From the NCBI RefSeq assembly GCF_041429775.1, contig NZ_CP163421.1:1302001-1366000 (forward strand): 64,000 nt of DNA, given 5' to 3'. Positions within the stretch are counted from its first letter, which is position 1. Each line of letters opens with the position of its first letter. Of the stretch, positions 1-64,000 are shown piece after piece. Under the pieces are notes generated by a model, which saw only the letters and a program-made list of their open reading frames with translations, was not told where the DNA came from and searched no databases. A program made the position numbers and the translations under genes. The stretch is from Glycocaulis abyssi. Its GTDB lineage: Bacteria > Pseudomonadota > Alphaproteobacteria > Caulobacterales > Maricaulaceae.

Positions 1-28
1 TGCCGCATCGATCGGAAGTGCCGAAACT

Positions 29-601
29 GTGCTCATGGATGAAAGCTGGAAACAGGACGGCCAAAAGGCAATCACGCAGCGCAGGCGCATACGCTCCAAA
101 AGCGATGCCGTCTCGCGGGCACAGGCCGATCTGTGGGCCGTCGATCACCGGGGGAAACCGGCCATCAAGCCGCCGCCGCCCGCCGGGCGGGCGCTGGCCA
201 ATGTGATCCGTCCGCTCGCCAAGGCCTTCGGACCCGGCGCCTCTGAGCTGGAGGAGCACTGGGAGGCGATTGTCGGTGAAGCACTGGCGCGCTGGACCAG
301 CCCTGAAAAACTGCAATCAGGCACACTGACCGTGCGGGCGCGCGGGCCTGCCGCCGCGCTGATCGAGGCGCAATCGGGCGTGATACTCGAACGCGTCGCG
401 CAATATGCCGGCAAGGCGCCCAAGCGCCTGCGCATCGTACAGGGCTCGCTGGCTGCGCCTGCCGGGCCGGTACGCCGCGCGGCAAGCCGGGTAGTCAAAC
501 GCGCCGAACCCCTGCCCACGCCGGCCGCCGATCCGGCAGAGCGCCTGGCGGCGGCGCTAGCCGATTTTGCGGCGGCGGTGAAGGAACGCGAGGGCGGGTA
601 G
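29..601 (+). CDS. DUF721 (DciA-like) family protein
   Basis: A 190-residue protein starting at GTG, with an in-frame ATG two codons on. The middle (about residues 55-140) reads like DUF721: an N-terminal helix 'LANVIRPLAKAF', the conserved 'HWEAIVGEALARWTSPEKL' segment, then 'GTLTVRARGPAAALIEAQS' and 'LERVAQYAGKAPKRLRIVQG'. DUF721 is related to DciA, which helps load the replicative helicase in bacteria lacking DnaC or DnaI; that role is family knowledge, not shown here. In alphaproteobacteria such genes often lie near mutY and dsbA, but the upstream side is cut by the window edge. The C-terminal tail is Ala/Arg-rich and low in complexity. Confidence 0.8.
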   Translation: MLMDESWKQDGQKAITQRRRIRSKSDAVSRAQADLWAVDHRGKPAIKPPPPAGRALANVIRPLAKAFGPGASELEEHWEAIVGEALARWTSPEKLQSGTLTVRARGPAAALIEAQSGVILERVAQYAGKAPKRLRIVQGSLAAPAGPVRRAASRVVKRAEPLPTPAADPAERLAAALADFAAAVKEREGG

Positions 602-623
602 CTTCGTCCTCGCTGTCCAATGC

Positions 624-739
624 TGTCATCCTCCGGCCGAGCGTTCGCGAGGTCCGGGGGACCCATGCCTCAATCTTTCCGCCCGATCGCTCTTTGCAGG
701 CATGGGTTCCCCGGATGGCTGCGCCACCGGGGAATGACA
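624..739. repeat. Large intergenic inverted repeat
   Basis: Between two convergent genes. The left arm starts TGTCATCC and runs to GGGACCCATGCCT; the right arm begins AGGCATGGGTTCCCC and ends GGGGAATGACA, so the block can fold on itself. Similar GC-rich palindromic blocks recur in other gaps of the window. It could act as a bidirectional terminator, but no T-run is seen. Confidence 0.6.
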
Positions 740-752
740 AGTTGTTGGAACC

Positions 753-1298
753 CTACTCCGCATCCGCCTCGATATGCAGGCGCACGGTGACGGTGGGTGC
801 CACTTCGGCCCAGCTGGAACCGCCCACGCCAAACTCTGCCCGCACGATCTCCAGACTGCCTTGCGCCACGGCGCGGCCATTATTGATCTCGACAGTGAAG
901 GGCAGAACGGCGCCGCGGCTCTCGCCCTTGATGGTCAGCGTGCCACGGGCCTCATAGCCTTCATCAGTGGCCACAATCTCTTCGGACACAAAGACCGCTT
1001 CGGAATATTCGGCCACATGCAGGCCATCGCGGCTGACCAGAGCCGACTGGTATTCACGGTTCGGGATAGTGCCGGTATCGCTGGTCACGCGCGCGGAAAT
1101 CTGCGCGTTTTCAAGATCTTCCGGATCGAAGCTGATCTCGGCAGAGAACTCGGCGAATGTGGCGGCCACGGCCTGCCCGAAAACACGGGTTTCGGCGGTC
1201 ACTTCAGACGCAGCTGTGTCAATCACCCAGTCCTGAGCCGACAGGGGAAAAGTGCCGGTCAGGGCAAAGGCAAAAGCGGCGATGGATGCACGGATCAT
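753..1298 (-). CDS. YceI family periplasmic protein
   Basis: A 181-residue protein with an N-terminal signal peptide (residues 1-21, cut after 'PLSAQ'). The mature part has the YceI pattern: 'WVIDTAASEVTAETRVFG', the paired-strand segment 'AEISFDPEDLENAQISARV', 'GTLTIKGESRGAVLPFTVE' and a final 'VTVRLHIEADAE'. YceI proteins are lipocalin-like beta barrels that bind polyisoprenoid chains such as quinones. It is last of three minus-strand genes (YceI lipoprotein, cytochrome b561, this gene), an arrangement like E. coli yceJ-yceI. Its ligand cannot be told from sequence. Confidence 0.88.
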   Translation of the reverse strand: MIRASIAAFAFALTGTFPLSAQDWVIDTAASEVTAETRVFGQAVAATFAEFSAEISFDPEDLENAQISARVTSDTGTIPNREYQSALVSRDGLHVAEYSEAVFVSEEIVATDEGYEARGTLTIKGESRGAVLPFTVEINNGRAVAQGSLEIVRAEFGVGGSSWAEVAPTVTVRLHIEADAE

Positions 1299-1333
1299 GG
1301 GGAGGTCTCCGTTATCGGTTGTTTTTCTGATAT

Positions 1334-1918
1334 TTATACGCGGGGTTTGAGAAACGGGATCATGCGGGTGAGCACGTTGTCCCTGTTGATGAAATGGTGC
1401 TTAAGGGCCGCGCCCACATGCAGGGCCAGCAGCACAAAAATCACCCAGCCGCCAGCGCCATGAATCGAGCCGAGCGGTTCATAGGCCTCGTTGGGCACCG
1501 GCAGGTGCGGCAGTTCCAGCGCTGGATTATTGGCCAGATAGCTCGGGAAATTGGTCGCCGAGGCCGTCAGCCAGCCCAGCACCGGCACGGCGATCATCAC
1601 CGCGTAGAAAGCGATATGCGTGGCGCGCGCGGCTATTGCTTCCCACGGCTTCATCGTGTCCGGCATGGGCGGGACCTTGTGCGTAAACCGCCAGCCGAGC
1701 CGGGCCAGCGCCAGCACGAGAAGGCTGATCCCGATCGTCTTGTGCCAGTTATAATAGGTCTGCACCTCGGCAAAGCTCAGCTCGCCCGCCAGCGCCTGAT
1801 CGCGCATATCCTCCATCTGCCAGCCCATGAAGATCATGCCGACCAGCAGGGCCGCCATCAGCCAGTGGAGGAGAATAGCGACCGCCGTGTAGCGGGGTTG
1901 TTCGGTGGTGCTCGTCAT
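1334..1918 (-). CDS. Cytochrome b561 family membrane protein
   Basis: A 194-residue inner-membrane protein with four predicted hydrophobic segments (about residues 11-31, 57-77, 94-118, 153-175). Candidate haem-ligand histidines lie in them: 'ILLHWLMA' in helix 1, 'YNWHKTIGIS' before helix 2, 'ARATHIAFY' in helix 3 and 'LALHVGAALKHH' in helix 4. The family passes electrons between quinol and periplasmic acceptors. It sits between two YceI genes, 6 bp from the upstream one, so co-transcription is likely, and a shared role in quinone or redox handling in the envelope is a reasonable inference. Confidence 0.9.
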   Translation of the reverse strand: MTSTTEQPRYTAVAILLHWLMAALLVGMIFMGWQMEDMRDQALAGELSFAEVQTYYNWHKTIGISLLVLALARLGWRFTHKVPPMPDTMKPWEAIAARATHIAFYAVMIAVPVLGWLTASATNFPSYLANNPALELPHLPVPNEAYEPLGSIHGAGGWVIFVLLALHVGAALKHHFINRDNVLTRMIPFLKPRV

Positions 1919-1924
1919 CGCGCC

Positions 1925-2521
1925 CTAATCCCTTGCGATAAATTCCGCCTCGATAGATAGGCGCACCGTGTCACCAATGAAATTGCCTGGCAAGCGGCCA
2001 ATATCGAACTGCGTCCGGTCGATCTCGAAATAGCCTCTAAATCCCAGCATGTTACGCCGGACTAGCGGATTGAAGACGCCGCCGTAAAACTCTGTTTCCA
2101 TTATGACAGGACGGGTCACCCCTTTCAGGGTGAGCAGGCCGTGCACCTCGCCTGTCACCTCACTTGTTACAACTATCCTCTCGGAAACGAACACAATTTC
2201 GGGATGGTCAGCCGCATCCAGCCAGCCGGAGCCGCGCAACAGTTCGTCAAAATCAGGATCACCGGTAGAGACCGAGGCCGCGTCCACGATTGCGGTCAGT
2301 TCTGCGTCTTCCGGGCGGACAGGATCAAACTCGAGGCTTGCGCGCACGCCGTCAAAGCGCGCCGTGTACCAGGAGAGCCCCAGATGGCGCACCTGCCAGG
2401 TGACGCTCGTGTGCTCGCCGTCCAGCTCCCACGCGCCCGCAGGCAGCCGGGCAGGATCCGTCACCGGCGCGGAAACGCAGGACGCTAGCAGCAGCGTTAT
2501 CGCAGCAAGCACAAGACGCAT
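1925..2521 (-). CDS. YceI family lipoprotein
   Basis: A 198-residue product if the ATG at 2521 is used. That start is chosen because AGGAGG lies 8 bases upstream and the protein then opens with a lipoprotein signal ending in the lipobox 'LLASC'. A longer frame to 2578 has no such site. The mature part is YceI-like: 'WELDGEHTSVTWQVRHLGLSWYT' (shown here in part), 'ASLEFDPVRPEDAELTAIVD', 'GLLTLKGVTRPVIMETEFYG' and 'DRTQFDIG..PGNFIGDTVRL'. It keeps the classical YceI features better than the downstream paralogue. It is first of a three-gene unit with cytochrome b561 and the second YceI. Confidence 0.9.
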   Translation of the reverse strand: MRLVLAAITLLLASCVSAPVTDPARLPAGAWELDGEHTSVTWQVRHLGLSWYTARFDGVRASLEFDPVRPEDAELTAIVDAASVSTGDPDFDELLRGSGWLDAADHPEIVFVSERIVVTSEVTGEVHGLLTLKGVTRPVIMETEFYGGVFNPLVRRNMLGFRGYFEIDRTQFDIGRLPGNFIGDTVRLSIEAEFIARD

Positions 2522-2578
2522 GGGACAAGCCTCCTTCAAGTCTTGACGCAAAGCTAGGGCGGATGGCGGGGATGTCAT

Positions 2579-2662
2579 GGATCCCCCTTGTTCGTTTCAC
2601 CGGCGTAAGCCGGTGCCCAGCCCTTTCTGGGTCCCGACTTTCGTCGGGAAAACCCAGCACTG
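2579..2662. repeat. Extragenic palindromic repeats
   Basis: Short adjacent hairpins between divergent genes: CCGGCGTAAGCCGG and CCCGACTTTCGTCGGG, followed by ACCCAGC/ACTGGGT. The block resembles those in other gaps of this window. Any promoter for the acyl-CoA dehydrogenase must lie between this block and 2769. Confidence 0.55.
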
Positions 2663-2768
2663 GGTGGAATCAGCTCCCGCGCCCCCATGCCGCACAGCTT
2701 CGCCCTCGCGTTCGGCGCGCGCCGCGCTATGTTCCCTGTCGCAAAAACCTGAACCGGGGAGACCATCC

Positions 2769-4553
2769 ATGAGCTATCGCGCGCCTGTCCGCGACATCCG
2801 TTTCAGCCTTGAGGAAATCGCGGCGCTGGACAGCGTGCGCGCCACCGGCGCTTTCCCGGAGTTTTCCGGTGATCTGACCGGTGCCATCCTCGAGGAAGCG
2901 GCCAGGCTCTGCAATGACGTGATCGCGCCGCTGAACTGGCCGTCAGACCAGCAGGGCTGCACGCTGAAAGACGGCGAGGTAAAAACCCCCGATGGCTTCC
3001 CGGCGGCCTATGCCAAATTCGTCGAAGGCGGCTGGCAGGGCCTGCAGTTTGGCACAGAACATGGCGGAATGGGCCTTCCACGCGCGCTGGGCTGCGCACT
3101 GATGGAGATGCTGCAGAGCGCCTCGATGAGCTTTGGCCTTGGTCCGATGCTCTCCTTTGGCGCCATTGAGGCGCTGATCGCGCATGGTTCTGACGAGCAG
3201 CGCACGCTCTATCTGCCGAAAATCATTTCCGGTGAATGGTCAGCCACGATGAACCTCACCGAGCCGCAGGCCGGATCGGATGTCGGCGCGCTGCGTACCA
3301 AGGCCGAACCCAATGGCGATGGCAGCTGGGCGGTTTCAGGACAGAAAATCTACATCACCTGGGGCGAGCATGACTGCGCAGAGAATATCATCCATCTGGT
3401 GCTGGCGCGCACGCCAGACAGCCCGGCCGGCACCAAGGGCATCTCGCTCTTCCTGGTGCCCAAATTCCTGCCCGATGAGAACGGTAATCCCGGCAAGCGC
3501 AATGGCGTGAAAGCCATTGGCCTTGAACACAAGATGGGCATTCACGGCTCTCCCACCTGCACAATGGAATATGCAGGCGCTACCGGCTGGCTGATCGGCG
3601 AGGAAAACCGCGGCATGGCCGCCATGTTCACCATGATGAACTCGGCGCGCCTGAATGTGGGCGTGCAGGGCGTCGGCATTGCCGAGCGCGCCTATCAGCA
3701 GGCGTTTGAGTTTGCAAAAGAGCGCCGTCAGGGCCGCGCACCGGGCGTCGAAGGCCCTGCCCCGCACGCGATCATCGATCATCCTGATGTGCGCCGCACG
3801 CTGGGGCTGATGAAAGCGAAGATCGAAGCGGCGCGCGCGATATGCTTCCACGCGGCGGTGGAAGGCGATCTGGCCGAGCACCACGGCGACGAGAAGGAAG
3901 CGGCCTGGTCGCGCCGGCGCGAGGAATTGCTGATCCCCGTTGCCAAGGCCTGGTCGACCGATCTCGGTGTCGAGATCGCCTCGCTTGGCGTGCAGATCCA
4001 TGGCGGGATGGGCTTTATCGAGGAGACGGGCGCCGCCCAGCATTACCGCGATGCGCGCATCGCCCCGATCTATGAGGGCACGAACGGCATTCAGGCGATC
4101 GATCTGTCAGGCCGCAAGCTGTCCATGGAGGGCGGGCTCGCCTTTGCCGAGCTGATCGAGGATATCCGCCAAACGGTCGAGGATTGCGAGACCTCGTCCA
4201 ACCCGGCTTTGCCCGAGCTGGCGGCGCGCCTGAAGCCCGCTGCCGATGCGCTGGAAGAGGCCACAGGCTGGATGATATCGGCCGGCATGGAAGACCGGCT
4301 GGCCGGCTCCACCGCCTTCCTGAAGCTGACCGGCGATGTGACGGGCGGCTGGCTGTTGTGCGTCGGCGCGGTGGCCGCGCAGCGCCGCCTGAAAGAGGCC
4401 GAGGGTGATGCGGCTTTCTCCGAGAACCGTATCGCGCTGGCGGGCATCTATGCCGAAACGGTGCTGGCCGCCGCGCCGGGCCTGCTGGGCGAAATCCGCA
4501 TGGGCGCCGCCCCGCTTTTCGAGCCGGGTCTTGCCATGCTGGAGAGTGCGTGA
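2769..4553 (+). CDS. Acyl-CoA dehydrogenase, long form (DmdC-like)
   Basis: A 594-residue flavoprotein starting at 'MSYRAPVRDI', preceded by GGGGAG; the upstream in-frame extension runs through repeat DNA and is not protein-like. The order is: N-terminal helical part, middle domain with 'NLTEPQAGSDVGALRTKA', 'IYITWGEHD', and a C-terminal domain with 'QIHGGMGFIEETGAAQHYRDARI' (in part) and 'IYEGTNGIQAIDLSGRKL'. About 100 extra C-terminal residues match the extended acyl-CoA dehydrogenase group that includes 3-methylmercaptopropionyl-CoA dehydrogenase (DmdC). The substrate is not predictable; such genes are common as general fatty-acid enzymes. It has no coupled neighbour. Confidence 0.9.
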   Translation: MSYRAPVRDIRFSLEEIAALDSVRATGAFPEFSGDLTGAILEEAARLCNDVIAPLNWPSDQQGCTLKDGEVKTPDGFPAAYAKFVEGGWQGLQFGTEHGGMGLPRALGCALMEMLQSASMSFGLGPMLSFGAIEALIAHGSDEQRTLYLPKIISGEWSATMNLTEPQAGSDVGALRTKAEPNGDGSWAVSGQKIYITWGEHDCAENIIHLVLARTPDSPAGTKGISLFLVPKFLPDENGNPGKRNGVKAIGLEHKMGIHGSPTCTMEYAGATGWLIGEENRGMAAMFTMMNSARLNVGVQGVGIAERAYQQAFEFAKERRQGRAPGVEGPAPHAIIDHPDVRRTLGLMKAKIEAARAICFHAAVEGDLAEHHGDEKEAAWSRRREELLIPVAKAWSTDLGVEIASLGVQIHGGMGFIEETGAAQHYRDARIAPIYEGTNGIQAIDLSGRKLSMEGGLAFAELIEDIRQTVEDCETSSNPALPELAARLKPAADALEEATGWMISAGMEDRLAGSTAFLKLTGDVTGGWLLCVGAVAAQRRLKEAEGDAAFSENRIALAGIYAETVLAAAPGLLGEIRMGAAPLFEPGLAMLESA

Positions 4554-4573
4554 CCTGCTAAACTCCCAGACCC

Positions 4574-4770
4574 CTCCATGTCATCCCCCGCTTTATGCGG
4601 GAGACCCATGCCCCTTTGGTTGCGTTTCCCCGACGCAAGTCGGGATTCAGAAAGAATGGACCCCGGCTCGGGGGCCGGGTCCCCGGATTGGGGCGCCGTT
4701 CGGGAAAATTCTGGCAGCTTCACCATAGACCTCTCCACCGGGGTCCCGGCCCCCGAGCCGGGACCCATGG
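4574..4770. repeat. Extragenic repeat cluster with inverted GC-rich units
   Basis: Fills most of a 350-base gap. It contains CCCCGCTTTATGCGGG, CCCGACGCAAGTCGGG, and two copies in opposite orientation of a unit around ACCCCGGCTCGGGGGCCGGG (about 4659 and 4740). Related units occur near 46915, 59290 and 63090. No protein-like frame is seen here. Confidence 0.65.
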
Positions 4771-4905
4771 CCGTGTCTCACTGCAAGACAGGCTTGGCAC
4801 TCCAGCCATCGCAGCCGGCGTGTAGGGCAGCCCGATGGCGGACTGATCTTATCCCCTCCCTCTCGCCTGCCCGTATCATGCACCTCGCCGGTCTGGTGGA
4901 AGGGC

Positions 4906-5034
4906 ATGACCCTGATCCCGCTGGCCGTAGCGGGATGTTATGGCGTGACAGCGCTGGCCGTGTATCTCGGTACCGGACGGGCAGCGCGGCGCATAGGCCC
5001 CGCTGCCACTGCCGGCAAACTGCTAGCCGCCTAG
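4906..5034 (+). CDS. Possible 42-residue membrane miniprotein
   Basis: An ATG at 4906 is preceded by GTGGAAGGGC, a usable ribosome site. It reads MTLIPLAVAGCYGVTALAVY, then a basic stretch 'GRAARRIG' and 'ATAGKLLAA'. This gives one hydrophobic helix followed by positive charge, as expected for a small inner-membrane protein. Its stop overlaps the stop of the convergent DUF4870-like gene. I recognise no family. A chance frame is possible. Confidence 0.35.
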   Translation: MTLIPLAVAGCYGVTALAVYLGTGRAARRIGPAATAGKLLAA

Positions 5035-5414
5035 ATCCAGAAACCGCGCGGATCGGTGTGGGTGCGTCCCTCCGTCAGGCGGATCAGCCCCACTACCGCG
5101 CGCACGATGAACCAGATGGCCGTGGCCAGCATGATCAGAAGGCCAAGGCCGAGCAGCCAGATGGTCAGCACGCCGATAATCATGCCGGCAAGCCCGTACC
5201 AGAAGGTGCGTATCTGATAGACGTAGTGGTTCTTTATCCACTCCGGCGCCTCGGTCATGCGCACATAGGCCAGGATCACCGCAACGATGGCGGTCAGGCC
5301 CGTCACCACGGAGAGTATCTGCAATATGTAACAGACAAGCGCGAAGGTGCGGTCCGTGTCATTGGGGCCCGGTGCCGGTGGCGGGGCGGCTTGTGTGGTC
5401 TGCTCTTCGGTCAT
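5031..5414 (-). CDS. DUF4870-like small integral membrane protein
   Basis: A 127-residue protein with a Pro/Ala-rich N-terminal tail and three or four hydrophobic helices (about residues 26-48, 70-90, 92-114). 'EAPEWIKNHYVYQIRTFWYG' sits between helices, as in DUF4870/Tic20-like membrane proteins, where a conserved segment before helix 2 binds no known cofactor. The function is unknown. It is divergent from the 81-residue membrane protein at 5534. Confidence 0.75.
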   Translation of the reverse strand: MTEEQTTQAAPPPAPGPNDTDRTFALVCYILQILSVVTGLTAIVAVILAYVRMTEAPEWIKNHYVYQIRTFWYGLAGMIIGVLTIWLLGLGLLIMLATAIWFIVRAVVGLIRLTEGRTHTDPRGFWI

Positions 5415-5533
5415 GGGGAGAGGCCCTTCCTTGTCATGGCGTGCGGCGCTGAAACGACACTGTTACAAATTTAATGCAGGCGCAGTGGTGTTTCGCCTTG
5501 GTTGTCACGCGCGGCGCGGCCAATATTCAGCCC

Positions 5534-5779
5534 ATGATTGGTACGGATAATCAAGCTGGCAGCGCCCTCGCCCGATGGCTGGAGCGAGGCTTTCTCGCCG
5601 CTGGCGGGCTGGGCCTGGTGGTGCTGGGCATCGTGCGCGTGATCGCGGGCGAAGGCCTTGCCTATCCGCAATCACTGGTCTGGATGCTGCCGTGTGCCCT
5701 ACTTGCAGCGGGCTGCACACTGCTCTACTGGCGTGTGGCCACACGAATGCCGCGAATGACAGGCAAGGAAGCCCCATGA
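5534..5779 (+). CDS. Small inner-membrane protein, unknown
   Basis: An 81-residue protein starting at 'MIGTDNQAGS'; a longer frame begins 60 bases earlier but its extra residues are not protein-like. It has two hydrophobic helices (about residues 18-38 and 48-68) and a short basic tail. Its stop overlaps the ATG of the next gene as ATGA, so translation is likely coupled with the YbjQ-like gene and, through it, with lepB. I do not recognise a family. Confidence 0.6.
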   Translation: MIGTDNQAGSALARWLERGFLAAGGLGLVVLGIVRVIAGEGLAYPQSLVWMLPCALLAAGCTLLYWRVATRMPRMTGKEAP

Positions 5780-6105
5780 CCAGCCCCGCCATTATTGTAA
5801 CCATGTCAGACAGCGTGCCCGGCCGCCAGTTGGGCGATGTCCTGGGCATTGCGCGCGGCAGCGTGGTGCGCGCGCGCTTTTTCGGGCGTGACTTCGTTGC
5901 CGGCCTTCGCAATCTGGTCGGCGGCGAGGTGAATGAGTATACCGAGCTCATGGCACAGGCGCGCGAGCAGGCCATGGCGCGCATGATAGCGCACGCCGCC
6001 GAGCTGGGTGCCGACGCCGTCGTCACCTTCCGCTTTTCCACTTCCACCATCACTGAAGGCGCTGCCGAGATCCTGGCCTACGGGACGGCAGTGAAGCTGA
6101 CATGA
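5776..6105 (+). CDS. YbjQ/UPF0145 family protein
   Basis: A 109-residue soluble protein. Typical family features are the opening 'IIVTMSDSVPGRQLGDVLGI' (GR motif), 'VNEYTELMAQAREQAMARM', 'AAELGADAVVTFRFSTS' and a closing 'AEILAYGTAVKL'. The family is also called heavy-metal-binding domain YbjQ and forms pentamers; its role is not established. It overlaps by ATGA both the gene before it and lepB after it, giving a three-gene unit. Confidence 0.88.
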   Translation: MTSPAIIVTMSDSVPGRQLGDVLGIARGSVVRARFFGRDFVAGLRNLVGGEVNEYTELMAQAREQAMARMIAHAAELGADAVVTFRFSTSTITEGAAEILAYGTAVKLT

Positions 6106-6893
6106 CCGATCATTCCGGCGACGGCGAAGTTCGCTCGCAGAACATGGTGACTGCCTTTTTCCGCCGCGTCATGTCGGAGTTTGGCGAGACGATCCGCTTC
6201 TTTGCCGGTGTGGCGGCCGTCTGGTTTGCGCTGGTGACATTCGGGTTTGCCGCCTTCCACATTCCCTCCGAGAGCATGCAGCCGGCCCTGCAGGTCGGCG
6301 ACCGCGTGCTGGTCTCGAAATTCTCATACGGCTATTCGCGCCATTCCCTGCCGCTGGGCATTGGCTACGCCCTGCCGGACAGCTGGACCGGACGCCTTCT
6401 GCATTTTGGCGGGCCGGACCGGGGCGAGGTTGTCGTGGTGCGCGATCCGCGCCAGGGCATCAATATCATCAAGCGTGTGATCGGCCTGCCCGGTGACACG
6501 ATAGAGGTGCGCGGCGGCCGCCTGATCATCAATGGCGATGTCGTCGAGCGCGTGGAGCAGGACGTGATCCGCTACCGCACGCGCGAGGGGCAGATTGTCG
6601 CGGTGACGGTCTATGAGGAGCTGCTGCCCAATGGCAACAGCCATATCATCTATGAACGCACCGACAGTGCGCTGCTGGACAATGCCGGACCCTTCCGCGT
6701 GCCCAGTGACAGCTATTTCCTGATGGGCGACAATCGCGACGCATCGGCAGACAGCCGCGTCGCTACCCAGCTTGGCTATGTGCACCGCGACAATATCGTG
6801 GGCCGTGCCTTCACCGTGCTCTTCACCTTTGCCAGCTGCCGCAATGAGGAAGGGCTGACCTGCCCGCCCTGGAGGGTCTTCCGCGGACTGTAA
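6102..6893 (+). CDS. lepB: Signal peptidase I
   Basis: A 263-residue type I leader peptidase of the inner membrane, which cleaves Sec and Tat signal peptides. One N-terminal transmembrane helix (about residues 33-52) is followed by the catalytic serine in 'PSESM' (Ser58), a box with 'GDRVLVSKFSYG', the catalytic lysine in 'NIIKRVIGLPGD' (Lys124) and the conserved 'FLMGDNRDASADSR'. A C-terminal Cys pair lies at 'ASCRNEEGLTC'. In many alphaproteobacteria lepB is next to rnc and era; here it instead overlaps a YbjQ gene, so it may be a second, accessory copy. Confidence 0.93.
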   Translation: MTDHSGDGEVRSQNMVTAFFRRVMSEFGETIRFFAGVAAVWFALVTFGFAAFHIPSESMQPALQVGDRVLVSKFSYGYSRHSLPLGIGYALPDSWTGRLLHFGGPDRGEVVVVRDPRQGINIIKRVIGLPGDTIEVRGGRLIINGDVVERVEQDVIRYRTREGQIVAVTVYEELLPNGNSHIIYERTDSALLDNAGPFRVPSDSYFLMGDNRDASADSRVATQLGYVHRDNIVGRAFTVLFTFASCRNEEGLTCPPWRVFRGL

Positions 6894-6935
6894 TTGCGCT
6901 CTAGGCTCCCCTGCCTGAAAAGGGAGGAGAGCCAG

Positions 6936-7808
6936 ATGAGCCTGCGCGGCAAGACCATCTTCATTACCGGAGCCAGCCGGGGCATTGGTCTGGCGATTGC
7001 GACACGCTGCGCGCGCGACGGAGCCAATATCGCCATTGCGGCCAAGACGGCTGATCCGCACCCCAAGCTGGAAGGCACGATCCACACCGCCGCCGCGGCC
7101 ATAGAAGCCGCCGGTGGCAAGGCCCTCCCCATACAGTGTGATATCCGCGACGAAGACAGCGTCGAAGCCGCCGTGAAAGCGACGGCTGAGCGTTTCGGCG
7201 GCATCGACATTGTCATCAACAATGCCTCGGCCATCTTTCCGATGCCCACGAAAGACACGCCCGCCAAGCGCTGGGATCTGATGCACCAGGTCAATGCGCG
7301 CGGCACCTATATCGTCACGCGCGCCTGCCTGCCCTATCTGGAGAAGGCAGAGAACCCGCACATCCTCGCCCTCTCCCCGCCGCTGGACATGCGCGCCAAA
7401 TGGTTCGGCCCGCACGTGGCTTATACCAGCGCCAAGTATGGCATGAGCCTGTGCGTTCTGGGCTGGTCGCAGGAGTTCCGGGGCAAAATTGCCGCCAATG
7501 CGATCTGGCCGCGTACCGCCATCGCCACTGCCGCCATCGCCAATGTGCTGGCGGGCGAAGAGGCGTTCAAAAACTGCCGCAAGCCGGAAATCCTCGCCGA
7601 GACCGCCTACCGGGTTCTCACCAAGCCGGCGGCGGAATTCACCGGCCATTTCCTCATCGATGACAGCTTCCTCGTCTCCGAAGGCGTCACCGATCTCGAC
7701 CAGTATTCGGTCGAGCCGGGGGTGGAATTGCTGCCCGATTTCTTTGTGCCGGACGATCCGCCCGCCCCGCCGGGCGTGAAGATCATGGCGATCCCGCTGG
7801 GGCATTAG
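6936..7808 (+). CDS. SDR family oxidoreductase (HSDL2-like)
   Basis: A 290-residue short-chain dehydrogenase starting at the ATG at 6936 behind AGGGAGGAG. Motifs: 'TGASRGIG' (cofactor glycine loop), 'NNASAIF' and the catalytic 'YTSAK'. The insert 'AAKTADPHPKLEGTIHTAA' and the tail 'DFFVPDD' match the group that includes human HSDL2 and bacterial homologues. The residue after the second beta strand ('AAKTADPHPKL') favours NADP, as is common in that group. The substrate is unknown. It follows lepB by 42 bases and could be independently transcribed. Confidence 0.88.
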   Translation: MSLRGKTIFITGASRGIGLAIATRCARDGANIAIAAKTADPHPKLEGTIHTAAAAIEAAGGKALPIQCDIRDEDSVEAAVKATAERFGGIDIVINNASAIFPMPTKDTPAKRWDLMHQVNARGTYIVTRACLPYLEKAENPHILALSPPLDMRAKWFGPHVAYTSAKYGMSLCVLGWSQEFRGKIAANAIWPRTAIATAAIANVLAGEEAFKNCRKPEILAETAYRVLTKPAAEFTGHFLIDDSFLVSEGVTDLDQYSVEPGVELLPDFFVPDDPPAPPGVKIMAIPLGH

Positions 7809-7835
7809 GTTTCCGGGCGCGACTTCCAACAGTTG

Positions 7836-8056
7836 TCATGGCCCGGTTTATCCGGGCCACCTATGCCTGGGAGATGAAGGCTAGCGGGTGCCTTGCAGGC
7901 CGTTGTGCGGCCTGAAAAGCGCGACTGCGCGCCCGCGACTGCCTGTGCCCGCGCAGGCGGGTATTCGCGGAATATCGCAACGCGGCCTGCCCCCGGCTAC
8001 GACCGGGGGATGCGTTGCGGAACTAAAGAGGCATGGGTCACCCGCATAAAGCAGGT
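7836..8056. repeat. Extragenic palindromic repeats between convergent genes
   Basis: Contains GGCCCGGTTTATCCGGGCC, CCCGGCTACGACCGGGG, and GGCATGGGTCACCCGCATAAAG (in part), each resembling the repeat family seen in other gaps. No credible gene is present in the 260 bases between the SDR and the flavoprotein. Confidence 0.5.
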
Positions 8057-8069
8057 GATGACAAACCGG

Positions 8070-9284
8070 TCAGGCTTTCATCCCGTCGAACCACTCCGTC
8101 ACACCCCTCGCCGCCGCGATTCCCGTCGCAAAGCTCGCCTGCAACAGATAGCCGCCTGTAGGTGCTTCCCAGTCGAGCATTTCGCCCGCCGCGAACACGC
8201 CGGGCATGGTCTTGAGCATGAAGTTCCCGTCAACGGCGCTGCGGGCAATGCCGCCTGCGCTGGAGATCGCCCGCTCCAGCCCCTGCATGCCGGTCAGCTT
8301 GACGGGCAAGGCCTTGATGCGCTCGGCGAGCTGTTGCGGCCCACGCGGCACTGCACCCGTCTCGCGCAGGAGCGCGGCAGAAAGCGGTGACAGGCGGGCC
8401 TGCTTTCGCAGCGTGTTGGCAAGCGACTGACCGGGCCTGGCCGAGGCGAGGCGCGCCGCCAGCGCGTCTCCGGCGATGTCCGGTGCCAGATCGAGCACCA
8501 GCTCGGCCCTTCCCTCAGCCTCGATCGCCGCGCGCAAAGACGCGCTCAGCGCGTAGATGGCCCCGCCTTCGATGCCATAGGCCGTGATCATGGCCTCGCC
8601 GCGCATCATGCGGCCCTGATGGGTGAAGTTGGCGGCTTTCAGCGGCTGCCCCGCAAAACGCGCCTTGAACACATCAGACCAGCCTGCATTGAACCCTGCA
8701 TTGGCGGGCGCAAAAGGCGTGATCTCCACTCCGCGCTCAGCAAGCCAGCCTGTCCACTCGCCCCTGGACCCCAGACGCGGCCAGCTGGCCCCGCCAAGGG
8801 CGAGGATCACCGCAGCGGCCTCGATTGCCCGCTCAACGTCCTCCGGTCCGGAAACAAGAAGGCGCCCGGCATCGTCAAAACCGCGCCACTCATGGCGGGT
8901 GTGGATGGTGACGCCCAGCCCGTCCAGCCGGGCCAGCCAGGCGCGCAGAAGCGGGGAGGCTTTCATGGATTTTGGAAACACCCGCCCGCTGGACCCGGTG
9001 AACGTCTTCTGCCCCAGCCCTTCGCACCACGCGGCAAGCTCCGACGGAGGGAAAGCGCAGATCGACGGCTCCAGCCACTCCCTTGCCGCGCCATAGCGCT
9101 GCAGAAACGTGTCCAGCGGCTCGGAGTGGGTGAGGTTCAGCCCGCCCCTGCCCGCCATCAGGAATTTGCGCGCCACGCTCGGCATGCGCTCGTACACATC
9201 AACGGCGAAGCCTTCGCCTGCCAGCTTTTCAGCGGCTATCAGGCCCGCAGGCCCCGCCCCGATAATGGCAACGCGCTGGCTCAT
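8070..9284 (-). CDS. BaiN/HI0933-like flavoprotein
   Basis: A 404-residue FAD protein. It begins 'VAIIGAGPAGLIAAEKLAGEG', a dinucleotide-binding fold, followed by 'VARKFLMAGRGGLNLTHSE', the signature of the HI0933/YhiN/BaiN flavoproteins. Near the C-terminus are 'SAGGIARSAVD' and 'GVFAAGEMLDWEAPTGGYLLQ' (in part), a second FAD-contact region. The group includes the TIGR03862 flavoproteins of unknown substrate. Its start overlaps the stop of the upstream crotonase by 4 bases, so the two are likely made together. Confidence 0.88.
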   Translation of the reverse strand: MSQRVAIIGAGPAGLIAAEKLAGEGFAVDVYERMPSVARKFLMAGRGGLNLTHSEPLDTFLQRYGAAREWLEPSICAFPPSELAAWCEGLGQKTFTGSSGRVFPKSMKASPLLRAWLARLDGLGVTIHTRHEWRGFDDAGRLLVSGPEDVERAIEAAAVILALGGASWPRLGSRGEWTGWLAERGVEITPFAPANAGFNAGWSDVFKARFAGQPLKAANFTHQGRMMRGEAMITAYGIEGGAIYALSASLRAAIEAEGRAELVLDLAPDIAGDALAARLASARPGQSLANTLRKQARLSPLSAALLRETGAVPRGPQQLAERIKALPVKLTGMQGLERAISSAGGIARSAVDGNFMLKTMPGVFAAGEMLDWEAPTGGYLLQASFATGIAAARGVTEWFDGMKA

Positions 9285-10057
9285 CCTTCAGGCTTGTCGA
9301 AGCGCCCGCCCCGGCCTTCACCGTCTGAAAAGCGTGTGGCGCCCTCCACCGTCTCGCCGCTCTGGAGGGTTTTCTCACCCCATGCGAACTCGGCAGCGAG
9401 GGCCTGTTCCTCGGTGAGGCTCCACTGGGTGAGCGTGCTCATCCGGTCGTTACGCAGGCAGGTTTGCGGGAAGGCGGCGATCTCGCGGGCGAGCGTAAGC
9501 GCAGCCTCCAGCGCCTCGCCGGGCTCTGCCAGCCGGTTGGCAAGACCAATTGCGTGGGCTTCCTCCGCGCCGACGGGGCGGCCTGTCAGGATCATGTCCA
9601 GGGCGCGCGACTGGCCGATCAGGCGCGGCAGGCGCACCGTCCCGCCATCGATCAGCGGCACACCGAACCGCCGGCAGAACACGCCAAAAACGGCCGTCTT
9701 CGCCGCTACGCGCATATCGCACCACAAGGCGAGCTCAAGCCCGCCCGCGACCGCATGGCCCTCCACGGCCGCGATAACGGGCTTGGAGAGCATCATGCGG
9801 CTGGGGCCCATCGGTGCGTCGCCATCCGGCTCTGTGCGGTTGGGTGTGCCGCCTGCAATGGCTCTGAGGTCCGCGCCCGCACAGAAAGTCTCACCGGCGC
9901 CGGTGAGGATGGCAATGTCCGCCCCTTCATCGGCCTCAAACCGCCGGAACGCATCGGCGAGCGCCCGCGCGGCCGCGCCGTCCACCGCATTGCGCCGCTC
10001 TGGCCGGTCGATGGTGATGATCGCGGTGCGGTCTCTGGTCTCGTAGCGGATGGTCAT
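9281..10057 (-). CDS. Crotonase-fold enoyl-CoA hydratase/isomerase family protein
   Basis: A 258-residue crotonase. The oxyanion-hole segments 'ETFCAGADLRAI' and 'EGHAVAGGLELALWCDM' are present. The latter keeps the glutamate matching Glu144 of rat hydratase. The position matching Glu164 reads 'VFGVFCRRFGVPLIDGGTV', with Cys in place of Glu. Loss of the second catalytic acid argues against classical enoyl-CoA hydratase activity; the protein may catalyse another crotonase reaction. It is followed with ATGA overlap by the flavoprotein. Confidence 0.88.
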   Translation of the reverse strand: MTIRYETRDRTAIITIDRPERRNAVDGAAARALADAFRRFEADEGADIAILTGAGETFCAGADLRAIAGGTPNRTEPDGDAPMGPSRMMLSKPVIAAVEGHAVAGGLELALWCDMRVAAKTAVFGVFCRRFGVPLIDGGTVRLPRLIGQSRALDMILTGRPVGAEEAHAIGLANRLAEPGEALEAALTLAREIAAFPQTCLRNDRMSTLTQWSLTEEQALAAEFAWGEKTLQSGETVEGATRFSDGEGRGGRFDKPEG

Positions 10058-10060
10058 GGG

Positions 10061-10345
10061 TCAGGCGGCGCCATCCAGCGCGCGCGCGACGGCGTCCGGC
10101 ATGGAGGCAATCACGCGCAGATAGTTGCGCGTGGCTGCATCGGGCTTGCGCCTGCCCTGCTCCCAATCGCGAAGGCTCGCCACCGGTACGCCATAACGCG
10201 CGGCGAATGCAGGCTGGCTAAGCCCCGTCGCCAACCGCGCCTTGCGGGCCAGCACCGCCGCGCGGCCCCGCTCGAACTCTTCATCCGAGAGCGGCGCGTC
10301 GGGATCAGGGGCGTGATTGGCAATCATCAGAGCAGTATACGGCAA
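10061..10345 (-). CDS. HTH (XRE/HigA-like) DNA-binding protein
   Basis: A 94-residue protein. The TTG at 10345 has AAGGGG at good spacing; an ATG six codons later lacks one. The N-terminal 'DAPLSDEEFERGRAAVLARK' (in part) and the helix-turn-helix 'GLSQPAFAARYGVPVASLRDWEQGRRKPDAATRNYLRVI' (in part) match the COG2944 group of antitoxin-like repressors. The usual toxin partner (BrnT- or HigB-like) is not found on either side. It lies 3 bases before the crotonase gene and may regulate it, or be an orphan antitoxin. Confidence 0.78.
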   Translation of the reverse strand: MPYTALMIANHAPDPDAPLSDEEFERGRAAVLARKARLATGLSQPAFAARYGVPVASLRDWEQGRRKPDAATRNYLRVIASMPDAVARALDGAA

Positions 10346-10363
10346 TGCCGCACCCCTTTCAAT

Positions 10364-11176
10364 CTACCCCCATACGGCCGAGCGCAGCATGTTGAGGGCG
10401 ACCAGCGCCAGCCCCACCGCAAATGCCTGGCGCAGGCGTGCGGCGTTGAGGCGATGCGCGAGCGCCGCCCCCAGCGGGGTTACAAACACCGCCGTGATGG
10501 CCAGCAGCGCAAAGCCCGGGAGCGAGACATAGCCTAGGGAAAACGGCGCGCGATCCGCCACGCTCCAGCCGGTAATGACAAAGCCAAGAGCTGCGGGAAA
10601 GCCTATAGCCACGCCAAAACCGGCCGCCGTCGCCACCGCGACATGGATCGACCGGCCAAAGACGCTAAGCAGCGTGACGCCGAACACGCCCCCGCCAATG
10701 CCCATCAGTGCCGACAGTATGCCGATTGTGCCCGCGAGCAGCGCCCGGAAGGGCTGACCCGGCAGATCATCGCCGAGCTTCCAGTCGGCCCGGCCGAAGA
10801 AGAATTGCAGCGATAGCACCAGAGCGGTCAGCGCAAAAATGAAGACCAGCCCGCGCGTCGGGATCGCGCCGGCTATGGCAGAGCCAGCCAGTGCACCGAG
10901 CACGATCCACGGGCACCATTTTTTCAGCACGGCGAAATCCACAGCGCCGCGCCTGGCGTGCGCCATGACGGAACGCGCAGACGTGATGACGATAACGCTC
11001 AGCGAGGTGCCCACTGCCGCGTGCATGGCGTGTTCGGGATAACCCAGGAAGACCAGCGTGTAGTACATGGCCGGGACCATCACGACCCCGCCGCCAATGC
11101 CGAACAGGCCCGCGATCAATCCGGCGAACGCGCCCACGGCCAGCAGGGTAAGCAGGTAGACTATATAGGTTTCCAT
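10364..11176 (-). CDS. TSUP (TauE/SafE) family permease
   Basis: A 270-residue polytopic protein with eight or so hydrophobic segments. It shows the twin family repeats: 'GLIAGLFGIGGGVVMVPAM' (residues about 19-37) and 'GILSALMGIGGGVFGVTLL' (about 152-170). The family exports or imports sulfite, sulfoacetate and related organosulfur anions; the substrate here is unknown. Its start overlaps the dusA stop (ATGA), so it follows dusA in the same unit. Confidence 0.9.
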   Translation of the reverse strand: METYIVYLLTLLAVGAFAGLIAGLFGIGGGVVMVPAMYYTLVFLGYPEHAMHAAVGTSLSVIVITSARSVMAHARRGAVDFAVLKKWCPWIVLGALAGSAIAGAIPTRGLVFIFALTALVLSLQFFFGRADWKLGDDLPGQPFRALLAGTIGILSALMGIGGGVFGVTLLSVFGRSIHVAVATAAGFGVAIGFPAALGFVITGWSVADRAPFSLGYVSLPGFALLAITAVFVTPLGAALAHRLNAARLRQAFAVGLALVALNMLRSAVWG

Positions 11177-12165
11177 CAGGCCGCCGCACGCGCCTCCCTC
11201 ACGGCGCTGAGCGCCCGTTCCACCACATGCCAGCCCGCGCCGTCGCGATTGGCCTCTGTCGACAATATCTGCCGCCAGCGCCGCGCGCCCGGCATGCCTG
11301 TGAACTGGCCCAGCATGTGGCGTGTGATGGCGTGCAGGCGCACACCCTTCCCCAACTGGCTTTCGACGTAAGGCCGGTAGGCCTCGACGACCGCGAACGG
11401 GTCATCATACGGGTCCGCCTCTCCAAAGAAGACGCTGTCCACACGCGAGAGAATGAAGGGCGTGTGATACGCGGCACGGCCCAGCATCACGCCGTCCAAC
11501 CCGGTCATCTCGGCTTTCGCATGCGCGATATCTGCCAGCCCGCCATTCAGGATGATTTCCAGATCGGGGCGCGCCGCTTTCAGGCGCCGCACGATCTCGT
11601 AATCCAGCGGCGGAATATCCCGGTTTTCCTTCGGCGACAGACCTTTCAGCCACGCCTTTCGGGCATGAACGATAAACGTGGTCACGCCGCTTTGCGCTAC
11701 TGTCTCGACGAAGGCAAAAAGCGCCTCTTCCGGGTCCTGCTCATCCACGCCGAGCCGGTGTTTCACCGTTACCGGCACCGAGACCGCCTCGCGCATGGCG
11801 GCCAGGCAGTCAGCCACCAGTTGCGGCTCGCGCATCAGGCAGGCTCCGAACGTGCCCGACTGCACCCTGTCAGACGGGCAGCCGACATTGAGATTCACTT
11901 CCGCATAGCCGAAATCTTCCGCGATGCGCGCTGCCTGTGTCAGCAAGGCCGGATCACTGCCGCCGAGCTGTATCGCGACCGGGTGCTCTGAAGGGTCAAA
12001 CCCGATGAGGCGCTTCGCATCGCCATGAATGACGGCCTGATCCACTGCCATCTCGGTATAGAGCAGCGCGCGGCGCGACATGACGCGGTGAAAGGCCCGG
12101 CAATGCCGGTCCGTCCAGTCCATCATGGGCGCAATACAGAATTTATGTGATTGATTTAATTGCAC
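11176..12165 (-). CDS. dusA: tRNA-dihydrouridine(20/20a) synthase
   Basis: A 329-residue FMN enzyme that reduces uridines in the tRNA D-loop. It opens 'KFCIAPMMDWTDRHCRAFHR', typical of DusA, and has the catalytic cysteine in 'NLNVGCPSDRVQSG' (Cys96), 'VKHRLGVDEQD', 'HARKAWLKGLSPKENR' and 'LNGGLADI'. The DusA-specific long first loop is present. The start is GTG, and the first codons are unusually AT-rich with only a weak ribosome site, which may lower its translation. Confidence 0.95.
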   Translation of the reverse strand: MQLNQSHKFCIAPMMDWTDRHCRAFHRVMSRRALLYTEMAVDQAVIHGDAKRLIGFDPSEHPVAIQLGGSDPALLTQAARIAEDFGYAEVNLNVGCPSDRVQSGTFGACLMREPQLVADCLAAMREAVSVPVTVKHRLGVDEQDPEEALFAFVETVAQSGVTTFIVHARKAWLKGLSPKENRDIPPLDYEIVRRLKAARPDLEIILNGGLADIAHAKAEMTGLDGVMLGRAAYHTPFILSRVDSVFFGEADPYDDPFAVVEAYRPYVESQLGKGVRLHAITRHMLGQFTGMPGARRWRQILSTEANRDGAGWHVVERALSAVREARAAA

Positions 12166-12386
12166 TTTCTATTTGCACTCAATGCGTTGATTAATGGCGT
12201 GTGCACTCGAGTTTACGACGTAACGCGACGCATTTCGCCAGGGTTCGATCACGCTCTGCACACAGGGAACACACGCCCTGGCTACGATCATGAGGCGACC
12301 GTCCGGCTCATGGAGAGTGCAGATACGGCGTAAGGGGCAATATGCAAGCCAAAGCTTACCGACGGCCCGTTCCACGCCTCGGCCGT

Positions 12387-12737
12387 TTAAAGCTGAACGC
12401 CAAACCTCGACACAATGGCAGCCGTGAGCAGGTAGAGCGACACGGTCAGGACAAGCCCGGCGCCCAATGCGGGATAAAAGTCCACACCGCGCCGGATCAG
12501 TGCCGGGACGAGAAGAAACATCGGCAGGCTCGGCAGCACGTACCAGAACGTAGCCTCGGCATGTGCGGCGATCCGCTCAGGGTCTGGTACATCGCGCCAT
12601 AGCCAGATCATGCCCAGCACCGAGACAAGCGGAAGCGAGGCGAGCAAAGCCGCCATCGCAGGACTGCGCTTGGCCAGCTCAGAGACCGCAACGATGATCA
12701 ATGCGGAGATGATCGCCTTGACCGCGAGATAAAGCAC
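12387..12737 (-). CDS. DUF3147 family membrane protein
   Basis: A 116-residue protein with four hydrophobic helices spanning nearly its whole length. 'LYLAVKAIISALIIVAVSEL' and 'LASLPLVSVLGMIWLWRD' match DUF3147. The start is GTG with AGGAGG 8 bases upstream. It begins 19 bases after the His-rich efflux-associated protein, so it may be the last gene of the metal-efflux operon. The function is unknown. The 220 bases to dusA beyond it hold no convincing gene. Confidence 0.8.
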   Translation of the reverse strand: MLYLAVKAIISALIIVAVSELAKRSPAMAALLASLPLVSVLGMIWLWRDVPDPERIAAHAEATFWYVLPSLPMFLLVPALIRRGVDFYPALGAGLVLTVSLYLLTAAIVSRFGVQL

Positions 12738-12756
12738 CCGCCTGTCCTCCTGCCTG

Positions 12757-13785
12757 TTACTCGCGCACCACCACTGTGAAGGACGAGAGTATCACCTCAC
12801 CCTGATGACGCACCTCAACGAAAAGTCTGTGGACGCCCGGCTCGTCAAAGCCGATCTCGAAGGTAAGGTCCGGACCGGCGAAGGCCTCATCCGTCACCGG
12901 TTCGGCGCCAGACGGATGCGCATGCGCCATCTGCGAAGCGCCGGCGTTGAAGCCGACAATGTGCGCAAATGCACCCAGATGGGGCTGGAGCGTCGTGACC
13001 GGCGCGCCCTCGGCATCTGCCACTGACAGCGTCATGACGTTTGCCATGCCGGCGCGGATGGACGCTTGCGGGGCAAGCGTGAAGGAGAGGCCGCCGGCCT
13101 GAGCCGTCAGGATGTCAGCCGGAATGATGTAAGGCGCTGCCTCATCGCCCACGCGCACCCAGTCAGTGGCGCGAACAGCGCCCGCGTCATGGGCGTGCGC
13201 GTCCTCCCCGTGTCCGGCATGGTGATCGTCGGCCTGAGGGTCATGGGCATGATCATGGCCGCCGCCATGGCTATGGCCTTCGGTCGCGGCCGGTGAATCG
13301 AGCGGTTCCGACAATTGGCCATCCACCCAGACGCGGTAGATGCGCGGGTGCGCCGGTGTAAAGCCGAGTGTGGCGCGGCCCTCGGCGTCCGGTTCGATAT
13401 GCAGGTGATGGAAGTCCTCGAGGCCTTCATCAACGATCAGCACGTGGACCAGCCGGCCGTGGGTCGGGGCGAAATCAGAACCGGCGACCGGTGCGCCGTC
13501 AGGGCCTGACAGCTGGAGAGTGAGAGTTGCGTCCTGACCGGCGGCCAGCTCGCCAGCGGCTTCGGCGGTCAGACGCAGACCACCGGGTTGCTGGTCGGCG
13601 TCGTCGGTGTGGGCGTGGTCGCCATGATCATGTCCGTGATCGTGTCCATGGTCGTCATGGGCGTGGCCGTGATCGTCATGCTGGTGGCCGTGATCGCCAT
13701 GATCATGGCCGTGCTCCTGGGCGAACGCGGGAACGGCGAAAAGGGCCGCACTGAGCGCGGCGAGGCTGACGAGGGAAAGACGCAT
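12757..13785 (-). CDS. His-rich periplasmic protein of the efflux operon
   Basis: A 342-residue exported protein. The ATG at 13785 is chosen for its AAGGAG site and clean signal peptide ending 'VPAFAQ'. Residues about 22-60 are a His/Asp/Gly metal-ligand tract, and a second tract occurs mid-protein ('HSHGGGHDHAHD'). Two similar beta-rich modules follow: 'THGRLVHVLIVDEGLEDFHH' with 'PRIYRVWVDG', and 'HLGAFAHIVGF' with 'GVHRLFVEVRHQGE'. This duplicated layout suggests a periplasmic metal-buffering or chaperone protein. It starts 4 bases after the RND gene ends, so it is surely in that operon. Metal identity is unknown. Confidence 0.8.
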   Translation of the reverse strand: MRLSLVSLAALSAALFAVPAFAQEHGHDHGDHGHQHDDHGHAHDDHGHDHGHDHGDHAHTDDADQQPGGLRLTAEAAGELAAGQDATLTLQLSGPDGAPVAGSDFAPTHGRLVHVLIVDEGLEDFHHLHIEPDAEGRATLGFTPAHPRIYRVWVDGQLSEPLDSPAATEGHSHGGGHDHAHDPQADDHHAGHGEDAHAHDAGAVRATDWVRVGDEAAPYIIPADILTAQAGGLSFTLAPQASIRAGMANVMTLSVADAEGAPVTTLQPHLGAFAHIVGFNAGASQMAHAHPSGAEPVTDEAFAGPDLTFEIGFDEPGVHRLFVEVRHQGEVILSSFTVVVRE

Positions 13786-13789
13786 GGGT

Positions 13790-16700
13790 TCAACTCCTTG
13801 AAGGGGCGGGAACAGGCATCGCAGCAGGCTCGGCTTCACGCCGGCCGCCGCCGTGATGTCGTACCGCGCCGAAACGTAAATAGAGTGCGGGCAGCACGAT
13901 CATGTTGAGCAGGGTGGAGGACACCAGACCGAACAGGATCACAACCGCCATGGGGGCTTGTATCTCGCTGCCGGGCTCGCCGCCTCGCAGTGCAAGCGGG
14001 ACAAGGGCCAGGGCCGTGGCGAGCGCTGTCATCAGGATTGGCACCAGGCGCTCCATGGCACCGCGCCGCACCGCTTCCTCGAACGTTGCGGCTTCGCCGC
14101 TGAGTGTGAGGTGACGGATGTGGGACACCATCATCACGCCGTTACGCGTGGCGATGCCGAACAGGGTGATGAAGCCGATGATGGACGCCACCGACAGCAC
14201 CCCTCCGGCTGCGAACACGCCAATCACCCCGCCAATCAGCGCAAAAGGCAGGTTTGCCATGACCAGCGTCGCATCCCGTGCCGAGCTGAACGCCATGTAC
14301 AACAACAGGAAGACACCGACGATCACGGCAACCGAAAGCACTGACAGGCGCGCCGTGGCTTCATTCGCGCTTTCAAACTGTCCGCCATACTCGATGTAGT
14401 AACCCGGCAGGAGATCGATATTGGCAGCAATGTTGGTCTGAATGTCGCCTACAACGCTGAGCAGATCACGGCCTGCCACATTGGACATGACGACAATCTT
14501 GCGCTCTACGTTCTCACGGCTGATGGTGTTGGGACCCCGGTCACGGCGTATGTCAGCCAGCGCGCGCAGCGGAACTTCGCCGCCGCCAGGCGTGATGAAG
14601 CGCGTGTCGCGAACAGCATCAAGGTCCTGGCGGTTTTCGGCGGCGTAACGCACAACAAGACCGTAGGCCGCGCCATCTTCTAGAACCTGGCTAACCTCCA
14701 CTCCCGCAAAGGCGGCTTCGACCGCTTCTGCGACATCCTGAACATGCAGCCCGTGCCGGGCTATGGCATCGCGGTCGAAATCAACTGTGAGCACCGGGAC
14801 ATCGGCCTGCTGCTCGACCGAGAGGTCAACTACACCTTCAACCGTTTCCATCTGCGCACGGACCTGTTCTGCGATCCTGCGTAATTCATAGAGATCAGGC
14901 CCGAACAGTTTCACAGCGATACTCGCCCGTGTGCCGGACAGCATGTGATCGATCCGGTGCGAGATCGGCTGGCCTATAGTCACATTCATCCCGGGCAGCG
15001 CGCCGAGCGACCGGCGCAGGTCTTCCAGGAAATCCTCCCTTGAGCGATCTCCCATTTCCAGCGTCACTTCAATCTCCGAGGCGCTGACCGCCTGGGCGTG
15101 CTCATCGAGCTCGGCCCGCCCGGTCCGGCGGGCGGTAGCCACGACTTCCGGCTGGTCCAGCAGTATCCGCTCCACCATGGCGCCCAACTCGTTGGACTGT
15201 TCTAGCGAAGTGCCCGGCAGCGTAACCGCACTGACCGTCAGGCTGCCCTCGTTAAAGTCGGGCAGAAAGGCACGCCCGGCTGTCGCCAGAAGGGCAAGCG
15301 ACGCTGCAAGCGCGACGAGCGAAAGCCCGCCAAGAATGGCCCAGTGCGCAAGAGTGATATTGAGCACGGGGCGGTAAGCTGCGTGCACCATGCGGGCCAG
15401 CCACGGTTCGCGATCAGTGCGGATCGTGCGCGACCCCGGCATGAGGACGGCTGCCAGCGCCGGCGTCACCGTGACCGCCACCAGCAGCGATGCCGCCAGC
15501 GCGATTACATAGGCGAGCCCCAGAGGCTGAAGCAGGCGGCCCTCAACCCCGGAAAGGAAAAAGAGCGGCAGGAAGACCAGCATGATGATCAGGGTGGCAA
15601 AGACAATCGACCCTTGAATTTCCCGCGTAGCGTCTTCGACGACTTTCAATACGGGCTGCGGTGCCTGGCTTGAGCGGTTGACGCGCAAACGCCGCACCAC
15701 GTTCTCGACCACGATGATCGCGTCATCGACGAGCGCGCCGAGCGCGATGGCCATGCCGCCGAGGGTCATCGTGTTGATGCTGAAACCCAGCCAGCGCAGG
15801 GTCAGGATCGCCACCACCAGCGAAAGCGGAATGGCCAGAAGCGAGATGAGCGTCGCCCGCCCGCTCATCAGGAAGGCAAACACGATCACCACGACGAGGA
15901 TTGCTCCGTCCCTCAACGCATGGAGGACATTTTCAACCGCGACCTCGATAAAGTTGGCCTGCCGGAACAGATTGGTCTCGATGAACATCCCCTCGGGCAG
16001 TCCGGCCTCGACTTCCCCGATAACCCGGTCCAGCTCTTCGGTAAGTGTAAGTGTGTTCGTGTCCGGCTGCTTCTGGATGCCGATAACGACCGCCGGGTTG
16101 CCATTCTGCGAACCTGTGCCGCGCGTGATCGCCGCGCCCATACGCAACTCGGCCAGATCCCGGACCAGCACTGGTACGCCCTCAACCTGCCGGACCGCCG
16201 TTGTGGCTATGTCCTCAAGCGACCCGACCCGGCCGACACCGCGGATCAGGTATTCCTGACCGCCTTGCGAAACGAAACCGGCCGAGGAGTTGGCGTTGGT
16301 CCGGGCGACAGCGGTCATCACCTCTTCAAAGGTGATGCCGTGGGCCGCGAGACGCTCGGGGCGCACATCAACCTGGTACTGGCGCACTTCGCCGCCAATG
16401 GGGATGACCTGAGCAACGCCCGGAACCGCGAGCAGCCGCCTTCGCAACGTCCAGTCGGCCGCAGTGCGGATCTCCATCTCGCTATGCTGGTCTGATCCGA
16501 GCGCGATAAACATCACCTCGCCCATGATGGAGGACACCGGCGCCAGTACGGGCGCAGGCACGCCGGGCGGCAAGGTGTCGCGCACAAGCTGTAGTTTCTC
16601 CGCCACGATCTGCCGGGCCAGGTAGATATCCGTGCCCCACTCGAAGTCGGCCCAGATGATGGCGCTGCCGACCGATGTGGATGACCGCACGCGGCGTATG

Positions 16701-16933
16701 CCCGACGCGCCATTCAGGGCCGTCTCGATTGGCAGGGTAATCAGTGTTTCAACCTCTTCCGGCGCCATGCCGTGCGCTTCAGCAACGACCGTTACGGTGG
16801 GCGCCGTCAGGTCCGGGAAAACATCCACAGGCATGCGCGTCGCTTCCCAGGCGCCCCACGCCAGAAGCGCCAGACCGCCCATAAGCACAAAGGCCCGGTT
16901 CAGGAGCGAGAAGCGAATGGTCTGGTGTATCAT
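13790..16933 (-). CDS. Heavy-metal-efflux type RND pump (CzcA/CusA family)
   Basis: A 1047-residue inner-membrane proton antiporter with the standard twelve-helix RND layout and two large periplasmic loops. Family marks are 'GLALLAWGAWEATRMPVDVFPDLTAP' (in part), 'EEVETLITLPIETALNG', 'RRVRSSTSVGSAIIWADFEW' and, in helix 4, 'GGMAIALGALVDDAIIVVEN' with paired Asp residues at about 402-403 likely to carry protons. The helix-4 pattern is not exactly that of CzcA or CusA, so I do not name the metal. It lies 12 bases after the adaptor gene. Confidence 0.93.
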   Translation of the reverse strand: MIHQTIRFSLLNRAFVLMGGLALLAWGAWEATRMPVDVFPDLTAPTVTVVAEAHGMAPEEVETLITLPIETALNGASGIRRVRSSTSVGSAIIWADFEWGTDIYLARQIVAEKLQLVRDTLPPGVPAPVLAPVSSIMGEVMFIALGSDQHSEMEIRTAADWTLRRRLLAVPGVAQVIPIGGEVRQYQVDVRPERLAAHGITFEEVMTAVARTNANSSAGFVSQGGQEYLIRGVGRVGSLEDIATTAVRQVEGVPVLVRDLAELRMGAAITRGTGSQNGNPAVVIGIQKQPDTNTLTLTEELDRVIGEVEAGLPEGMFIETNLFRQANFIEVAVENVLHALRDGAILVVVIVFAFLMSGRATLISLLAIPLSLVVAILTLRWLGFSINTMTLGGMAIALGALVDDAIIVVENVVRRLRVNRSSQAPQPVLKVVEDATREIQGSIVFATLIIMLVFLPLFFLSGVEGRLLQPLGLAYVIALAASLLVAVTVTPALAAVLMPGSRTIRTDREPWLARMVHAAYRPVLNITLAHWAILGGLSLVALAASLALLATAGRAFLPDFNEGSLTVSAVTLPGTSLEQSNELGAMVERILLDQPEVVATARRTGRAELDEHAQAVSASEIEVTLEMGDRSREDFLEDLRRSLGALPGMNVTIGQPISHRIDHMLSGTRASIAVKLFGPDLYELRRIAEQVRAQMETVEGVVDLSVEQQADVPVLTVDFDRDAIARHGLHVQDVAEAVEAAFAGVEVSQVLEDGAAYGLVVRYAAENRQDLDAVRDTRFITPGGGEVPLRALADIRRDRGPNTISRENVERKIVVMSNVAGRDLLSVVGDIQTNIAANIDLLPGYYIEYGGQFESANEATARLSVLSVAVIVGVFLLLYMAFSSARDATLVMANLPFALIGGVIGVFAAGGVLSVASIIGFITLFGIATRNGVMMVSHIRHLTLSGEAATFEEAVRRGAMERLVPILMTALATALALVPLALRGGEPGSEIQAPMAVVILFGLVSSTLLNMIVLPALYLRFGAVRHHGGGRREAEPAAMPVPAPSRS

Positions 16934-16945
16934 GCTCGCTCCGGT

Positions 16946-18571
16946 TCAGTGCGCATGGCCGTGACCGGCTTCTGCCGGTCCACTGGCGGCCAGATGGACA
17001 AGGTAGGCGCCTTCAGTCACCACGCGCTCGCCGGGCTCGAGGCCTGACGACACGCCGACGAGATCGCCGTCCCGAACGGATATCCGTACCGGCTGGCGGC
17101 GCCAGTTCTCTCCATCGGCCATCACAAAGACGACACTCTGGCCTGCCTCGTCGACGATGGCGCTGACGGGGATAATAGCGCCCTCAGAGCGGTCAGCCGT
17201 CCGCACCCGCGCATTGACCAGTGTGCCGGCGGCAAAACCGGCCGTGTTTTCAAACTCGAAAATGACCGGCACGGTGCGGCGTACGGGGTCAACCGCACCA
17301 CCAGCTGCCACCAGCCGGGCGGCGTAGTCGGCGAGATCATGGCTCCGGCTGTCTCCCGGCAGCGTGAACCACGCGCCTTGCGGTTGCCCAAGGCGTGGAG
17401 CATCGATCTCGGCGAGCTGAGCCACCAGCCGGATGCGGGAGAGGTCAACAATCCGGAAAAGCGGTTCCCCCGCCTCGACATAGCTGCCAGGACCCACATC
17501 CATGCGGGCGATGCGGCCTGAGACCGGCGCTCTGATGGCGACGCCGCTTTCGCCTCCGGTTCCATCGAGCCGGGCCTGCGCCGCATTCAGGCGAGCACGC
17601 TCTGTCTGAAGGCTGGCCTCGGCCTGCTCCACCCGGTTGCGCGCCACGGCCCCTGCCTCGAAAAGTGCGGAGACTCTCTCGTACTCGGCGCGGGCAACAT
17701 TGAAAGCGGCGCGGGCGCCATCACGGTCCGCCAGCAGCCCCGGAGCGTCCCGTTCACCCGCCAGTGCCGGCGCAATCATGGCGATAACCTCGCCGCTTTC
17801 TACCAGGTCACCGATCTGGGGAAAGCCCGCACCGGAGGAGAGCACTATGCCAGCGGTTTGCGCCGTTACCCGGGCATCACCGGCTGGGGCAGGCTCCAGA
17901 GCCGCAGATGCGCGAATGGAGCGGAACAGCACGCCCTCACGCACCTCGGCGGTGGCAAAATCCACCTGCCATTGCTGTTCCTTGGAAAAGGGTATGAGAT
18001 CGCCGTCTGTCTCGTCAGCAGGCAAGGAGGCGTCAGCCGCTAGCGCTGTGGTGAAGACCTCATAACGCCCAAGCTGGTGGACCGAAACCAGATCGCCCGA
18101 CTGGAGGATCACGCTCACGTCGCGGATCACAGCATGGCGAGGCCGGACGACCGGACGGAAAATACCCCGGACGGGAGATGGTCCGGCGGTGAAGGTTTCT
18201 TCCGGAGCTCCACCGCCCGCCAGACGGACAGTCGCCTGCCCCTCGCCTATCGGGGTGAAATCGGCCAGCCGCGTGAAATGCGCTGCAAATGGTGAGTCAC
18301 GGTCAACCGCGAACGGCGGAAACTCTACGAAAAGCTCCGTCAGTTCGGTAAAGTCGGTGACAACAACTCCACCACCATGGGCATGTTCATCGTCACCATG
18401 ATCATGCTCATCTTCCCCGTGATTATGGCTATCTGCGCCGTGGTCATGGCTGTCCGTGCCGTGGGAATGCCCGCCGTCTCCATGATCATGGTCATGATCG
18501 TCCGCGCCAGAGCAGGCAGCCAGAAACCCGGCTATCAACAATGCGGTCAGTATCAGGTCAAGGCGCATCAT
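16946..18571 (-). CDS. RND periplasmic adaptor with N-terminal His-rich tract
   Basis: A 541-residue membrane-fusion lipoprotein. The signal ends in the lipobox 'LAAC', then a His/Asp/Glu tract of about 45 residues ends at 'HAHGGG'. An extra domain (about residues 70-170) precedes the core: barrel-sandwich half 'DARVTAQTAGIVLSSGAGFPQIGD' (in part), a coiled hairpin 'ARAEYERVSALFEAGAVARN', second half 'SGRIARMDVGPGSYVEAGEPL' (in part), and the beta-barrel/membrane-proximal domains. A second small His cluster closes the protein ('GHGHAH'). The adaptor would link the RND pump to the TolC protein and collect metal. It overlaps the upstream gene by ATGA. Confidence 0.92.
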   Translation of the reverse strand: MMRLDLILTALLIAGFLAACSGADDHDHDHGDGGHSHGTDSHDHGADSHNHGEDEHDHGDDEHAHGGGVVVTDFTELTELFVEFPPFAVDRDSPFAAHFTRLADFTPIGEGQATVRLAGGGAPEETFTAGPSPVRGIFRPVVRPRHAVIRDVSVILQSGDLVSVHQLGRYEVFTTALAADASLPADETDGDLIPFSKEQQWQVDFATAEVREGVLFRSIRASAALEPAPAGDARVTAQTAGIVLSSGAGFPQIGDLVESGEVIAMIAPALAGERDAPGLLADRDGARAAFNVARAEYERVSALFEAGAVARNRVEQAEASLQTERARLNAAQARLDGTGGESGVAIRAPVSGRIARMDVGPGSYVEAGEPLFRIVDLSRIRLVAQLAEIDAPRLGQPQGAWFTLPGDSRSHDLADYAARLVAAGGAVDPVRRTVPVIFEFENTAGFAAGTLVNARVRTADRSEGAIIPVSAIVDEAGQSVVFVMADGENWRRQPVRISVRDGDLVGVSSGLEPGERVVTEGAYLVHLAASGPAEAGHGHAH

Positions 18572-19815
18572 TCGGTCTCCGCAAGCAGGGCATTAAGCGC
18601 AATCTCAGCCTGACGCGCCCGGAATTTGAGGGATATCGCCCGCGTTTCGGCATCAAAGGCCGCACGCAGGGCGTCGATGGCTTCGAGCACGCTGATTTCA
18701 CCAGACTGGTAGGACACAAGAGCGATCCGCTGCATCTCGCGTGCGGACACCAGAGCATCGGCCTCGTAATCTGTTGCGGTCTGATGGAGCACCGCGGCAC
18801 GGCGGCGCAAAGCGCCCGCTTCGGCCTCAATCCGGCGTTGCTCGCGCCGCAGTCGGGCCTCGGCCAGCCGGGCATCGGCGGCGCGGGCGAGGCGTTCGCC
18901 CTGGTTTCGGTCAAACAGGGGCAAAGGCAGGCTGGCGCTGACGACTACCCCGGTTTCCGCTCCCATGCCCTCTGCGTGGCGAACACCCAGGCCGAGATTG
19001 ACCTCCGGTGCCAGTCGCGACGCCGCAGTCTCCCTGGCGGCAGCTGCTTCCACCCCGGCCTCGAGGACGGCGAGCCGGGCCGGGGTGTTCGCCCCGCCGA
19101 GCGTGGCCAGGCCCTCGGTGCCGGGTAACAGATCGCCCTCTATACGTGCGGACAGCGCCTGTTCCGATCCGGTCGCGATGAAAAGTTCATCGCGTGCGCC
19201 TTGCATGTTGAGCTGCGCTTCCGAGACGAAACCCGGCAAGACAAGGGTCTCCTGGCGCACGCGTTCCAGTTCAAATCGCGACGCATCCCCCGCCTCGACA
19301 CGCTGCAGTGTGGCTGCCTCAAGGCTCACGAACTGCTCGCGCAGCCGTTCTGCGGCCTCCAGCTCTGCCTGAGCAGCCAGGACGCCATAGAAGGCGCCAA
19401 GCGTATCGGCCTGCAAGTCCGCCTGGGTCACAAAACCCTGCGCCCGGGCCGCCACCAGGTCTGCACGCGCTCCATCGGCATGTAATGAACGGCGGCCCGA
19501 GAAGTCGAAGGCGCGCTCCAGCGACACGGTGGTCTCTACGTGGTCTCCGCCAAATCCCCGCTCGCCTTCACGCTCGACCGAGAGCACAGGGTTGCGCCAG
19601 GTCTCCGCCGAGATAACCGCGCCTTCGGCCATTTGCGAAGGCGCATCGATAAAGACACGGTTTGGTGCGTTTTCCAGCGCCAGCCGGACGGCTTCGTCGG
19701 CCGTCAGCACTTGCGCGCCTGCGATTGCCGGCAGCGTCATTGAACAGATCAAGACCGCCAAACACCGAGCCGCTATCGGTTTTTTGGATGCAACAAAACG
19801 GAGAGAGGAAGGCAT
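18568..19815 (-). CDS. TolC-family outer-membrane efflux protein
   Basis: A 415-residue protein with a signal peptide (about residues 1-34, 'LPAIAGAQ') and two outer-membrane-efflux repeats of long helices. Typical pieces are 'LTADEAVRLALENAPN', 'SVEREGERGFGGDHVETTVS', 'LERAFDFSGRR' and the second-repeat 'VVVSASLPLPLFDRNQGE'. CzcC/CusC-type channels carry this 'SLPLPLFDRN' segment. It lies 3 bases after the M56 protease gene and is followed with overlap by the adaptor. Confidence 0.9.
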   Translation of the reverse strand: MPSSLRFVASKKPIAARCLAVLICSMTLPAIAGAQVLTADEAVRLALENAPNRVFIDAPSQMAEGAVISAETWRNPVLSVEREGERGFGGDHVETTVSLERAFDFSGRRSLHADGARADLVAARAQGFVTQADLQADTLGAFYGVLAAQAELEAAERLREQFVSLEAATLQRVEAGDASRFELERVRQETLVLPGFVSEAQLNMQGARDELFIATGSEQALSARIEGDLLPGTEGLATLGGANTPARLAVLEAGVEAAAARETAASRLAPEVNLGLGVRHAEGMGAETGVVVSASLPLPLFDRNQGERLARAADARLAEARLRREQRRIEAEAGALRRRAAVLHQTATDYEADALVSAREMQRIALVSYQSGEISVLEAIDALRAAFDAETRAISLKFRARQAEIALNALLAETE

Positions 19816-19818
19816 GGT

Positions 19819-20781
19819 CTAGCCTCCAAGCGTGAGAAACAGGGATTCAATTTTGTGGTGAAGGGGCTCCAGCGCCAAAAAGGCCGCGAAGAGCAACACT
19901 CCGCCCGATGCACTTGCCCTTGCGATTGAGCGCGCAGGGGCCTCGAAGTCCGGCTCGAGCAGAGCCCGCACGCGTAGCGTGATATCTGCATCCTGAAACT
20001 GCGCCGACAATGCACAAGCGTTGGCGTGGACACGTTCCATACGAACCAGCGTTTCCGCGATCCGGATGGGCGCATGGTGAAGCGCCACAGCCCTATCACA
20101 CGCCTGCTCCTGAGCCAGCACCAGCGCCTGGCGCAAATGCGCTTTGGCTGTGTCAGGGAACAGGCTGCACAGAACCTCAAGGACAAAGCGCGCGGCAAGG
20201 TCTCCGCGCGCCAGATGAGCCCGTTCATGCGCTTCGATGATCGCACTGCCTTCCGCCCCGGCCCTGTCTGCGACTGCGTCACTCAGATAGATAGCCGGTC
20301 TTAGCACCCCGACAGCCAGTGCGAGCGGTTGATCGGAAGCGATCCTGCGCACGACGTTATCGCGCCGGATCGAAACACGCTCCAGCGTCCGCTTTAGACG
20401 CTGTGTTTCGACAATTGCTGCAATTGACGCCTGTCCGATCCGCAGCAGGAGCAAAACCGCGATCAGCACCATAGTCCAGGCACTGATGCCGGGGCCTGTG
20501 AGCGCGCCATGGCCCGCCCAGCCAGACAGGCTGTCATGGCGGTGGACAGGGGTGAGCTCCAACGCCACAGCATGCGGGAAGAACACGACCCCGAGAGCGA
20601 CAAACGCCCCCAGCACATAAGGCGCCGCTGCAAGCGTCAGGACAAAGCTGGCGCGTAGAGCCGGCTGGACCCGTCTGATCGCGCGGATCAGACCCGGTGC
20701 GGCAAAAGTCAGTCCGGCTGTCGAGACCGCGAAGATACCCAGGCCGGCGGACAGCGCGATAATCGCCTCGCCTCCTGTCAT
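19819..20781 (-). CDS. M56 (BlaR1-like) membrane metallopeptidase
   Basis: A 320-residue membrane protein with four predicted helices (about residues 5-28, 44-68, 100-118, 290-308). A gluzincin-type motif 'HERAH' (residues 185-189) in 'AHERAHLARGDLAAR' supplies zinc ligands; 'QEQACDRAVALHH' follows, with the usual glutamate/aspartate region of the family. 'AVGVLRPAIYLSD' matches the segment before the active site. Unlike BlaR1 it has no C-terminal penicillin-binding sensor. It is paired by ATGA overlap with a BlaI-type repressor, so the likely job is cleavage or inactivation of that repressor on a metal signal. Confidence 0.88.
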   Translation of the reverse strand: MTGGEAIIALSAGLGIFAVSTAGLTFAAPGLIRAIRRVQPALRASFVLTLAAAPYVLGAFVALGVVFFPHAVALELTPVHRHDSLSGWAGHGALTGPGISAWTMVLIAVLLLLRIGQASIAAIVETQRLKRTLERVSIRRDNVVRRIASDQPLALAVGVLRPAIYLSDAVADRAGAEGSAIIEAHERAHLARGDLAARFVLEVLCSLFPDTAKAHLRQALVLAQEQACDRAVALHHAPIRIAETLVRMERVHANACALSAQFQDADITLRVRALLEPDFEAPARSIARASASGGVLLFAAFLALEPLHHKIESLFLTLGG

Positions 20782-21179
20782 GACGGGTCTCCGCCAATCC
20801 GGCGCTTGTGATGCTCGATCAACGCCTCAAGCTCATCCAGAAGGCTCGGGTCTGCCTGTGAAGCATAACCGGCAAAGGCGGCCATCAAGCCGCCCTCCTG
20901 CCCGGAACTGAACCGGCCCAGCAACTCCTCAATTAGGCGCGCCAGCACCGCTTCGCGGCTTCCCGTCGGGGTATACACAAAGGCATGGCTGACCCGCTCA
21001 CGGGCCAGAAGACCTTTTCTGTGAAGCCTTTCGAGTGTGGATTGTATGGTCTGCAGTGAATTGCCGCGTACGGCACCGACGCGCGCATGGACGCCGCGTG
21101 CCTCGCCCTGGCCTGCATGCCAGATGTCTTCCAGCACCGCGATCTCCAGATCGCCCAGCTTCAGCTCCGAACACGACAT
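20778..21179 (-). CDS. BlaI/MecI/CopY-type transcriptional repressor
   Basis: A 133-residue winged-helix protein. 'KLGDLEIAVLEDIWHAGQGEARGVH' (in part), 'GNSLQTIQSTLERLHRKGLLARERVSHAFVYTP' (in part) match the BlaI fold: recognition helix around residues 40-55 and wing around 58-70. The C-terminal half would form the dimer and hold the protease cut site. It heads the efflux operon, preceded by AGGGAG, and a 17-base imperfect palindrome lies 38 bases upstream. By analogy with blaI-blaR1 it probably represses its own operon. Confidence 0.9.
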   Translation of the reverse strand: MSCSELKLGDLEIAVLEDIWHAGQGEARGVHARVGAVRGNSLQTIQSTLERLHRKGLLARERVSHAFVYTPTGSREAVLARLIEELLGRFSSGQEGGLMAAFAGYASQADPSLLDELEALIEHHKRRIGGDPS

Positions 21180-21217
21180 GACACAACTCCCTGCACCTTT
21201 TGCTTATGCTGAAAAAG

Positions 21218-21234
21218 ACCGACTGGCAATCGGT
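21218..21234. promoter_or_regulatory. Candidate BlaI-type operator
   Basis: The imperfect palindrome ACCGACTGGCAATCGGT has arms ACCGA/TCGGT. Read on the minus strand it covers a possible -35 box TTGCCA, with TAAGCA 17 bases on as a weak -10, ahead of the repressor start at 21179. This placement fits autorepression, but it is a single copy and so unproven. Confidence 0.45.
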
Positions 21235-21235
21235 G

Positions 21236-21788
21236 TTTTGACTGGAGGCGCTCAGGTGAGCAGCGTCGCCTCATATCGTCGGCTACCTACCCCCTCAGGT
21301 CTGACCGGCATCTGCCTGTCACAATCACTCGCAGATCCAACCGGTTCGTACGCAATCAGACAAACAACAGAAGCCCAATTGCACGAGGGCGAGATAAAAG
21401 GCGCGGCACTATTGCGCGCTATATCTTTGTTTTGCTTATTTTTACCGTGCCGCGGCTGAGGTGACCGTGCCACCATGGTTCGTATCACTATGATTTCATT
21501 GAATATTTTTAGATCCACTGACGCCATCGAGCGCGTTAGTGGCCAGACGGGCTGATACGGCCCATTTCCGGCCAGCCCAATTTCGCGGGCGTGCTCATGC
21601 CAGCCATGTAGGCCAGGCGCGAAAAAGGGCAAACCGGCACGCCTTGCGCTAGCCATCGCCCTCCCTGCCCGGACATCAGATACGCCATCTGTCAGCCCGC
21701 CAGGGAGTCTGACCCGGCGCGGGTCCGCCCGCGCCTGCGGCATCAAGCGCAGGAGCGACTCTATAAAGAGGTCATTTTCCTTGTATTA
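21236..21788. other. Long intergenic region without a clear gene
   Basis: About 550 bases between the efflux operon and zwf, part of it unusually AT-rich (about 21400-21530). Two minus-strand frames exist: a 164-codon one (21252-21746) with poor protein character, and a 50-codon one (21536-21688) reading 'MAYLMSGQGGRWLAQG...' and ending 'EMGRISPSGH'. Neither has a convincing ribosome site or family. It may hold decayed gene remnants or an RNA. Confidence 0.4.
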
Positions 21789-21794
21789 TTGAAA

Positions 21795-21810
21795 ATGACA
21801 CCGGTTGCAT
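21795..21810. promoter_or_regulatory. LacI-type operator upstream of zwf
   Basis: The sequence ATGACACCGGTTGCAT is close to the palindrome ATGACACCGGTGTCAT and shares its core with five other sites in the window. It directly follows TTGAAA (21789-21794), a possible -35 box, and precedes AAATTT, so a bound repressor would block a promoter. It is 105 bases before zwf. Confidence 0.75.
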
Positions 21811-21915
21811 AAATTTGCGGCCCAAGGCAGTCTTCCCCAATCGGCACAGCTTGGTCCAGTATGCTGCTACAGCACAATACGAACACCGCCCCATACAGGG
21901 ATTTGACGCGAATCG

Positions 21916-23379
21916 ATGGCAGAACTCGTCCCGGTTGAAGCCTTTGACATGGTCATTTTCGGCGCGACCGGCGATCTGGCCCGGCGCAAGATTCTGCCTG
22001 CCCTTTTTCACCGCTGGTGCGACGGACAGATACCGGAAAACTCCCGCATCATCGCGGCTGCGCGCGAGGATATGAGCACGGCGGAATACCTGGTGCGGGC
22101 CGGCGAATTTGTGAACGGGGACAAGAAGGACAAGGCCTGGGCCGCATTTTCAAAGCGCGTGACCTACACCGCTATCGATGCACACGGCGAAAGCGGCGGA
22201 TGGCAGGTCATCCGCGATGCGCTCAAAGGCGATGAGGCGAAAATCCGCCTTTTCTACCTCGCCCTGCCGCCTTCGGTTTACGGCCCGGTGTGTGCCGCGA
22301 TTGGCAAGCACGCACTGAACACACCGGCCAGCCGCATCGTGCTGGAAAAGCCGATCGGTCATGACTTCCATTCGGCCCGCCACATCAATGAAGCGGTTGG
22401 CGCGGTGTTTGACGAGGCATCAATCTTCCGTATCGATCATTATCTCGGCAAGGAGACCGTGCAGAACCTTCTGGTGCTGCGCTTTGCCAACATGCTGCTG
22501 GAACCGGTGTGGAATGCAGGCGGTATCGACCATGTACAGATCACTGTCGCCGAGACCCTCGGCGCCGGTGAGCGCGCAGACTATTACGACCGGGCCGGCG
22601 CATTGCGCGACATGGTGCAGAACCATTTGCTGCAGCTTCTGTGCCTGGTGGCCATGGAGCCGCCGCTCAGCCTGGAGGGTGATGCGGTTCGCACCGAGAA
22701 GCTGAAAGTGCTGCGTGCCTTGCGCCTGATCCGCGCCGAAGATGCCGGCAAATGCCTCGTCCGCGGACAGTATGGCGCCGGGATGATCGATGGCTCTCCC
22801 GTACCCGGCTATACCGACGAGCTCGGTCAGCCGTCGAAAACAGAGACCTTCACCGCCATCCGGGCCAGCATTGATAACTGGCGCTGGGCGGGCGTGCCCT
22901 TCTACCTGCGTACCGGAAAGCGCATGGCCAAGCGCCGCTCGGAGATCATCGTCCAGTTCAAGCCGGTGCCGCATGACATTATCCGCGCCGATGCCGGTGT
23001 CCTGCAGCCCAATCGCCTCGTCATACGCCTGCAGCCCGATGAGGGGGTCAAGCTGATGATGATGACGAAGGATCCGGGCCCTGGCGGGATGCGCCTGCGC
23101 TATGTACCGCTCAATCTGAGCTATGCCGACGCATTTGAAGCTGACTATCCGGACGCCTATGAGCGCCTGCTGATGGCGGTGGTACGGGGCAATCTGGCCC
23201 TTTTCATGCGCCGCGACGAGGTGGAGGCGGCCTGGCGCTGGACCGATGCGGTCATCCGTGCCTGGACCGAGGGGGCAAGCCCCGTGCACAGCTATGCCGC
23301 CGGCACGGACGGTCCCTCGCAAGGCGCATTACTGCTGAGCCGGGACGAGCGCGAATGGTTCGATGGCGATCATGCCTGA
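21916..23379 (+). CDS. zwf: Glucose-6-phosphate 1-dehydrogenase
   Basis: A 487-residue NAD(P)-dependent enzyme oxidising glucose 6-phosphate to 6-phosphogluconolactone, the entry to the Entner-Doudoroff route. Motifs: 'VIFGATGDLARRKILPAL' (cofactor loop), 'VLEKPIGHD' and the active-site 'FRIDHYLGKETVQN' containing the catalytic His. Length is normal for the family. The ribosome site before the ATG is weak. It is first in zwf-pgl-edd-eda, and the only gap in that unit is 29 bases, so one promoter likely serves all. A LacI-type operator lies upstream, which ties its expression to uronate catabolism. Confidence 0.96.
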   Translation: MAELVPVEAFDMVIFGATGDLARRKILPALFHRWCDGQIPENSRIIAAAREDMSTAEYLVRAGEFVNGDKKDKAWAAFSKRVTYTAIDAHGESGGWQVIRDALKGDEAKIRLFYLALPPSVYGPVCAAIGKHALNTPASRIVLEKPIGHDFHSARHINEAVGAVFDEASIFRIDHYLGKETVQNLLVLRFANMLLEPVWNAGGIDHVQITVAETLGAGERADYYDRAGALRDMVQNHLLQLLCLVAMEPPLSLEGDAVRTEKLKVLRALRLIRAEDAGKCLVRGQYGAGMIDGSPVPGYTDELGQPSKTETFTAIRASIDNWRWAGVPFYLRTGKRMAKRRSEIIVQFKPVPHDIIRADAGVLQPNRLVIRLQPDEGVKLMMMTKDPGPGGMRLRYVPLNLSYADAFEADYPDAYERLLMAVVRGNLALFMRRDEVEAAWRWTDAVIRAWTEGASPVHSYAAGTDGPSQGALLLSRDEREWFDGDHA

Positions 23380-24082
23380 CCGTTTCGAACCCTTCGAAAA
23401 CAGCGACGCAGCGGCCAGCGCTCTGGCAGATGCAGTAGCGCAAACATTGCGCGGCGCGCTGGCAACGCGCCGCCGGGCCAGCCTGATCGTATCGGGCGGC
23501 TCAACGCCTGAACCCGTTTACCGCCGCCTTTCGGTTACCAATCTCGACTGGGCACGTATCGATGTCGTGCTGGCCGACGAGCGCTGGGTGGCGGCGGGCG
23601 AAGAGGGATCCAATGCCGATTTCATCCGCCGCACGCTGCTGACCAGCAACGCCGCCGACGCGGCCTTCACGGAGCTCAAGAGCCCCGGAGCACGCCCCGC
23701 CGACGGCCTGCAGGCTGGTGAGGCCCGGCTGTCGGCCCTCAACTGGCCGGCCGATTGCGCGATACTCGGCATGGGTGATGATGGCCATACCCTGTCATGG
23801 TTTCCCCGCGCGGACGGGCTGGAGGATGCGCTGTCAGCGTACGGCAGTCTCTGCGCAGCCATTTCGGCCCGGCCAAGCCCGGTCACAGGTCCGCTGACCG
23901 AGCGCATCACTCTGACCCTGCGCGCACTCGAAGGGGTAAAACTCTGCGCCCTGCTCATCCGGGGCAGCGCCAAGCGCGCCGCACTGGAAAAGGCGCGCCT
24001 ACCCGGCCCTGCCCGGGACATGCCGGTGCGCGCGCTGCTGAACCACCCCTCACTCGACCTGCAGATATTCTGGTCGCCCTGA
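23363..24082 (+). CDS. pgl: 6-phosphogluconolactonase
   Basis: A 239-residue hydrolase opening the lactone made by Zwf. Family marks are '[17 protein letters not shown]', '[18 protein letters not shown]' (in part) and '[18 protein letters not shown]', which carries the active-site Asp and His. Two ATGs (23363, 23372) are possible; both lie inside the end of zwf, so translation is coupled. The C-terminus '[12 protein letters not shown]' is usual for the DevB group. Confidence 0.94.
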
Positions 24083-24111
24083 CGCGACGCAACGCCCGAA
24101 GGCCAAAGCCA

Positions 24112-25973
<1,862 letters not shown>

Positions 25974-25977
<4 letters not shown>

Positions 25978-26612
25978 ACACCCCGCCCTCTCTGGACGCC
26001 CTTATCGATGCGGCAAGCGTTATTCCGGTGCTGGCCGTAAAGCGGCTGGAAGACGCCGCGCCGCTGGCAATGGCTCTGGCCGCGGGCGGGCTGAAGGTCA
26101 TCGAGCTGACCTTGCGCACCGATGTGGCGCTGGACGCCATGAAGGCCATGCAGGACGCGGCTCCGGAGCTGATCGTCGGCATGGGCACAATCCGCACACC
26201 GGAGCAGGCGCGGGCATCGGCCGAGGCGGGCGCGTCCTTCCTCGTCAGCCCCGGCCTGACGCCGGAGCTGGGGGAGGCGATGCTGGCGACCGGGCTCGCC
26301 TGCCTGCCGGGCGTTGCCACAGCGGGCGAGGCGATGGCCTCGCAGGCACAAGGCTTTGAGGTGCTGAAATTCTTTCCCGCAGAGCCCGCAGGCGGCATCG
26401 CGTATCTGAAGGCGCTGGAGGGTCCCCTGCCCGATATCCGCTTCTGTCCGACCGGCTCGATCAGCCGGGAGAAGGCGCCTGACTATCTGGCCCTGACGAA
26501 TGTCGTGTGCGTGGGGGGGTCCTGGATCGCCAGCCCCGGCGATATTGATGCCGGCAACTGGACCGCCATCACGGCGAATGCCCGCGCCGCCGAGGCCATG
26601 AAGGGACGGTAA
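25974..26612 (+). CDS. eda: KDPG aldolase
   Basis: A 212-residue class I aldolase splitting 2-keto-3-deoxy-6-phosphogluconate to pyruvate and glyceraldehyde 3-phosphate. The catalytic base lies in 'VIELTLRT' (Glu44) and the Schiff-base lysine in '[13 protein letters not shown]' (Lys132). Other marks are '[19 protein letters not shown]' and '[12 protein letters not shown]'. The start ATG overlaps the edd stop. In many alphaproteobacteria glk ends this operon; here eda takes that place and no glucokinase is seen. The enzyme is shared by the glucose and the pectin routes. Confidence 0.96.
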
Positions 26613-26624
26613 GGGGCTGGCAGA

Positions 26625-27470
26625 TTACGCCGTCACCTTGGCCGGGATGGCGCCCTCGGCGGCCACCAGCCGCACCGCTATCTGGCCATGCGGGCCGAAA
26701 TCGGCAATCGACGACGCGCCTATCGGCGCCTCGTGTACGCCCGTTGCAGCCCCCGTCGACACATAGTCGCCGGCCTTCAGCTCGATCCCGCGCTTGCGGC
26801 ACAGATCGATCAGGAAGCACAGCGCCGCGAGCGGTCCGCCAGGGATCGCAGCCGCATTGGCAGCGCCCACGGTCTTGCCGTCAATGTCCACCCGGGCGGT
26901 CAGGCCGGCCGGGTCGCACTCGCGCCAGTTTTCAATCGCCGCGCCGACAATAAGCCCGTTATTATTCCCGAAATCGCTGATCACCGACATCGGGCCCTTG
27001 TCATTGATCCCGGCAAACGGACTCGACGCGATCTCCACCCCAACGTGCAGGCTGTCAACGATACCGGCTGCTGTATCGGGCGTCACGGGAATGCCGGCAT
27101 CCAGCCCCGATGCGAGCCGGAACACGAACTCGGCCTCGACAGCGGCAAAACCGCCATCGAAGACCGGCATGTCATGAACATGCCCGTGCCGGTCCTCGAC
27201 AATCTGCCGGGCGAAAATCGGACCTGCCAGCCGGTCGGCACCGGCGCCGGCCCGGAAGGCAGGCATGATGAGACCGATCTTCCATCCGCCCACCCGGTCC
27301 GGCCAGCCGGCAATTGAACGATCCTGAACCGAATAGGCTTCATCCAGCGTCTCAGGCAGCGCGCCGGGAAACGATTTCAGGGCACCACCCCGTCTGCGGG
27401 CAGCCAGGAAAGCCGCTGATATGGCTTCTATATTCGCGTTGCGAGCCGTCAATGGCACGTCCCTTTTCAT
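26625..27470 (-). CDS. 2-keto-4-pentenoate hydratase / FAH-superfamily enzyme
   Basis: A 281-residue protein if the ATG at 27470 is used; it has GGGGCAGG before it, and the longer frame to 27557 adds unconvincing residues. It carries the MhpD/HpcG pattern: 'SFPGALPETLDEAYSVQDRS' (in part), 'GGWKIGLIM', 'AVEAEFVFRLA', 'VEIASSPF', 'GPMSVISDFGNNNGLIVGA' and 'GDYVSTGAATGVH'. The metal-site acids in 'EAEFVF' and the later Asp are present. Known members hydrate 2-oxo-pent-4-enoates, and relatives dehydrate sugar acids. Its place, divergent from pectate lyase with a shared LacI operator, suggests a sugar-acid substrate rather than an aromatic one. Confidence 0.8.
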   Translation of the reverse strand: MKRDVPLTARNANIEAISAAFLAARRRGGALKSFPGALPETLDEAYSVQDRSIAGWPDRVGGWKIGLIMPAFRAGAGADRLAGPIFARQIVEDRHGHVHDMPVFDGGFAAVEAEFVFRLASGLDAGIPVTPDTAAGIVDSLHVGVEIASSPFAGINDKGPMSVISDFGNNNGLIVGAAIENWRECDPAGLTARVDIDGKTVGAANAAAIPGGPLAALCFLIDLCRKRGIELKAGDYVSTGAATGVHEAPIGASSIADFGPHGQIAVRLVAAEGAIPAKVTA

Positions 27471-27577
27471 TCCTGCCCCGAGCGCGCCGCATGGTTGCGA
27501 GCGCGATATCTCCTGCCGGTGCGGTTTTGCGCATTGAGGGCTTCCGTGATCGGCCAAGAGCCGCTAGGCTGTCCTCA

Positions 27578-27593
27578 TGGTAACCGGTGTCAT
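27578..27593. promoter_or_regulatory. LacI-type operator between hydratase-like gene and pectate lyase
   Basis: The plus strand reads TGGTAACCGGTGTCAT, whose complement ATGACACCGGTTACCA matches the other sites. It is 108 bases from one start and 133 from the other in a divergent gap, so it could control both genes. I could not place clear -35/-10 boxes. Confidence 0.72.
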
Positions 27594-27725
27594 TGAGAGG
27601 CATACTTACGAACACCGGCGCATATGGCAAGCCCGATTTGCAAATCAGGTGATTTTGCGCCGGGCCGGAAAATAATGATGATGCTTCCAGTTCGGGATAA
27701 CGGGCGGGAGCGGGAGGAGACAAAA

Positions 27726-29351
27726 ATGCGCAAATCTTTCGCTGGCATAGCTGCCATCGCCTTTCTCGCTGCCTGCTCGCCTGAACCGGCTGGCAATAGC
27801 ACCGGTGAGGCCACCTCTCCCGCGGCGGAGCGCACCGGCCCGGCACGCACATCGCCCGAACAGGCTGCTGCCGCACTGGCCGCCGCTGCCGCCCGGCCTG
27901 ACCGGGTCCCGGCCGCGCCCGACATTCCCCCGCTGAGCGATGAGCCCGCCCCCTGGTTCGTGCCTCCGGGCAGCATTCCCGCCTTTCCGGGCGCGGAAGG
28001 CTTTGGCCGCTATGCTATCGGCGGGCGTGGCGGACGCGTCTTCAAGGTGACAAATCTCAATGATTCCGGTCCCGGCTCCTTGCGTGAAGCCGTGGAAGCG
28101 GACGGTCCGCGCATCGTGCTATTTGATGTCGATGGTATCATCCGGCTGGAAAGCCCGCTCATCATCAGCAATGACTTCATCACGATCGCAGGCCAGAGCG
28201 CGCCGGGCGGCGGGATCACGTTGCGCGACCATGATCTCACGGTGAACGCGAACCACGTCATCATTCGCCATATCCGCTCGCGCATGGGCAATGAGGCAGG
28301 CCATGAGGACGATTCCATCTCCATACGCGGCGGCCACCACATCATCCTCGACCACGTATCGGCCAGCTGGGCGATCGACGAGAATCTTTCCGCTTCACAG
28401 AGCTATGATCCCGAGCGCGGCGGCAATCACCTCTCCAACGTCACCGTTCAGTGGTCGATCATCTCCGAAGGGCTCTACCGGGCCGGTCATGAAAAGGGCG
28501 ACCGGGGCTATGGCAGCCTGATCAGGGGCAGTCATGGCGCGCGCTATTCCTGGCTGAACAATCTGTGGGCCCACAACCATTCGCGCATGCCCCGCGTGGG
28601 CAATTACGCCACGCCCTACACCGACCCTGAAGGCGTGCTCTTCGATTTCCGCAACAATGTCTTCTACAACTGGGGGCACGGCGCGGAGACCGATTTCTGG
28701 AACTGGACGCCTGCGCGCGACACGTTCGACTACAGAGCCGCGCAAGGGCTTGTAAGCGACATGCTCTATGGGCGTGAGGGCTTCGACTACCACCACGCCG
28801 CCGGCACCGATCTCGATCCCGCCTCGGTGGCCCGCTACAACTTCGTCAACAATGCCTATGTGCAGGGCCCGGACACTCTGGGGCCGGTCATCTTCTACAT
28901 GCGCAACGTGACGGGCCGCGCCTTCTTTGAAGGCAATACGGTCGATGGTCAGCTTATGCCCCAGCTCAACCTGGTACGCTCTGCCGCGCCGGACCGCACC
29001 TTCGTGGACCGGGCTTTCCCCGCCGGCGAGGTAACGACGGTTTCTGCCGGAGATGCCTATGAGCGCGTGCTGGAGCGCGCCGGCGCCTCCTTCTACCGCG
29101 ATGCCATCGATGCCCGCGTGATCGAGGAGGTACGCACCCGCACCGGCATCATCCCCGATAGTGCGGCGGATGTCGGCGGCTGGGTGGACGTGCCGCAAGG
29201 CGAGCCGCGCACCGACTCCAATGGCGATGGCATTCCCGATGAATGGCTGATCGCACAAGGCATCGACCCGCAAGGACCATGCCGCGCCAACGAGACCGGC
29301 GAGGACGGCTACACGCTGATAGAGCGCTGGTTCAACAGCCTGGCCGAATAG
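27726..29351 (+). CDS. Pectate lyase family lipoprotein
   Basis: A 541-residue exported protein; the ATG at 27726 has GGGAGGAG before it and gives a lipoprotein signal with lipobox 'LAAC'. A Pro/Ala-rich linker (about residues 20-80) leads to a parallel beta-helix: 'FPGAEGFGRYAIGGRGG', 'VTNLNDSGPGSLREAV', 'ITIAGQSAPGGGIT', 'VIIRHIRSRMG', 'HIILDHVSASWAIDE'. This is the PL1-like pectate lyase pattern. The C-terminus has a calcium-loop-like 'DSNGDGIPDEW'. It would cut polygalacturonate at the cell surface to unsaturated oligomers that feed KduI/KduD. It is first of a unit with the TRAP genes. Confidence 0.88.
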   Translation: MRKSFAGIAAIAFLAACSPEPAGNSTGEATSPAAERTGPARTSPEQAAAALAAAAARPDRVPAAPDIPPLSDEPAPWFVPPGSIPAFPGAEGFGRYAIGGRGGRVFKVTNLNDSGPGSLREAVEADGPRIVLFDVDGIIRLESPLIISNDFITIAGQSAPGGGITLRDHDLTVNANHVIIRHIRSRMGNEAGHEDDSISIRGGHHIILDHVSASWAIDENLSASQSYDPERGGNHLSNVTVQWSIISEGLYRAGHEKGDRGYGSLIRGSHGARYSWLNNLWAHNHSRMPRVGNYATPYTDPEGVLFDFRNNVFYNWGHGAETDFWNWTPARDTFDYRAAQGLVSDMLYGREGFDYHHAAGTDLDPASVARYNFVNNAYVQGPDTLGPVIFYMRNVTGRAFFEGNTVDGQLMPQLNLVRSAAPDRTFVDRAFPAGEVTTVSAGDAYERVLERAGASFYRDAIDARVIEEVRTRTGIIPDSAADVGGWVDVPQGEPRTDSNGDGIPDEWLIAQGIDPQGPCRANETGEDGYTLIERWFNSLAE

Positions 29352-29360
29352 GGGAACGTC

Positions 29361-30365
29361 ATGGCAAGGCTTACGCGCCGCGCACTGACAGGCGGACTGA
29401 TGGCAGGCAGCGCGCTTGCCGCCGCCGGTTGCGGGGAAATTTCACGCCCCCTCTTTTCCTCGGACACTCATTCCAGCGACTACCCCACCGTAGAGGCTGT
29501 GCGAATGATGGGCCGGCTGCTGGAGGAACGTTCCGGCGGGCGGCTCTCCATCCGCATCTATTCAGGCGGCCAGCTGGGCTCGGAGCGCGACACGCTGGAA
29601 CTGACCGTGTTTGGCGGGCTGGACCTGAACCGGGTCAATCTGGCGCCGCTCAATGCCTTTGCTCCGGAGACGGTCATCCTGTCCCTGCCCTTCGTGTTTC
29701 AGTCCGAGGCCCATATGCGCGCCGCGCTGGATGGCGCGCCCGGTCAGGCCGTGCTGGATGCGCTCGAACCGCACGGGCTGATCGGGCTTTGCTTCTACGA
29801 TTCCGGGGCGCGCAGCTTTTACAATACCCGCCGCCCCATCCGCACGCCCGGCGACATGCGCGGGCTTAAGATACGTGTCCAGAACTCCGACCTCTATGTC
29901 TCGATGGTCGAGGCACTTGGCGCCAACGCAACGCCCATGGACCTGTCGGAAGTCTATCAGGGCCTGATGCAAGGCGTGATCGACGGGGCGGAGAACAACT
30001 GGCCGTCCTACGAGTTGACACGCCATTTCGAAACCGCGCCCTTCTACAGCCTGACCGGCCATGTCATGGCACCTGAAGTGCTGGTGATGAGCGCGCACCG
30101 CTGGCGCCAGCTCAGCGCCGATGACCGCGCGCTCGTCCAGGCCTGCGCGCGCGAATCCGTGCCCTTCATGCGCCAGCTGTGGGACGCGCGCGTGGCCGCC
30201 GCGCGCGAACGCATCACCGCCGCCGGTGTCGAGGTCAACGCGGTCGATGATGTCGGCGCGTTCGCCGATCTGATGCGCCCGGTGTGGGAGCGCTTTGTGC
30301 GTACTCCAGCCCAGCAACGCCTTCTCGACGATATCCGCAACATGGCCGGAGGGGCCGATGCTTGA
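29361..30365 (+). CDS. TRAP transporter substrate-binding protein (DctP)
   Basis: A 334-residue periplasmic binding protein. Its signal has both a twin-arginine look, 'LTRRALTGGLM', and a lipobox, 'LAAAGC', so it may be Tat-exported and lipid-anchored. Family marks are 'FGGLDLNRVNLAPLNAF', 'SLPFVFQSEAHMRAAL' and 'GLKIRVQNSDLYVSMVEALGA' (in part); the Arg here typically binds the substrate carboxylate. 'EVYQGLMQGVIDGAENNW' follows. Related DctP proteins bind uronates, and the context favours galacturonate or a small unsaturated oligomer. It is 9 bases after the lyase gene. Confidence 0.92.
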   Translation: MARLTRRALTGGLMAGSALAAAGCGEISRPLFSSDTHSSDYPTVEAVRMMGRLLEERSGGRLSIRIYSGGQLGSERDTLELTVFGGLDLNRVNLAPLNAFAPETVILSLPFVFQSEAHMRAALDGAPGQAVLDALEPHGLIGLCFYDSGARSFYNTRRPIRTPGDMRGLKIRVQNSDLYVSMVEALGANATPMDLSEVYQGLMQGVIDGAENNWPSYELTRHFETAPFYSLTGHVMAPEVLVMSAHRWRQLSADDRALVQACARESVPFMRQLWDARVAAARERITAAGVEVNAVDDVGAFADLMRPVWERFVRTPAQQRLLDDIRNMAGGADA

Positions 30366-30861
30366 CCGTTTCGCCACGATTACACGCTGGCTGTCCCGCC
30401 TGCTCATGTTCATCGGCGCCACCGGCATTGCCGTGATGACCGCGATCATCGGCTGGCAGGTCTTCGGCCGTTATGTGCTCAATGCCAGCCCTGCCTGGAC
30501 CGAGCAGGCCGCCCTGGTCCTGATGGTCTGGTTTGTCATGTTCGGCGCGGCGGCCGGCGTGCACGAGGGCTTTCACATCCGCATCGGCGCGTTTGTGGAA
30601 GCACTGCCCGTGCGCATCCGCACTGTCTGCCGGGCTTTCGCCCTGCTGATCATCGCCGCATGCGGCGTGGCTCTTGCAATCTGGGGCACACAGCTTGTGC
30701 GCGAGGTGTGGAGCCATGTCATTCCCACGCTCGGCATCTCGCGCGGCTTTGCCTACATGCCCCTGCCCGTCAGCGGCGGGCTGATCACGCTTTTTGCCAT
30801 TGAACGTCTCGCCGAGCTTGCTGCCGGGCGCGAACGCGGGCGCATGGAAGGACGTGTCTGA
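30358..30861 (+). CDS. TRAP transporter small membrane subunit (DctQ)
   Basis: A 167-residue protein with four hydrophobic helices (about residues 14-34, 46-66, 88-108, 130-150). 'IGWQVFGRYVLNASPAWTEQ' is the DctQ signature, followed by 'MFGAAAGVHEGFHIRI'. DctQ supports the large DctM permease in a sodium- or proton-coupled uptake system. Its ATG overlaps the end of dctP by 8 bases. Confidence 0.93.
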   Translation: MLDRFATITRWLSRLLMFIGATGIAVMTAIIGWQVFGRYVLNASPAWTEQAALVLMVWFVMFGAAAGVHEGFHIRIGAFVEALPVRIRTVCRAFALLIIAACGVALAIWGTQLVREVWSHVIPTLGISRGFAYMPLPVSGGLITLFAIERLAELAAGRERGRMEGRV

Positions 30862-32144
30862 TGGAACTCGCCATTCTTCTGGGCACCTTGCTGCTTCTTC
30901 TGGCCATCGGAGTGCCCGTCGCGTTTGCATTGCTGGGCGCGACACTGGTCGCCTTCCTCGTGCTCGACTTGCCGGCCGTCGTCGCCGTGCAGCGCATGGC
31001 ATCGGGCATGAGCGTGTTTTCGCTGATGGCGATACCCTTCTTCATCTTCGCCGGTGAACTGATGCACCGGGCCGGTATCGCCGCGCGCCTTGTACGCATC
31101 GCGGAAGCGGCCTTCGGGCGTTCACGCGGCGGGCTGGGCCAGGTCGATGTCGGCGCGTCCATGCTGTTTGGCGCAGTGTCGGGCTCGGCGGTTGCCAGCG
31201 TCTCGGCACTCGGCTCCACCCTGATGCCGATGATGAAGGAAAAGGGCTATGACACCGACTATGCGGTGAACGTCACCTCAACCTCGGCCGTGGTGGGCCT
31301 GCTCATCCCGCCCTCCCACAACATGATCATCTATGCGGCGGCAGCCGGTGTCGGCGTCAGTGTCGGCGAGCTATTCATCGGCGGTATCATTCCCGGCCTT
31401 CTGACCGGCGCCCTGCTAATGTTCGTGGCCTGGCTGGTTGCGGTGAAGCGCAACTATCCGCGCGGCGAGTTTCCCGGCTGGCCGGCCTTCGTGGCCGCGT
31501 TTGCCGCCGCCCTGCCCGGCCTGATGACAGCCGTCATCATCGTAGGCGGCATTCTGGGCGGCTTCTTCACGGCCACCGAATCCTCCTCCATCGCCGTCAT
31601 CTACACGCTCACGGTCGCCGTTCTTGTCTATCGCTCGCTCAGCTTCAGGGCCTTCCTGGAGGCCACGCTGGCCGCCGCGCGCACGACCGCCATGGTACTC
31701 TTCATCATCGGCGCCGCTTCCGCGTTCGGATGGGTGCTGGCGATACTCGAAACGCCCTCCCAGCTGGCCGCCCTGATCCTGTCGGTCACCGACAACCCCA
31801 TCCTCATCCTGCTCATCATCAACCTCATCTTGTTGCTGCTGGGCACCTTCATGGACATGTCGCCGCTGATCGTGATCACGACCCCCATCTTCCTGCCCAT
31901 CGCGGTTGGGCTGGGTATTGATCCTGTGCATTTCGGGGTGATCATGATGCTCAATCTCGGCATCGGGCTGGTCACACCGCCCGTGGGCTCTGTATTGTTC
32001 GTTGGCGCGGCCGTCGGCGGCATGCGCATGGAGGAGACCGTGAAGACCATCTGGCCCTTCTACGGCGCACTGGTCGCCGCCCTGATGGCGATCACCTACC
32101 TGCCCTTCCTGACCATGGGCCTTGTCGAGCTGATGCGCGGCTAG
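30861..32144 (+). CDS. TRAP transporter large permease (DctM)
   Basis: A 427-residue permease with about twelve helices. Marks are 'LLAIGVPVAFALLGATL', 'AIPFFIFAGELMHRAGI', 'GAVSGSAVASVSALGSTLMP' and 'TSAVVGLLIPPSHNMIIYA', the conserved DctM core. 'GTFMDMSPLIVITTPIFLPI' and 'LNLGIGLVTPPVGSVLFVGA' complete it. The start overlaps the dctQ stop by one base (TGATG). Its stop overlaps the stop of the convergent mgsA gene in the tetramer CTAG. Confidence 0.95.
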   Translation: MELAILLGTLLLLLAIGVPVAFALLGATLVAFLVLDLPAVVAVQRMASGMSVFSLMAIPFFIFAGELMHRAGIAARLVRIAEAAFGRSRGGLGQVDVGASMLFGAVSGSAVASVSALGSTLMPMMKEKGYDTDYAVNVTSTSAVVGLLIPPSHNMIIYAAAAGVGVSVGELFIGGIIPGLLTGALLMFVAWLVAVKRNYPRGEFPGWPAFVAAFAAALPGLMTAVIIVGGILGGFFTATESSSIAVIYTLTVAVLVYRSLSFRAFLEATLAAARTTAMVLFIIGAASAFGWVLAILETPSQLAALILSVTDNPILILLIINLILLLLGTFMDMSPLIVITTPIFLPIAVGLGIDPVHFGVIMMLNLGIGLVTPPVGSVLFVGAAVGGMRMEETVKTIWPFYGALVAALMAITYLPFLTMGLVELMRG

Positions 32145-32515
32145 CCGCGGATGACCGCCTCGGCGCTGGCCCGGTTCAGGGCCAGCGGTATGTCGTACAG
32201 CACGGCCAGGCGCGTGAGCGCCTTCACATCCACATCGTGGGGCTGGGGGCTCATCGGATCGGTGAAAAAGACGAGCGCGTCCAGCCGGCCCTCGCAAATC
32301 ATCGCGCCAAGCTGCTGGTCACCGCCCAGCGGACCGCTTTTCAGCGCGTTTACCGCCAGCGCGGGATAGGCCTCCATAAGTCGCCGGCCGGTCGTGCCGG
32401 TAGCAAAGAGCGTCAGCGCCGACAGGCGTTCACGATGCGCCCCCACCCAGTCCAGCAGCACCGGCTTGCAGGCGTCATGGGCGACCAGCCCCAGCGTTGT
32501 GATCACGTTTGCCAC
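32141..32515 (-). CDS. mgsA: Methylglyoxal synthase
   Basis: A 124-residue lyase turning dihydroxyacetone phosphate into methylglyoxal and phosphate. Marks are 'LGLVAHDACKPVLLDWV', the phosphate loop 'FATGTTGRRLM', 'LKSGPLGGDQQLGAMI' with the catalytic Asp and 'PQPHDVDVKALTRLAV' with the active-site His. I take the GTG at 32515 because the longer frame runs into the terminator hairpin at 32531; the ribosome site is weak either way. The protein ends about 25 residues before the E. coli one, as in short family members. It is the sole plain glycolytic side-enzyme inside the pectin island. Confidence 0.9.
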   Translation of the reverse strand: MANVITTLGLVAHDACKPVLLDWVGAHRERLSALTLFATGTTGRRLMEAYPALAVNALKSGPLGGDQQLGAMICEGRLDALVFFTDPMSPQPHDVDVKALTRLAVLYDIPLALNRASAEAVIRG

Positions 32516-32520
32516 TCCAC

Positions 32521-32556
32521 ACAAAGAAAACCCCGGACCAGCGTACTGGTCCGGGG
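32521..32556 (-). terminator. Rho-independent terminator of the TonB receptor gene
   Basis: An 11-base-pair perfect stem, CCCCGGACCAG / CTGGTCCGGGG with loop CGTA, occupies 32531-32556. On the minus strand it is followed by TTTTCTTT, so it ends the receptor transcript 26 bases after its stop codon and should insulate mgsA. Confidence 0.88.
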
Positions 32557-32581
32557 TCAAAGGGGCTACTATCGGGAGAGA

Positions 32582-35317
32582 TCAGTAGCGATAGCGGACA
32601 CCGAACAGATATTCGCGGCCGGTATGATGGTAGACTGACACGCGGTTGGCGCTGTCCACATACTGGCTGTTGAACTCGTCGGTGAGATTGATCCCGTCAA
32701 AGGTCAGCGTCACGCGGTCGGTCAGGTTGTAGCGGATGGCCGCATCCACATTGAACGTGCGCTCCTTGCCTTCCTCGTCATTGCCGTTGCGGCCCGGGAA
32801 CTGGGTCAGATAGGGGTCACGCCCGTTGAAGGACACACGCGCGCTCAGGCGCTCGTCCTCGTAATAGAGCGTGGCGTTGTAGGAATTGCGCGACAGGCCC
32901 GTCAGCTGGTTCGAACCGGCCGCCCCGTAATTCACGTCGGAGTCCACCCAGGTGTAGTTCATCACTGCACCGAAACGGTCGAACGGCGCAGGCAGGAAGT
33001 TGAACGGGCGCACCCACTGGACTTCCACACCGCGGAGATCCCCGCCTTCCCCATTGATATTCCGGCTGACATCAACCAGCGGATCCAGATTCGCGGCAAG
33101 GTCACCGGCCAGCGGTGTGCCCGACGGCACGGCGCTCGCGGGAAGGCCGGTCTGGCTGAAGGGGATGGTGTCGGTCGCGCGGGCCACGAAGGATTCGATA
33201 TCCTTGTAGAACAGCGCCACCGCGAACAGGGACTCATCCTCGAAATACCATTCCGCGCTGAAATCGTAATTGTTGGCGCGGAACGGATCGAGACGCGGAT
33301 TGCCGTAATTCACGGTGTAGGCCGTACCCGAAACATTGCCGCCCGGCGTCAGCGCGCCCAGTGACGGGCGGGACATGACCTGGGCCGCACCGAAGCGCAG
33401 CACCATGTTGCTCGTCGGCTCAAGGGCGAGGTTGAAGCTGGGAAGCGTGTCTGTGTACTCGTTGTCCACCGTCACCTCGACGCCGGAGATGATACCGGTC
33501 GAGCTGGTCTCGGTGCGCACGACACGCACGCCGAAATCACCGCGCACCGGCATGCCGCCCCAATCGGTGCTGAAGGCCGCCTGCAGATAACCGCCCAGAT
33601 TGTCTTCCTCGACATTGCGGATATTGCCCGTCTGCGGCACCAGCGGACGCTGATAGAGGCCAACCATGTCAGCCACCACGCCGACATCGGGAATGGCCCA
33701 GCTCGTCACATTGCCAGAGGGCATGCCAAGCCCGTTGCCAAAGCCGGTTACCTGGGTGGCCATGGCCGCCGTCACCGGCATCCACTGGGCCGCCGGCAGC
33801 AGCAGGTCACGCCGGCCTTCCCAGCTGTCGAACTCATAGCTCTTCCAGTTCACCCCGCCGCGCAGCGTGAATATCTCGTTGAGGTCGAACTCCGCATTGA
33901 ACTGCGCCGTCGTGTAGGTGTTGTCGACATAGTTCGGACGGTCCCGATACTCGGTCAGCTGGTAATTGGTCGGGTCATTGACATCAAAGCCCCAGTCAAT
34001 GGCGGGGGTCCGGCTGTTCTGGCGGTAGTCGTAGGAGAACCCGTCTGAATCGAAGTTCGTGAACAGGATGGTCGACTGGACCGGGTTGGAGAAGTTCGAC
34101 TCCGAACGGCCGACGACACCATCCACGCGGAAGCGGCTGGTGAATTCGTGGGTCAGCGAGAGCGTGAACTGCGTGAACTCCGTGGTCAGCTCGTCATAGC
34201 GGTGCTCGGCGTAGATATCGTTATTGTCGAACACGCCGTAAATGAGATTGTTGTTGGCATCGATCTCATAGGCGGTAACGATCTGGGCGGGCTTACCCAC
34301 CAGTTCCGGGGTGGCGCTGCCACCGCGCGAAAAGGAGAAATTCTCCAGGAACTGCTCCGAGCGCGTAGCGTCAAACCGGGAATAGAGCGCATCAAGGCTG
34401 ATCTCGGTCACGCCACTGGGTCGAAATTGCACCGAGCCCGTCACGCCCAGCCGCTCCTGGTCGTGGACCAGCCGGCCATAGCGCGGGATACGCGGGTGGA
34501 ACGCATTATTGACCGCAGCTTCCTCCGCCGGCGTGACGCAGGCCGTGCATCCGCCAAAGCTGTTGGCGTTCTGCCAGCGCACCGTGGAATGACCTTCCTC
34601 AAGCTGGGCGCGGTCGGAATAGGCCAGCGAAAGCAGCCAGCCGAACGTGCCATCGGCATTCTGGTCCGAGATAAGGCCTGTCAGCCGCGGATTGAACTCC
34701 TCCGAGAGGTCGTTCCAGCCGACTTGCGCACCGGCAGCTACGGTAAAGCCGTCATAGTCGAACGGGCGCGCGGTGCGCAGATCGACCGTTGCGCCAAGCG
34801 AGCCTTCATCAACCGAAGCCGACTGGGTCTTGCGGATCACGACGGACTGAAACAGCTCAGAAGCGAAGGTGTTGAAGTCGAACGAACGCGAGCGATTGCC
34901 GCCGCCGGAGGAGTCCGTCCCGCCGGTCACGCTCAGCGCTTCCATGCCGTTGATCCGCACCCGCGAGAAATCCGGGCTGAGGCCACGCACAGTGATCTGC
35001 CGGCCCTCACCGGCATCACGGTCGATGGCAACACCCGGAAGACGCTGGATCGCCTCTGCCAGATTGAGATCAGGGAAGGCGGCAATGTCATCGGCCACGA
35101 TGGCATCAACAACGCCGGTCTCCTCCCGCTTTACCGCTGCTGCAGCCTGAAGGCCAGCGCGATAACCGGTCACGGTGATGGTTTCTGTCGGCTGACTGGC
35201 CGCCTCGGGCGCCTCCTGGGCCACAGCCGGTGCGGAGAACATGGCCGCAGCCAGACCGAGCACGGATGCGCTGGTCAGCAAGGAGCGCGCACGCGCCATT
35301 CCATTGGTCCTGGACAT
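32582..35317 (-). CDS. TonB-dependent receptor
   Basis: A 911-residue outer-membrane receptor. It has a signal peptide (about residues 1-33, 'APAVAQ'), a TonB box region 'TETITVTGYR', and a plug domain with 'ADDIAAFPDLNLAEAIQRLP' and 'GRQITVRGLSPDFSRVRING'. The C-terminal beta-barrel ends with an aromatic, 'YLFGVRYRY', as needed for assembly. It belongs to the large TIGR01782-like group typical of Caulobacter relatives, many of which import plant sugars. With two LacI-type operators upstream and kdu/uxa genes alongside, oligogalacturonides are the likely cargo. The ribosome site is GGGGAGGAAGAGG. Confidence 0.93.
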   Translation of the reverse strand: MSRTNGMARARSLLTSASVLGLAAAMFSAPAVAQEAPEAASQPTETITVTGYRAGLQAAAAVKREETGVVDAIVADDIAAFPDLNLAEAIQRLPGVAIDRDAGEGRQITVRGLSPDFSRVRINGMEALSVTGGTDSSGGGNRSRSFDFNTFASELFQSVVIRKTQSASVDEGSLGATVDLRTARPFDYDGFTVAAGAQVGWNDLSEEFNPRLTGLISDQNADGTFGWLLSLAYSDRAQLEEGHSTVRWQNANSFGGCTACVTPAEEAAVNNAFHPRIPRYGRLVHDQERLGVTGSVQFRPSGVTEISLDALYSRFDATRSEQFLENFSFSRGGSATPELVGKPAQIVTAYEIDANNNLIYGVFDNNDIYAEHRYDELTTEFTQFTLSLTHEFTSRFRVDGVVGRSESNFSNPVQSTILFTNFDSDGFSYDYRQNSRTPAIDWGFDVNDPTNYQLTEYRDRPNYVDNTYTTAQFNAEFDLNEIFTLRGGVNWKSYEFDSWEGRRDLLLPAAQWMPVTAAMATQVTGFGNGLGMPSGNVTSWAIPDVGVVADMVGLYQRPLVPQTGNIRNVEEDNLGGYLQAAFSTDWGGMPVRGDFGVRVVRTETSSTGIISGVEVTVDNEYTDTLPSFNLALEPTSNMVLRFGAAQVMSRPSLGALTPGGNVSGTAYTVNYGNPRLDPFRANNYDFSAEWYFEDESLFAVALFYKDIESFVARATDTIPFSQTGLPASAVPSGTPLAGDLAANLDPLVDVSRNINGEGGDLRGVEVQWVRPFNFLPAPFDRFGAVMNYTWVDSDVNYGAAGSNQLTGLSRNSYNATLYYEDERLSARVSFNGRDPYLTQFPGRNGNDEEGKERTFNVDAAIRYNLTDRVTLTFDGINLTDEFNSQYVDSANRVSVYHHTGREYLFGVRYRY

Positions 35318-35388
35318 TCCTCTTCCTCCCCTTTGGCAGCTGTTTGCAGCTTGCCTTGATTTTGGTTTCGAACCCTAGCGGTCTGCGT

Positions 35389-35404
35389 ATGACACCGGTA
35401 GCAA
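35389..35404. promoter_or_regulatory. LacI-type operator, proximal site of the TonB receptor gene
   Basis: ATGACACCGGTAGCAA, 72 bases before the receptor start. It lies downstream of the promoter proposed at 35474-35502, so it could act as a roadblock or as the second anchor of a loop with the distal site; the two centres are 98 bases apart. Confidence 0.72.
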
Positions 35405-35473
35405 TTTTGCGGACACGCATTGCCGCTTCACATGCTTCCCGTTGTCAGCGCGTTACGCGTCAGAATCCTGCAA

Positions 35474-35502
35474 ACTATGACTGAAAATGACACCGGTATC
35501 AA
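35474..35502 (-). promoter_or_regulatory. Promoter and distal LacI-type operator of the TonB receptor gene
   Basis: On the minus strand, TTGATA (35502-35497) and CATAGT (35479-35474) are spaced by 17 bases and fit -35 and -10 boxes. The operator ATGACACCGGTATCAA (35487-35502) covers the -35 box, so repression by occlusion is expected. Confidence 0.65.
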
Positions 35503-35547
35503 TAATGCGAGCCAATTTTCTTTGATCCGCCGATTTATCAATTTGTA

Positions 35548-36306
35548 TCAACGGGCTAGCCAGCCGCCATCGACCGCGAGCACCGTGCCATGGACATAAT
35601 CGGCCGCAGAGGAAGACAGAAAAACGGCGGCTCCGCCGAGGTCTTCAGGAGCGCCCCAGCGGCCCGCGGGAATGCGCGCCAGTATCTCTGAATTGCGCGT
35701 CTCGTCCGCACGCAACGCCTCGGTATTATTGGTCGCGAAATAGCCTGGCGCGATGGCGTTCACATTGATGCCCTTGCCCGCCCATTCGTTGGCGAGCAAT
35801 TTCGTGAGGCCCGCCACACCACTCTTTGATGCCGTGTAGGAAGCGACGCGTATTCCGCCCTGAAAGGACAGCATGGAGGCAATATTGATGATCTTGCCGC
35901 CCCTGCCCGCTCCAACCATGTGACGGGCAGCCGCCTGGGACAGGAAGAACGCCGCCTTCAGGTTCACATTCATCACCGAGTCCCAGTCGTCCTCGGTGAA
36001 GTCGAGCGCGTCATTGCGCCTGATGATGCCGGCATTGTTGATGAGAATGTCGACACCGCCCAGCGCCGCGACGGCATCTGCCACCACACCGCCGGCAACA
36101 GACGTGTCGCCAAGGTCGGCCCTGATCTCTGCAAAGCGCCGCCCGGCCGCCTCCACCAGCTGGCCAGTCTCAGCAGCGCTGGAGCGCCCGGCGGCAGCAA
36201 TGTCGGCTCCGGCGTGCGCCAGCGCCACGGCCATCGCCTGGCCAAGACCGGTATTGGCTCCGGTGACAAGTGCGGTCTTTCCCGCCAGTGAGAACGATGC
36301 GGCCAT
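35548..36306 (-). CDS. kduD: 2-dehydro-3-deoxy-D-gluconate 5-dehydrogenase
   Basis: A 252-residue short-chain dehydrogenase. 'TGANTGLGQAMAVALAHAGA' (cofactor loop), 'NNAGIIRR', and catalytic 'YTASK' are present, and 'FSLAGKTALVTGANTGLG' with 'YFATNNTEALRAD' closely follows KduD. The enzyme reduces 2,5-diketo-3-deoxygluconate (DKII) to 2-keto-3-deoxygluconate. It comes 11 bases after kduI and is last in the uxaC-kduI-kduD unit. Confidence 0.92.
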   Translation of the reverse strand: MAASFSLAGKTALVTGANTGLGQAMAVALAHAGADIAAAGRSSAAETGQLVEAAGRRFAEIRADLGDTSVAGGVVADAVAALGGVDILINNAGIIRRNDALDFTEDDWDSVMNVNLKAAFFLSQAAARHMVGAGRGGKIINIASMLSFQGGIRVASYTASKSGVAGLTKLLANEWAGKGINVNAIAPGYFATNNTEALRADETRNSEILARIPAGRWGAPEDLGGAAVFLSSSAADYVHGTVLAVDGGWLAR

Positions 36307-36317
36307 GCGAAAGCCCC

Positions 36318-37166
36318 TTATTTGAGCTGGCAGATGTCGAGGACGTTCATATCGGTATAGTCGAGATTCTCGCCCGCCATCGCCCAGATGAAGATGTAGT
36401 TGGAAACACCCGAACCCATGTGGATCGACCAGGGCGGGGAGATCACCGCCTCCTTGTCGGACACCACGATGTGGCGGGCATTGTCGGCCTCGCCCATGAA
36501 GTGGAAGACGCGGCCCTTCTCGCCCAGCCCGAAATAGAAATAGATTTCAGAACGCCGGTCATGCAGGTGCGGCGGCATGGTGTTCCACACGCTGCCGGGC
36601 TTCAGAATAGTCATCCCCATCAGCAGCTGGGCTGACTGGCACACGCCCGGCACCACGAACTGGTAGATCGTGCGCTGATTGCTCTCCTCCATCGTACCAC
36701 GCTCCAGCGGGGTGGCCTCGGCGATGGAGATTTTCTTCACCTCATACGCCGCATGAGCCGGACAGGAAACAAGGTAGAACTGGGCAGGCTTGTCCGCCGA
36801 TGCGCTCTCGAACACCACCTCTTTCACACCCATCGGGATGTAGAGCGCATCCTTCTCGGCCAGATCATGGCGTTTGCCGTCGACCTTAATGGCGCCGGGC
36901 CCCTCGCCCACATTGACCGCCGCCATCTCGCGGCGTTCGAGGAAGGGATGGCCCTTGGCCGATTCCGGTTCGGTCTGGACAGGCAGCGCAAGCGGCTTTC
37001 CAGCCGGCGCCGCACCGCCGATGACAAAGCGTTCATTGTGCGAGTAGACCAGAGTGACCTTGCCGGACTCGAACAATCCGTCAACGAGATAGCGATCGCG
37101 CAATGCGTCATTGCTTGCCCCATCCATCATGTCGGGATGGGTGGCTTGCAGCGTTTTGCTGAACAT
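36318..37166 (-). CDS. kduI: 5-dehydro-4-deoxy-D-glucuronate isomerase
   Basis: A 282-residue cupin enzyme turning DKI, formed from unsaturated galacturonate, into DKII. The ATG at 37166 has GGAGGAA before it; the longer frame enters uxaC. Marks: '[20 protein letters not shown]' (in part), '[17 protein letters not shown]', the zinc-ligand segment '[18 protein letters not shown]' (HxH and Glu) and '[11 protein letters not shown]' (last His). Length matches E. coli KduI. The gene lies between uxaC and kduD. Confidence 0.95.
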
Positions 37167-37191
37167 GGGGATTCCTCCAGATTTGCAGGGG

Positions 37192-38646
37192 TCAGGCCGG
37201 CCGCCGGGCCGGTGCCATCGTCTCGTTTGCATCAATTCGGTAAGCAGATCGGGCAAGCCCGCAGGCAAGGTCGGCGGCAAGCTCGGCTGCCTCGTCAATC
37301 TCCAGCCTGTGCTCGGCCACCAGGCGGGCCAGGAAGCCGCAATCCACACGCCGCGCCACATCATGGCGGGCCGGAATGGACAGGAAAGCGCGCGTGTTGT
37401 CGTTGAACCCGACCGTGTTGTAGAACCCGGCAGTTTCGGTTGTGTGTTCGCGGAAACGGCGCATGCCTTCCGGGCTGTCATGGAACCACCAGGCCGGTCC
37501 CAGCTTCAGCACAGGATAATGGCCGGCCAGCGGCGCCAGCTCGCGCGCGTAGGTGCTTTCATCGAGCGTGAAAACGATGATGCCAAGCTCACGCTCATTG
37601 CCGAACCGGTCGAGCAGCGGTTTCAGCCCCCCCACATAATCGGTCCGGGTGGGAATATCGGCACCCTTGTCGCGGCCATGACTGGCGAACAGGGCGGCAT
37701 TGTGATTGCGGAACGAACCCGGATGGATCTGCATGACCAGCCCGTCTTCAAGGCTCATCCGCGCCATTTCGGTCAGCATCTGCGCCCTGAACAGCTCGGC
37801 CTCGCGCGCATCCGCACCGCCTTTCACCACCTTTCCAAACAGCGCCGCCGCATCTGCCGGCGAGAGGTCTGCCGTGGCGGCTGTCGGATGCCCGTGGTCG
37901 GTGGATGTGGCCCCCGCAGCGATGAAGTCCTCGCGGCGCACCCGGTGCGCCTCCAGATAGCCCTTCCAGCTGAAGACATCCTCGTTCGTGATCTCGCCGA
38001 ACGCCTCCAGCGCGTCGGCAAATCCGGGATACTCAGGGTCAATTACGGGATCTGGACGATAGGCCGTGACAACCCGGCCACCCCAGCCGGAGGACGCAAT
38101 CGCGTGATGATGGTCGAGAGAGTCGACCGGCGATTCCGTAGTCGCGAGAAATTCGATGCCGAACCGGTCAAACAGGGCCCGCGGCCGGAACGCGTCGGTC
38201 TTCAGCGCTGCATCGATGACATCGTAATAATGATCGGCCGTCCGGGCGCTCAGGCGCACATCAATGCCGAACACCTCCACGAACACGTGGTTGAGCCACA
38301 TTGCCGACGGTGTGCCCCGGAAGAGGTGAAAATGGGCGGCAAATGTCCGCCATGCCTGCCTGGGATCAGTATCGGGAGGGCCGGCCCGCGACGGCACGCC
38401 GAGCGCCTCTAGCGGCACACCCTGGCTGTAGAGCATGCGGTACAGATAATGGTCGGGCGCCAGCAGTAGCTGCGAAGGATTGCCGAACGGCTCATTGTCG
38501 GAAAACCAGGACGGATCCGTGTGGCCGTGCGGGCTTATGATCGGCAGATCACACACGGCGCCATACAGCTCGCGCGCAATCGCCCGCAGCGCCGGGTCAG
38601 CGGGTAACAGCCGGTCAGGGTGTAGCGATAGCGGCCGGACGGCCAT
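37192..38646 (-). CDS. uxaC: Uronate isomerase
   Basis: A 484-residue amidohydrolase-fold isomerase converting D-galacturonate to D-tagaturonate (and D-glucuronate to D-fructuronate). Marks are '[18 protein letters not shown]' (HxH), '[12 protein letters not shown]', '[15 protein letters not shown]' (in part), '[13 protein letters not shown]' and '[17 protein letters not shown]'. The start is preceded by GGGGAGGAAAG. It is the first gene of a minus-strand unit with kduI and kduD, and a LacI-type operator sits 49 bases before its ATG. Confidence 0.95.
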
Positions 38647-38694
38647 GGCTTTCCTCCCCGGTCTCGCATTCTCGTGCCGGTTTCTCCATATCTT

Positions 38695-38710
38695 TGGTAA
38701 CCGGTGTCAT
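38695..38710. promoter_or_regulatory. LacI-type operator upstream of uxaC
   Basis: The plus strand reads TGGTAACCGGTGTCAT; the coding-strand form is ATGACACCGGTTACCA. On the minus strand TTGAAA lies just upstream and could be a -35 box, which would put the operator in the spacer. It separates the regulator gene from the uxaC unit. Confidence 0.75.
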
Positions 38711-38752
38711 AAAATATTTCAAGGTTCGCAGCGCGCACCGTCTACGGCATTA

Positions 38753-39832
38753 TCAGCGTGGCCTGGCGGTGGATTCCCTTACTGCCAGCCCCGGCCGGAC
38801 TTCCGGATGCCGCGCGCTGGTGTCGCTCTCGGCGTTCGCCAGCACGATCAGCTTTTCAGCCGCGAACCGCCCCATGTCGCGGATTGGCAGGCGCACGGAA
38901 GTCAGAGGCGGCCACAGGCGTGCCGCCATCGGACTGTCATCATAGCCGATGACCGACAGGTCGCCGGGTATGGAAACGCCAGCATCGCGCGCGGCGGTAT
39001 AGACACCGGCTGCCATCTCGTCATTGCCGGTGAAAATGGCGGTTGGAGGGACATCCATCGCGAGAAGCTTGCGCGCGCAGGCAACCCCGGAATCGTATGT
39101 ATACGCCCCTTCCACCACATAGCGCTCTTCAAGTTCCAGCCCCCGCTCGGCCAGCCCTTCGGCAAACCCGCGGCGGCGCTCGTGAGACGAGCGGAAGCTC
39201 GGCAGGCCGCTGATGAACGCCACGCGGCGGTGCCCCAGATCGGCAAGGTGCCTGGCGGCTTCCGCCGCGCCAGCGGCATCATGAGTGACAATCATGCGCT
39301 CGGCATCATCCAGTGATACCGAGGCAACCCGCACATAAGGGCAGTCGAGATCGCGCAGGATCGCCACCAGGTCATCATCTTCCGACACAGAAGGTGTCAG
39401 CACCACGCCAAACAGCTTCAACTGCTCCACAAAAGCCTGAACCTGATCGAGGAAGCCCGGACTGGCCCGGTTACAGGGATGAACTACCAGCTCCAGTCCT
39501 GAATCGCGCACCGCATCGAGAATGCCCTGCTGGACATTGACGACATATTGCGGGTTCGGATTGTCATAGATCATGCCGATCAGGAACGAGCGGCGGAAGG
39601 CCAGCCCGCGCGCCTGGGGGTCAGGCCGGTAGCCCAGCTCCTTGATGATCGCATTGACCTTGTCACGGGTTTCGACCTTCACGAAGGGCGAACGGTTGAT
39701 GACCCGGCTCACAGTCTTTTTCGATACACCGGCCAGGCGCGCGATATCATTGATCGTGGCGCGCTTGCGCGCTGAGGGTGCGCCAAAGGCATTATCGGAA
39801 CCGGGTTCGGAACGCGGGCGCCTGCTGGTCAT
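38753..39832 (-). CDS. LacI-family transcriptional regulator of the pectin island
   Basis: A 359-residue regulator. After a 24-residue basic leader comes the helix-turn-helix 'ATINDIARLAGVSKKTVSRV' with hinge 'GYRPDPQARGLA', then a periplasmic-binding-like effector domain: 'IGMIYDNPNPQYVVNVQQGI', 'VVLTPSVSEDDDL', 'FISGLPSFRSSHERRRGF' and 'AIFTGNDEMAAGVY'. It lies at the centre of the island, transcribed away from uxaA. Six palindromic sites with a central CCGG, typical of this family, surround island genes and are its likely operators. The effector would plausibly be 2-keto-3-deoxygluconate or KDPG, but nothing in the sequence decides this. Confidence 0.92.
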   Translation of the reverse strand: MTSRRPRSEPGSDNAFGAPSARKRATINDIARLAGVSKKTVSRVINRSPFVKVETRDKVNAIIKELGYRPDPQARGLAFRRSFLIGMIYDNPNPQYVVNVQQGILDAVRDSGLELVVHPCNRASPGFLDQVQAFVEQLKLFGVVLTPSVSEDDDLVAILRDLDCPYVRVASVSLDDAERMIVTHDAAGAAEAARHLADLGHRRVAFISGLPSFRSSHERRRGFAEGLAERGLELEERYVVEGAYTYDSGVACARKLLAMDVPPTAIFTGNDEMAAGVYTAARDAGVSIPGDLSVIGYDDSPMAARLWPPLTSVRLPIRDMGRFAAEKLIVLANAESDTSARHPEVRPGLAVRESTARPR

Positions 39833-39948
39833 CGGAAAATCCTGACGAATCTGGACGGGATCGTCCCCCTACGGCATAGCACGGACCGCGAGCTTTCTGC
39901 CAAACCCGCATCGTGCACCGCCCGCTGCATCGGCCGGCGGACGAGAGC

Positions 39949-39978
39949 TTGACCCATCATGACACCGGTTTCCATACT
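39949..39978 (+). promoter_or_regulatory. uxaA promoter with LacI-type operator in its spacer
   Basis: TTGACC (39949-39954) and CATACT (39973-39978) are spaced by 18 bases. The operator ATGACACCGGTTTCCA (39959-39974) fills the spacer, so binding would exclude RNA polymerase. The uxaA start lies 24 bases downstream. The same site lies 127 bases from the divergent regulator start and may also autoregulate it. Confidence 0.72.
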
Positions 39979-40001
39979 GGGGCTGCTGAAGGGGCGATCG
40001 A

Positions 40002-41516
40002 ATGAACCGCACGGACACCATGACCGGGATGGACGCGTTGCGCGTCAATACCGCAGACAGCGTTGCCGTCGCCTTGCGCGACCTGTCTCCCGGAGAGAAA
40101 GTCCGCCTCGATGACAAGGTTTTGGTGCCGTCCTCGGCAATTGCCCGCGGGCACAAGATGGCGCTCTGCCCCGTGCGCGAGGGCGCACCGGTGCTGCGCT
40201 ATGGCTGGCCTATCGGACTGGCCAGCAAGGACATTGCGCCGGGCGATCACGTTCACACCCATAACCTGACCACCGCCCTGCAACCCGGCGGCGCCCTCAT
40301 CTACACCGCCGATACGAACATACACGCTCCGGGTTCGCGGCCGCTCGACCGGACATTTGCGGGATACCGCAGGCGGGGCGGCGCTGTTGGAACACGTAAC
40401 GAGATATGGATCATCGCAACGGTTGGATGCGTCGCACAGACGGCACGCCGGATCGCGGGCAGAGCGGCGGCCCGGCACGGCGACGGCCTTGATGGCATTC
40501 ACGCCATTACACACCCGTTCGGATGCTCCCAGCTTGGCGGAGATCTTGCTGACACGCGCGCCATACTCGCCGGCCTGGCCTCCCATCCCAATGCAGGCGG
40601 CGTGCTGATCGTCGGTCTGGGGTGCGAGTCCAATCAGATCGAGGCACTGCTCGCCGCAGCGCCGGGGCTCGACCCGTCCCGGGTGCGCATCTTGCGCGCG
40701 CAAAGCGCCGCGGACGAGCTGGAGGAAGGCGTGGCACTCGCCGGCGAGCTGGCAGAGATCGCCAGGCACGACAGACGCTCGCCCTGCCCGGTCAGTGATC
40801 TGGTGATCGGTGTGAAATGCGGCGGGTCAGACGGGTTTTCCGGTCTTACCGCGAACCCGCTGGCCGGACGCATGACCGATATGGTCACCGGCGCTGGCGG
40901 GACCAGCATCATCACCGAGATCCCCGAGATATTTGGCGCAGAGCACCTTCTGATGAACCGCGCGGCCGATGAAGGCGTGTTCGCCGCGGGCGCGCGGCTG
41001 GTGGAAGGGTTCAAGGCCTACTTCACCGATAATGGCCAGCCCGTTCATGAAAACCCGTCACCGGGCAATATCGCTGGCGGCATCACCACGCTGGAGGAAA
41101 AATCCCTCGGCGCGGTCCAGAAGGCCGGGCAGGCGGCACTGACCGATGTCATCGCCTATGGTCGGCGTGCAACCCGCCCGGGCCTCACACTATTGGAGGC
41201 GCCCGGCAATGATGCGGTGTCGTCAACGGCGCTGGCCTGCGCCGGTGCGCAGATCATCCTGTTCACGACCGGCCGGGGCACACCGCTGGGTTTCCCGGTC
41301 CCGACTGTAAAGATCGCATCTACTTCCAGCCTGGCGGAGCGAAAGGCGCACTGGATCGACTTTGACGCCGGACCCCTCCTGACCGGCGAGAAGATGGAGA
41401 TCGTGGAGGCCCGGCTGTTCGATCTCGTTCTGGCGGCCGCGTCTGGCCAGCCCACCCGCAATGAGCATAATGACGAGCGCGAGATCGCCATCTGGAAGCG
41501 GGGCGTCACGCTGTGA
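40002..41516 (+). CDS. uxaA: Altronate dehydratase
   Basis: A 504-residue enzyme dehydrating D-altronate to 2-keto-3-deoxygluconate. The N-terminal SAF-like domain (about residues 1-105) has 'ALRDLSPGEKVRLDDKVLV' and 'IAPGDHVHTHN'. The main domain follows: 'FAGYRRRGGAVGTRNEIWII' , 'TVGCVAQTARRIA', 'THPFGCSQLGGDL' and 'VIGVKCGGSDGFSGLTANP', with conserved cysteines that probably bind iron. Both domains are fused as in E. coli UxaA. AAGGGG precedes the ATG. Its stop overlaps the next gene by 4 bases. Confidence 0.95.
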   Translation: MNRTDTMTGMDALRVNTADSVAVALRDLSPGEKVRLDDKVLVPSSAIARGHKMALCPVREGAPVLRYGWPIGLASKDIAPGDHVHTHNLTTALQPGGALIYTADTNIHAPGSRPLDRTFAGYRRRGGAVGTRNEIWIIATVGCVAQTARRIAGRAAARHGDGLDGIHAITHPFGCSQLGGDLADTRAILAGLASHPNAGGVLIVGLGCESNQIEALLAAAPGLDPSRVRILRAQSAADELEEGVALAGELAEIARHDRRSPCPVSDLVIGVKCGGSDGFSGLTANPLAGRMTDMVTGAGGTSIITEIPEIFGAEHLLMNRAADEGVFAAGARLVEGFKAYFTDNGQPVHENPSPGNIAGGITTLEEKSLGAVQKAGQAALTDVIAYGRRATRPGLTLLEAPGNDAVSSTALACAGAQIILFTTGRGTPLGFPVPTVKIASTSSLAERKAHWIDFDAGPLLTGEKMEIVEARLFDLVLAAASGQPTRNEHNDEREIAIWKRGVTL

Positions 41517-42960
41517 GCAGGCCGCGGGGAAATATCATGCTGCACGCCCTGCCGGCCCATGTGGCGCGCCCTGCCTATGACAGGACACAGCTTCAGCCCG
41601 GCATTGTGCACATCGGACCGGGCGCGTTCCATCGCGCGCACCAAGCCGCCTTCATCGATACCCTGCTGCACGATGATCCGCGCTGGGCGATCACGGCGAT
41701 TGCCCTGCGCAGCCGGGACACGACCGATACGTTACGCGCGCAAGACGGGCTGTTCACCCTGAAAACGCTGGGGCCAGCTAGCTGGACCCGCGTGATAGGC
41801 GCGATCCGTGATGCCTTCAGCGCGCAGGACGATCCGTCCGGTACGCTCACCGCTCTTGGCGCGCCAGCGACACGCCTGATCACCCTGACCATCACCGAAA
41901 AGGGATATTGCCTCGACGGGAACGGCCAGCTTGACCTTAGCCATCCCGACATCGTTCACGATATCGCGCGGCCGGACGCCCCGCGCAGCGCAATCGGCTG
42001 GCTGGTGGCCGGGCTGGCCCGGCGCAAGGCCGCCGGAACGCCGCCGCCTGTCGTCATGAGCTGCGACAACCTGACCGATAACGGCAGCCGGCTGCGCGAA
42101 GCCGTCGTCCGGCTGGCCCGGCAGTCCGACACCGGGCTTGCCGGCTGGATCGAGCGTCACACCCTCTTCCCACGGACCATGGTGGATTCCATCACACCGG
42201 CAAGCGATCCGGCTTTCCTCGACGCGCTGGAGAGCGAGCTGGGCACGCGCGACGACGCCGCCGTCTGCCGCGAGGTGTTCACATCCTGGGTCATCGAAAA
42301 TCTGGATTGCGAACCCGTCGCCGCGCTGGGCCGGGCAGGCGCCGTCCTGACCAGTGATGTCCGCGGGCATGCCCTTGCCAAGCTGCGCGTGCTGAACGGG
42401 GCACACTCCGCGCTTGCCTGGATGGGACTGGCCCTTGGCTATCAGCGGGTAAGCGAGGCAATTGCAGATGACTGGCTGGGCGCCAGCATTGCAGAGATGA
42501 TCGGCCAGGAAATCCTCCCCGGCCTGGCGCCTGTTCAGGGGCTTGACCCGGACGCTTACGCGCAAGGTGTGCTGGCGCGCTTTGCCAATCCCGCCATCAG
42601 CCACAAGCTGTCGCAGATTGCCTGGGACAGCTCGCAGAAACTGCCTGTGCGCCTGCTGGGCACCGTTGCTGACAACCTTCAGGCCGGGCGGCCGGTTGTG
42701 CACCTTGCCCGGGCAGCGGCAGCCTGGATGCGCTTTGTGGTGCGGGCCGCAAGGGAGGGTTGGGCTCTCACCGATCCCCTGCAGGAGACATTGCTGGTGG
42801 CCGGCGGGACTGCACCGGAGACCCCGCGGGCGACACTGCACGCTTTCTGGAGATGGAACAGGTCTTCCCGCCTGGCCTTGCGCGAAATCCGGACTTTCGC
42901 AGCGCACTGTCGCGCGGCTACGGTGACATCCTCAAGCTGGAGCGTGGGTTACGGCCCTGA
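41513..42960 (+). pseudogene. Tagaturonate/fructuronate reductase, frameshifted near 42845
   Basis: A mannitol-dehydrogenase-family reductase: 'GIVHIGPGAFHRAHQAAF' (NAD site), 'EKGYCLDGNG', 'MSCDNLTDNG', 'PRTMVDSITPASDP' and the catalytic 'KLRVLNGAHSALAWMG'. Sense reading is lost at about residue 445. One frame back, the expected C-terminus 'LEMEQVFPPGLARNPDFRSA' continues to a TGA at 42958. Adding one base near 42847 (TTCTGG to TTCCTGG) restores a 482-residue protein of normal length. As given, the frame instead runs into kdgK. Family members act as UxuB or UxaB; with only uxaA present, tagaturonate to altronate is the likely step. It may be an intact gene with a sequence error. Confidence 0.82.
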
Positions 42961-42982
42961 TCCGCGTATATGGAGTATGCAA

Positions 42983-43996
42983 ATGAGCCGTTACCTCAAC
43001 GCTGCGGCGTTCGGCGAAGTGATGTTGCGCCTGAGCGCACCAGGGCGCGAGGCATTATTGCATTCACACCGACTCGAAACCTGGTTCGGCGGCGCAGAAG
43101 CCAATGTTGCTGCCGGCCTTGCCGCGCTGGGACACCGCGCGCGTATCATTACCGCGCTGCCGGAAAACGCTATCGGGGATGCGTGCACCGGGGAGCTTCG
43201 CCGCTCTGGCCTGGACACCTCGCACATTACCCGCACCGCCGGGCGGATGGGACTCTACTTTCATACCAGCGGCGCGATGCAACGTCCCGCCGAGATCATC
43301 TATGACCGCGCCGGATCTGCCTTCAGCCAGATGCCGCCGGGCGCGTGGGACTGGAAAGCCGCGCTGGACGGGGTGGACTGGCTGCATCTTTCGGGCATCA
43401 CCCCCGCCCTCGGCGCCGGGCCGGCACAGGCCGCGCTCGACGCCGCGAGAACGGCGCGCGAGCTGGGTGCCAGCGTGTCCTTCGACGTCAATTACCGGCC
43501 CATGCTCTGGGGCGGACGCGAAAAAGAGGCAAGCAGCATTCTCGCCGCCCTGGCCACCCACGTGACCGTACTGTTTGCCAGTGCCGGTGACCTCGCCCGC
43601 ATCCTGCCGCTGGACCAGACCGGCGAGCCGGAAGCCGATTTTGACAACGCGGCTGCGGCCGCCTTCGCCCGGTTTGACGGCCTTCAGCATGTGGCCACCA
43701 CCTTCCGTCAGTCGCGCGGCACGCTTGACCAGACCCTTCATGCCCGGCTCGCCAGCCGGAGCGGCACGGCGAGCGCCGGACCGGAAAGCCTCGCCGGTAT
43801 TGTAGAGCGGATTGGTGGCGGCGATGCCTTCGCTGCAGGGCTGATTGACGGGCTCGCACATGGGCTGGACCCGCAAACGGCCCTTGCAGACGCGCTCACA
43901 GCCATGGCGGTGAAGCATTCCATGCCCGGCGACATGTGCACTGTACGCCGAAGCGACATCGCTGCCTGGCGCGAAGGGCGTGACCTGAAGCGCTAG
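42983..43996 (+). CDS. kdgK: 2-keto-3-deoxygluconate kinase
   Basis: A 337-residue PfkB-family sugar kinase making KDPG from 2-keto-3-deoxygluconate. It starts at ATG 42983 with TGGAG 8 bases upstream. Marks: 'FGEVMLRLSAPGRE', 'FGGAEANVAAGLAALGH', 'RMGLYFHTSGAMQRPAEIIYDR' (in part), 'VSFDVNYRPMLWGG' and the catalytic 'IGGGDAFAAGLIDGL'. The residues in 'DVNYRPMLW' are typical of KdgK. The given sequence joins it in frame to the upstream reductase only because of a probable one-base deletion there, so I annotate it as its own gene. Confidence 0.9.
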   Translation: MSRYLNAAAFGEVMLRLSAPGREALLHSHRLETWFGGAEANVAAGLAALGHRARIITALPENAIGDACTGELRRSGLDTSHITRTAGRMGLYFHTSGAMQRPAEIIYDRAGSAFSQMPPGAWDWKAALDGVDWLHLSGITPALGAGPAQAALDAARTARELGASVSFDVNYRPMLWGGREKEASSILAALATHVTVLFASAGDLARILPLDQTGEPEADFDNAAAAAFARFDGLQHVATTFRQSRGTLDQTLHARLASRSGTASAGPESLAGIVERIGGGDAFAAGLIDGLAHGLDPQTALADALTAMAVKHSMPGDMCTVRRSDIAAWREGRDLKR

Positions 43997-44073
43997 AGCG
44001 GATTTCGCCGAACGCAAAGCAGTTTGCGGGGCAATTGAGAACCCGAACTGCCTGCAAGGTAAGGAACAACCCG

Positions 44074-44547
44074 ATGACGACACAGGCAGGACACCCGTTT
44101 GGCCTCGAACCCGGCAGCGCGATGGGCGTGTCCGGCTGGACGCGGCTGACGCAGGAGGATTTCAACGTTTTCGGCAAGGTCACGCGCGATGAAGACCCGA
44201 TGCACACCGATCCTGATTGGTGCGCGGCGCACGGTCCCTTCCCGACAACGATCAGCTTCGGCTTTTTCACCCTTTCCCTGCTGACCGGTTTCAGCCATCA
44301 GGCCAGCCCCTGGCCGGAAGGCGCCTATGCCATCAATTACGGATTTGACCGTATCCGCTTCCTCGCGCCCGTGCCGGTCAATTCGCGGGTGCGCGGGCAC
44401 TTCACCTTTCTGGGCGCCGAGGCGCGCAGCGATGGCGGCTTCCTGACGCGCATGGAGGTAACCGTCGAGATCGAGGGTGTGGACAAGCCCGCGCTGGTGG
44501 CCGAATGGCTGGGCCTTGTCTACCCGCCTGACGCGCAAATTCGCTAG
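44074..44547 (+). CDS. MaoC-like hotdog dehydratase
   Basis: A 157-residue single-hotdog protein. The ATG at 44074 has AAGGAA upstream. 'WTRLTQEDFNVFGKVTRDED' (in part) with 'PMHTDPDWCAAHGPFPTTIS' (in part) is the MaoC pattern, including the catalytic Asp/His pair in 'DEDPMHTD'. 'INYGFDRIRFLAPVPVNSRV' (in part) closes the fold. The likely activity is hydration of an enoyl-CoA; the substrate is unknown. It is 78 bases from kdgK with no operator, so it probably lies outside the island. Confidence 0.88.
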   Translation: MTTQAGHPFGLEPGSAMGVSGWTRLTQEDFNVFGKVTRDEDPMHTDPDWCAAHGPFPTTISFGFFTLSLLTGFSHQASPWPEGAYAINYGFDRIRFLAPVPVNSRVRGHFTFLGAEARSDGGFLTRMEVTVEIEGVDKPALVAEWLGLVYPPDAQIR

Positions 44548-44638
44548 CCCGTCCGGAACCACCGCGCCGCACCCGGCGTTTCCCTGCTGATCATCATTCG
44601 CAGGGCGCGGTCCATCCCGCGCGAGGAGGCACCCGGAC

Positions 44639-44713
44639 ATGGGCAAGGCAATACTGATGTGGTTCCTGGGGGTGCCGATCCCCGTCATCATTCTCATCCT
44701 GATCCTGTTCTAG
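44639..44713 (+). CDS. 24-residue single-helix membrane peptide
   Basis: ATG at 44639 with GAGGAGG 9 bases upstream; it encodes 'MGKAILMWFLGVPIPVIILI' plus 'LILF' and stops 12 bases before the next gene. One hydrophobic helix fills the whole length. Similar 'LGVPIPVIILL'-type miniproteins occur in alphaproteobacteria from memory. The strong ribosome site and the close downstream gene with its own GGAGG support a real two-gene unit. Confidence 0.7.
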   Translation: MGKAILMWFLGVPIPVIILILILF

Positions 44714-44725
44714 GAGGCGCACGAC

Positions 44726-45580
44726 ATGACCGATGCATCCATAACAGCGCCCGCAACCACCACCACGCCCGCCCGCTGGACCGGTCCGGCCATCAACTGG
44801 TCGGCCGTGTTCGCTGGCGCGTTTGCCGCTGGCGGACTCACCATCATCCTGGTCATTCTGGGGGCGGCATTCGGCTTTGGCGCCATGTCGCCCTTCGCCG
44901 GCGACGGGCTGTCCGCCACAACGATCAGCGTCGTGACAATTGTCTGGCTGATCTTCACGCAGATCTTCGCCTCGATCGCGGGCGGCTATATTGCCGGGCG
45001 CACACGGCTGCGCTGGTCCATCCACGCTGATGAAGTATTCTTCCGGGACAGCGTGCACGGCTTTCTGACCTGGGCTGTGGCCAGCGCCTTCATGTTCGCG
45101 GCCGCCGCGATCGCTGCCGGCGGCGGCGCACTGGGCGCAACGGCCGTGACTGCTGCTGCGGTGCAGGCTGAAGACGGCGTGCCCGCACCGTCCACCATCA
45201 TCACCGACCGGCTGTATCGGGCGCCCGGCGCCGACCCCGAAACGCTCGCCACGGCCCGGCAGGAGGCAGACCGCTTTGTCGTGCGGGCCATCGCCGACCC
45301 GGAGTCCGTCACTGCCGAGGACCGCGCCTGGCTGGTGGAGGACGTGGCCGAGCGCACCGCCATCGGCGTCAACGAAGCCGAGGCCCGCGTCCAGGATGCG
45401 TTCGCCCGGATGGACACGGTCCGCGCCGAGGCACGTGAAGAGGTCGACAATGCCCGCGCCGCCAGCGCAACGCTCGCCATCGCCACGGCACTGGCCATGC
45501 TGATAGGCGCATTTGTCGCCAGCGCCGCAGCCGTTTTCGGCGGCCGCGAGCGTGACGGACTGGAAGACCGGCTGGTATAA
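44726..45580 (+). CDS. Membrane protein of unknown function
   Basis: A 284-residue protein with AGGAGG before its ATG. Three hydrophobic helices lie at about residues 24-52, 66-88 and 108-136, with a last one near 248-272. Between the third and last is a charged, Ala/Glu-rich stretch (residues 150-245), probably helical and outside the membrane, e.g. 'ATARQEADRFVVRAIADPES' and 'AREEVDNARAASA'. I do not recognise a domain; it resembles putative PhnA-like membrane proteins. It follows the 24-residue peptide gene by 12 bases and ends at a strong terminator. Confidence 0.7.
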   Translation: MTDASITAPATTTTPARWTGPAINWSAVFAGAFAAGGLTIILVILGAAFGFGAMSPFAGDGLSATTISVVTIVWLIFTQIFASIAGGYIAGRTRLRWSIHADEVFFRDSVHGFLTWAVASAFMFAAAAIAAGGGALGATAVTAAAVQAEDGVPAPSTIITDRLYRAPGADPETLATARQEADRFVVRAIADPESVTAEDRAWLVEDVAERTAIGVNEAEARVQDAFARMDTVRAEAREEVDNARAASATLAIATALAMLIGAFVASAAAVFGGRERDGLEDRLV

Positions 45581-45605
45581 TCCTGACCTGTCCACCGGTC
45601 TTCAC

Positions 45606-45640
45606 AAAGGGCGCAGCTTCCCCGGGCTGCGCCCTTTTTC
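45606..45640 (+). terminator. Rho-independent terminator
   Basis: The stem AAAGGGCGCAGC / GCTGCGCCCTTT with a short GC loop is followed by further T residues (CCCTTTTTC). It lies 26 bases after the stop of the membrane-protein gene. Confidence 0.88.
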
Positions 45641-45700
45641 TTTGTTTCGAAACCCGTCACAGTGATCGTGAGCAAGCCCGCTAAGCGCCGGAGATCCACC

Positions 45701-46822
45701 ATGCCCCGCTGGCTGATATTCTTTGCCTGCATTGTCATTGCCGCCCTGGCGGGATGGTCGTTCTGGCGGGCCCTGCCCGCGCCGGATGCGCCGGTTGCCG
45801 ATCCGATTGTGGTCAGCGAGACCGGCAGCCGCACGAATGCCAATCTCATCGCCGTTGAGCCGGTCATGCGGGTCGAGGATTACACCAGTGCGCAAGCCTT
45901 CCGGGCGCGGCTGGCCGATTATCTCGACGCGGCGCGCGAGGCGGGGGTTCTGACACCACAAACGATAGCCGTCTTCCCCGAACATATCGCTACCTGGCTG
46001 GTCGCCGCAGACGCGCCGCGCGCAGTTTACCGGGCGCGCAGCGTTGACGGGGCGATGATTGCGCTCATCGCTGCCAACCCTCTGCCCTATGCCGGTTCGC
46101 TGCTGGCGAGCGCCGAGCCTGACCGCGCCGCTGCCGCCGTGTTCCGCATGCGCAGCGCCGATATGGCGCAGGCCTATCAGGCCGCTTTCAGCGCGCTGGC
46201 CGAAGAGTACGCCATCACTATCGTCGCCGGGTCGGTGGTGTTGGCAGGCGCCCGCATCGAGGCCGGCGCAATAGTGGCGGACACGGATGGCCCTTTGGAG
46301 AATGTCGGCGCGGTGTTTGCGCCCGATGGCCGGGTCCATGGCGCGCTGGTGCGCAAGGCCTATCCCATTCCGTCCGAGGCGGGCTTCACCGCTGCCGCCA
46401 CTCTGGAAGATTATCCCTTATTCGAGACGCCCGCCGGACGGCTGGGCGTGCTGATCTGCGCCGATTCCTGGCACCCGGACGTCTACGCAGCGATCGACGA
46501 TGCCGAGCTGTTGGCCGTGCCCGCCTTCCTGCAGCCCGGCGATGTGTGGGATGCGCCCTGGGGCGGCTATGTGACGCCCTGGCCCGATGATGTGCCGCGC
46601 GGCGAGGCTGGCCGTCTGACCGAAGGCGAGGCCTGGCAGACGCACGCACTCGCAGGGCGCCTGCAGGACACATCGGCCCGTGCCGGCATCACCGCTTTCC
46701 TGGGCGGCTCGCTCTGGGGCATTGGATCAGACGGGGCGGCGATTGCGGTTGACCGCGAGGGCATCCACACCGCCAACCGCACGAGCGGCGGTCAGGTATT
46801 GGTGCTGTGGGTGGGGGAGTAA
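45701..46822 (+). CDS. Membrane-anchored carbon-nitrogen hydrolase (nitrilase fold)
   Basis: A 373-residue protein starting at the ATG at 45701 (CGGAG upstream). One N-terminal helix (residues about 4-24) anchors or exports it. The catalytic triad of the nitrilase superfamily is visible: Glu94 in 'VFPEHIATW', Lys219 in 'ALVRKAYPIP' and Cys253 in 'LICADSWHPD'. The enzyme would hydrolyse an amide or nitrile on the periplasmic side. It does not look like apolipoprotein N-acyltransferase, which has many more helices. The substrate is unknown, and no neighbour is coupled. Confidence 0.85.
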   Translation: MPRWLIFFACIVIAALAGWSFWRALPAPDAPVADPIVVSETGSRTNANLIAVEPVMRVEDYTSAQAFRARLADYLDAAREAGVLTPQTIAVFPEHIATWLVAADAPRAVYRARSVDGAMIALIAANPLPYAGSLLASAEPDRAAAAVFRMRSADMAQAYQAAFSALAEEYAITIVAGSVVLAGARIEAGAIVADTDGPLENVGAVFAPDGRVHGALVRKAYPIPSEAGFTAAATLEDYPLFETPAGRLGVLICADSWHPDVYAAIDDAELLAVPAFLQPGDVWDAPWGGYVTPWPDDVPRGEAGRLTEGEAWQTHALAGRLQDTSARAGITAFLGGSLWGIGSDGAAIAVDREGIHTANRTSGGQVLVLWVGE

Positions 46823-46854
46823 ACCTTACCCATTTCGGCCCGCTTGGCCAACAA

Positions 46855-46945
46855 CCGGGTTCCCGGGCTTGACCCGGGATCCACGGGTTACGCCCGGCGC
46901 CAGACTATGGGTCCCGGCTCGGGGACCGGGACCCCGGTGTTGCCC
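46855..46945. repeat. Extragenic palindromic repeats
   Basis: Between convergent genes. It includes GGGTTCCCGGGCTTGACCCGGGATCC (here split: GGGTTCCCGGG, CCCGGGATCC) and GGGTCCCGGCTCGGGGACCGGG. The first unit recurs, in the opposite direction, near 59370 and 63160. Confidence 0.65.
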
Positions 46946-46954
46946 GATCATTGA

Positions 46955-48292
46955 TCAACCCAAAGCCGCCCTTACCTCGTCTGCCGCACGCGCGCCCGCT
47001 TCCAGCGCGCCTTCGATATAGCCAAAACCCTGAACGGCGGTCTCGGTGCCCGCGACATGGATCGGGCCAATGGGATCGCGCATATTCTGGCCCAGCGTGG
47101 TCCAGACGCCGGGACCAAGGATGGAGGCGTAGCAGCCGCGCGTCCACGCATCGCTGGTCCAGTCCTTATCGGCATAGTCGATGGGCGAGCGCGCCTCGTC
47201 TCCGAAGAAACCGGCAAAGGCATCCAGCACGGCGTCACGGCGCGTCTCCGCGGAAACTTGCGACCAGCGGCGTGCCTCCTCGCCTTCGATGAAGCCCAGC
47301 AGCAGACCGGCAGACCTGCCCTGTTCTGTATTGTCGAAGGTCACGCGCACGGCGAGATCACCGCCCACCGCCTGCCCGGAAAGGCCGCTCTCCCGCCAGA
47401 AGGGCCGCGCATATTGCGCCACGCACTTGATACAGGCCCCGGCGGGCATGCGCCGCCAGAGCGCATCACGGTTTGGCGGCAGCGCCGGGTCAAAGCGTAT
47501 GCCCAGCGCCTGTGAAGGCGGGAGGGCGAGGATCACGCGTCTGGCGCGCCAGCTCTGGCGGCTGGTGGTGATGGTGACGCCGTCCTTGCCCCAGCCTATT
47601 GCCTGCACGGCTTCGCCATAGCGCACCACATCACCCAGAGAAGCCGCCACAGCGGTCGCGAGCCCGCCCATACCCCCATGCACCCGGTCCTGCTGCGCGC
47701 CGCCTGAGACGGACAGGAGCGCGTCCAGCGAGCGCCCCGAGCGCGCATAGAACAGCGCATGCAGCAAGGAGAGCTCATGCGGCTCGGCGCAGAACACCGC
47801 CCCGATGCCGATGGTGAACATCTCGCGGGCGCGCTTCGTGAACGTGTGGCGTTTGAGGAAGTCTGCCACCGTGATCCGGTCCCACATCTGCGCTTGCGGG
47901 TGCGTCCAGGGTTCAGCCGGATCCAGCTGGCGCGCCATCGCCTCGAAACGCGAGAGCGCGCGGTTCAGGTCCAGCAATACAGGGATGGAAAGGCTGGGAA
48001 TGGTGCCGCGATAGCGCTTCAGGCGTCCGGCGCGTACCAGATGATCCCCCTCATCCCAGAGCGGGTAGGTAATGAAGCCCATCTCGGCGATCAGGCCATA
48101 GAGCCGGTCCTGTCCGGGACCGGCCCATTGCCCGCCCAGATCGGTCTCATCGCCATTGGCAAATGTGTGAGTGAGCACGCGCCCGCCCGCGCGCTCGCGC
48201 GCTTCCATCACCACCACATCATGGTCCGGCGCCAGGCGGCGCGCCGCCTCCAGCCCGGAAAAGCCCGCACCGATGATGACGACATCATGCAT
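46955..48292 (-). CDS. Flavin monoamine oxidase family protein
   Basis: A 445-residue FAD protein. 'VVIIGAGFSGLEAARRLAPD' and 'VMEARERAGGRV' are the nucleotide-binding motifs, 'DLGGQWAGPGQDRLYGL' matches amine oxidases, and the C-terminal 'GPIHVAGTETAVQGFGYIEG' is the second FAD segment. 'TRGCYASILGPG' precedes it. It would oxidise an amine or amino acid to the imine. Its first 8 bases overlap the end of the symporter gene, and an APC permease lies upstream, which suggests uptake and oxidation of an amine-like nutrient. Confidence 0.9.
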   Translation of the reverse strand: MHDVVIIGAGFSGLEAARRLAPDHDVVVMEARERAGGRVLTHTFANGDETDLGGQWAGPGQDRLYGLIAEMGFITYPLWDEGDHLVRAGRLKRYRGTIPSLSIPVLLDLNRALSRFEAMARQLDPAEPWTHPQAQMWDRITVADFLKRHTFTKRAREMFTIGIGAVFCAEPHELSLLHALFYARSGRSLDALLSVSGGAQQDRVHGGMGGLATAVAASLGDVVRYGEAVQAIGWGKDGVTITTSRQSWRARRVILALPPSQALGIRFDPALPPNRDALWRRMPAGACIKCVAQYARPFWRESGLSGQAVGGDLAVRVTFDNTEQGRSAGLLLGFIEGEEARRWSQVSAETRRDAVLDAFAGFFGDEARSPIDYADKDWTSDAWTRGCYASILGPGVWTTLGQNMRDPIGPIHVAGTETAVQGFGYIEGALEAGARAADEVRAALG

Positions 48293-49751
48293 GGGCAGGC
48301 CGCCTCCACGCGAACACGATCACCAGTGGCAATAGCCAGGGCACCACGCGCTCGAACGGTGAGCCGGGAAGCGCCGCCAGTCCGGCGAGGAAACCGCCCA
48401 GACCGCCCGTGCCTTCCAGTCCCACACCCCTGATGAGGAAGAAGAGCGCGCTCATGCCAAAGCCCAGCGCCATGGCCGCCAGAATGGCGCCGGTTGCCGG
48501 CTCCACGCGCGCCACACGGGCCACCACGATGGGCCCGAAAGCCGCGCCCAGCGCCGACCAGGAGAACAGCACCCGGTCGAAGATCGTCGCCGGGATGGCC
48601 AGCGCCATGACAACCGCCGCGGCGCACAGGGCCGCCATGACGATGCGCGAGATGAGCACTTCCCGGCCCGGATAGCGCTTCGAGACGCCCATATCGTGGG
48701 AAACCGCCGCCGACGTGGCGATGAGCAGGGAGTCCACTGTAGACATCACGGCAGACAGCACGGCGGCAATGATGATGCCGGCCAGCACCGGCGGCAGAAG
48801 CTCCCCGGCGAGCGTGTAGAACAGCGCCTCGCCCTCCTGCCCTGCGCCCAGCAGCGCGCGGCCCGAGAGAGCCAGCGTCACCATGCCGGCATAGACGATG
48901 ACGCCCCAGCCCATCGACACGGCAAAGGCGCGCTTCCTTGCCGCCTCGCCCTTTACGGCCATCAGACGGCTCATCAGCTGCGGCTGGCCGAACGTGCCAA
49001 GGCCGATACCGGCGACACCCAGCGCAAAGCCGATAAAAATGAAGATGGCGCGGTTGCCCGTGAAGGACATATAGCCGTCGGGGGCATTGGCCTGCAGGGT
49101 GGTCCAGACCTCCGCCGGGCCTCCCGCCGCCATGAGCGCCAGAACGGGCAGCAGAATGGCGATCAGGGCCATCATCGCGCCCTGCAGCGTGTCGGTGACG
49201 CTGACCGCCCAGAAGCCGCCCAGAAGCGAATAGATGAGGATGATGCCTGCCCCGATCAGCACGCTTTCCATCCGTCCCAGCTGGAACTGGTTTTCAAAGG
49301 CGATGGCCGCCGCACCGAACTGGGCCGCGATGTAGAAGATGAAGCAGAACAGGACCAGCAGCGCCGCCGCCCATAAGATGGCCGTGCGGCCTGTGCCTTT
49401 CGCGCGCGCGGCGAGGAAATCTCCGAGCGTGACCTGATTTTCGGCAGCGCTTTCGGCGCGAATGCGCGGCCCGAACCAGACCCACATCACGACATAGCCG
49501 CCAAGAATCCCCGGCACCATCCACAGCGCGGACAGGCCAACCGCGTAGACGAAGCCGGAAAACCCCAAAAGCACCCAGGCCGACGAGGTGGAGGCCGCGT
49601 AGGAGAGGCCCGCGACCCACGGCCCCAGCCCGCGACCGCCCAAGAGAAAGTCTGTCTCGGTGCGGTTCAGGCGCGAGGCCCAAAGACCCACGCCGACCAG
49701 CACCAGCTTGTAGGTCACCAGCGTAATCAGTACGGCCAGTTCAGCGTTCAT
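48285..49751 (-). CDS. Sodium/solute symporter (PutP-like)
   Basis: A 488-residue transporter with about thirteen helices. Family marks: 'LGGRGLGPWVAGLSYAASTSSAWVLLGFSG' (in part), 'YVVMWVWFGPRIR', 'GIGLGTFGQPQLMSRLMAVK' and 'AVLSAVMSTVDSLLIATSAA', the sodium-site region of PutP. Proline is the commonest substrate of such proteins, but the neighbour amine oxidase leaves it open. Overlap with the next gene implies one transcript. Confidence 0.92.
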   Translation of the reverse strand: MNAELAVLITLVTYKLVLVGVGLWASRLNRTETDFLLGGRGLGPWVAGLSYAASTSSAWVLLGFSGFVYAVGLSALWMVPGILGGYVVMWVWFGPRIRAESAAENQVTLGDFLAARAKGTGRTAILWAAALLVLFCFIFYIAAQFGAAAIAFENQFQLGRMESVLIGAGIILIYSLLGGFWAVSVTDTLQGAMMALIAILLPVLALMAAGGPAEVWTTLQANAPDGYMSFTGNRAIFIFIGFALGVAGIGLGTFGQPQLMSRLMAVKGEAARKRAFAVSMGWGVIVYAGMVTLALSGRALLGAGQEGEALFYTLAGELLPPVLAGIIIAAVLSAVMSTVDSLLIATSAAVSHDMGVSKRYPGREVLISRIVMAALCAAAVVMALAIPATIFDRVLFSWSALGAAFGPIVVARVARVEPATGAILAAMALGFGMSALFFLIRGVGLEGTGGLGGFLAGLAALPGSPFERVVPWLLPLVIVFAWRRPAHA

Positions 49752-49777
49752 GTCCCTCCCCCGTCTTGTTCTTTCGC

Positions 49778-51073
49778 TCAGGCGCGGCGCGCATTCACAA
49801 ACTGCATCAGCATGTAGATGACGGCCCCTGCCAGCAGAAACGCCGCCGTGATCGCCATGGAGCGCAGTGGCACCTGGCTAAGCAATACCAGCGATCCCAG
49901 CACCGCCAGCACCGGGATCGTCCAGCCCAGCGGCAGGCGCATCGGCTTTTCGGTCTCGGCAGGCAGGGCGCGCACGCGCGGCATGGCCGCGATGCAGCCC
50001 ACATAAATGAGCACACGCACGAAGGCGCTCATCGCGGCGAGCGCGAAGAAATCACCCACCACGGCGAGGACCGCAGCCAGCACGGCAAAGAAAATGATGG
50101 AATTGGCCGGAACATGCGTGCGCTCATCCACCTTGCCGAACCAGGCCGGCAGGGTCTTTTCCAGCGCCAGCGCGTAGGTCAGGCGCGGTGTTGTCACGAC
50201 CGTGCCGGTGATATTGCCGCCCACCGAGACGATCACGCCCAGCGTCAGGAGAAGCGCGCCTGCAGGGCCGAACAGGATCGCCCCGGCATCGACCAGCGCA
50301 CGCTCCGAACTGGCAAGGTCAGGCACGACCGCCACGCACACGATCTGGATAACCACATAAAGCAGGGCCACCACGCCCAGCGCCCAGAACAGGCCGAGCG
50401 GCATGGCCTTGCCCGGTTCGCGCGTTTCGCCTGCCGGGATGACGGCTGCCTCCCAGCCGACAAAGGCGTAGATGACCAGCAGAACGGCCGCGCTCCATTG
50501 CGCGCTTGCCGGGAAGCCGAGCGAGTTATCAGGAAATATCGATGGATTGATATGGAACAGGCCCACCAGCGCAACCGCCAGCAAAGGCAGGAATTTCAGT
50601 ATGGTGAGGAGCCCCATCGCGCGCATGGCGGGCTTGGCACCTGCGATATTGATACCCGCCAACACGGCGATGATCGCGATGATGACCAGAATGCGCAAAG
50701 GCCCGCTCTCAAGCGCGGGCACGAAGAAAGCGATGGAGGCCACCATCAGGTTCACGTTCGCGGCAAAGGCGGTGATGCGCGTCGCGTAGACGGCAAGCCC
50801 GGTTTCAAACCCGGCAAACTTGCCGAAGGCGGTGCGCACATAGAGCACCGGCCCGCCGGTGGAGGTGAAACGGCTGGCCAGCTCTGCATAGCAGGCAACA
50901 ATAAGGCCCAGCAGGACCGCGCAGACCACATAGACCAGCGGGCTCCAAACGCCCACCAGCGCGGCCGCGCCGCCGGGTACGGCGAATATCCCGGCACCGA
51001 TCATGCCATTGACGGCCAGAAGCCAGATGCCCCGCGCCGTTATTTCCCGTTGGAGTTTTTCGCCGCCAGCCAT
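49778..51073 (-). CDS. APC-family amino acid permease
   Basis: A 431-residue permease with twelve hydrophobic segments. The opening 'GIWLLAVNGMIGAGIFAVPG' is the APC substrate/sodium motif; 'YAELASRFTSTGGPVLYV' and 'FVGWEAAVIPAGETREPGKA' follow. The substrate is an amino acid or amine. It is 26 bases before the symporter gene on the same strand, so permease, symporter and oxidase likely form one unit. Confidence 0.9.
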   Translation of the reverse strand: MAGGEKLQREITARGIWLLAVNGMIGAGIFAVPGGAAALVGVWSPLVYVVCAVLLGLIVACYAELASRFTSTGGPVLYVRTAFGKFAGFETGLAVYATRITAFAANVNLMVASIAFFVPALESGPLRILVIIAIIAVLAGINIAGAKPAMRAMGLLTILKFLPLLAVALVGLFHINPSIFPDNSLGFPASAQWSAAVLLVIYAFVGWEAAVIPAGETREPGKAMPLGLFWALGVVALLYVVIQIVCVAVVPDLASSERALVDAGAILFGPAGALLLTLGVIVSVGGNITGTVVTTPRLTYALALEKTLPAWFGKVDERTHVPANSIIFFAVLAAVLAVVGDFFALAAMSAFVRVLIYVGCIAAMPRVRALPAETEKPMRLPLGWTIPVLAVLGSLVLLSQVPLRSMAITAAFLLAGAVIYMLMQFVNARRA

Positions 51074-51139
51074 CCCGCCCCCGCATTACTGCCGGGTGCG
51101 AGACTGGTCTGCTACGCGCCGATGGGCAAGTGCGCCGCT

Positions 51140-51571
51140 CTAGCCGGGATCACCATCATCGCCGCCCTTGCCGCCCAGCACCACCATCAGGGCAATGGCC
51201 GCAGCACCGGCGGCAATAAGCCCACCGCTTTTGAGCATGGGAAGCGCCGAAACCAGCGCGATCTTGGCCAGGCGCTTTTCCGCCTCGCGCTGCTCGCGCT
51301 CACGGGCCTCGTGGCGTTTCTGCTCAACGGCCATCACGATCAGCACGATGAGGGCCGCAGCCACGAAGACTCCGGCCATCAGCGCGAGCGTGCTCACCAG
51401 GCCGATCGCCTCGGCCAGCATCACGCTGGCAAGCACGCAGCCGAACACCACCGCGCCAATGACGCACAGCGCCAGCAGGATTTTCAGATAAATCCGCGTC
51501 TTGAGATGACTGCCGACCAGCGAGACATGTCCGCTGGCCAGCGACATCAAGGCATTTACAGGTCCGAGCAT
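51140..51571 (-). CDS. Holin-X-like (phage holin family) membrane protein
   Basis: A 143-residue protein with two central hydrophobic helices (about residues 30-52 and 58-80), a charged coil 'EQKRHEAREREQREAEKRL', and a third helix near residues 112-132. This is the layout of the putative Actinobacterial Holin-X / phage-holin-like family, found in many non-phage settings. There are no phage genes nearby. It begins 4 bases after the DUF883 gene, so the two are a unit. Confidence 0.7.
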   Translation of the reverse strand: MLGPVNALMSLASGHVSLVGSHLKTRIYLKILLALCVIGAVVFGCVLASVMLAEAIGLVSTLALMAGVFVAAALIVLIVMAVEQKRHEAREREQREAEKRLAKIALVSALPMLKSGGLIAAGAAAIALMVVLGGKGGDDGDPG

Positions 51572-51575
51572 GCGG

Positions 51576-51923
51576 TTAGCGGCGCGCCAGGAAACCGATC
51601 AGAAGGCCGGCTGCCGCCGCGATGCCGAGCGCCTGCCACGGTTTCTCACGTGTCTCCCGGACAATCCGGCCCTCCACCGTGTTCCACTGGTCGACCACAT
51701 CTTCCACAAGCTGCTCGCCGACATCCTTGCCCTGTTTGACCGTGGTCTTGGCAGCCGTGGAAGCTTCATGCGCGCTGACCTTGCCGACCCGTCCAACCTG
51801 CTCGACCAGCTCGCGGAACTCGCGTTTCAGCTCGTCCAGCTCGGCGGCAAGGGATTCGGCATCTGCCTCGCGCTTGACGGCAGATTTCGCCTGTTTGGTG
51901 GCGCGTGCAGCAGAGGTGCTCAT
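51576..51923 (-). CDS. DUF883 (ElaB/YqjD-like) membrane-anchored protein
   Basis: A 115-residue protein starting at ATG 51923 with AAGGAAGG before it. Lys/Glu/Ala-rich amphipathic helices (residues 15-85, e.g. 'ELDELKREFRELVEQVGRV') lead to 'REKPWQALGIAAAAGLLIGF', the C-terminal tail anchor of DUF883. E. coli relatives attach ribosomes to the inner membrane in stationary phase; that is family knowledge. It is co-directional with the holin-like gene. Confidence 0.88.
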   Translation of the reverse strand: MSTSAARATKQAKSAVKREADAESLAAELDELKREFRELVEQVGRVGKVSAHEASTAAKTTVKQGKDVGEQLVEDVVDQWNTVEGRIVRETREKPWQALGIAAAAGLLIGFLARR

Positions 51924-52080
51924 GTGTCTGTCCTTCCTTGTTCGTCGCGGTTTTGACGAGGCGGCACGGCCTTCCTGCCAGTCGCGCGAACATCTCACTG
52001 TTCCGCTATTGGTAAGTGCCGCCTTGCAGGTCTAGAACACAGGTAACGCAGCACCCTTCCTTTGGTTGCAAGGAGTTCCC

Positions 52081-53385
52081 ATGGCATTCGATGAAGCCGG
52101 ACTGGCGATCACCATAGATGCAGAAGACCATCCGGCTGATATCGCCCACACCCTGTCCGAGATGGATCCGGGAGAGGCCTGGAAGCTTTTGTGCGCGCTG
52201 CCGGTATCGGTGCAGGCCGACGTGTTCGGCTATATCGAACCGGAATTGCAGGCCGAAACCATCGAGCACATGACACGCCCGCAGCTGACGGCGCTCATCA
52301 CCGAGATGGACGCCGATGACCGGGCCGACGTCTACAACCGGCTCTCCGAGGAGCAGCAGGAAATGATCCTGCCGGCCCTTGCCCATGTCGAACGCGAGAA
52401 TATCCGCAAGCTGGCCTCCTACGAGGAAGGCACGGCCGGCGCGATCATGACCTCGGACTATGCAACGCTGAAGCCTGACATGACGGCGAAGGAAGCGATT
52501 GCGCAGCTGCGCCTGGAGGCGCCCGACAAGGAAACCATCTACCGGACCTATGTGCTCAAGGACGACCGGGAACTGATCGGCACGGTGCGCCTTGCCGACC
52601 TCATCCTCGCCCCGCCCTCACGCAAGGTCTCGGCGCTGATGGACGATGACCCGGTCTTCGTGCACGTCGATGACGATCAGGAAAGCGTGGCCCGCACGGT
52701 CGCCAAATATGACATCCTGGCCGTGCCTGTTGTCGACGCGCAGCATCATCTGCTCGGCATCGTCACACACGATGACGCCATCGACGCGCTCGAGGAAGAG
52801 GCCACGGAAGACTTCCTGCGTCTCGGCGCGCACGGCGATATTGATGAAAGCGTCCGCTCAGCCGGCATTTTCACCCTCTATCGCGCCCGCATTGTCTGGC
52901 TGGTCCTGCTGGTGTTCGGCAATCTCCTGTCCGGCTTTGGCATCGCCTATTTCGAGGACACGATTGCCGCCCATATCGCGCTGATCTTCTTCCTGCCGCT
53001 ACTGATCGCCTCTGGCGGCAATGCCGGCGCGCAGGCCGCAACACTGATGGTGCGCGCGCTGGCAACCGGCGAGGTGCGCTCGCGCGACTGGGGGCGCATG
53101 CTGGGCCGCGAATTTCTCGTCGCTGCGGCGCTCGGCATCACCATGGCGCTCGCGGTTTCCGGCATTGGCGTCTTCCGGGGTGGAACCGATATCGCAATGG
53201 TGGTCGCCAGCTCGATGATCATCATCGTGCTGGTCGGCAGCCTGATCGGCATGAGCCTGCCATTCGTGCTCTCACGCCTCAATCTGGACCCTGCGACGGC
53301 CAGCGCGCCTCTCGTCACGTCGATAGCCGATGCCACCGGTGTGGTGATCTATTTCACCATCGCCAGCGTCGTGCTGTTCGGATGA
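52081..53385 (+). CDS. mgtE: Magnesium transporter MgtE
   Basis: A 434-residue channel. The N-terminal superhelical domain (about residues 10-125) is followed by paired CBS domains ('YATLKPDMTAKEAIAQLRL', 'DDDPVFVHVDDDQESVART') and five helices from about residue 270. 'LIASGGNAGAQAATLMVRALA' is the conserved pore segment and 'SLPFVLSRLNLDPATASAPL' (in part) the other family mark. The start at 52081 has AAGGAG upstream. Acidic residues in the N and CBS parts would sense cytosolic magnesium. Confidence 0.95.
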   Translation: MAFDEAGLAITIDAEDHPADIAHTLSEMDPGEAWKLLCALPVSVQADVFGYIEPELQAETIEHMTRPQLTALITEMDADDRADVYNRLSEEQQEMILPALAHVERENIRKLASYEEGTAGAIMTSDYATLKPDMTAKEAIAQLRLEAPDKETIYRTYVLKDDRELIGTVRLADLILAPPSRKVSALMDDDPVFVHVDDDQESVARTVAKYDILAVPVVDAQHHLLGIVTHDDAIDALEEEATEDFLRLGAHGDIDESVRSAGIFTLYRARIVWLVLLVFGNLLSGFGIAYFEDTIAAHIALIFFLPLLIASGGNAGAQAATLMVRALATGEVRSRDWGRMLGREFLVAAALGITMALAVSGIGVFRGGTDIAMVVASSMIIIVLVGSLIGMSLPFVLSRLNLDPATASAPLVTSIADATGVVIYFTIASVVLFG

Positions 53386-53389
53386 GCCC

Positions 53390-53475
53390 TCGTCCTTCGA
53401 GACGGTCAAGAATTTGGTTCTCCCCCGTGAACGGGGGAGGCATCACCGGCAACGTCCGGGGCTTCAGACCGTAAG
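53390..53475. repeat. Extragenic palindromic repeat
   Basis: Between convergent genes; includes CTCGTCCTTCGAGACGGTC, CTCCCCCGTGAACGGGGGAG and GTCCGGGGCTTCAGACCG. The first part matches the start of the longer inverted repeat at 60810. Confidence 0.55.
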
Positions 53476-53477
53476 GA

Positions 53478-55575
53478 CTACTCCACGGCCCGCATTTCAG
53501 GCACGCCCGTAAAGGGCCGGATACCGAATTCGGGATAGATCTCGCTCGGGAAATAGACCCGGCCGTCGGCAACAACCATTGAGATCGTCTTGATGTCCCG
53601 CAGGTCCTGCGTGGGATCCCCTGGCACCAGGAAGAAATCAGCCAGATAGCCCGGCTCGATCCGGCCCAGCTCGCCGTCTACACCGAGATATTCGGCCATG
53701 CCATGGCTGGCCCAGCCGAGGATTTCCGCAGGCTCCATGCCGATCTGCTGATAGAGCTCCAGCTCGCGGTGATAGGCGAATGAGCCGCCAAGATCGGTAC
53801 CCGGCACCATCGCGATACCGCGCTCGCGCATGATCTGCAGCATCTGGCGTATCTGCTCGAATGCGCCGCGATAGGCCGCATCCTCTTCCTCGCTATTGAT
53901 CGCCGACATGGCCGAGCGGGCACCGCGCTGCACGGCCACCGGCATGTGATCGACATAGTCCGCCGCACCGGCGAACACCTCGCCATTGCGCGACAGCAAG
54001 AGCTGCTCGTGAATGGCAAAGGTGGGATCGATGGCAACGCCGCGCTCAACCATGGCGTCGATGGTGGCCTGAACGTTTGGACTGTCGAGGTCCAGGACAG
54101 GAAGGCGCTGCAACGCGGTCAGGCGCAGGAGCGTGCGCGTATCCTCGTCAGAACTCCAGCACCCAGCCCAGCATGAGCTGGTTGATATGCACGATCTCGT
54201 CATACCCGGCTTCGATCATCGCATCGGCATTGGTGAACGCGGGGATATGACCGGTGACGCGAAGCCCGCGCTCGCGCGCGGCGGCGATGACAGCTGGAAT
54301 CCATTCGGGACGCATGGAGTTGTAGATCTTGATCTGGTGGAACCCGCCGCGGTCGGCATAGTCATGCACCGCCTGAACGGCCTCCTCCTCGCTTTCCGCC
54401 ACCACACCGTTATTGGAATTGAAGGGGCTGCGCCCTTCGATGAAGGCGCTGCGGTAAAGGCGGGGTCCGGCTACGCGCCCAGCCTCGATATTGTCGACAA
54501 GCTGGTCGAGGACCGCGTTATTATTGCCCATGTCACGGGCGCTGGTAATGCCTGCAGCGATGTTCAGGAAGGCGCTGGCCTCCCCCATATGGGCGTGCAT
54601 CTCGAACAGGCCCGGCAATAGCGAGCCCCCGCCGCCGTCAATCTCCACCTCACCGGCGCGTGAAGGCACCTCCAGCGGATCGATTGCAGCGATGCGATTG
54701 CCCTCGACGACGACCGAAACCGGCTCTCCGAGCGCCTCGGCGAGTGGATCAAAGACGCGCACATTGCGCACCCTGACCGGCCCGTCGAACTCATGGGCGA
54801 CGCGCGACTGAATCGCCTCGAACCGGCTGGCACCGTATTCGGCCGCCAGCGCGCGAAGCCGCTCATCCTCGCCTTCAAAGCCTTCAGCCAGCACAGCGAA
54901 GGAGGGCGAGATGACCCCGAAAAACGCCTCGCCATCCATCAGGAAATAGGTCGGGTTCAGACCGAGACCGGTGAGTGCCCAGCTGGTGATTTCGCGCGTG
55001 TCAGATCCATTGGAGACGGTCAGACGCTCAATCTCTTCGATGCGCACCTCACCGCCCGGAATGGCAGCAAGCACATTGCCGTCGGCGGCCATCAGGGCGC
55101 GGGCGGTGATCGCGAGGCTGTAGGGGCTGGAGTTCTGCGGCGCGTATATGGCGCGGCCGGTCACATCCATCCCGGTCTCGCCGGTCGTATCGCGCCAGAA
55201 GGCGCGGCCATCCTCCAGATGGAAAAGCTCGTCGACGGCATTTCCGAACGTGGTGGCACCTTCGATGGACCAGTGCACCGGCAGCCCATGCCCGTCGAGT
55301 ATCACGCTCTCGTTGAAAGTGGGGCCCCGCCCGTTATTGCGGAACTCGTAAAAGATTGCGTAGCCATTTTCCTGCGGCGTCACCTGAACGGCGCCGATGG
55401 GCGTACCGCCAGTGAGCACGGTGAAGCTCGCCGCCTCATGCTCCACAGGGCCGGCCCATTGCGGTGCCTGCCCGGTTGCGCCAGCTGTTTGCGCCGGTCT
55501 GCCCACCGGCGGCTCGCATGCCGCCAGCCCCGTCACCAGCACTGCAATACCCGCCAGCCGCAATAGCGTCGCCAT
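53478..55575 (-). pseudogene. Amidohydrolase lipoprotein, frameshifted near 54156
   Basis: Two overlapping frames together make one amidohydrolase. The first half starts at ATG 55575 (GGGGAGG upstream), has a lipobox 'GLAAC', an extra N-terminal domain of about 250 residues, then 'RVFDPLAEALGEPVSVVVEG' and the metal-binding 'LLPGLFEMHAHMGEAS', with later His in 'VTGHIPAF' and 'EIVHINQLMLG'. It stops early after 'GWVLEF'. The second half continues with 'SSDEDTRTLLRLTALQRL', 'VPGTDLGGSF' (metal Asp) and 'GRIEPGYLADFFLVPGDP'. Removing one G near 54156 gives one 698-residue frame. The substrate is unknown; relatives include imidazolonepropionase-like and dipeptidase-like enzymes. Confidence 0.85.
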
Positions 55576-55774
55576 GGCGCGCCTCCCCTTGTCTGTTTTC
55601 ACACTCTTGCGCGCACGCTAGCACGTGCCCCGTCAACGGGAAGGCTGTCTGGCATCGGGGCTGTATCAGGCTCCCGCCTCTGCGCGGGGTGAAAAAGCCT
55701 CTGCCTTTTCGGCGCCAAGGGTAGTAGCAAGGCCCTGACCGGAACGTCAGAACAATGCGAGGAGCACGAGTGTC

Positions 55775-56971
55775 ATGGCCGCAGACGGGACCAAGAATGC
55801 CGAACTCACCTTTCGCTGGGATGATGCGCTTCATCTGGACACCCTGCTGACCGAAGAAGAGCGCATGGTCTCCAAGGCCGCGCGCGACTACTCGCGCGGA
55901 GAGCTTCTGCCCCGCGTGATCGAGGCAGCACGCGAGGAAAAGTTCGACCGCAAAATCATGTCGGAGATGGGCGAGCTGGGTCTTCTGGGCGCCACCTTGC
56001 CGGAAGTCTATGGCGGCTCTGACCTCTCCCACGTCGCCTATGGCCTGATCGCGCGCGAAGTCGAAGCCGTTGACTCCGGCTATCGCTCGGCCATGAGCGT
56101 GCAGTCTTCCCTCGTCATGTATCCGATCTTCGCGTTTGGCTCAGACGAACAGAAAAAGAAATACCTGCCCAAACTCGCCAGCGGTGAATTTGTCGGCTGC
56201 TTCGGCCTGACCGAGGCCGATGGCGGATCCGATCCGGGCGCGATGCGCACCACCGCGAAGAAGGTCGATGGCGGCTATGTCCTCAACGGCTCGAAAATGT
56301 GGATCACGAACTCGCCGATTTCTGATCTGGCGGTGGTCTGGGCCAAGCTGGACGGCGAGATACGCGGCTTCATCGTCGAGCGCGGCACGAAGGGTTTCGA
56401 GACACCCAAGATCGAAGGCAAGCTCTCGCTTCGCGCCTCCGTCACCGGCTCGATCTCGCTGGATGACGTAAAGGTCGGCGAGGACGCCATCCTGCCAAAC
56501 GTGAAGGGCCTGCGCGGTCCGTTCTCCTGCCTCAACAAGGCGCGCTACGGCATATCCTGGGGCGCAATGGGCGCCGCGGAATTCTGCTTCCACGCCGCGC
56601 GCGATTATGCCCTCGAACGCGTCGTCTTCGGCAAGCCGATTGCTGCCACCCAGCTGGTCCAGAAGAAGCTGGCCGACATGCAGGCGGAAATCACGCTTGG
56701 CTTCCTCGGCGCGCTGCAGCTGGGCCGCCTGATCGACCAGGGCGCCTTCGTGCCCGAAGCCATCTCGCTGATGAAGCGCAATAATTGCGGCAAGGCGCTG
56801 GCCATCGCCCGCGAGGCGCGCGACATCCATGGCGGCAACGGCATCGCCGAGGAGTACCATATCCTGCGCCACGCGGTGAATCTGGAAACCGTCAACACCT
56901 ATGAGGGCACGCACGATATCCACGCCCTCATCATGGGGCGCGCCATCACAGGCCATCAGGCGTTTGCCTGA
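55775..56971 (+). CDS. gcdH: Glutaryl-CoA dehydrogenase
   Basis: A 398-residue FAD enzyme oxidising and decarboxylating glutaryl-CoA to crotonyl-CoA in lysine and tryptophan breakdown. Marks: '[20 protein letters not shown]' (in part), '[20 protein letters not shown]', '[15 protein letters not shown]', '[18 protein letters not shown]', '[20 protein letters not shown]' and '[19 protein letters not shown]' with the catalytic Glu. The '[11 protein letters not shown]' and 'YGISWGA' segments set this enzyme apart from other acyl-CoA dehydrogenases. It is transcribed alone. Confidence 0.93.
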
Positions 56972-57077
56972 TGGCCTGAATTCCCGGAAGTTGCGCCAGC
57001 AGCTATCCGGGACGTAGTGCAGAACACGCTGAGACAGGCGCCGGATCGCTGCGCGTCCGGGGTTTCAACGTCTCCCC

Positions 57078-57491
57078 CTACCCCCTCGGCCACATATTGA
57101 GCTGGGTCTGGGTCGTGAGCGAGACCAGCTTGCCATCCTCCCGCTCGATGCGGGTCTGCCAGACCTGACTGGTGCTGCCCTTGTGGATAGGCGTTGCCGT
57201 GGCGATGACCTTGGTGCCCACAGGCGGGCTGGAGATCATGTTGGTCTTGCTCTCGGTCGTGGTGGTGCCCACCGCGCCTTCCGGCAGCGACACAAAGGCC
57301 CCGATCGCGCCCGCAATATCGGCCAGGCTCATCATCGCGCCGCCATGAAGCGTATCGCCGAGCGTGCAGATGTCGGCGCGCACCTCCATTTCGGCCACGA
57401 CCCGCTCCGGCCCGGCTTCGACCACCACAACGCCGAGCGTGCGCGCCAGCGGGACGGCGTACTCGTTCAACTGCTCAACGGTCAGCGTCAT
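57078..57491 (-). CDS. PaaI-family hotdog thioesterase
   Basis: A 137-residue protein. 'GDTLHGGAMMSLADIAGAIG' is the catalytic hotdog segment of the PaaI/YbdB group, with the Asp in 'SLADIAG' as candidate acid. 'TTTESKTNMISSPPVGTKVI' and 'SQVWQTRIEREDGKLVSLTTQTQL' (in part) complete the strands. It would release CoA from an acyl or aryl-CoA. It is 5 bases after the M28 peptidase gene; no shared role is evident. Confidence 0.88.
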   Translation of the reverse strand: MTLTVEQLNEYAVPLARTLGVVVVEAGPERVVAEMEVRADICTLGDTLHGGAMMSLADIAGAIGAFVSLPEGAVGTTTTESKTNMISSPPVGTKVIATATPIHKGSTSQVWQTRIEREDGKLVSLTTQTQLNMWPRG

Positions 57492-57496
57492 GGCAC

Positions 57497-58486
57497 CTAT
57501 TTCTCTACCGCTTCGGGCTGGCGCGAAGGCGAGCGGGCAATCAGGTCCAGCATGGCATCGGCACGCCGGGCCACATCCACCGCCGTCTCCACCGCTCCGC
57601 CGAAGAAGGCCAGCGTCATGTTCTCATAGGTGTCGCTGATCTGGTGGTAGTGCTCATGGTCCTCGACGCCCAGATAGAGGAAGGGGATGCCCGCCGCGTG
57701 GAAGGGGCCGTGATCGGACAGCATCGTCCAGTCATTGCGCGGATCATCGCTCGGCTCGTCATAGCCGGTGCGCAGATTGACCGGCGACACCTCTGCCGCG
57801 GCCGTAACCAGATCCAGCAGGACCGGATAGTGCCAGGTGCCGACGGCATACAGATCATCGGTCTCGCTATAGGCCAGCATGTCCATGTTCAGCATGAAGC
57901 CGACGGATTCATAGCCTTCCGGCATGTTGGCCACATAATGGCGCGCGCCGCGAAGACCGCCCTCTTCGGCATCGAATGCGACGATGATAACGTCATTCTC
58001 CGGCGGGTTCTCCATGAACGCCGCGGCAACCGCCAGCAGGCCCGCCGTGCCCGACGCATTGTCGTCTGCGCCGTTGAATATATTACCGTCTTCATCCATG
58101 CCGACATGGTCGTAATGCGCGCCGACCACCATCACATGTTCGCCCGGATTGGTCCCGGCGATACGGCCCACCAGATTGATCGCAGTAATGATTTCACGCT
58201 CGGCATCAGGATCGCGGAAATCCAGCGAACGCTGGAAGGTGAAGCTCTGCTCGTAGTTTTCAAACACCGCCTCGACGCCGATCTCGCCAAGGCGCTCGAC
58301 GATATAGGCGCGGGCGCGGGCATTGCCCTCGCTGCCGACGAGGCGGCCTTCCATCTCATCTGCCGAGAGGGCGCGCAGATCGGTCAGCGCCTGCGCCTCG
58401 CGCGACGGCCCGGTGTCGGTTGGCGCGCAGGATGCCAGCGCGAAAGCCAGCAGGGGAAAGACCAGAATCTTCGGGGTGAACTGCAT
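57497..58486 (-). CDS. M28-family metallopeptidase lipoprotein
   Basis: A 329-residue exported aminopeptidase-like enzyme with a lipobox 'ALASC'. The two-zinc site is complete: His and Asp in 'VVGAHYDHVGMD' and 'FNGADDNASGTAGLL', Glu pair in 'AFDAEEGGLRGARHY', Asp in 'LNMDMLAY' and His in 'EDHEHYHQISDTYENM'. Members remove N-terminal residues from peptides in the periplasm or outside. It is upstream of the PaaI-like gene by 5 bases. Confidence 0.92.
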   Translation of the reverse strand: MQFTPKILVFPLLAFALASCAPTDTGPSREAQALTDLRALSADEMEGRLVGSEGNARARAYIVERLGEIGVEAVFENYEQSFTFQRSLDFRDPDAEREIITAINLVGRIAGTNPGEHVMVVGAHYDHVGMDEDGNIFNGADDNASGTAGLLAVAAAFMENPPENDVIIVAFDAEEGGLRGARHYVANMPEGYESVGFMLNMDMLAYSETDDLYAVGTWHYPVLLDLVTAAAEVSPVNLRTGYDEPSDDPRNDWTMLSDHGPFHAAGIPFLYLGVEDHEHYHQISDTYENMTLAFFGGAVETAVDVARRADAMLDLIARSPSRQPEAVEK

Positions 58487-58595
58487 GACGGATAAGGCTC
58501 CCTGCCCTGATAAGCTGTTAGGATGCGCGCTTGAGGATTCGCGCGAGTTACCCCAAGTCTAGCGCTGCGAAGCGCCGCGAACAGGAGGAAATTCC

Positions 58596-58826
58596 ATGCC
58601 CATGGCCGCCGACGATATTTCACGCCTGATCCGCGAGGCCCTGCCTGATGCGCAAGTGGAGATCGAGGATCTGGCCGGCGATGGCGATCATTACCGCGCG
58701 ACCGTGGTCTCACCGGCCTTTGCCGGGCTTTCCAGAGTAAAGCAGCACCAGCTGGTCTATAATGCGCTGGGCGGCCGCATGGGCGGCGAGCTGCATGCCC
58801 TCGCGCTCATCACGCGCGCGCCCTGA
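58596..58826 (+). CDS. BolA-family protein
   Basis: A 76-residue protein with AGGAGG 8 bases before the ATG. It has the BolA fold pattern: 'ISRLIREALPDAQVEIEDLA', 'GDHYRATVVSPAFAGLSRVK', 'HQLVYNALGGRMGGELHALA'. The invariant His (in 'HALAL') that can share an iron-sulfur cluster with monothiol glutaredoxin is present. The next gene encodes just such a glutaredoxin, 75 bases on, supporting a BolA-Grx iron-sulfur pair. Confidence 0.93.
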   Translation: MPMAADDISRLIREALPDAQVEIEDLAGDGDHYRATVVSPAFAGLSRVKQHQLVYNALGGRMGGELHALALITRAP

Positions 58827-58900
58827 GTGCCCCGCTTGACCGGACGGCTGGCTCTTCCTAGCTCTCTGGCAGGATATTCCCCGCGCGAAGGAGCGCCCTC

Positions 58901-59233
58901 ATGACCGATACCACAACGCTAGAATCCATCCGCAACACGGTGGAGAGCCACGACGTGGTGCTGTTCATGAAGGGCACGCCGCTCTTTCCCCAGTGCGGAT
59001 TTTCCTCGCTCGTCTCGCGCGTGCTCCAGCATATGGGCGTGGAATATCACTCGGTGAACGTGCTCGAAGACATGGATGTGCGCGAAGGCATCAAGGTCTA
59101 TTCAGACTGGCCCACCATCCCTCAGCTCTACGTGAAGGGCGAGTTCATCGGTGGCTGCGACATCGTGAAAGAGATGTTCGAGACCGGCGAGCTCAAAGCC
59201 CTGCTTGACGACAAGGGTATTGAAGCGGCCTAG
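58901..59233 (+). CDS. grxD: Monothiol glutaredoxin (Grx4 type)
   Basis: A 110-residue protein with the CGFS active site in '[18 protein letters not shown]' (Cys32), and the glutathione-contact segments '[20 protein letters not shown]'. CGFS glutaredoxins carry [2Fe-2S] clusters and pass them on or sense iron with BolA partners. GAAGGAG precedes the ATG. Confidence 0.95.
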
Positions 59234-59285
59234 CGGTTGGCCTCCCTCTCCTTCGAGCGCCACTGCATCCCAAGGCATGAGATCG

Positions 59286-59415
59286 AGTATCCGGGTCCCC
59301 GGCCCCCGAGCCGGGGTCCATTTTTCTTTTTTCCGATTAAAGCCGGGGTGCGGCATTGCTGGATCCCGGGTTCCCCGTTTTCACGGGGACAGGCAAGCCC
59401 GGGAACCCGGTTGAG
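59286..59415. repeat. Extragenic palindromic repeats
   Basis: Between convergent genes. It holds CCCCGGCCCCCGAGCCGGGG and GGATCCCGGGTTCCCCGTTT (in part) with GCCCGGGAACCCGG. It shares units with the repeats near 4660, 46870 and 63100. Confidence 0.65.
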
Positions 59416-59469
59416 AGGCAAGCGCTTCCAATTCCTCGGAACCTGAGCCCGCGCGCGAAGGCCGGCGTC

Positions 59470-59862
59470 CTACCGCCTCGGCCTTGGCGTCGGGGCCTGC
59501 GGATTGATAACCCGGACCGTCCCGCCGCGCGGCAGGCCCAGATCGTCGCGCGTCCAGACCAGCACCACCCCTTCAGGCAGATAGGCGCGGCACAGGTCCG
59601 GCTGGAGCCGCCGCAGCTCCACCGTGAAAGACCAGCGCGTGCGCGAATCCACCATCACAACCGGCTCGAAGCTCTCCTTCGTGGTACAGCCGTTGGAGCG
59701 CACCTGAACCCGGATCGTCCCGTCAGCCTGGACATACCAGTCATGAATTGTCTCGCGCTCACCGGGCAGGTCGCGCGAGGGCTGTGCGGATGATGCCGCT
59801 GCGCATGCCGCCAGCATCAGGGCCGAACCCGCCACCGCCATCCATCGTGTCATCGCCATCAT
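59470..59862 (-). CDS. Small exported protein, unknown
   Basis: A 130-residue protein. The ATG at 59862 is favoured because GGAGG lies 7 bases upstream; neighbouring ATGs are possible. The signal peptide contains 'LMLAAC', which may make it a lipoprotein. The mature part includes 'ETIHDWYVQADGTIRVQVRS', then 'CTTKESFEP', 'WSFTVELRRLQPDLCRAY' and 'EGVVLVWTRDDLGL', with two Cys that could pair. I do not recognise a family. Confidence 0.7.
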   Translation of the reverse strand: MMAMTRWMAVAGSALMLAACAAASSAQPSRDLPGERETIHDWYVQADGTIRVQVRSNGCTTKESFEPVVMVDSRTRWSFTVELRRLQPDLCRAYLPEGVVLVWTRDDLGLPRGGTVRVINPQAPTPRPRR

Positions 59863-59945
59863 CCTCATGCCTCCGGTTTTAACCGGCACAACCCATGGCA
59901 GGCCAGACATGACTGCAAGCTGAAAAGTTTGCCCAAACGCCAAAC

Positions 59946-59972
59946 AAAAAGCCCGCCAGCAAGCTGACGGGC
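59946..59972 (-). terminator. Rho-independent terminator of rpsD
   Basis: The stem GCCCGTCAGC / GCTGGCGGGC (one G-U pair in RNA) with a 2-base loop is followed on the minus strand by TTTTTGTTTG. It lies 30 bases after the rpsD stop. Confidence 0.85.
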
Positions 59973-60001
59973 TTTTCGCGTATTCTATAATTCCGGGCGC
60001 C

Positions 60002-60619
60002 TTACGACGCGTAGAATTCGACCACCAGGTTCGGTTCCATCTTCACCGGGTACGGCACGTCGGAGAATTCCGGCACGCGCGTATAGGTGGCTTTCATCGC
60101 CTTGGCATCGAGATCGATATAGTCCGGCACGTCGCGCTCGGCACTGTCCAGCGCTTCAAGGACGAGGGCCATGTTGCGCGACTTCTGGCGCACTTCCACC
60201 ACGTCACCGGGCTTTACCTGGTAGGACGAGATGTTGACGCGCTTGCCGTTCACCGTCACGTGGCCGTGATTGACGAACTGGCGGGCGGCAAACACGGTCG
60301 GCACGAATTTGGAGCGGTAGACCACCGCATCCAGACGGCTTTCCAGCAACCCGATCAGGTTTTCGGCCGTGTTGCCACGGCGGCGCTGCGCCTCTTCATA
60401 GGTGCGCGCAAACTGCTTCTCGGTGATGTTGCCGTAATAGCCTTTGAGCTTCTGCTTGGCCATGAGCTGCAGGCCAAAATCACTCATCTTGCCCTTGCGG
60501 CGCTGGCCGTGCTGGCCGGGGCCGTAGGAGCGGGTGTTCACCGGAGACTTAGGACGGCCCCAGATGTTTTCGCCCATACGGCGGTCAATTTTGTATTTCT
60601 GCGAATGACGCTTCGACAT
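60002..60619 (-). CDS. rpsD: 30S ribosomal protein S4
   Basis: A 205-residue ribosomal protein starting at '[20 protein letters not shown]'; the longer frame upstream is not conserved. Marks: '[20 protein letters not shown]', '[20 protein letters not shown]', '[20 protein letters not shown]' and the S4 domain '[20 protein letters not shown]'. S4 is a primary 16S binder. As in many alphaproteobacteria it stands alone rather than in the alpha operon. Confidence 0.97.
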
Positions 60620-60809
60620 GGTTCTCTCTTCTTCGATGCGGCCCGGCCTGTGCGCCCTCACAATCGCACCGGCTACAAAACACGGCGGTTCACGCATCGT
60701 CCCGTGGGATGAATATTCAGGACTGTCACCAGCCCCAGCGTGAGGGAAGCGCGGCTTATGCTGCAGGGGCTGGGAATTGTCAATTCAAGAGGGTGAGTTG
60801 GCCCAATTC

Positions 60810-60915
60810 CCTCGTCCTTCGAGACGCACTTCGTGCTCCTCAGGATGAGGGAATTGGACTGCGCTTTTCCCCTCATCCTGAGGGTGAGCGAAGCGAACGT
60901 CTCGAAGGATGAAGC
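60810..60915. repeat. Long inverted repeat
   Basis: The left arm begins TCGTCCTTCGAGACGCACTT and ends CTCAGGATGAGG; the right arm begins CCTCATCCTGAGGGTGAGC and ends CGTCTCGAAGGATGA. Each arm is about 40 bases with few mismatches around a short spacer. Near-identical 'CTTCGAGACG...CTCAGGATGAGG' elements are common between genes in alphaproteobacteria. Confidence 0.8.
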
Positions 60916-60925
60916 GAAACGCGCG

Positions 60926-61684
60926 TTACTCCCGCACCACGCGCGCCTTGCCGCGTCCGATGGTCAGCGCCTTGATGGCGCCGCGGAAGGTGCGCACTTC
61001 CTGCTCGGTAAGGCCTGCGCGGGCGAACATGTTGCGCAGATTCTGCGTCATCAGCGGCTTTTTCTCCGGCGGGAAGAAGAAGCCGGCCCGTTCCAGCTCG
61101 TCCTCGAAATGCTCATACATGCGGTGGAGCTGCACCGCATCGGCGGCCTCCTCCAGCGGTTTGAACTCTTCTGGCGGCGGATCGCCCGCGCGCCATTCAT
61201 GGGCCAGCACACCCACCGCCATGGCAAGGTTCAGCGAGGCAAAGCCCGGATCGACAGGCAGGGTAAGGATGGAGCGCGAGCGCGCGACCAGCTCGTTGGG
61301 AAGACCGGATTTCTCTGCCCCGAAGAGGAAGCCCGGCTTCTGGCCGGCTGCGATCAGCCCCCTCGCCTCGGCCATCGCCTCGCGCGCAGTCATTACCGGT
61401 TTGACCATGCCGCGCGGGCGCGCCGTGGTGGCGTAGAGCACGGTGCACCCCTCCAGAGCGTCATCGAGATCATCGCTGACGCGGGCAGACGTGTAGAGGG
61501 GCGAGCCGGCGCTCATCGCCTCGGCGCGTTCATTCGGCCAGCCATCGCGCGGGGCATGGATGCGCAAGTCCTCAAGGCCGAAATTGGCCATCACCCGCAT
61601 CGCCGCGCCGATATTCTCGCCCATTTGCGGATTGACCAGCACGAAAGCCGGGCCCGATCCGCGCGCACCGTCACTCGATGACAT
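60926..61684 (-). CDS. TrmJ-like RNA methyltransferase (SPOUT family)
   Basis: A 252-residue knotted methyltransferase. 'FVLVNPQMGENIGAAMRVMA' is the SpoU motif 1, 'FLFGAEKSGLPNELVARSRS' motif 2 and 'DPGFASLNLAMAVGVLAHEW' motif 3. The C-terminal helical part (about residues 165-250) fits TrmJ, which 2'-O-methylates tRNA position 32. The exact target is inferred from the family only. It is divergent from icd. Confidence 0.9.
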   Translation of the reverse strand: MSSSDGARGSGPAFVLVNPQMGENIGAAMRVMANFGLEDLRIHAPRDGWPNERAEAMSAGSPLYTSARVSDDLDDALEGCTVLYATTARPRGMVKPVMTAREAMAEARGLIAAGQKPGFLFGAEKSGLPNELVARSRSILTLPVDPGFASLNLAMAVGVLAHEWRAGDPPPEEFKPLEEAADAVQLHRMYEHFEDELERAGFFFPPEKKPLMTQNLRNMFARAGLTEQEVRTFRGAIKALTIGRGKARVVRE

Positions 61685-61792
61685 ACCTGCCCTTCCTTAA
61701 GCGGGTGCGCGGTGCTAGATGACCGCCCGAACCAGTAAGGCCCACCTCTAGCGCGCCGATGCGCGCGCCCTCAAGAGAAGAGCACACCGCAC

Positions 61793-63010
61793 ATGGCAAA
61801 GATCAAAGTCGATACCCCCGTTGTTGAGCTTGATGGCGATGAGATGACCCGGATCATCTGGGATCTCATCAAGCAGAAGCTGATCCTGCCCTATCTCGAT
61901 ATTGATCTGAAATACTACGACCTCTCCATCCAGAAGCGCGACGAGACCGATGACCAGATCACGGTCGAGGCCGCCGAGGCGATCAAGCATTACGGCGTTG
62001 GCGTGAAATGCGCCACGATCACGCCCGACGAGCAGCGCGTGGAAGAGTTCGGCCTGAAGAAGATGTGGCGCTCGCCCAACGGCACGATCCGCAACATCCT
62101 CGGTGGTGTGGTGTTCCGCGAACCCATCGTCATCAAGAACGTGCCCCGCCTGGTGCCGGGCTGGACCAAACCCATCGTCATCGGCCGCCACGCGTTTGGC
62201 GATCAGTACCGCGCCACCGACATGGTGGTGAAGGGCCCTGGCAAGCTGACCATGACGTTCACGCCGGAAGACGGCAGCGCGCCGGTCACCCACGAAATCT
62301 TTGACTTCCCCGGCGGCGGTGTCGCCATGGGCATGTATAATCTGGACGCCTCGATCCGCGACTTTGCCCGCGCCTGCCTGCGCTATGGCCTGGATCGCGG
62401 CTGGCCGGTCTACCTCTCCACCAAGAACACGATCATGAAAGCCTATGACGGGCGCTTCAAGGACATCTTTGAAGAGATCTACCAGAGCGAATTCAAGGCC
62501 GATTTCGATGCCAAGAAGATTACCTATGAGCACCGCCTGATCGACGACATGGTGGCAGCCGCGATGAAATGGTCCGGCGGCTATGTCTGGGCCTGCAAGA
62601 ACTATGATGGCGATGTGCAGTCCGACACCGTCGCGCAGGGCTTTGGCTCGCTGGGCCTGATGACCTCGGTGCTGATGACGCCGGATGGCAAGACCGTTGA
62701 GGCGGAAGCCGCCCACGGCACCGTCACCCGCCACTATCGCCAGCACCAGCGCGGCGAGCAGACCTCGACCAACTCCATCGCGTCGATCTACGCCTGGACG
62801 CGCGGCCTCTACCACCGCGGCAAGATGGACGGCAATCAGGCCGTTATCGACTTTGCCGAGAAGCTCGAGCTTACGGTCACCAAAACGGTCGAGAGCGGCT
62901 ATATGACGAAAGACCTCGCGCTTCTGGTGGGCGACCAGCAGGGCTGGCTCTCCACCGAAGGCTTCCTCGACAAGCTGGGCGAGCGCTTCGCTGCGGCCAT
63001 GAACAACTAG
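61793..63010 (+). CDS. icd: NADP-dependent isocitrate dehydrogenase
   Basis: A 405-residue enzyme of the citric acid cycle, of the homodimeric, eukaryote-like group common in alphaproteobacteria. '[20 protein letters not shown]', '[14 protein letters not shown]', '[20 protein letters not shown]' (substrate Ser/Asn/Arg set), '[20 protein letters not shown]' and '[20 protein letters not shown]' (cofactor loop) are all typical. It is monocistronic with a strong terminator. Confidence 0.97.
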
Positions 63011-63039
63011 GGCTTATTGCCTGATCTGAATAACGAAAG

Positions 63040-63066
63040 CCCCGCCAGCGATGGCGGGGTTTTTTT
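63040..63066 (+). terminator. Rho-independent terminator of icd
   Basis: The stem CCCCGCCA / TGGCGGGG with a 4-base loop is followed by seven T residues, 29 bases after the icd stop. Confidence 0.93.
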
Positions 63067-63087
63067 GTTTTCCACGCACCCGCACCA

Positions 63088-63195
63088 CTCAAACCGGGTT
63101 CCCCGCCCCCGGGCGGGGGCCCATGAGACCGCCGCACAAGGTTGGCGCTTAAAAACTGGATCCCGGGTCAAGCCCGGGAACCCGGTTGAGATATA
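63088..63195. repeat. Extragenic palindromic repeats
   Basis: Contains AACCGGGTTCCCCGCCCCCG, and a second unit GGATCCCGGGTCAAGCCCGG followed by GAACCCGGTT. The two units are partly complementary, so the block can form a long hairpin. It shares its core with the repeats near 46870 and 59370. Confidence 0.68.
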
Positions 63196-63243
63196 ACCCT
63201 ACTTGATCCCAGCATACCGCAACGGCTGCGTAGCCGGGGAACA

Positions 63244-63558
63244 CTACCCCCTGAACGCCTCTTCACACGGCACGAAGCGATCCTCCAGCGCCGCGACGTC
63301 GTCGGCGAGGATCAGTTCCTGATTGACCGGAAAAAGCGCATCCTGAACGGACATGATGTGCTCGCGGGTCGTGCGTCCTTCGGCGACAGCCCGGTCCAGC
63401 CACTGGGCCGTTTCCATCATCAGGTTTTCAGCCAACTGCGTATCGGCGAGATATTGTGTCATGATCCCTGCCTGCGCGTTGCAATAGATGTGCAGATCGA
63501 CCTCGCTCATCTCCGGCGCGGGCGTGAAAGCAAGACTGGCAGCCAAAAGGGCAAGCAT
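63244..63558 (-). CDS. Small exported protein, unknown
   Basis: A 104-residue protein starting at ATG 63558 with AGGAG upstream; a longer frame lacks support. The N-terminal 'LALLAASLAFTPAPEMS' looks like a signal peptide. The mature part is mostly helical with two Cys ('HIYCNAQAG' near the front and 'FVPCEEAF' at the end), likely a disulfide. I recognise no family. Confidence 0.65.
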   Translation of the reverse strand: MLALLAASLAFTPAPEMSEVDLHIYCNAQAGIMTQYLADTQLAENLMMETAQWLDRAVAEGRTTREHIMSVQDALFPVNQELILADDVAALEDRFVPCEEAFRG

Positions 63559-63630
63559 GGCGGGTCTCCTGTCATGAATATGAGACCGAGCGTGCGCTGA
63601 GCCTCTCCGCCTGCCAACTGACAATACGTG

Positions 63631-63981
63631 TCAGCGGGACTTCTTCGCCTTGGGCGCTATCGCCCGGTAGCTCTCATCAATCCAGCCCTTGAGCAGATCG
63701 ACGGGTGCGTCCTCTCCTTGGGGGAACTCTGCTGACACCCAGCCGGACTTGCCCAGATTATACCCGGCAGGCGAGGCAAACGCGTGGACCGACAATACCG
63801 CATCGCCGGATTCCGGCAATTTCGCCGTGATGGCGCAGGCCTTGCCAGACCGCCCCCCGGACAAAAAGACAAAGCTCTTGCCCTTCACCTTGATGGCATA
63901 CTCGCCCCAGGGGTGATGCTCGGTTGCGCCGGGCAGGGTCAGCGCATAGTCGACAAGGCGCTGGAGATCAGGGTGACGCAT
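63631..63981 (-). CDS. MmcQ/YjbR family protein
   Basis: A 116-residue protein with GAAGGAGG before the ATG. 'LVDYALTLPGATEHHPWGEY', 'IKVKGKSFVFLSGG', and 'SAEFPQGEDAPVDLLKGWID' match the MmcQ/YjbR (CyaY-like fold) DNA-binding family. 'GWVSAEF' and 'LLKGWIDESYRAIAPKAKK' are typical of its end. Its function in the cell is not known. Confidence 0.9.
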   Translation of the reverse strand: MRHPDLQRLVDYALTLPGATEHHPWGEYAIKVKGKSFVFLSGGRSGKACAITAKLPESGDAVLSVHAFASPAGYNLGKSGWVSAEFPQGEDAPVDLLKGWIDESYRAIAPKAKKSR

Positions 63982-64000
63982 GATGGCCTCCTTCGGCCTT

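Follow-up and report, generated by a model that had tools for sequence, protein, structure and literature searches.

An apparent UxaB-KdgK fusion in Glycocaulis abyssi most probably reflects a one-base frameshift in uxaB

The window analyzed here is a stretch of 64,000 nucleotides from the chromosome of Glycocaulis abyssi LMG 27140 (G000:C1:1302001-1366000, where G000:C1 is the chromosome). It contains a pectin and uronate cluster in which the genes uxaA, uxaB and kdgK follow each other on the forward strand (Table 1). A single open reading frame of 827 codons extends across uxaB and kdgK, from a GTG at position 41513, which overlaps the stop codon of uxaA, to position 43996. An 827-codon frame of this kind, with kdgK starting in the frame of a broken reductase gene, had been described in the initial annotation, and it was recovered here at 41513-43996, the ATG of kdgK at 42983 being in frame with 41513 (1470 bases, i.e., 490 codons).

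Table 1. Features of the uxaA-uxaB-kdgK run, in window coordinates
Feature	Position	Strand	Description
uxaA-like altronate/galactarate dehydratase	40002..41516	+	directly 5' of uxaB; PF20629, PF04295, PF08666
uxaB, in-frame part	41513..42805	+	residues 1-431; tagaturonate/fructuronate-type uronate reductase, mannitol dehydrogenase family
Frameshift site	42804..42806	+	a base present in both G. albus and G. alkaliphilus is missing
uxaB C-terminal tail, out of frame	42805..42960	+	residues 432-482 of the intact gene; TGA at 42958-42960
Linker, spurious coding	42806..42982	+	59 out-of-frame codons between the uxaB frame and kdgK
Ribosome-binding-like GGAG	42972..42975	+	7 bases 5' of the kdgK ATG; same in G. 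albus
kdgK	42983..43996	+	PfkB-family 2-keto-3-deoxygluconate kinase with its own ATG; PF00294

When searched against Pfam, the 827-codon frame matched two mannitol dehydrogenase domains, PF01232 (residues 30-263) and PF08125 (residues 283-442), and the PfkB kinase family (residues 498-802). Both matches in the reductase part scored above the cut-off, i.e., the Rossmann domain and the C-terminal domain are both present, as in the UxaB/UxuB-type members of the mannitol dehydrogenase family, with which the window also shares the gene order uxaA-uxaB-kdgK. Among the NCBIfam models, fructuronate reductase was the best match to the window UxaB and tagaturonate reductase scored lower (both below cut-off); the neighboring gene encodes an altronate/galactarate-type dehydratase. 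By sequence profile as well as by Foldseek E-value, the top match was PDB entry 4IM7, the fructuronate reductase YdfI, to which UxaB of G. albus shows 36% identity; entry 7RK4 yielded a higher TM-score. At an E-value of 0.001, the Mannitol_dh_C family matched nothing else in the G. abyssi genome.

KdgK is complete, PF00294 covering residues 8-312 of 337 (profile positions 5-290 of 302), and the protein is identical in the window and in G. albus. Compared with other KdgK proteins of the PfkB family (PF00294), it is full-length and has its own start; the protein itself is no different, and the peculiarity is just the upstream frame that enters it. The NCBIfam models of 2-keto-3-deoxygluconate (KDG) kinases match below their cut-offs, and the name KdgK is based on the gene context. 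A second KDG kinase, 76% identical, is encoded in G. abyssi at G000:C1:772238-773278. A second Entner-Doudoroff run (zwf-pgl-edd-eda, named by eye) with adjoining kdgK, located at G000:C1:772235-778055, corresponds to window positions 21916-26603 and 42995-43995 with DNA identities of 80% and 73%, respectively.

Regarding the remainder of the cluster around uxaB, KduD, KduI and UxaC were identified above the NCBIfam cut-offs, and a LacI-type regulator is present. A pectate-lyase-like protein matched NCBIfam PelZ below cut-off as well as PDB entry 9buj, and yielded no match in the Pfam search. The pectin and uronate cluster (window positions 26658-43995) and its G. alkaliphilus counterpart are collinear over 17.5 kb, with an identity of 78.8%.

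The genes uxaB and kdgK share one frame because the window is one base short, at about 42805, in comparison to its relatives. The genome of G. albus CGMCC 1.12766 (G002) aligns to window positions 9270-63993 (54.7 kb) with 99.03% identity, and within uxaB this alignment contains a single gap, of one base, at 42805. A DNA alignment of the three species G. abyssi, G. albus and G. alkaliphilus has its gap at the same place (about 42805), no gap is seen at the site between G. alkaliphilus and G. albus, and the protein matches change frame between residues 431 and 432. The one-base frameshift in uxaB proposed in the initial annotation is thus confirmed, but not its placement at 42845, since the alignment and the protein matches locate it about 40 bases further upstream. 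The other details given for the reductase were accurate: its C-terminus continues out of frame to a stop codon ending at 42960, and restoring one base results in 482 residues, which is the length of the intact UxaB in both G. albus and G. alkaliphilus. Residues 1-431 of UxaB are 99% identical to those of G. albus, the identity of the tail is 100%, and the 184 bases past the site (42807-42990) are found without a single change in G. albus. An extra base in G. albus, instead of a loss in the window, was rejected, as G. albus and G. alkaliphilus are equally long at this position and the G. albus tail aligns with 25 other homologues (some of them cut short).

The length of the frame does not in itself speak for a fusion, because open wrong frames are not rare here and because in G. 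albus, with its intact uxaB, the 161 codons that precede kdgK are already open in the kdgK frame. After training on uxaB, a first-order Markov simulation gave a probability of 0.33 for a wrong-frame run of 59 codons without a stop codon. Among 35 hand-listed genes of the window, a run of this length was open in 4 genes in the frame reached by the loss of one base and in 11 genes in the other wrong frame.

Orthologues with the same 827-residue fusion were looked for in several genome collections. In the five relatives found to have kdgK directly behind uxaB (G. albus, G. alkaliphilus, the genus genomes G003 and G004, and G240 from the search of the order genomes), the two genes are separate in every case; in G240, uxaB (491 aa) and kdgK (336 aa) overlap by 4 bases and are in different frames. 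Likewise, none of the best 80 of the 589 GTDB loci encoding a relative is fused, kdgK being directly downstream in this set only in G. albus and one locus (L119) being cut at its contig end. Matches at 1e-30 were obtained in 154 of the 299 order genomes, and the only match spanning both modules, among the matches listed, was that of the window itself. Seven of the listed reductase matches are situated in open frames of 722-933 codons, in which the reductase module alone was matched; in G007, uxaB and kdgK share a strand but are separated by a further frame. A point against a spurious fusion might be that the kdgK frames of G. albus and G004 match the window frame from residues 431 and 437 on, respectively, and hence inside the linker; however, what is matched there is the corresponding out-of-frame reading of uxaB, which is itself intact and in another frame in both genomes. 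No match was obtained in the plasmid collection, and no description of a tagaturonate reductase-kdgK fusion was found in a narrow search of the literature, as far as its accessible text goes.

A real bifunctional UxaB-KdgK enzyme is rejected because it is shared by none of the relatives examined, and we regard it as very unlikely. In its favor, all 827 codons form one open frame and the two enzymes are near each other in one pathway, but the linker is an out-of-frame reading of the conserved tail with mostly low model scores, and kdgK retains its own start and a ribosome-binding-like site. KdgK does resemble (below cut-off) the kinase half of the KHG/KDPG aldolase-sugar kinase fusions (NCBIfam NF041633), in which a related sugar kinase is also C-terminal to a fused pathway enzyme; in contrast to the join in the window, which is an out-of-frame reading in one genome, these fusions have an aldolase as partner and constitute a curated family. 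Programmed ribosomal frameshifting could restore UxaB, given that the frames are intact on both sides of the site. However, G. albus and G. alkaliphilus read uxaB in one frame and need no shift, the RNA structure at the site is no better than that of shuffled sequences (z -0.09), and a canonical slippery heptamer was not seen by eye; this explanation has next to no probability. We therefore consider the UxaB-KdgK fusion spurious, as proposed in the initial annotation and supported by the separate genes of the close relatives, and assign a probability of about 95% to an ordinary uxaA-uxaB-kdgK run with a one-base frameshift at about 42805.

The part of UxaB that is out of frame is predicted to be well structured in the intact protein. 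The model of G. albus UxaB has a mean pLDDT of 90.8, the block means over residues 431-480 being 94-98, and residues 432-482 comprise helices at 438-446, 454-457 and 460-477. Of the columns that are invariant across 26 aligned homologues (61 in all), two, L446 and F452, are in the tail. The Pfam Mannitol_dh_C profile (190 positions) is matched up to position 186 in G. albus vs. position 163 in the window, in which the complete C-terminal domain plus tail is not in frame; compared with other UxaB/UxuB-type reductases, the window copy is without the last 51 residues in frame. In a model of the fusion, the block-mean pLDDT was 82 and 68 up to residue 450 and 41-49 from there to residue 490. As kinases made up only 4 of the 30 aligned relatives, the prediction of the kinase half was poor, and the model is thus uninformative with respect to the kinase.

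If translation or a gene caller left the UxaB frame past residue 431, it would read 59 meaningless codons over the uxaB stop and would then enter kdgK, which by chance is in the frame reached. KdgK would presumably still be produced from its own start (GGAG, 7 bases, ATG), whereas a UxaB without the three C-terminal helices would probably be unstable or inactive, and is presumably lost or weak. It appears improbable that the shift is real and gives rise to a single reductase-kinase polypeptide, a newly born fusion with a working kinase and a dead or altered reductase; the strain would in that case have just lost the catabolism of saturated galacturonate and would depend on KduI/KduD. Unsaturated products of pectate lyases pass through KduI, KduD and KdgK and thereby bypass UxaB, so that a loss of UxaB would block only the saturated-galacturonate branch. 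KduI of E. coli was reported also to facilitate hexuronate conversion under osmotic stress (accessible part of PMC3578941). Regarding growth of G. abyssi on galacturonate, the word beginnings 'galacturon' and 'pectin' do not occur in the main text of the literature checked in a narrow search.

The spurious fusion may be due either to a recent mutation of the strain or to a base lost in a nanopore-only assembly, and the odds between the two are about even. The genome of G. abyssi LMG 27140 was assembled from Oxford Nanopore R10.4.1 data (mean depth 245x, basecalling v4.2.0) using Trycycler and Medaka, no short reads are mentioned, and 22 pseudogenes were counted vs. 6 in G. alkaliphilus (PMC11559359). 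We see a chance just short of even that the missing base is an error of this assembly and that in the organism UxaB (482 residues) is intact and KdgK separate from it. This would agree with the nanopore-only, Medaka-polished data, the number of pseudogenes and the 184 bases identical to G. albus past the site, although the depth of 245x is an argument against it. The basecalling version also predates the methylation-aware models, which began with v4.3, but low indel rates were observed for R10.4.1-only assemblies (both according to the accessible part of PMC11170131). As in the gene-fragmenting errors of long-read assemblies (Kastor; accessible part of PMC12007338), a single-base indel breaks one gene in an otherwise intact run in a nanopore-only assembly; unlike in such errors, the shift in the window joins two frames without truncation, and an error is only a candidate here.

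A second one-base frameshift is located at 54152 in an amidohydrolase-family gene (window positions 53478-55602, reverse strand), the frame of which has 707 codons in G. albus and is split into 484 + 241 codons in G. abyssi. This site is a GANTC in G. albus, and the presence of a CcrM-type methyltransferase in the G. abyssi genome together with this motif hints at modified-base miscalls, which would favor an assembly error. However, methylation-induced nanopore errors have been described as base ambiguities, not indels (accessible part of PMC11610573), and there is no long homopolymer at 42805 or 54152. Systematic miscalling at a methylated motif is also weakened by the site counts in the aligned block: of the G. 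albus GANTC sites (n=161), 125 are the same, 35 are substituted and one has an indel, and of the GGCCGGCC sites (n=14), 11 are the same, 2 are substituted and one, the uxaB site, has an indel; no other site of either motif is affected by an indel in the block around the window. In an 85%-identical block, indels were found at 12 of 309 GANTC sites, vs. 10 of 272 in the reverse direction.

The number of broken genes does not favor an assembly error either. Judged by frame lengths, three genes are broken in G. abyssi in the block (uxaB, the amidohydrolase gene and, at G000 1410602, a frame of 404 codons), and at most three in G. albus (recA and the frames at 1380773 and 1396097), i.e., there is no clear excess in G. 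abyssi. The recA gene has 362 codons in G. abyssi (G000:C1:1389170-1390258), whereas the G. albus record (G002:C6) is 56 bases short and has 230 codons. Near G000:C1 1410602, where the identity to G. albus is only about 84%, the frame that comprises 404 codons in G. albus is interrupted in G. abyssi by a difference of 4 bases and has 221 codons there.

In a survey of split frames (matches of at least 12 residues and at least 55% identity, best match at least 60%), 8 and 9 events were counted in the block around the window, each among 117 matched ORFs, which gives no indication of a high error rate in G. abyssi; the survey is blind to which genome is broken, and both breaks in the window are counted in both directions, that in uxaB twice in one of them. 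The corresponding numbers for a 400-kb block were 17 and 15 events per 267 and 263 matched ORFs, most splits in the 85%-identical block being located in weakly matching N-terminal ends.

A genuine, recent and strain-specific frameshift mutation in uxaB of G. abyssi LMG 27140, arisen in nature or in laboratory passage, would agree with the high depth and the non-homopolymer context; the same data that count for an assembly error count against it, and we put its chance at slightly less than even. The differences from G. albus in the 5' part of uxaB are nonsynonymous in 6 cases and synonymous in 9 (ratio 0.24 vs. 0.13 over all 37 segments), and a weak test gave no clear sign of decay of uxaB since the break (Fisher p 0.25 vs. 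the 36 other segments). The lack of clear decay fits a break too recent for decay, and taken together the 184 identical bases and the lack of clear decay fit either a very recent mutation or an error. The genome collections compared contain one genome per species, and G. abyssi is thus represented by one genome.

The frameshift in uxaB matters mainly for annotation, as automatic pipelines could list a bifunctional UxaB-KdgK enzyme or a pseudogene and mispredict the galacturonate phenotype of G. abyssi. If the shift is true, the strain would be a natural uxaB mutant with an otherwise complete-looking pectin cluster.

The window is part of a tract of about 80-110 kb (G000:C1 about 1289000-1398000) in which the identity to G. 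albus is about 99% for the most part and which carries the pectin cluster as well as housekeeping genes (rpsD, icd, named by eye). Judging from these identities, the tract looks like the result of a recent exchange between G. abyssi and G. albus; it is of more interest than the frameshift in uxaB, which is an ordinary finding. Relative to the start of the window, the identity per kb to G. albus is 94-100% (mostly about 99%) from about -13 kb to +68 kb, and 88-99.8% from there to about +95 kb. The edges of the tract are sharp, with the identity dropping to about 90% on one side and to 82% on the other. A 400-kb sample from elsewhere in the genome showed an average identity of 85.1% over 335 kb aligned, with no 5-kb bin above 91.5%.
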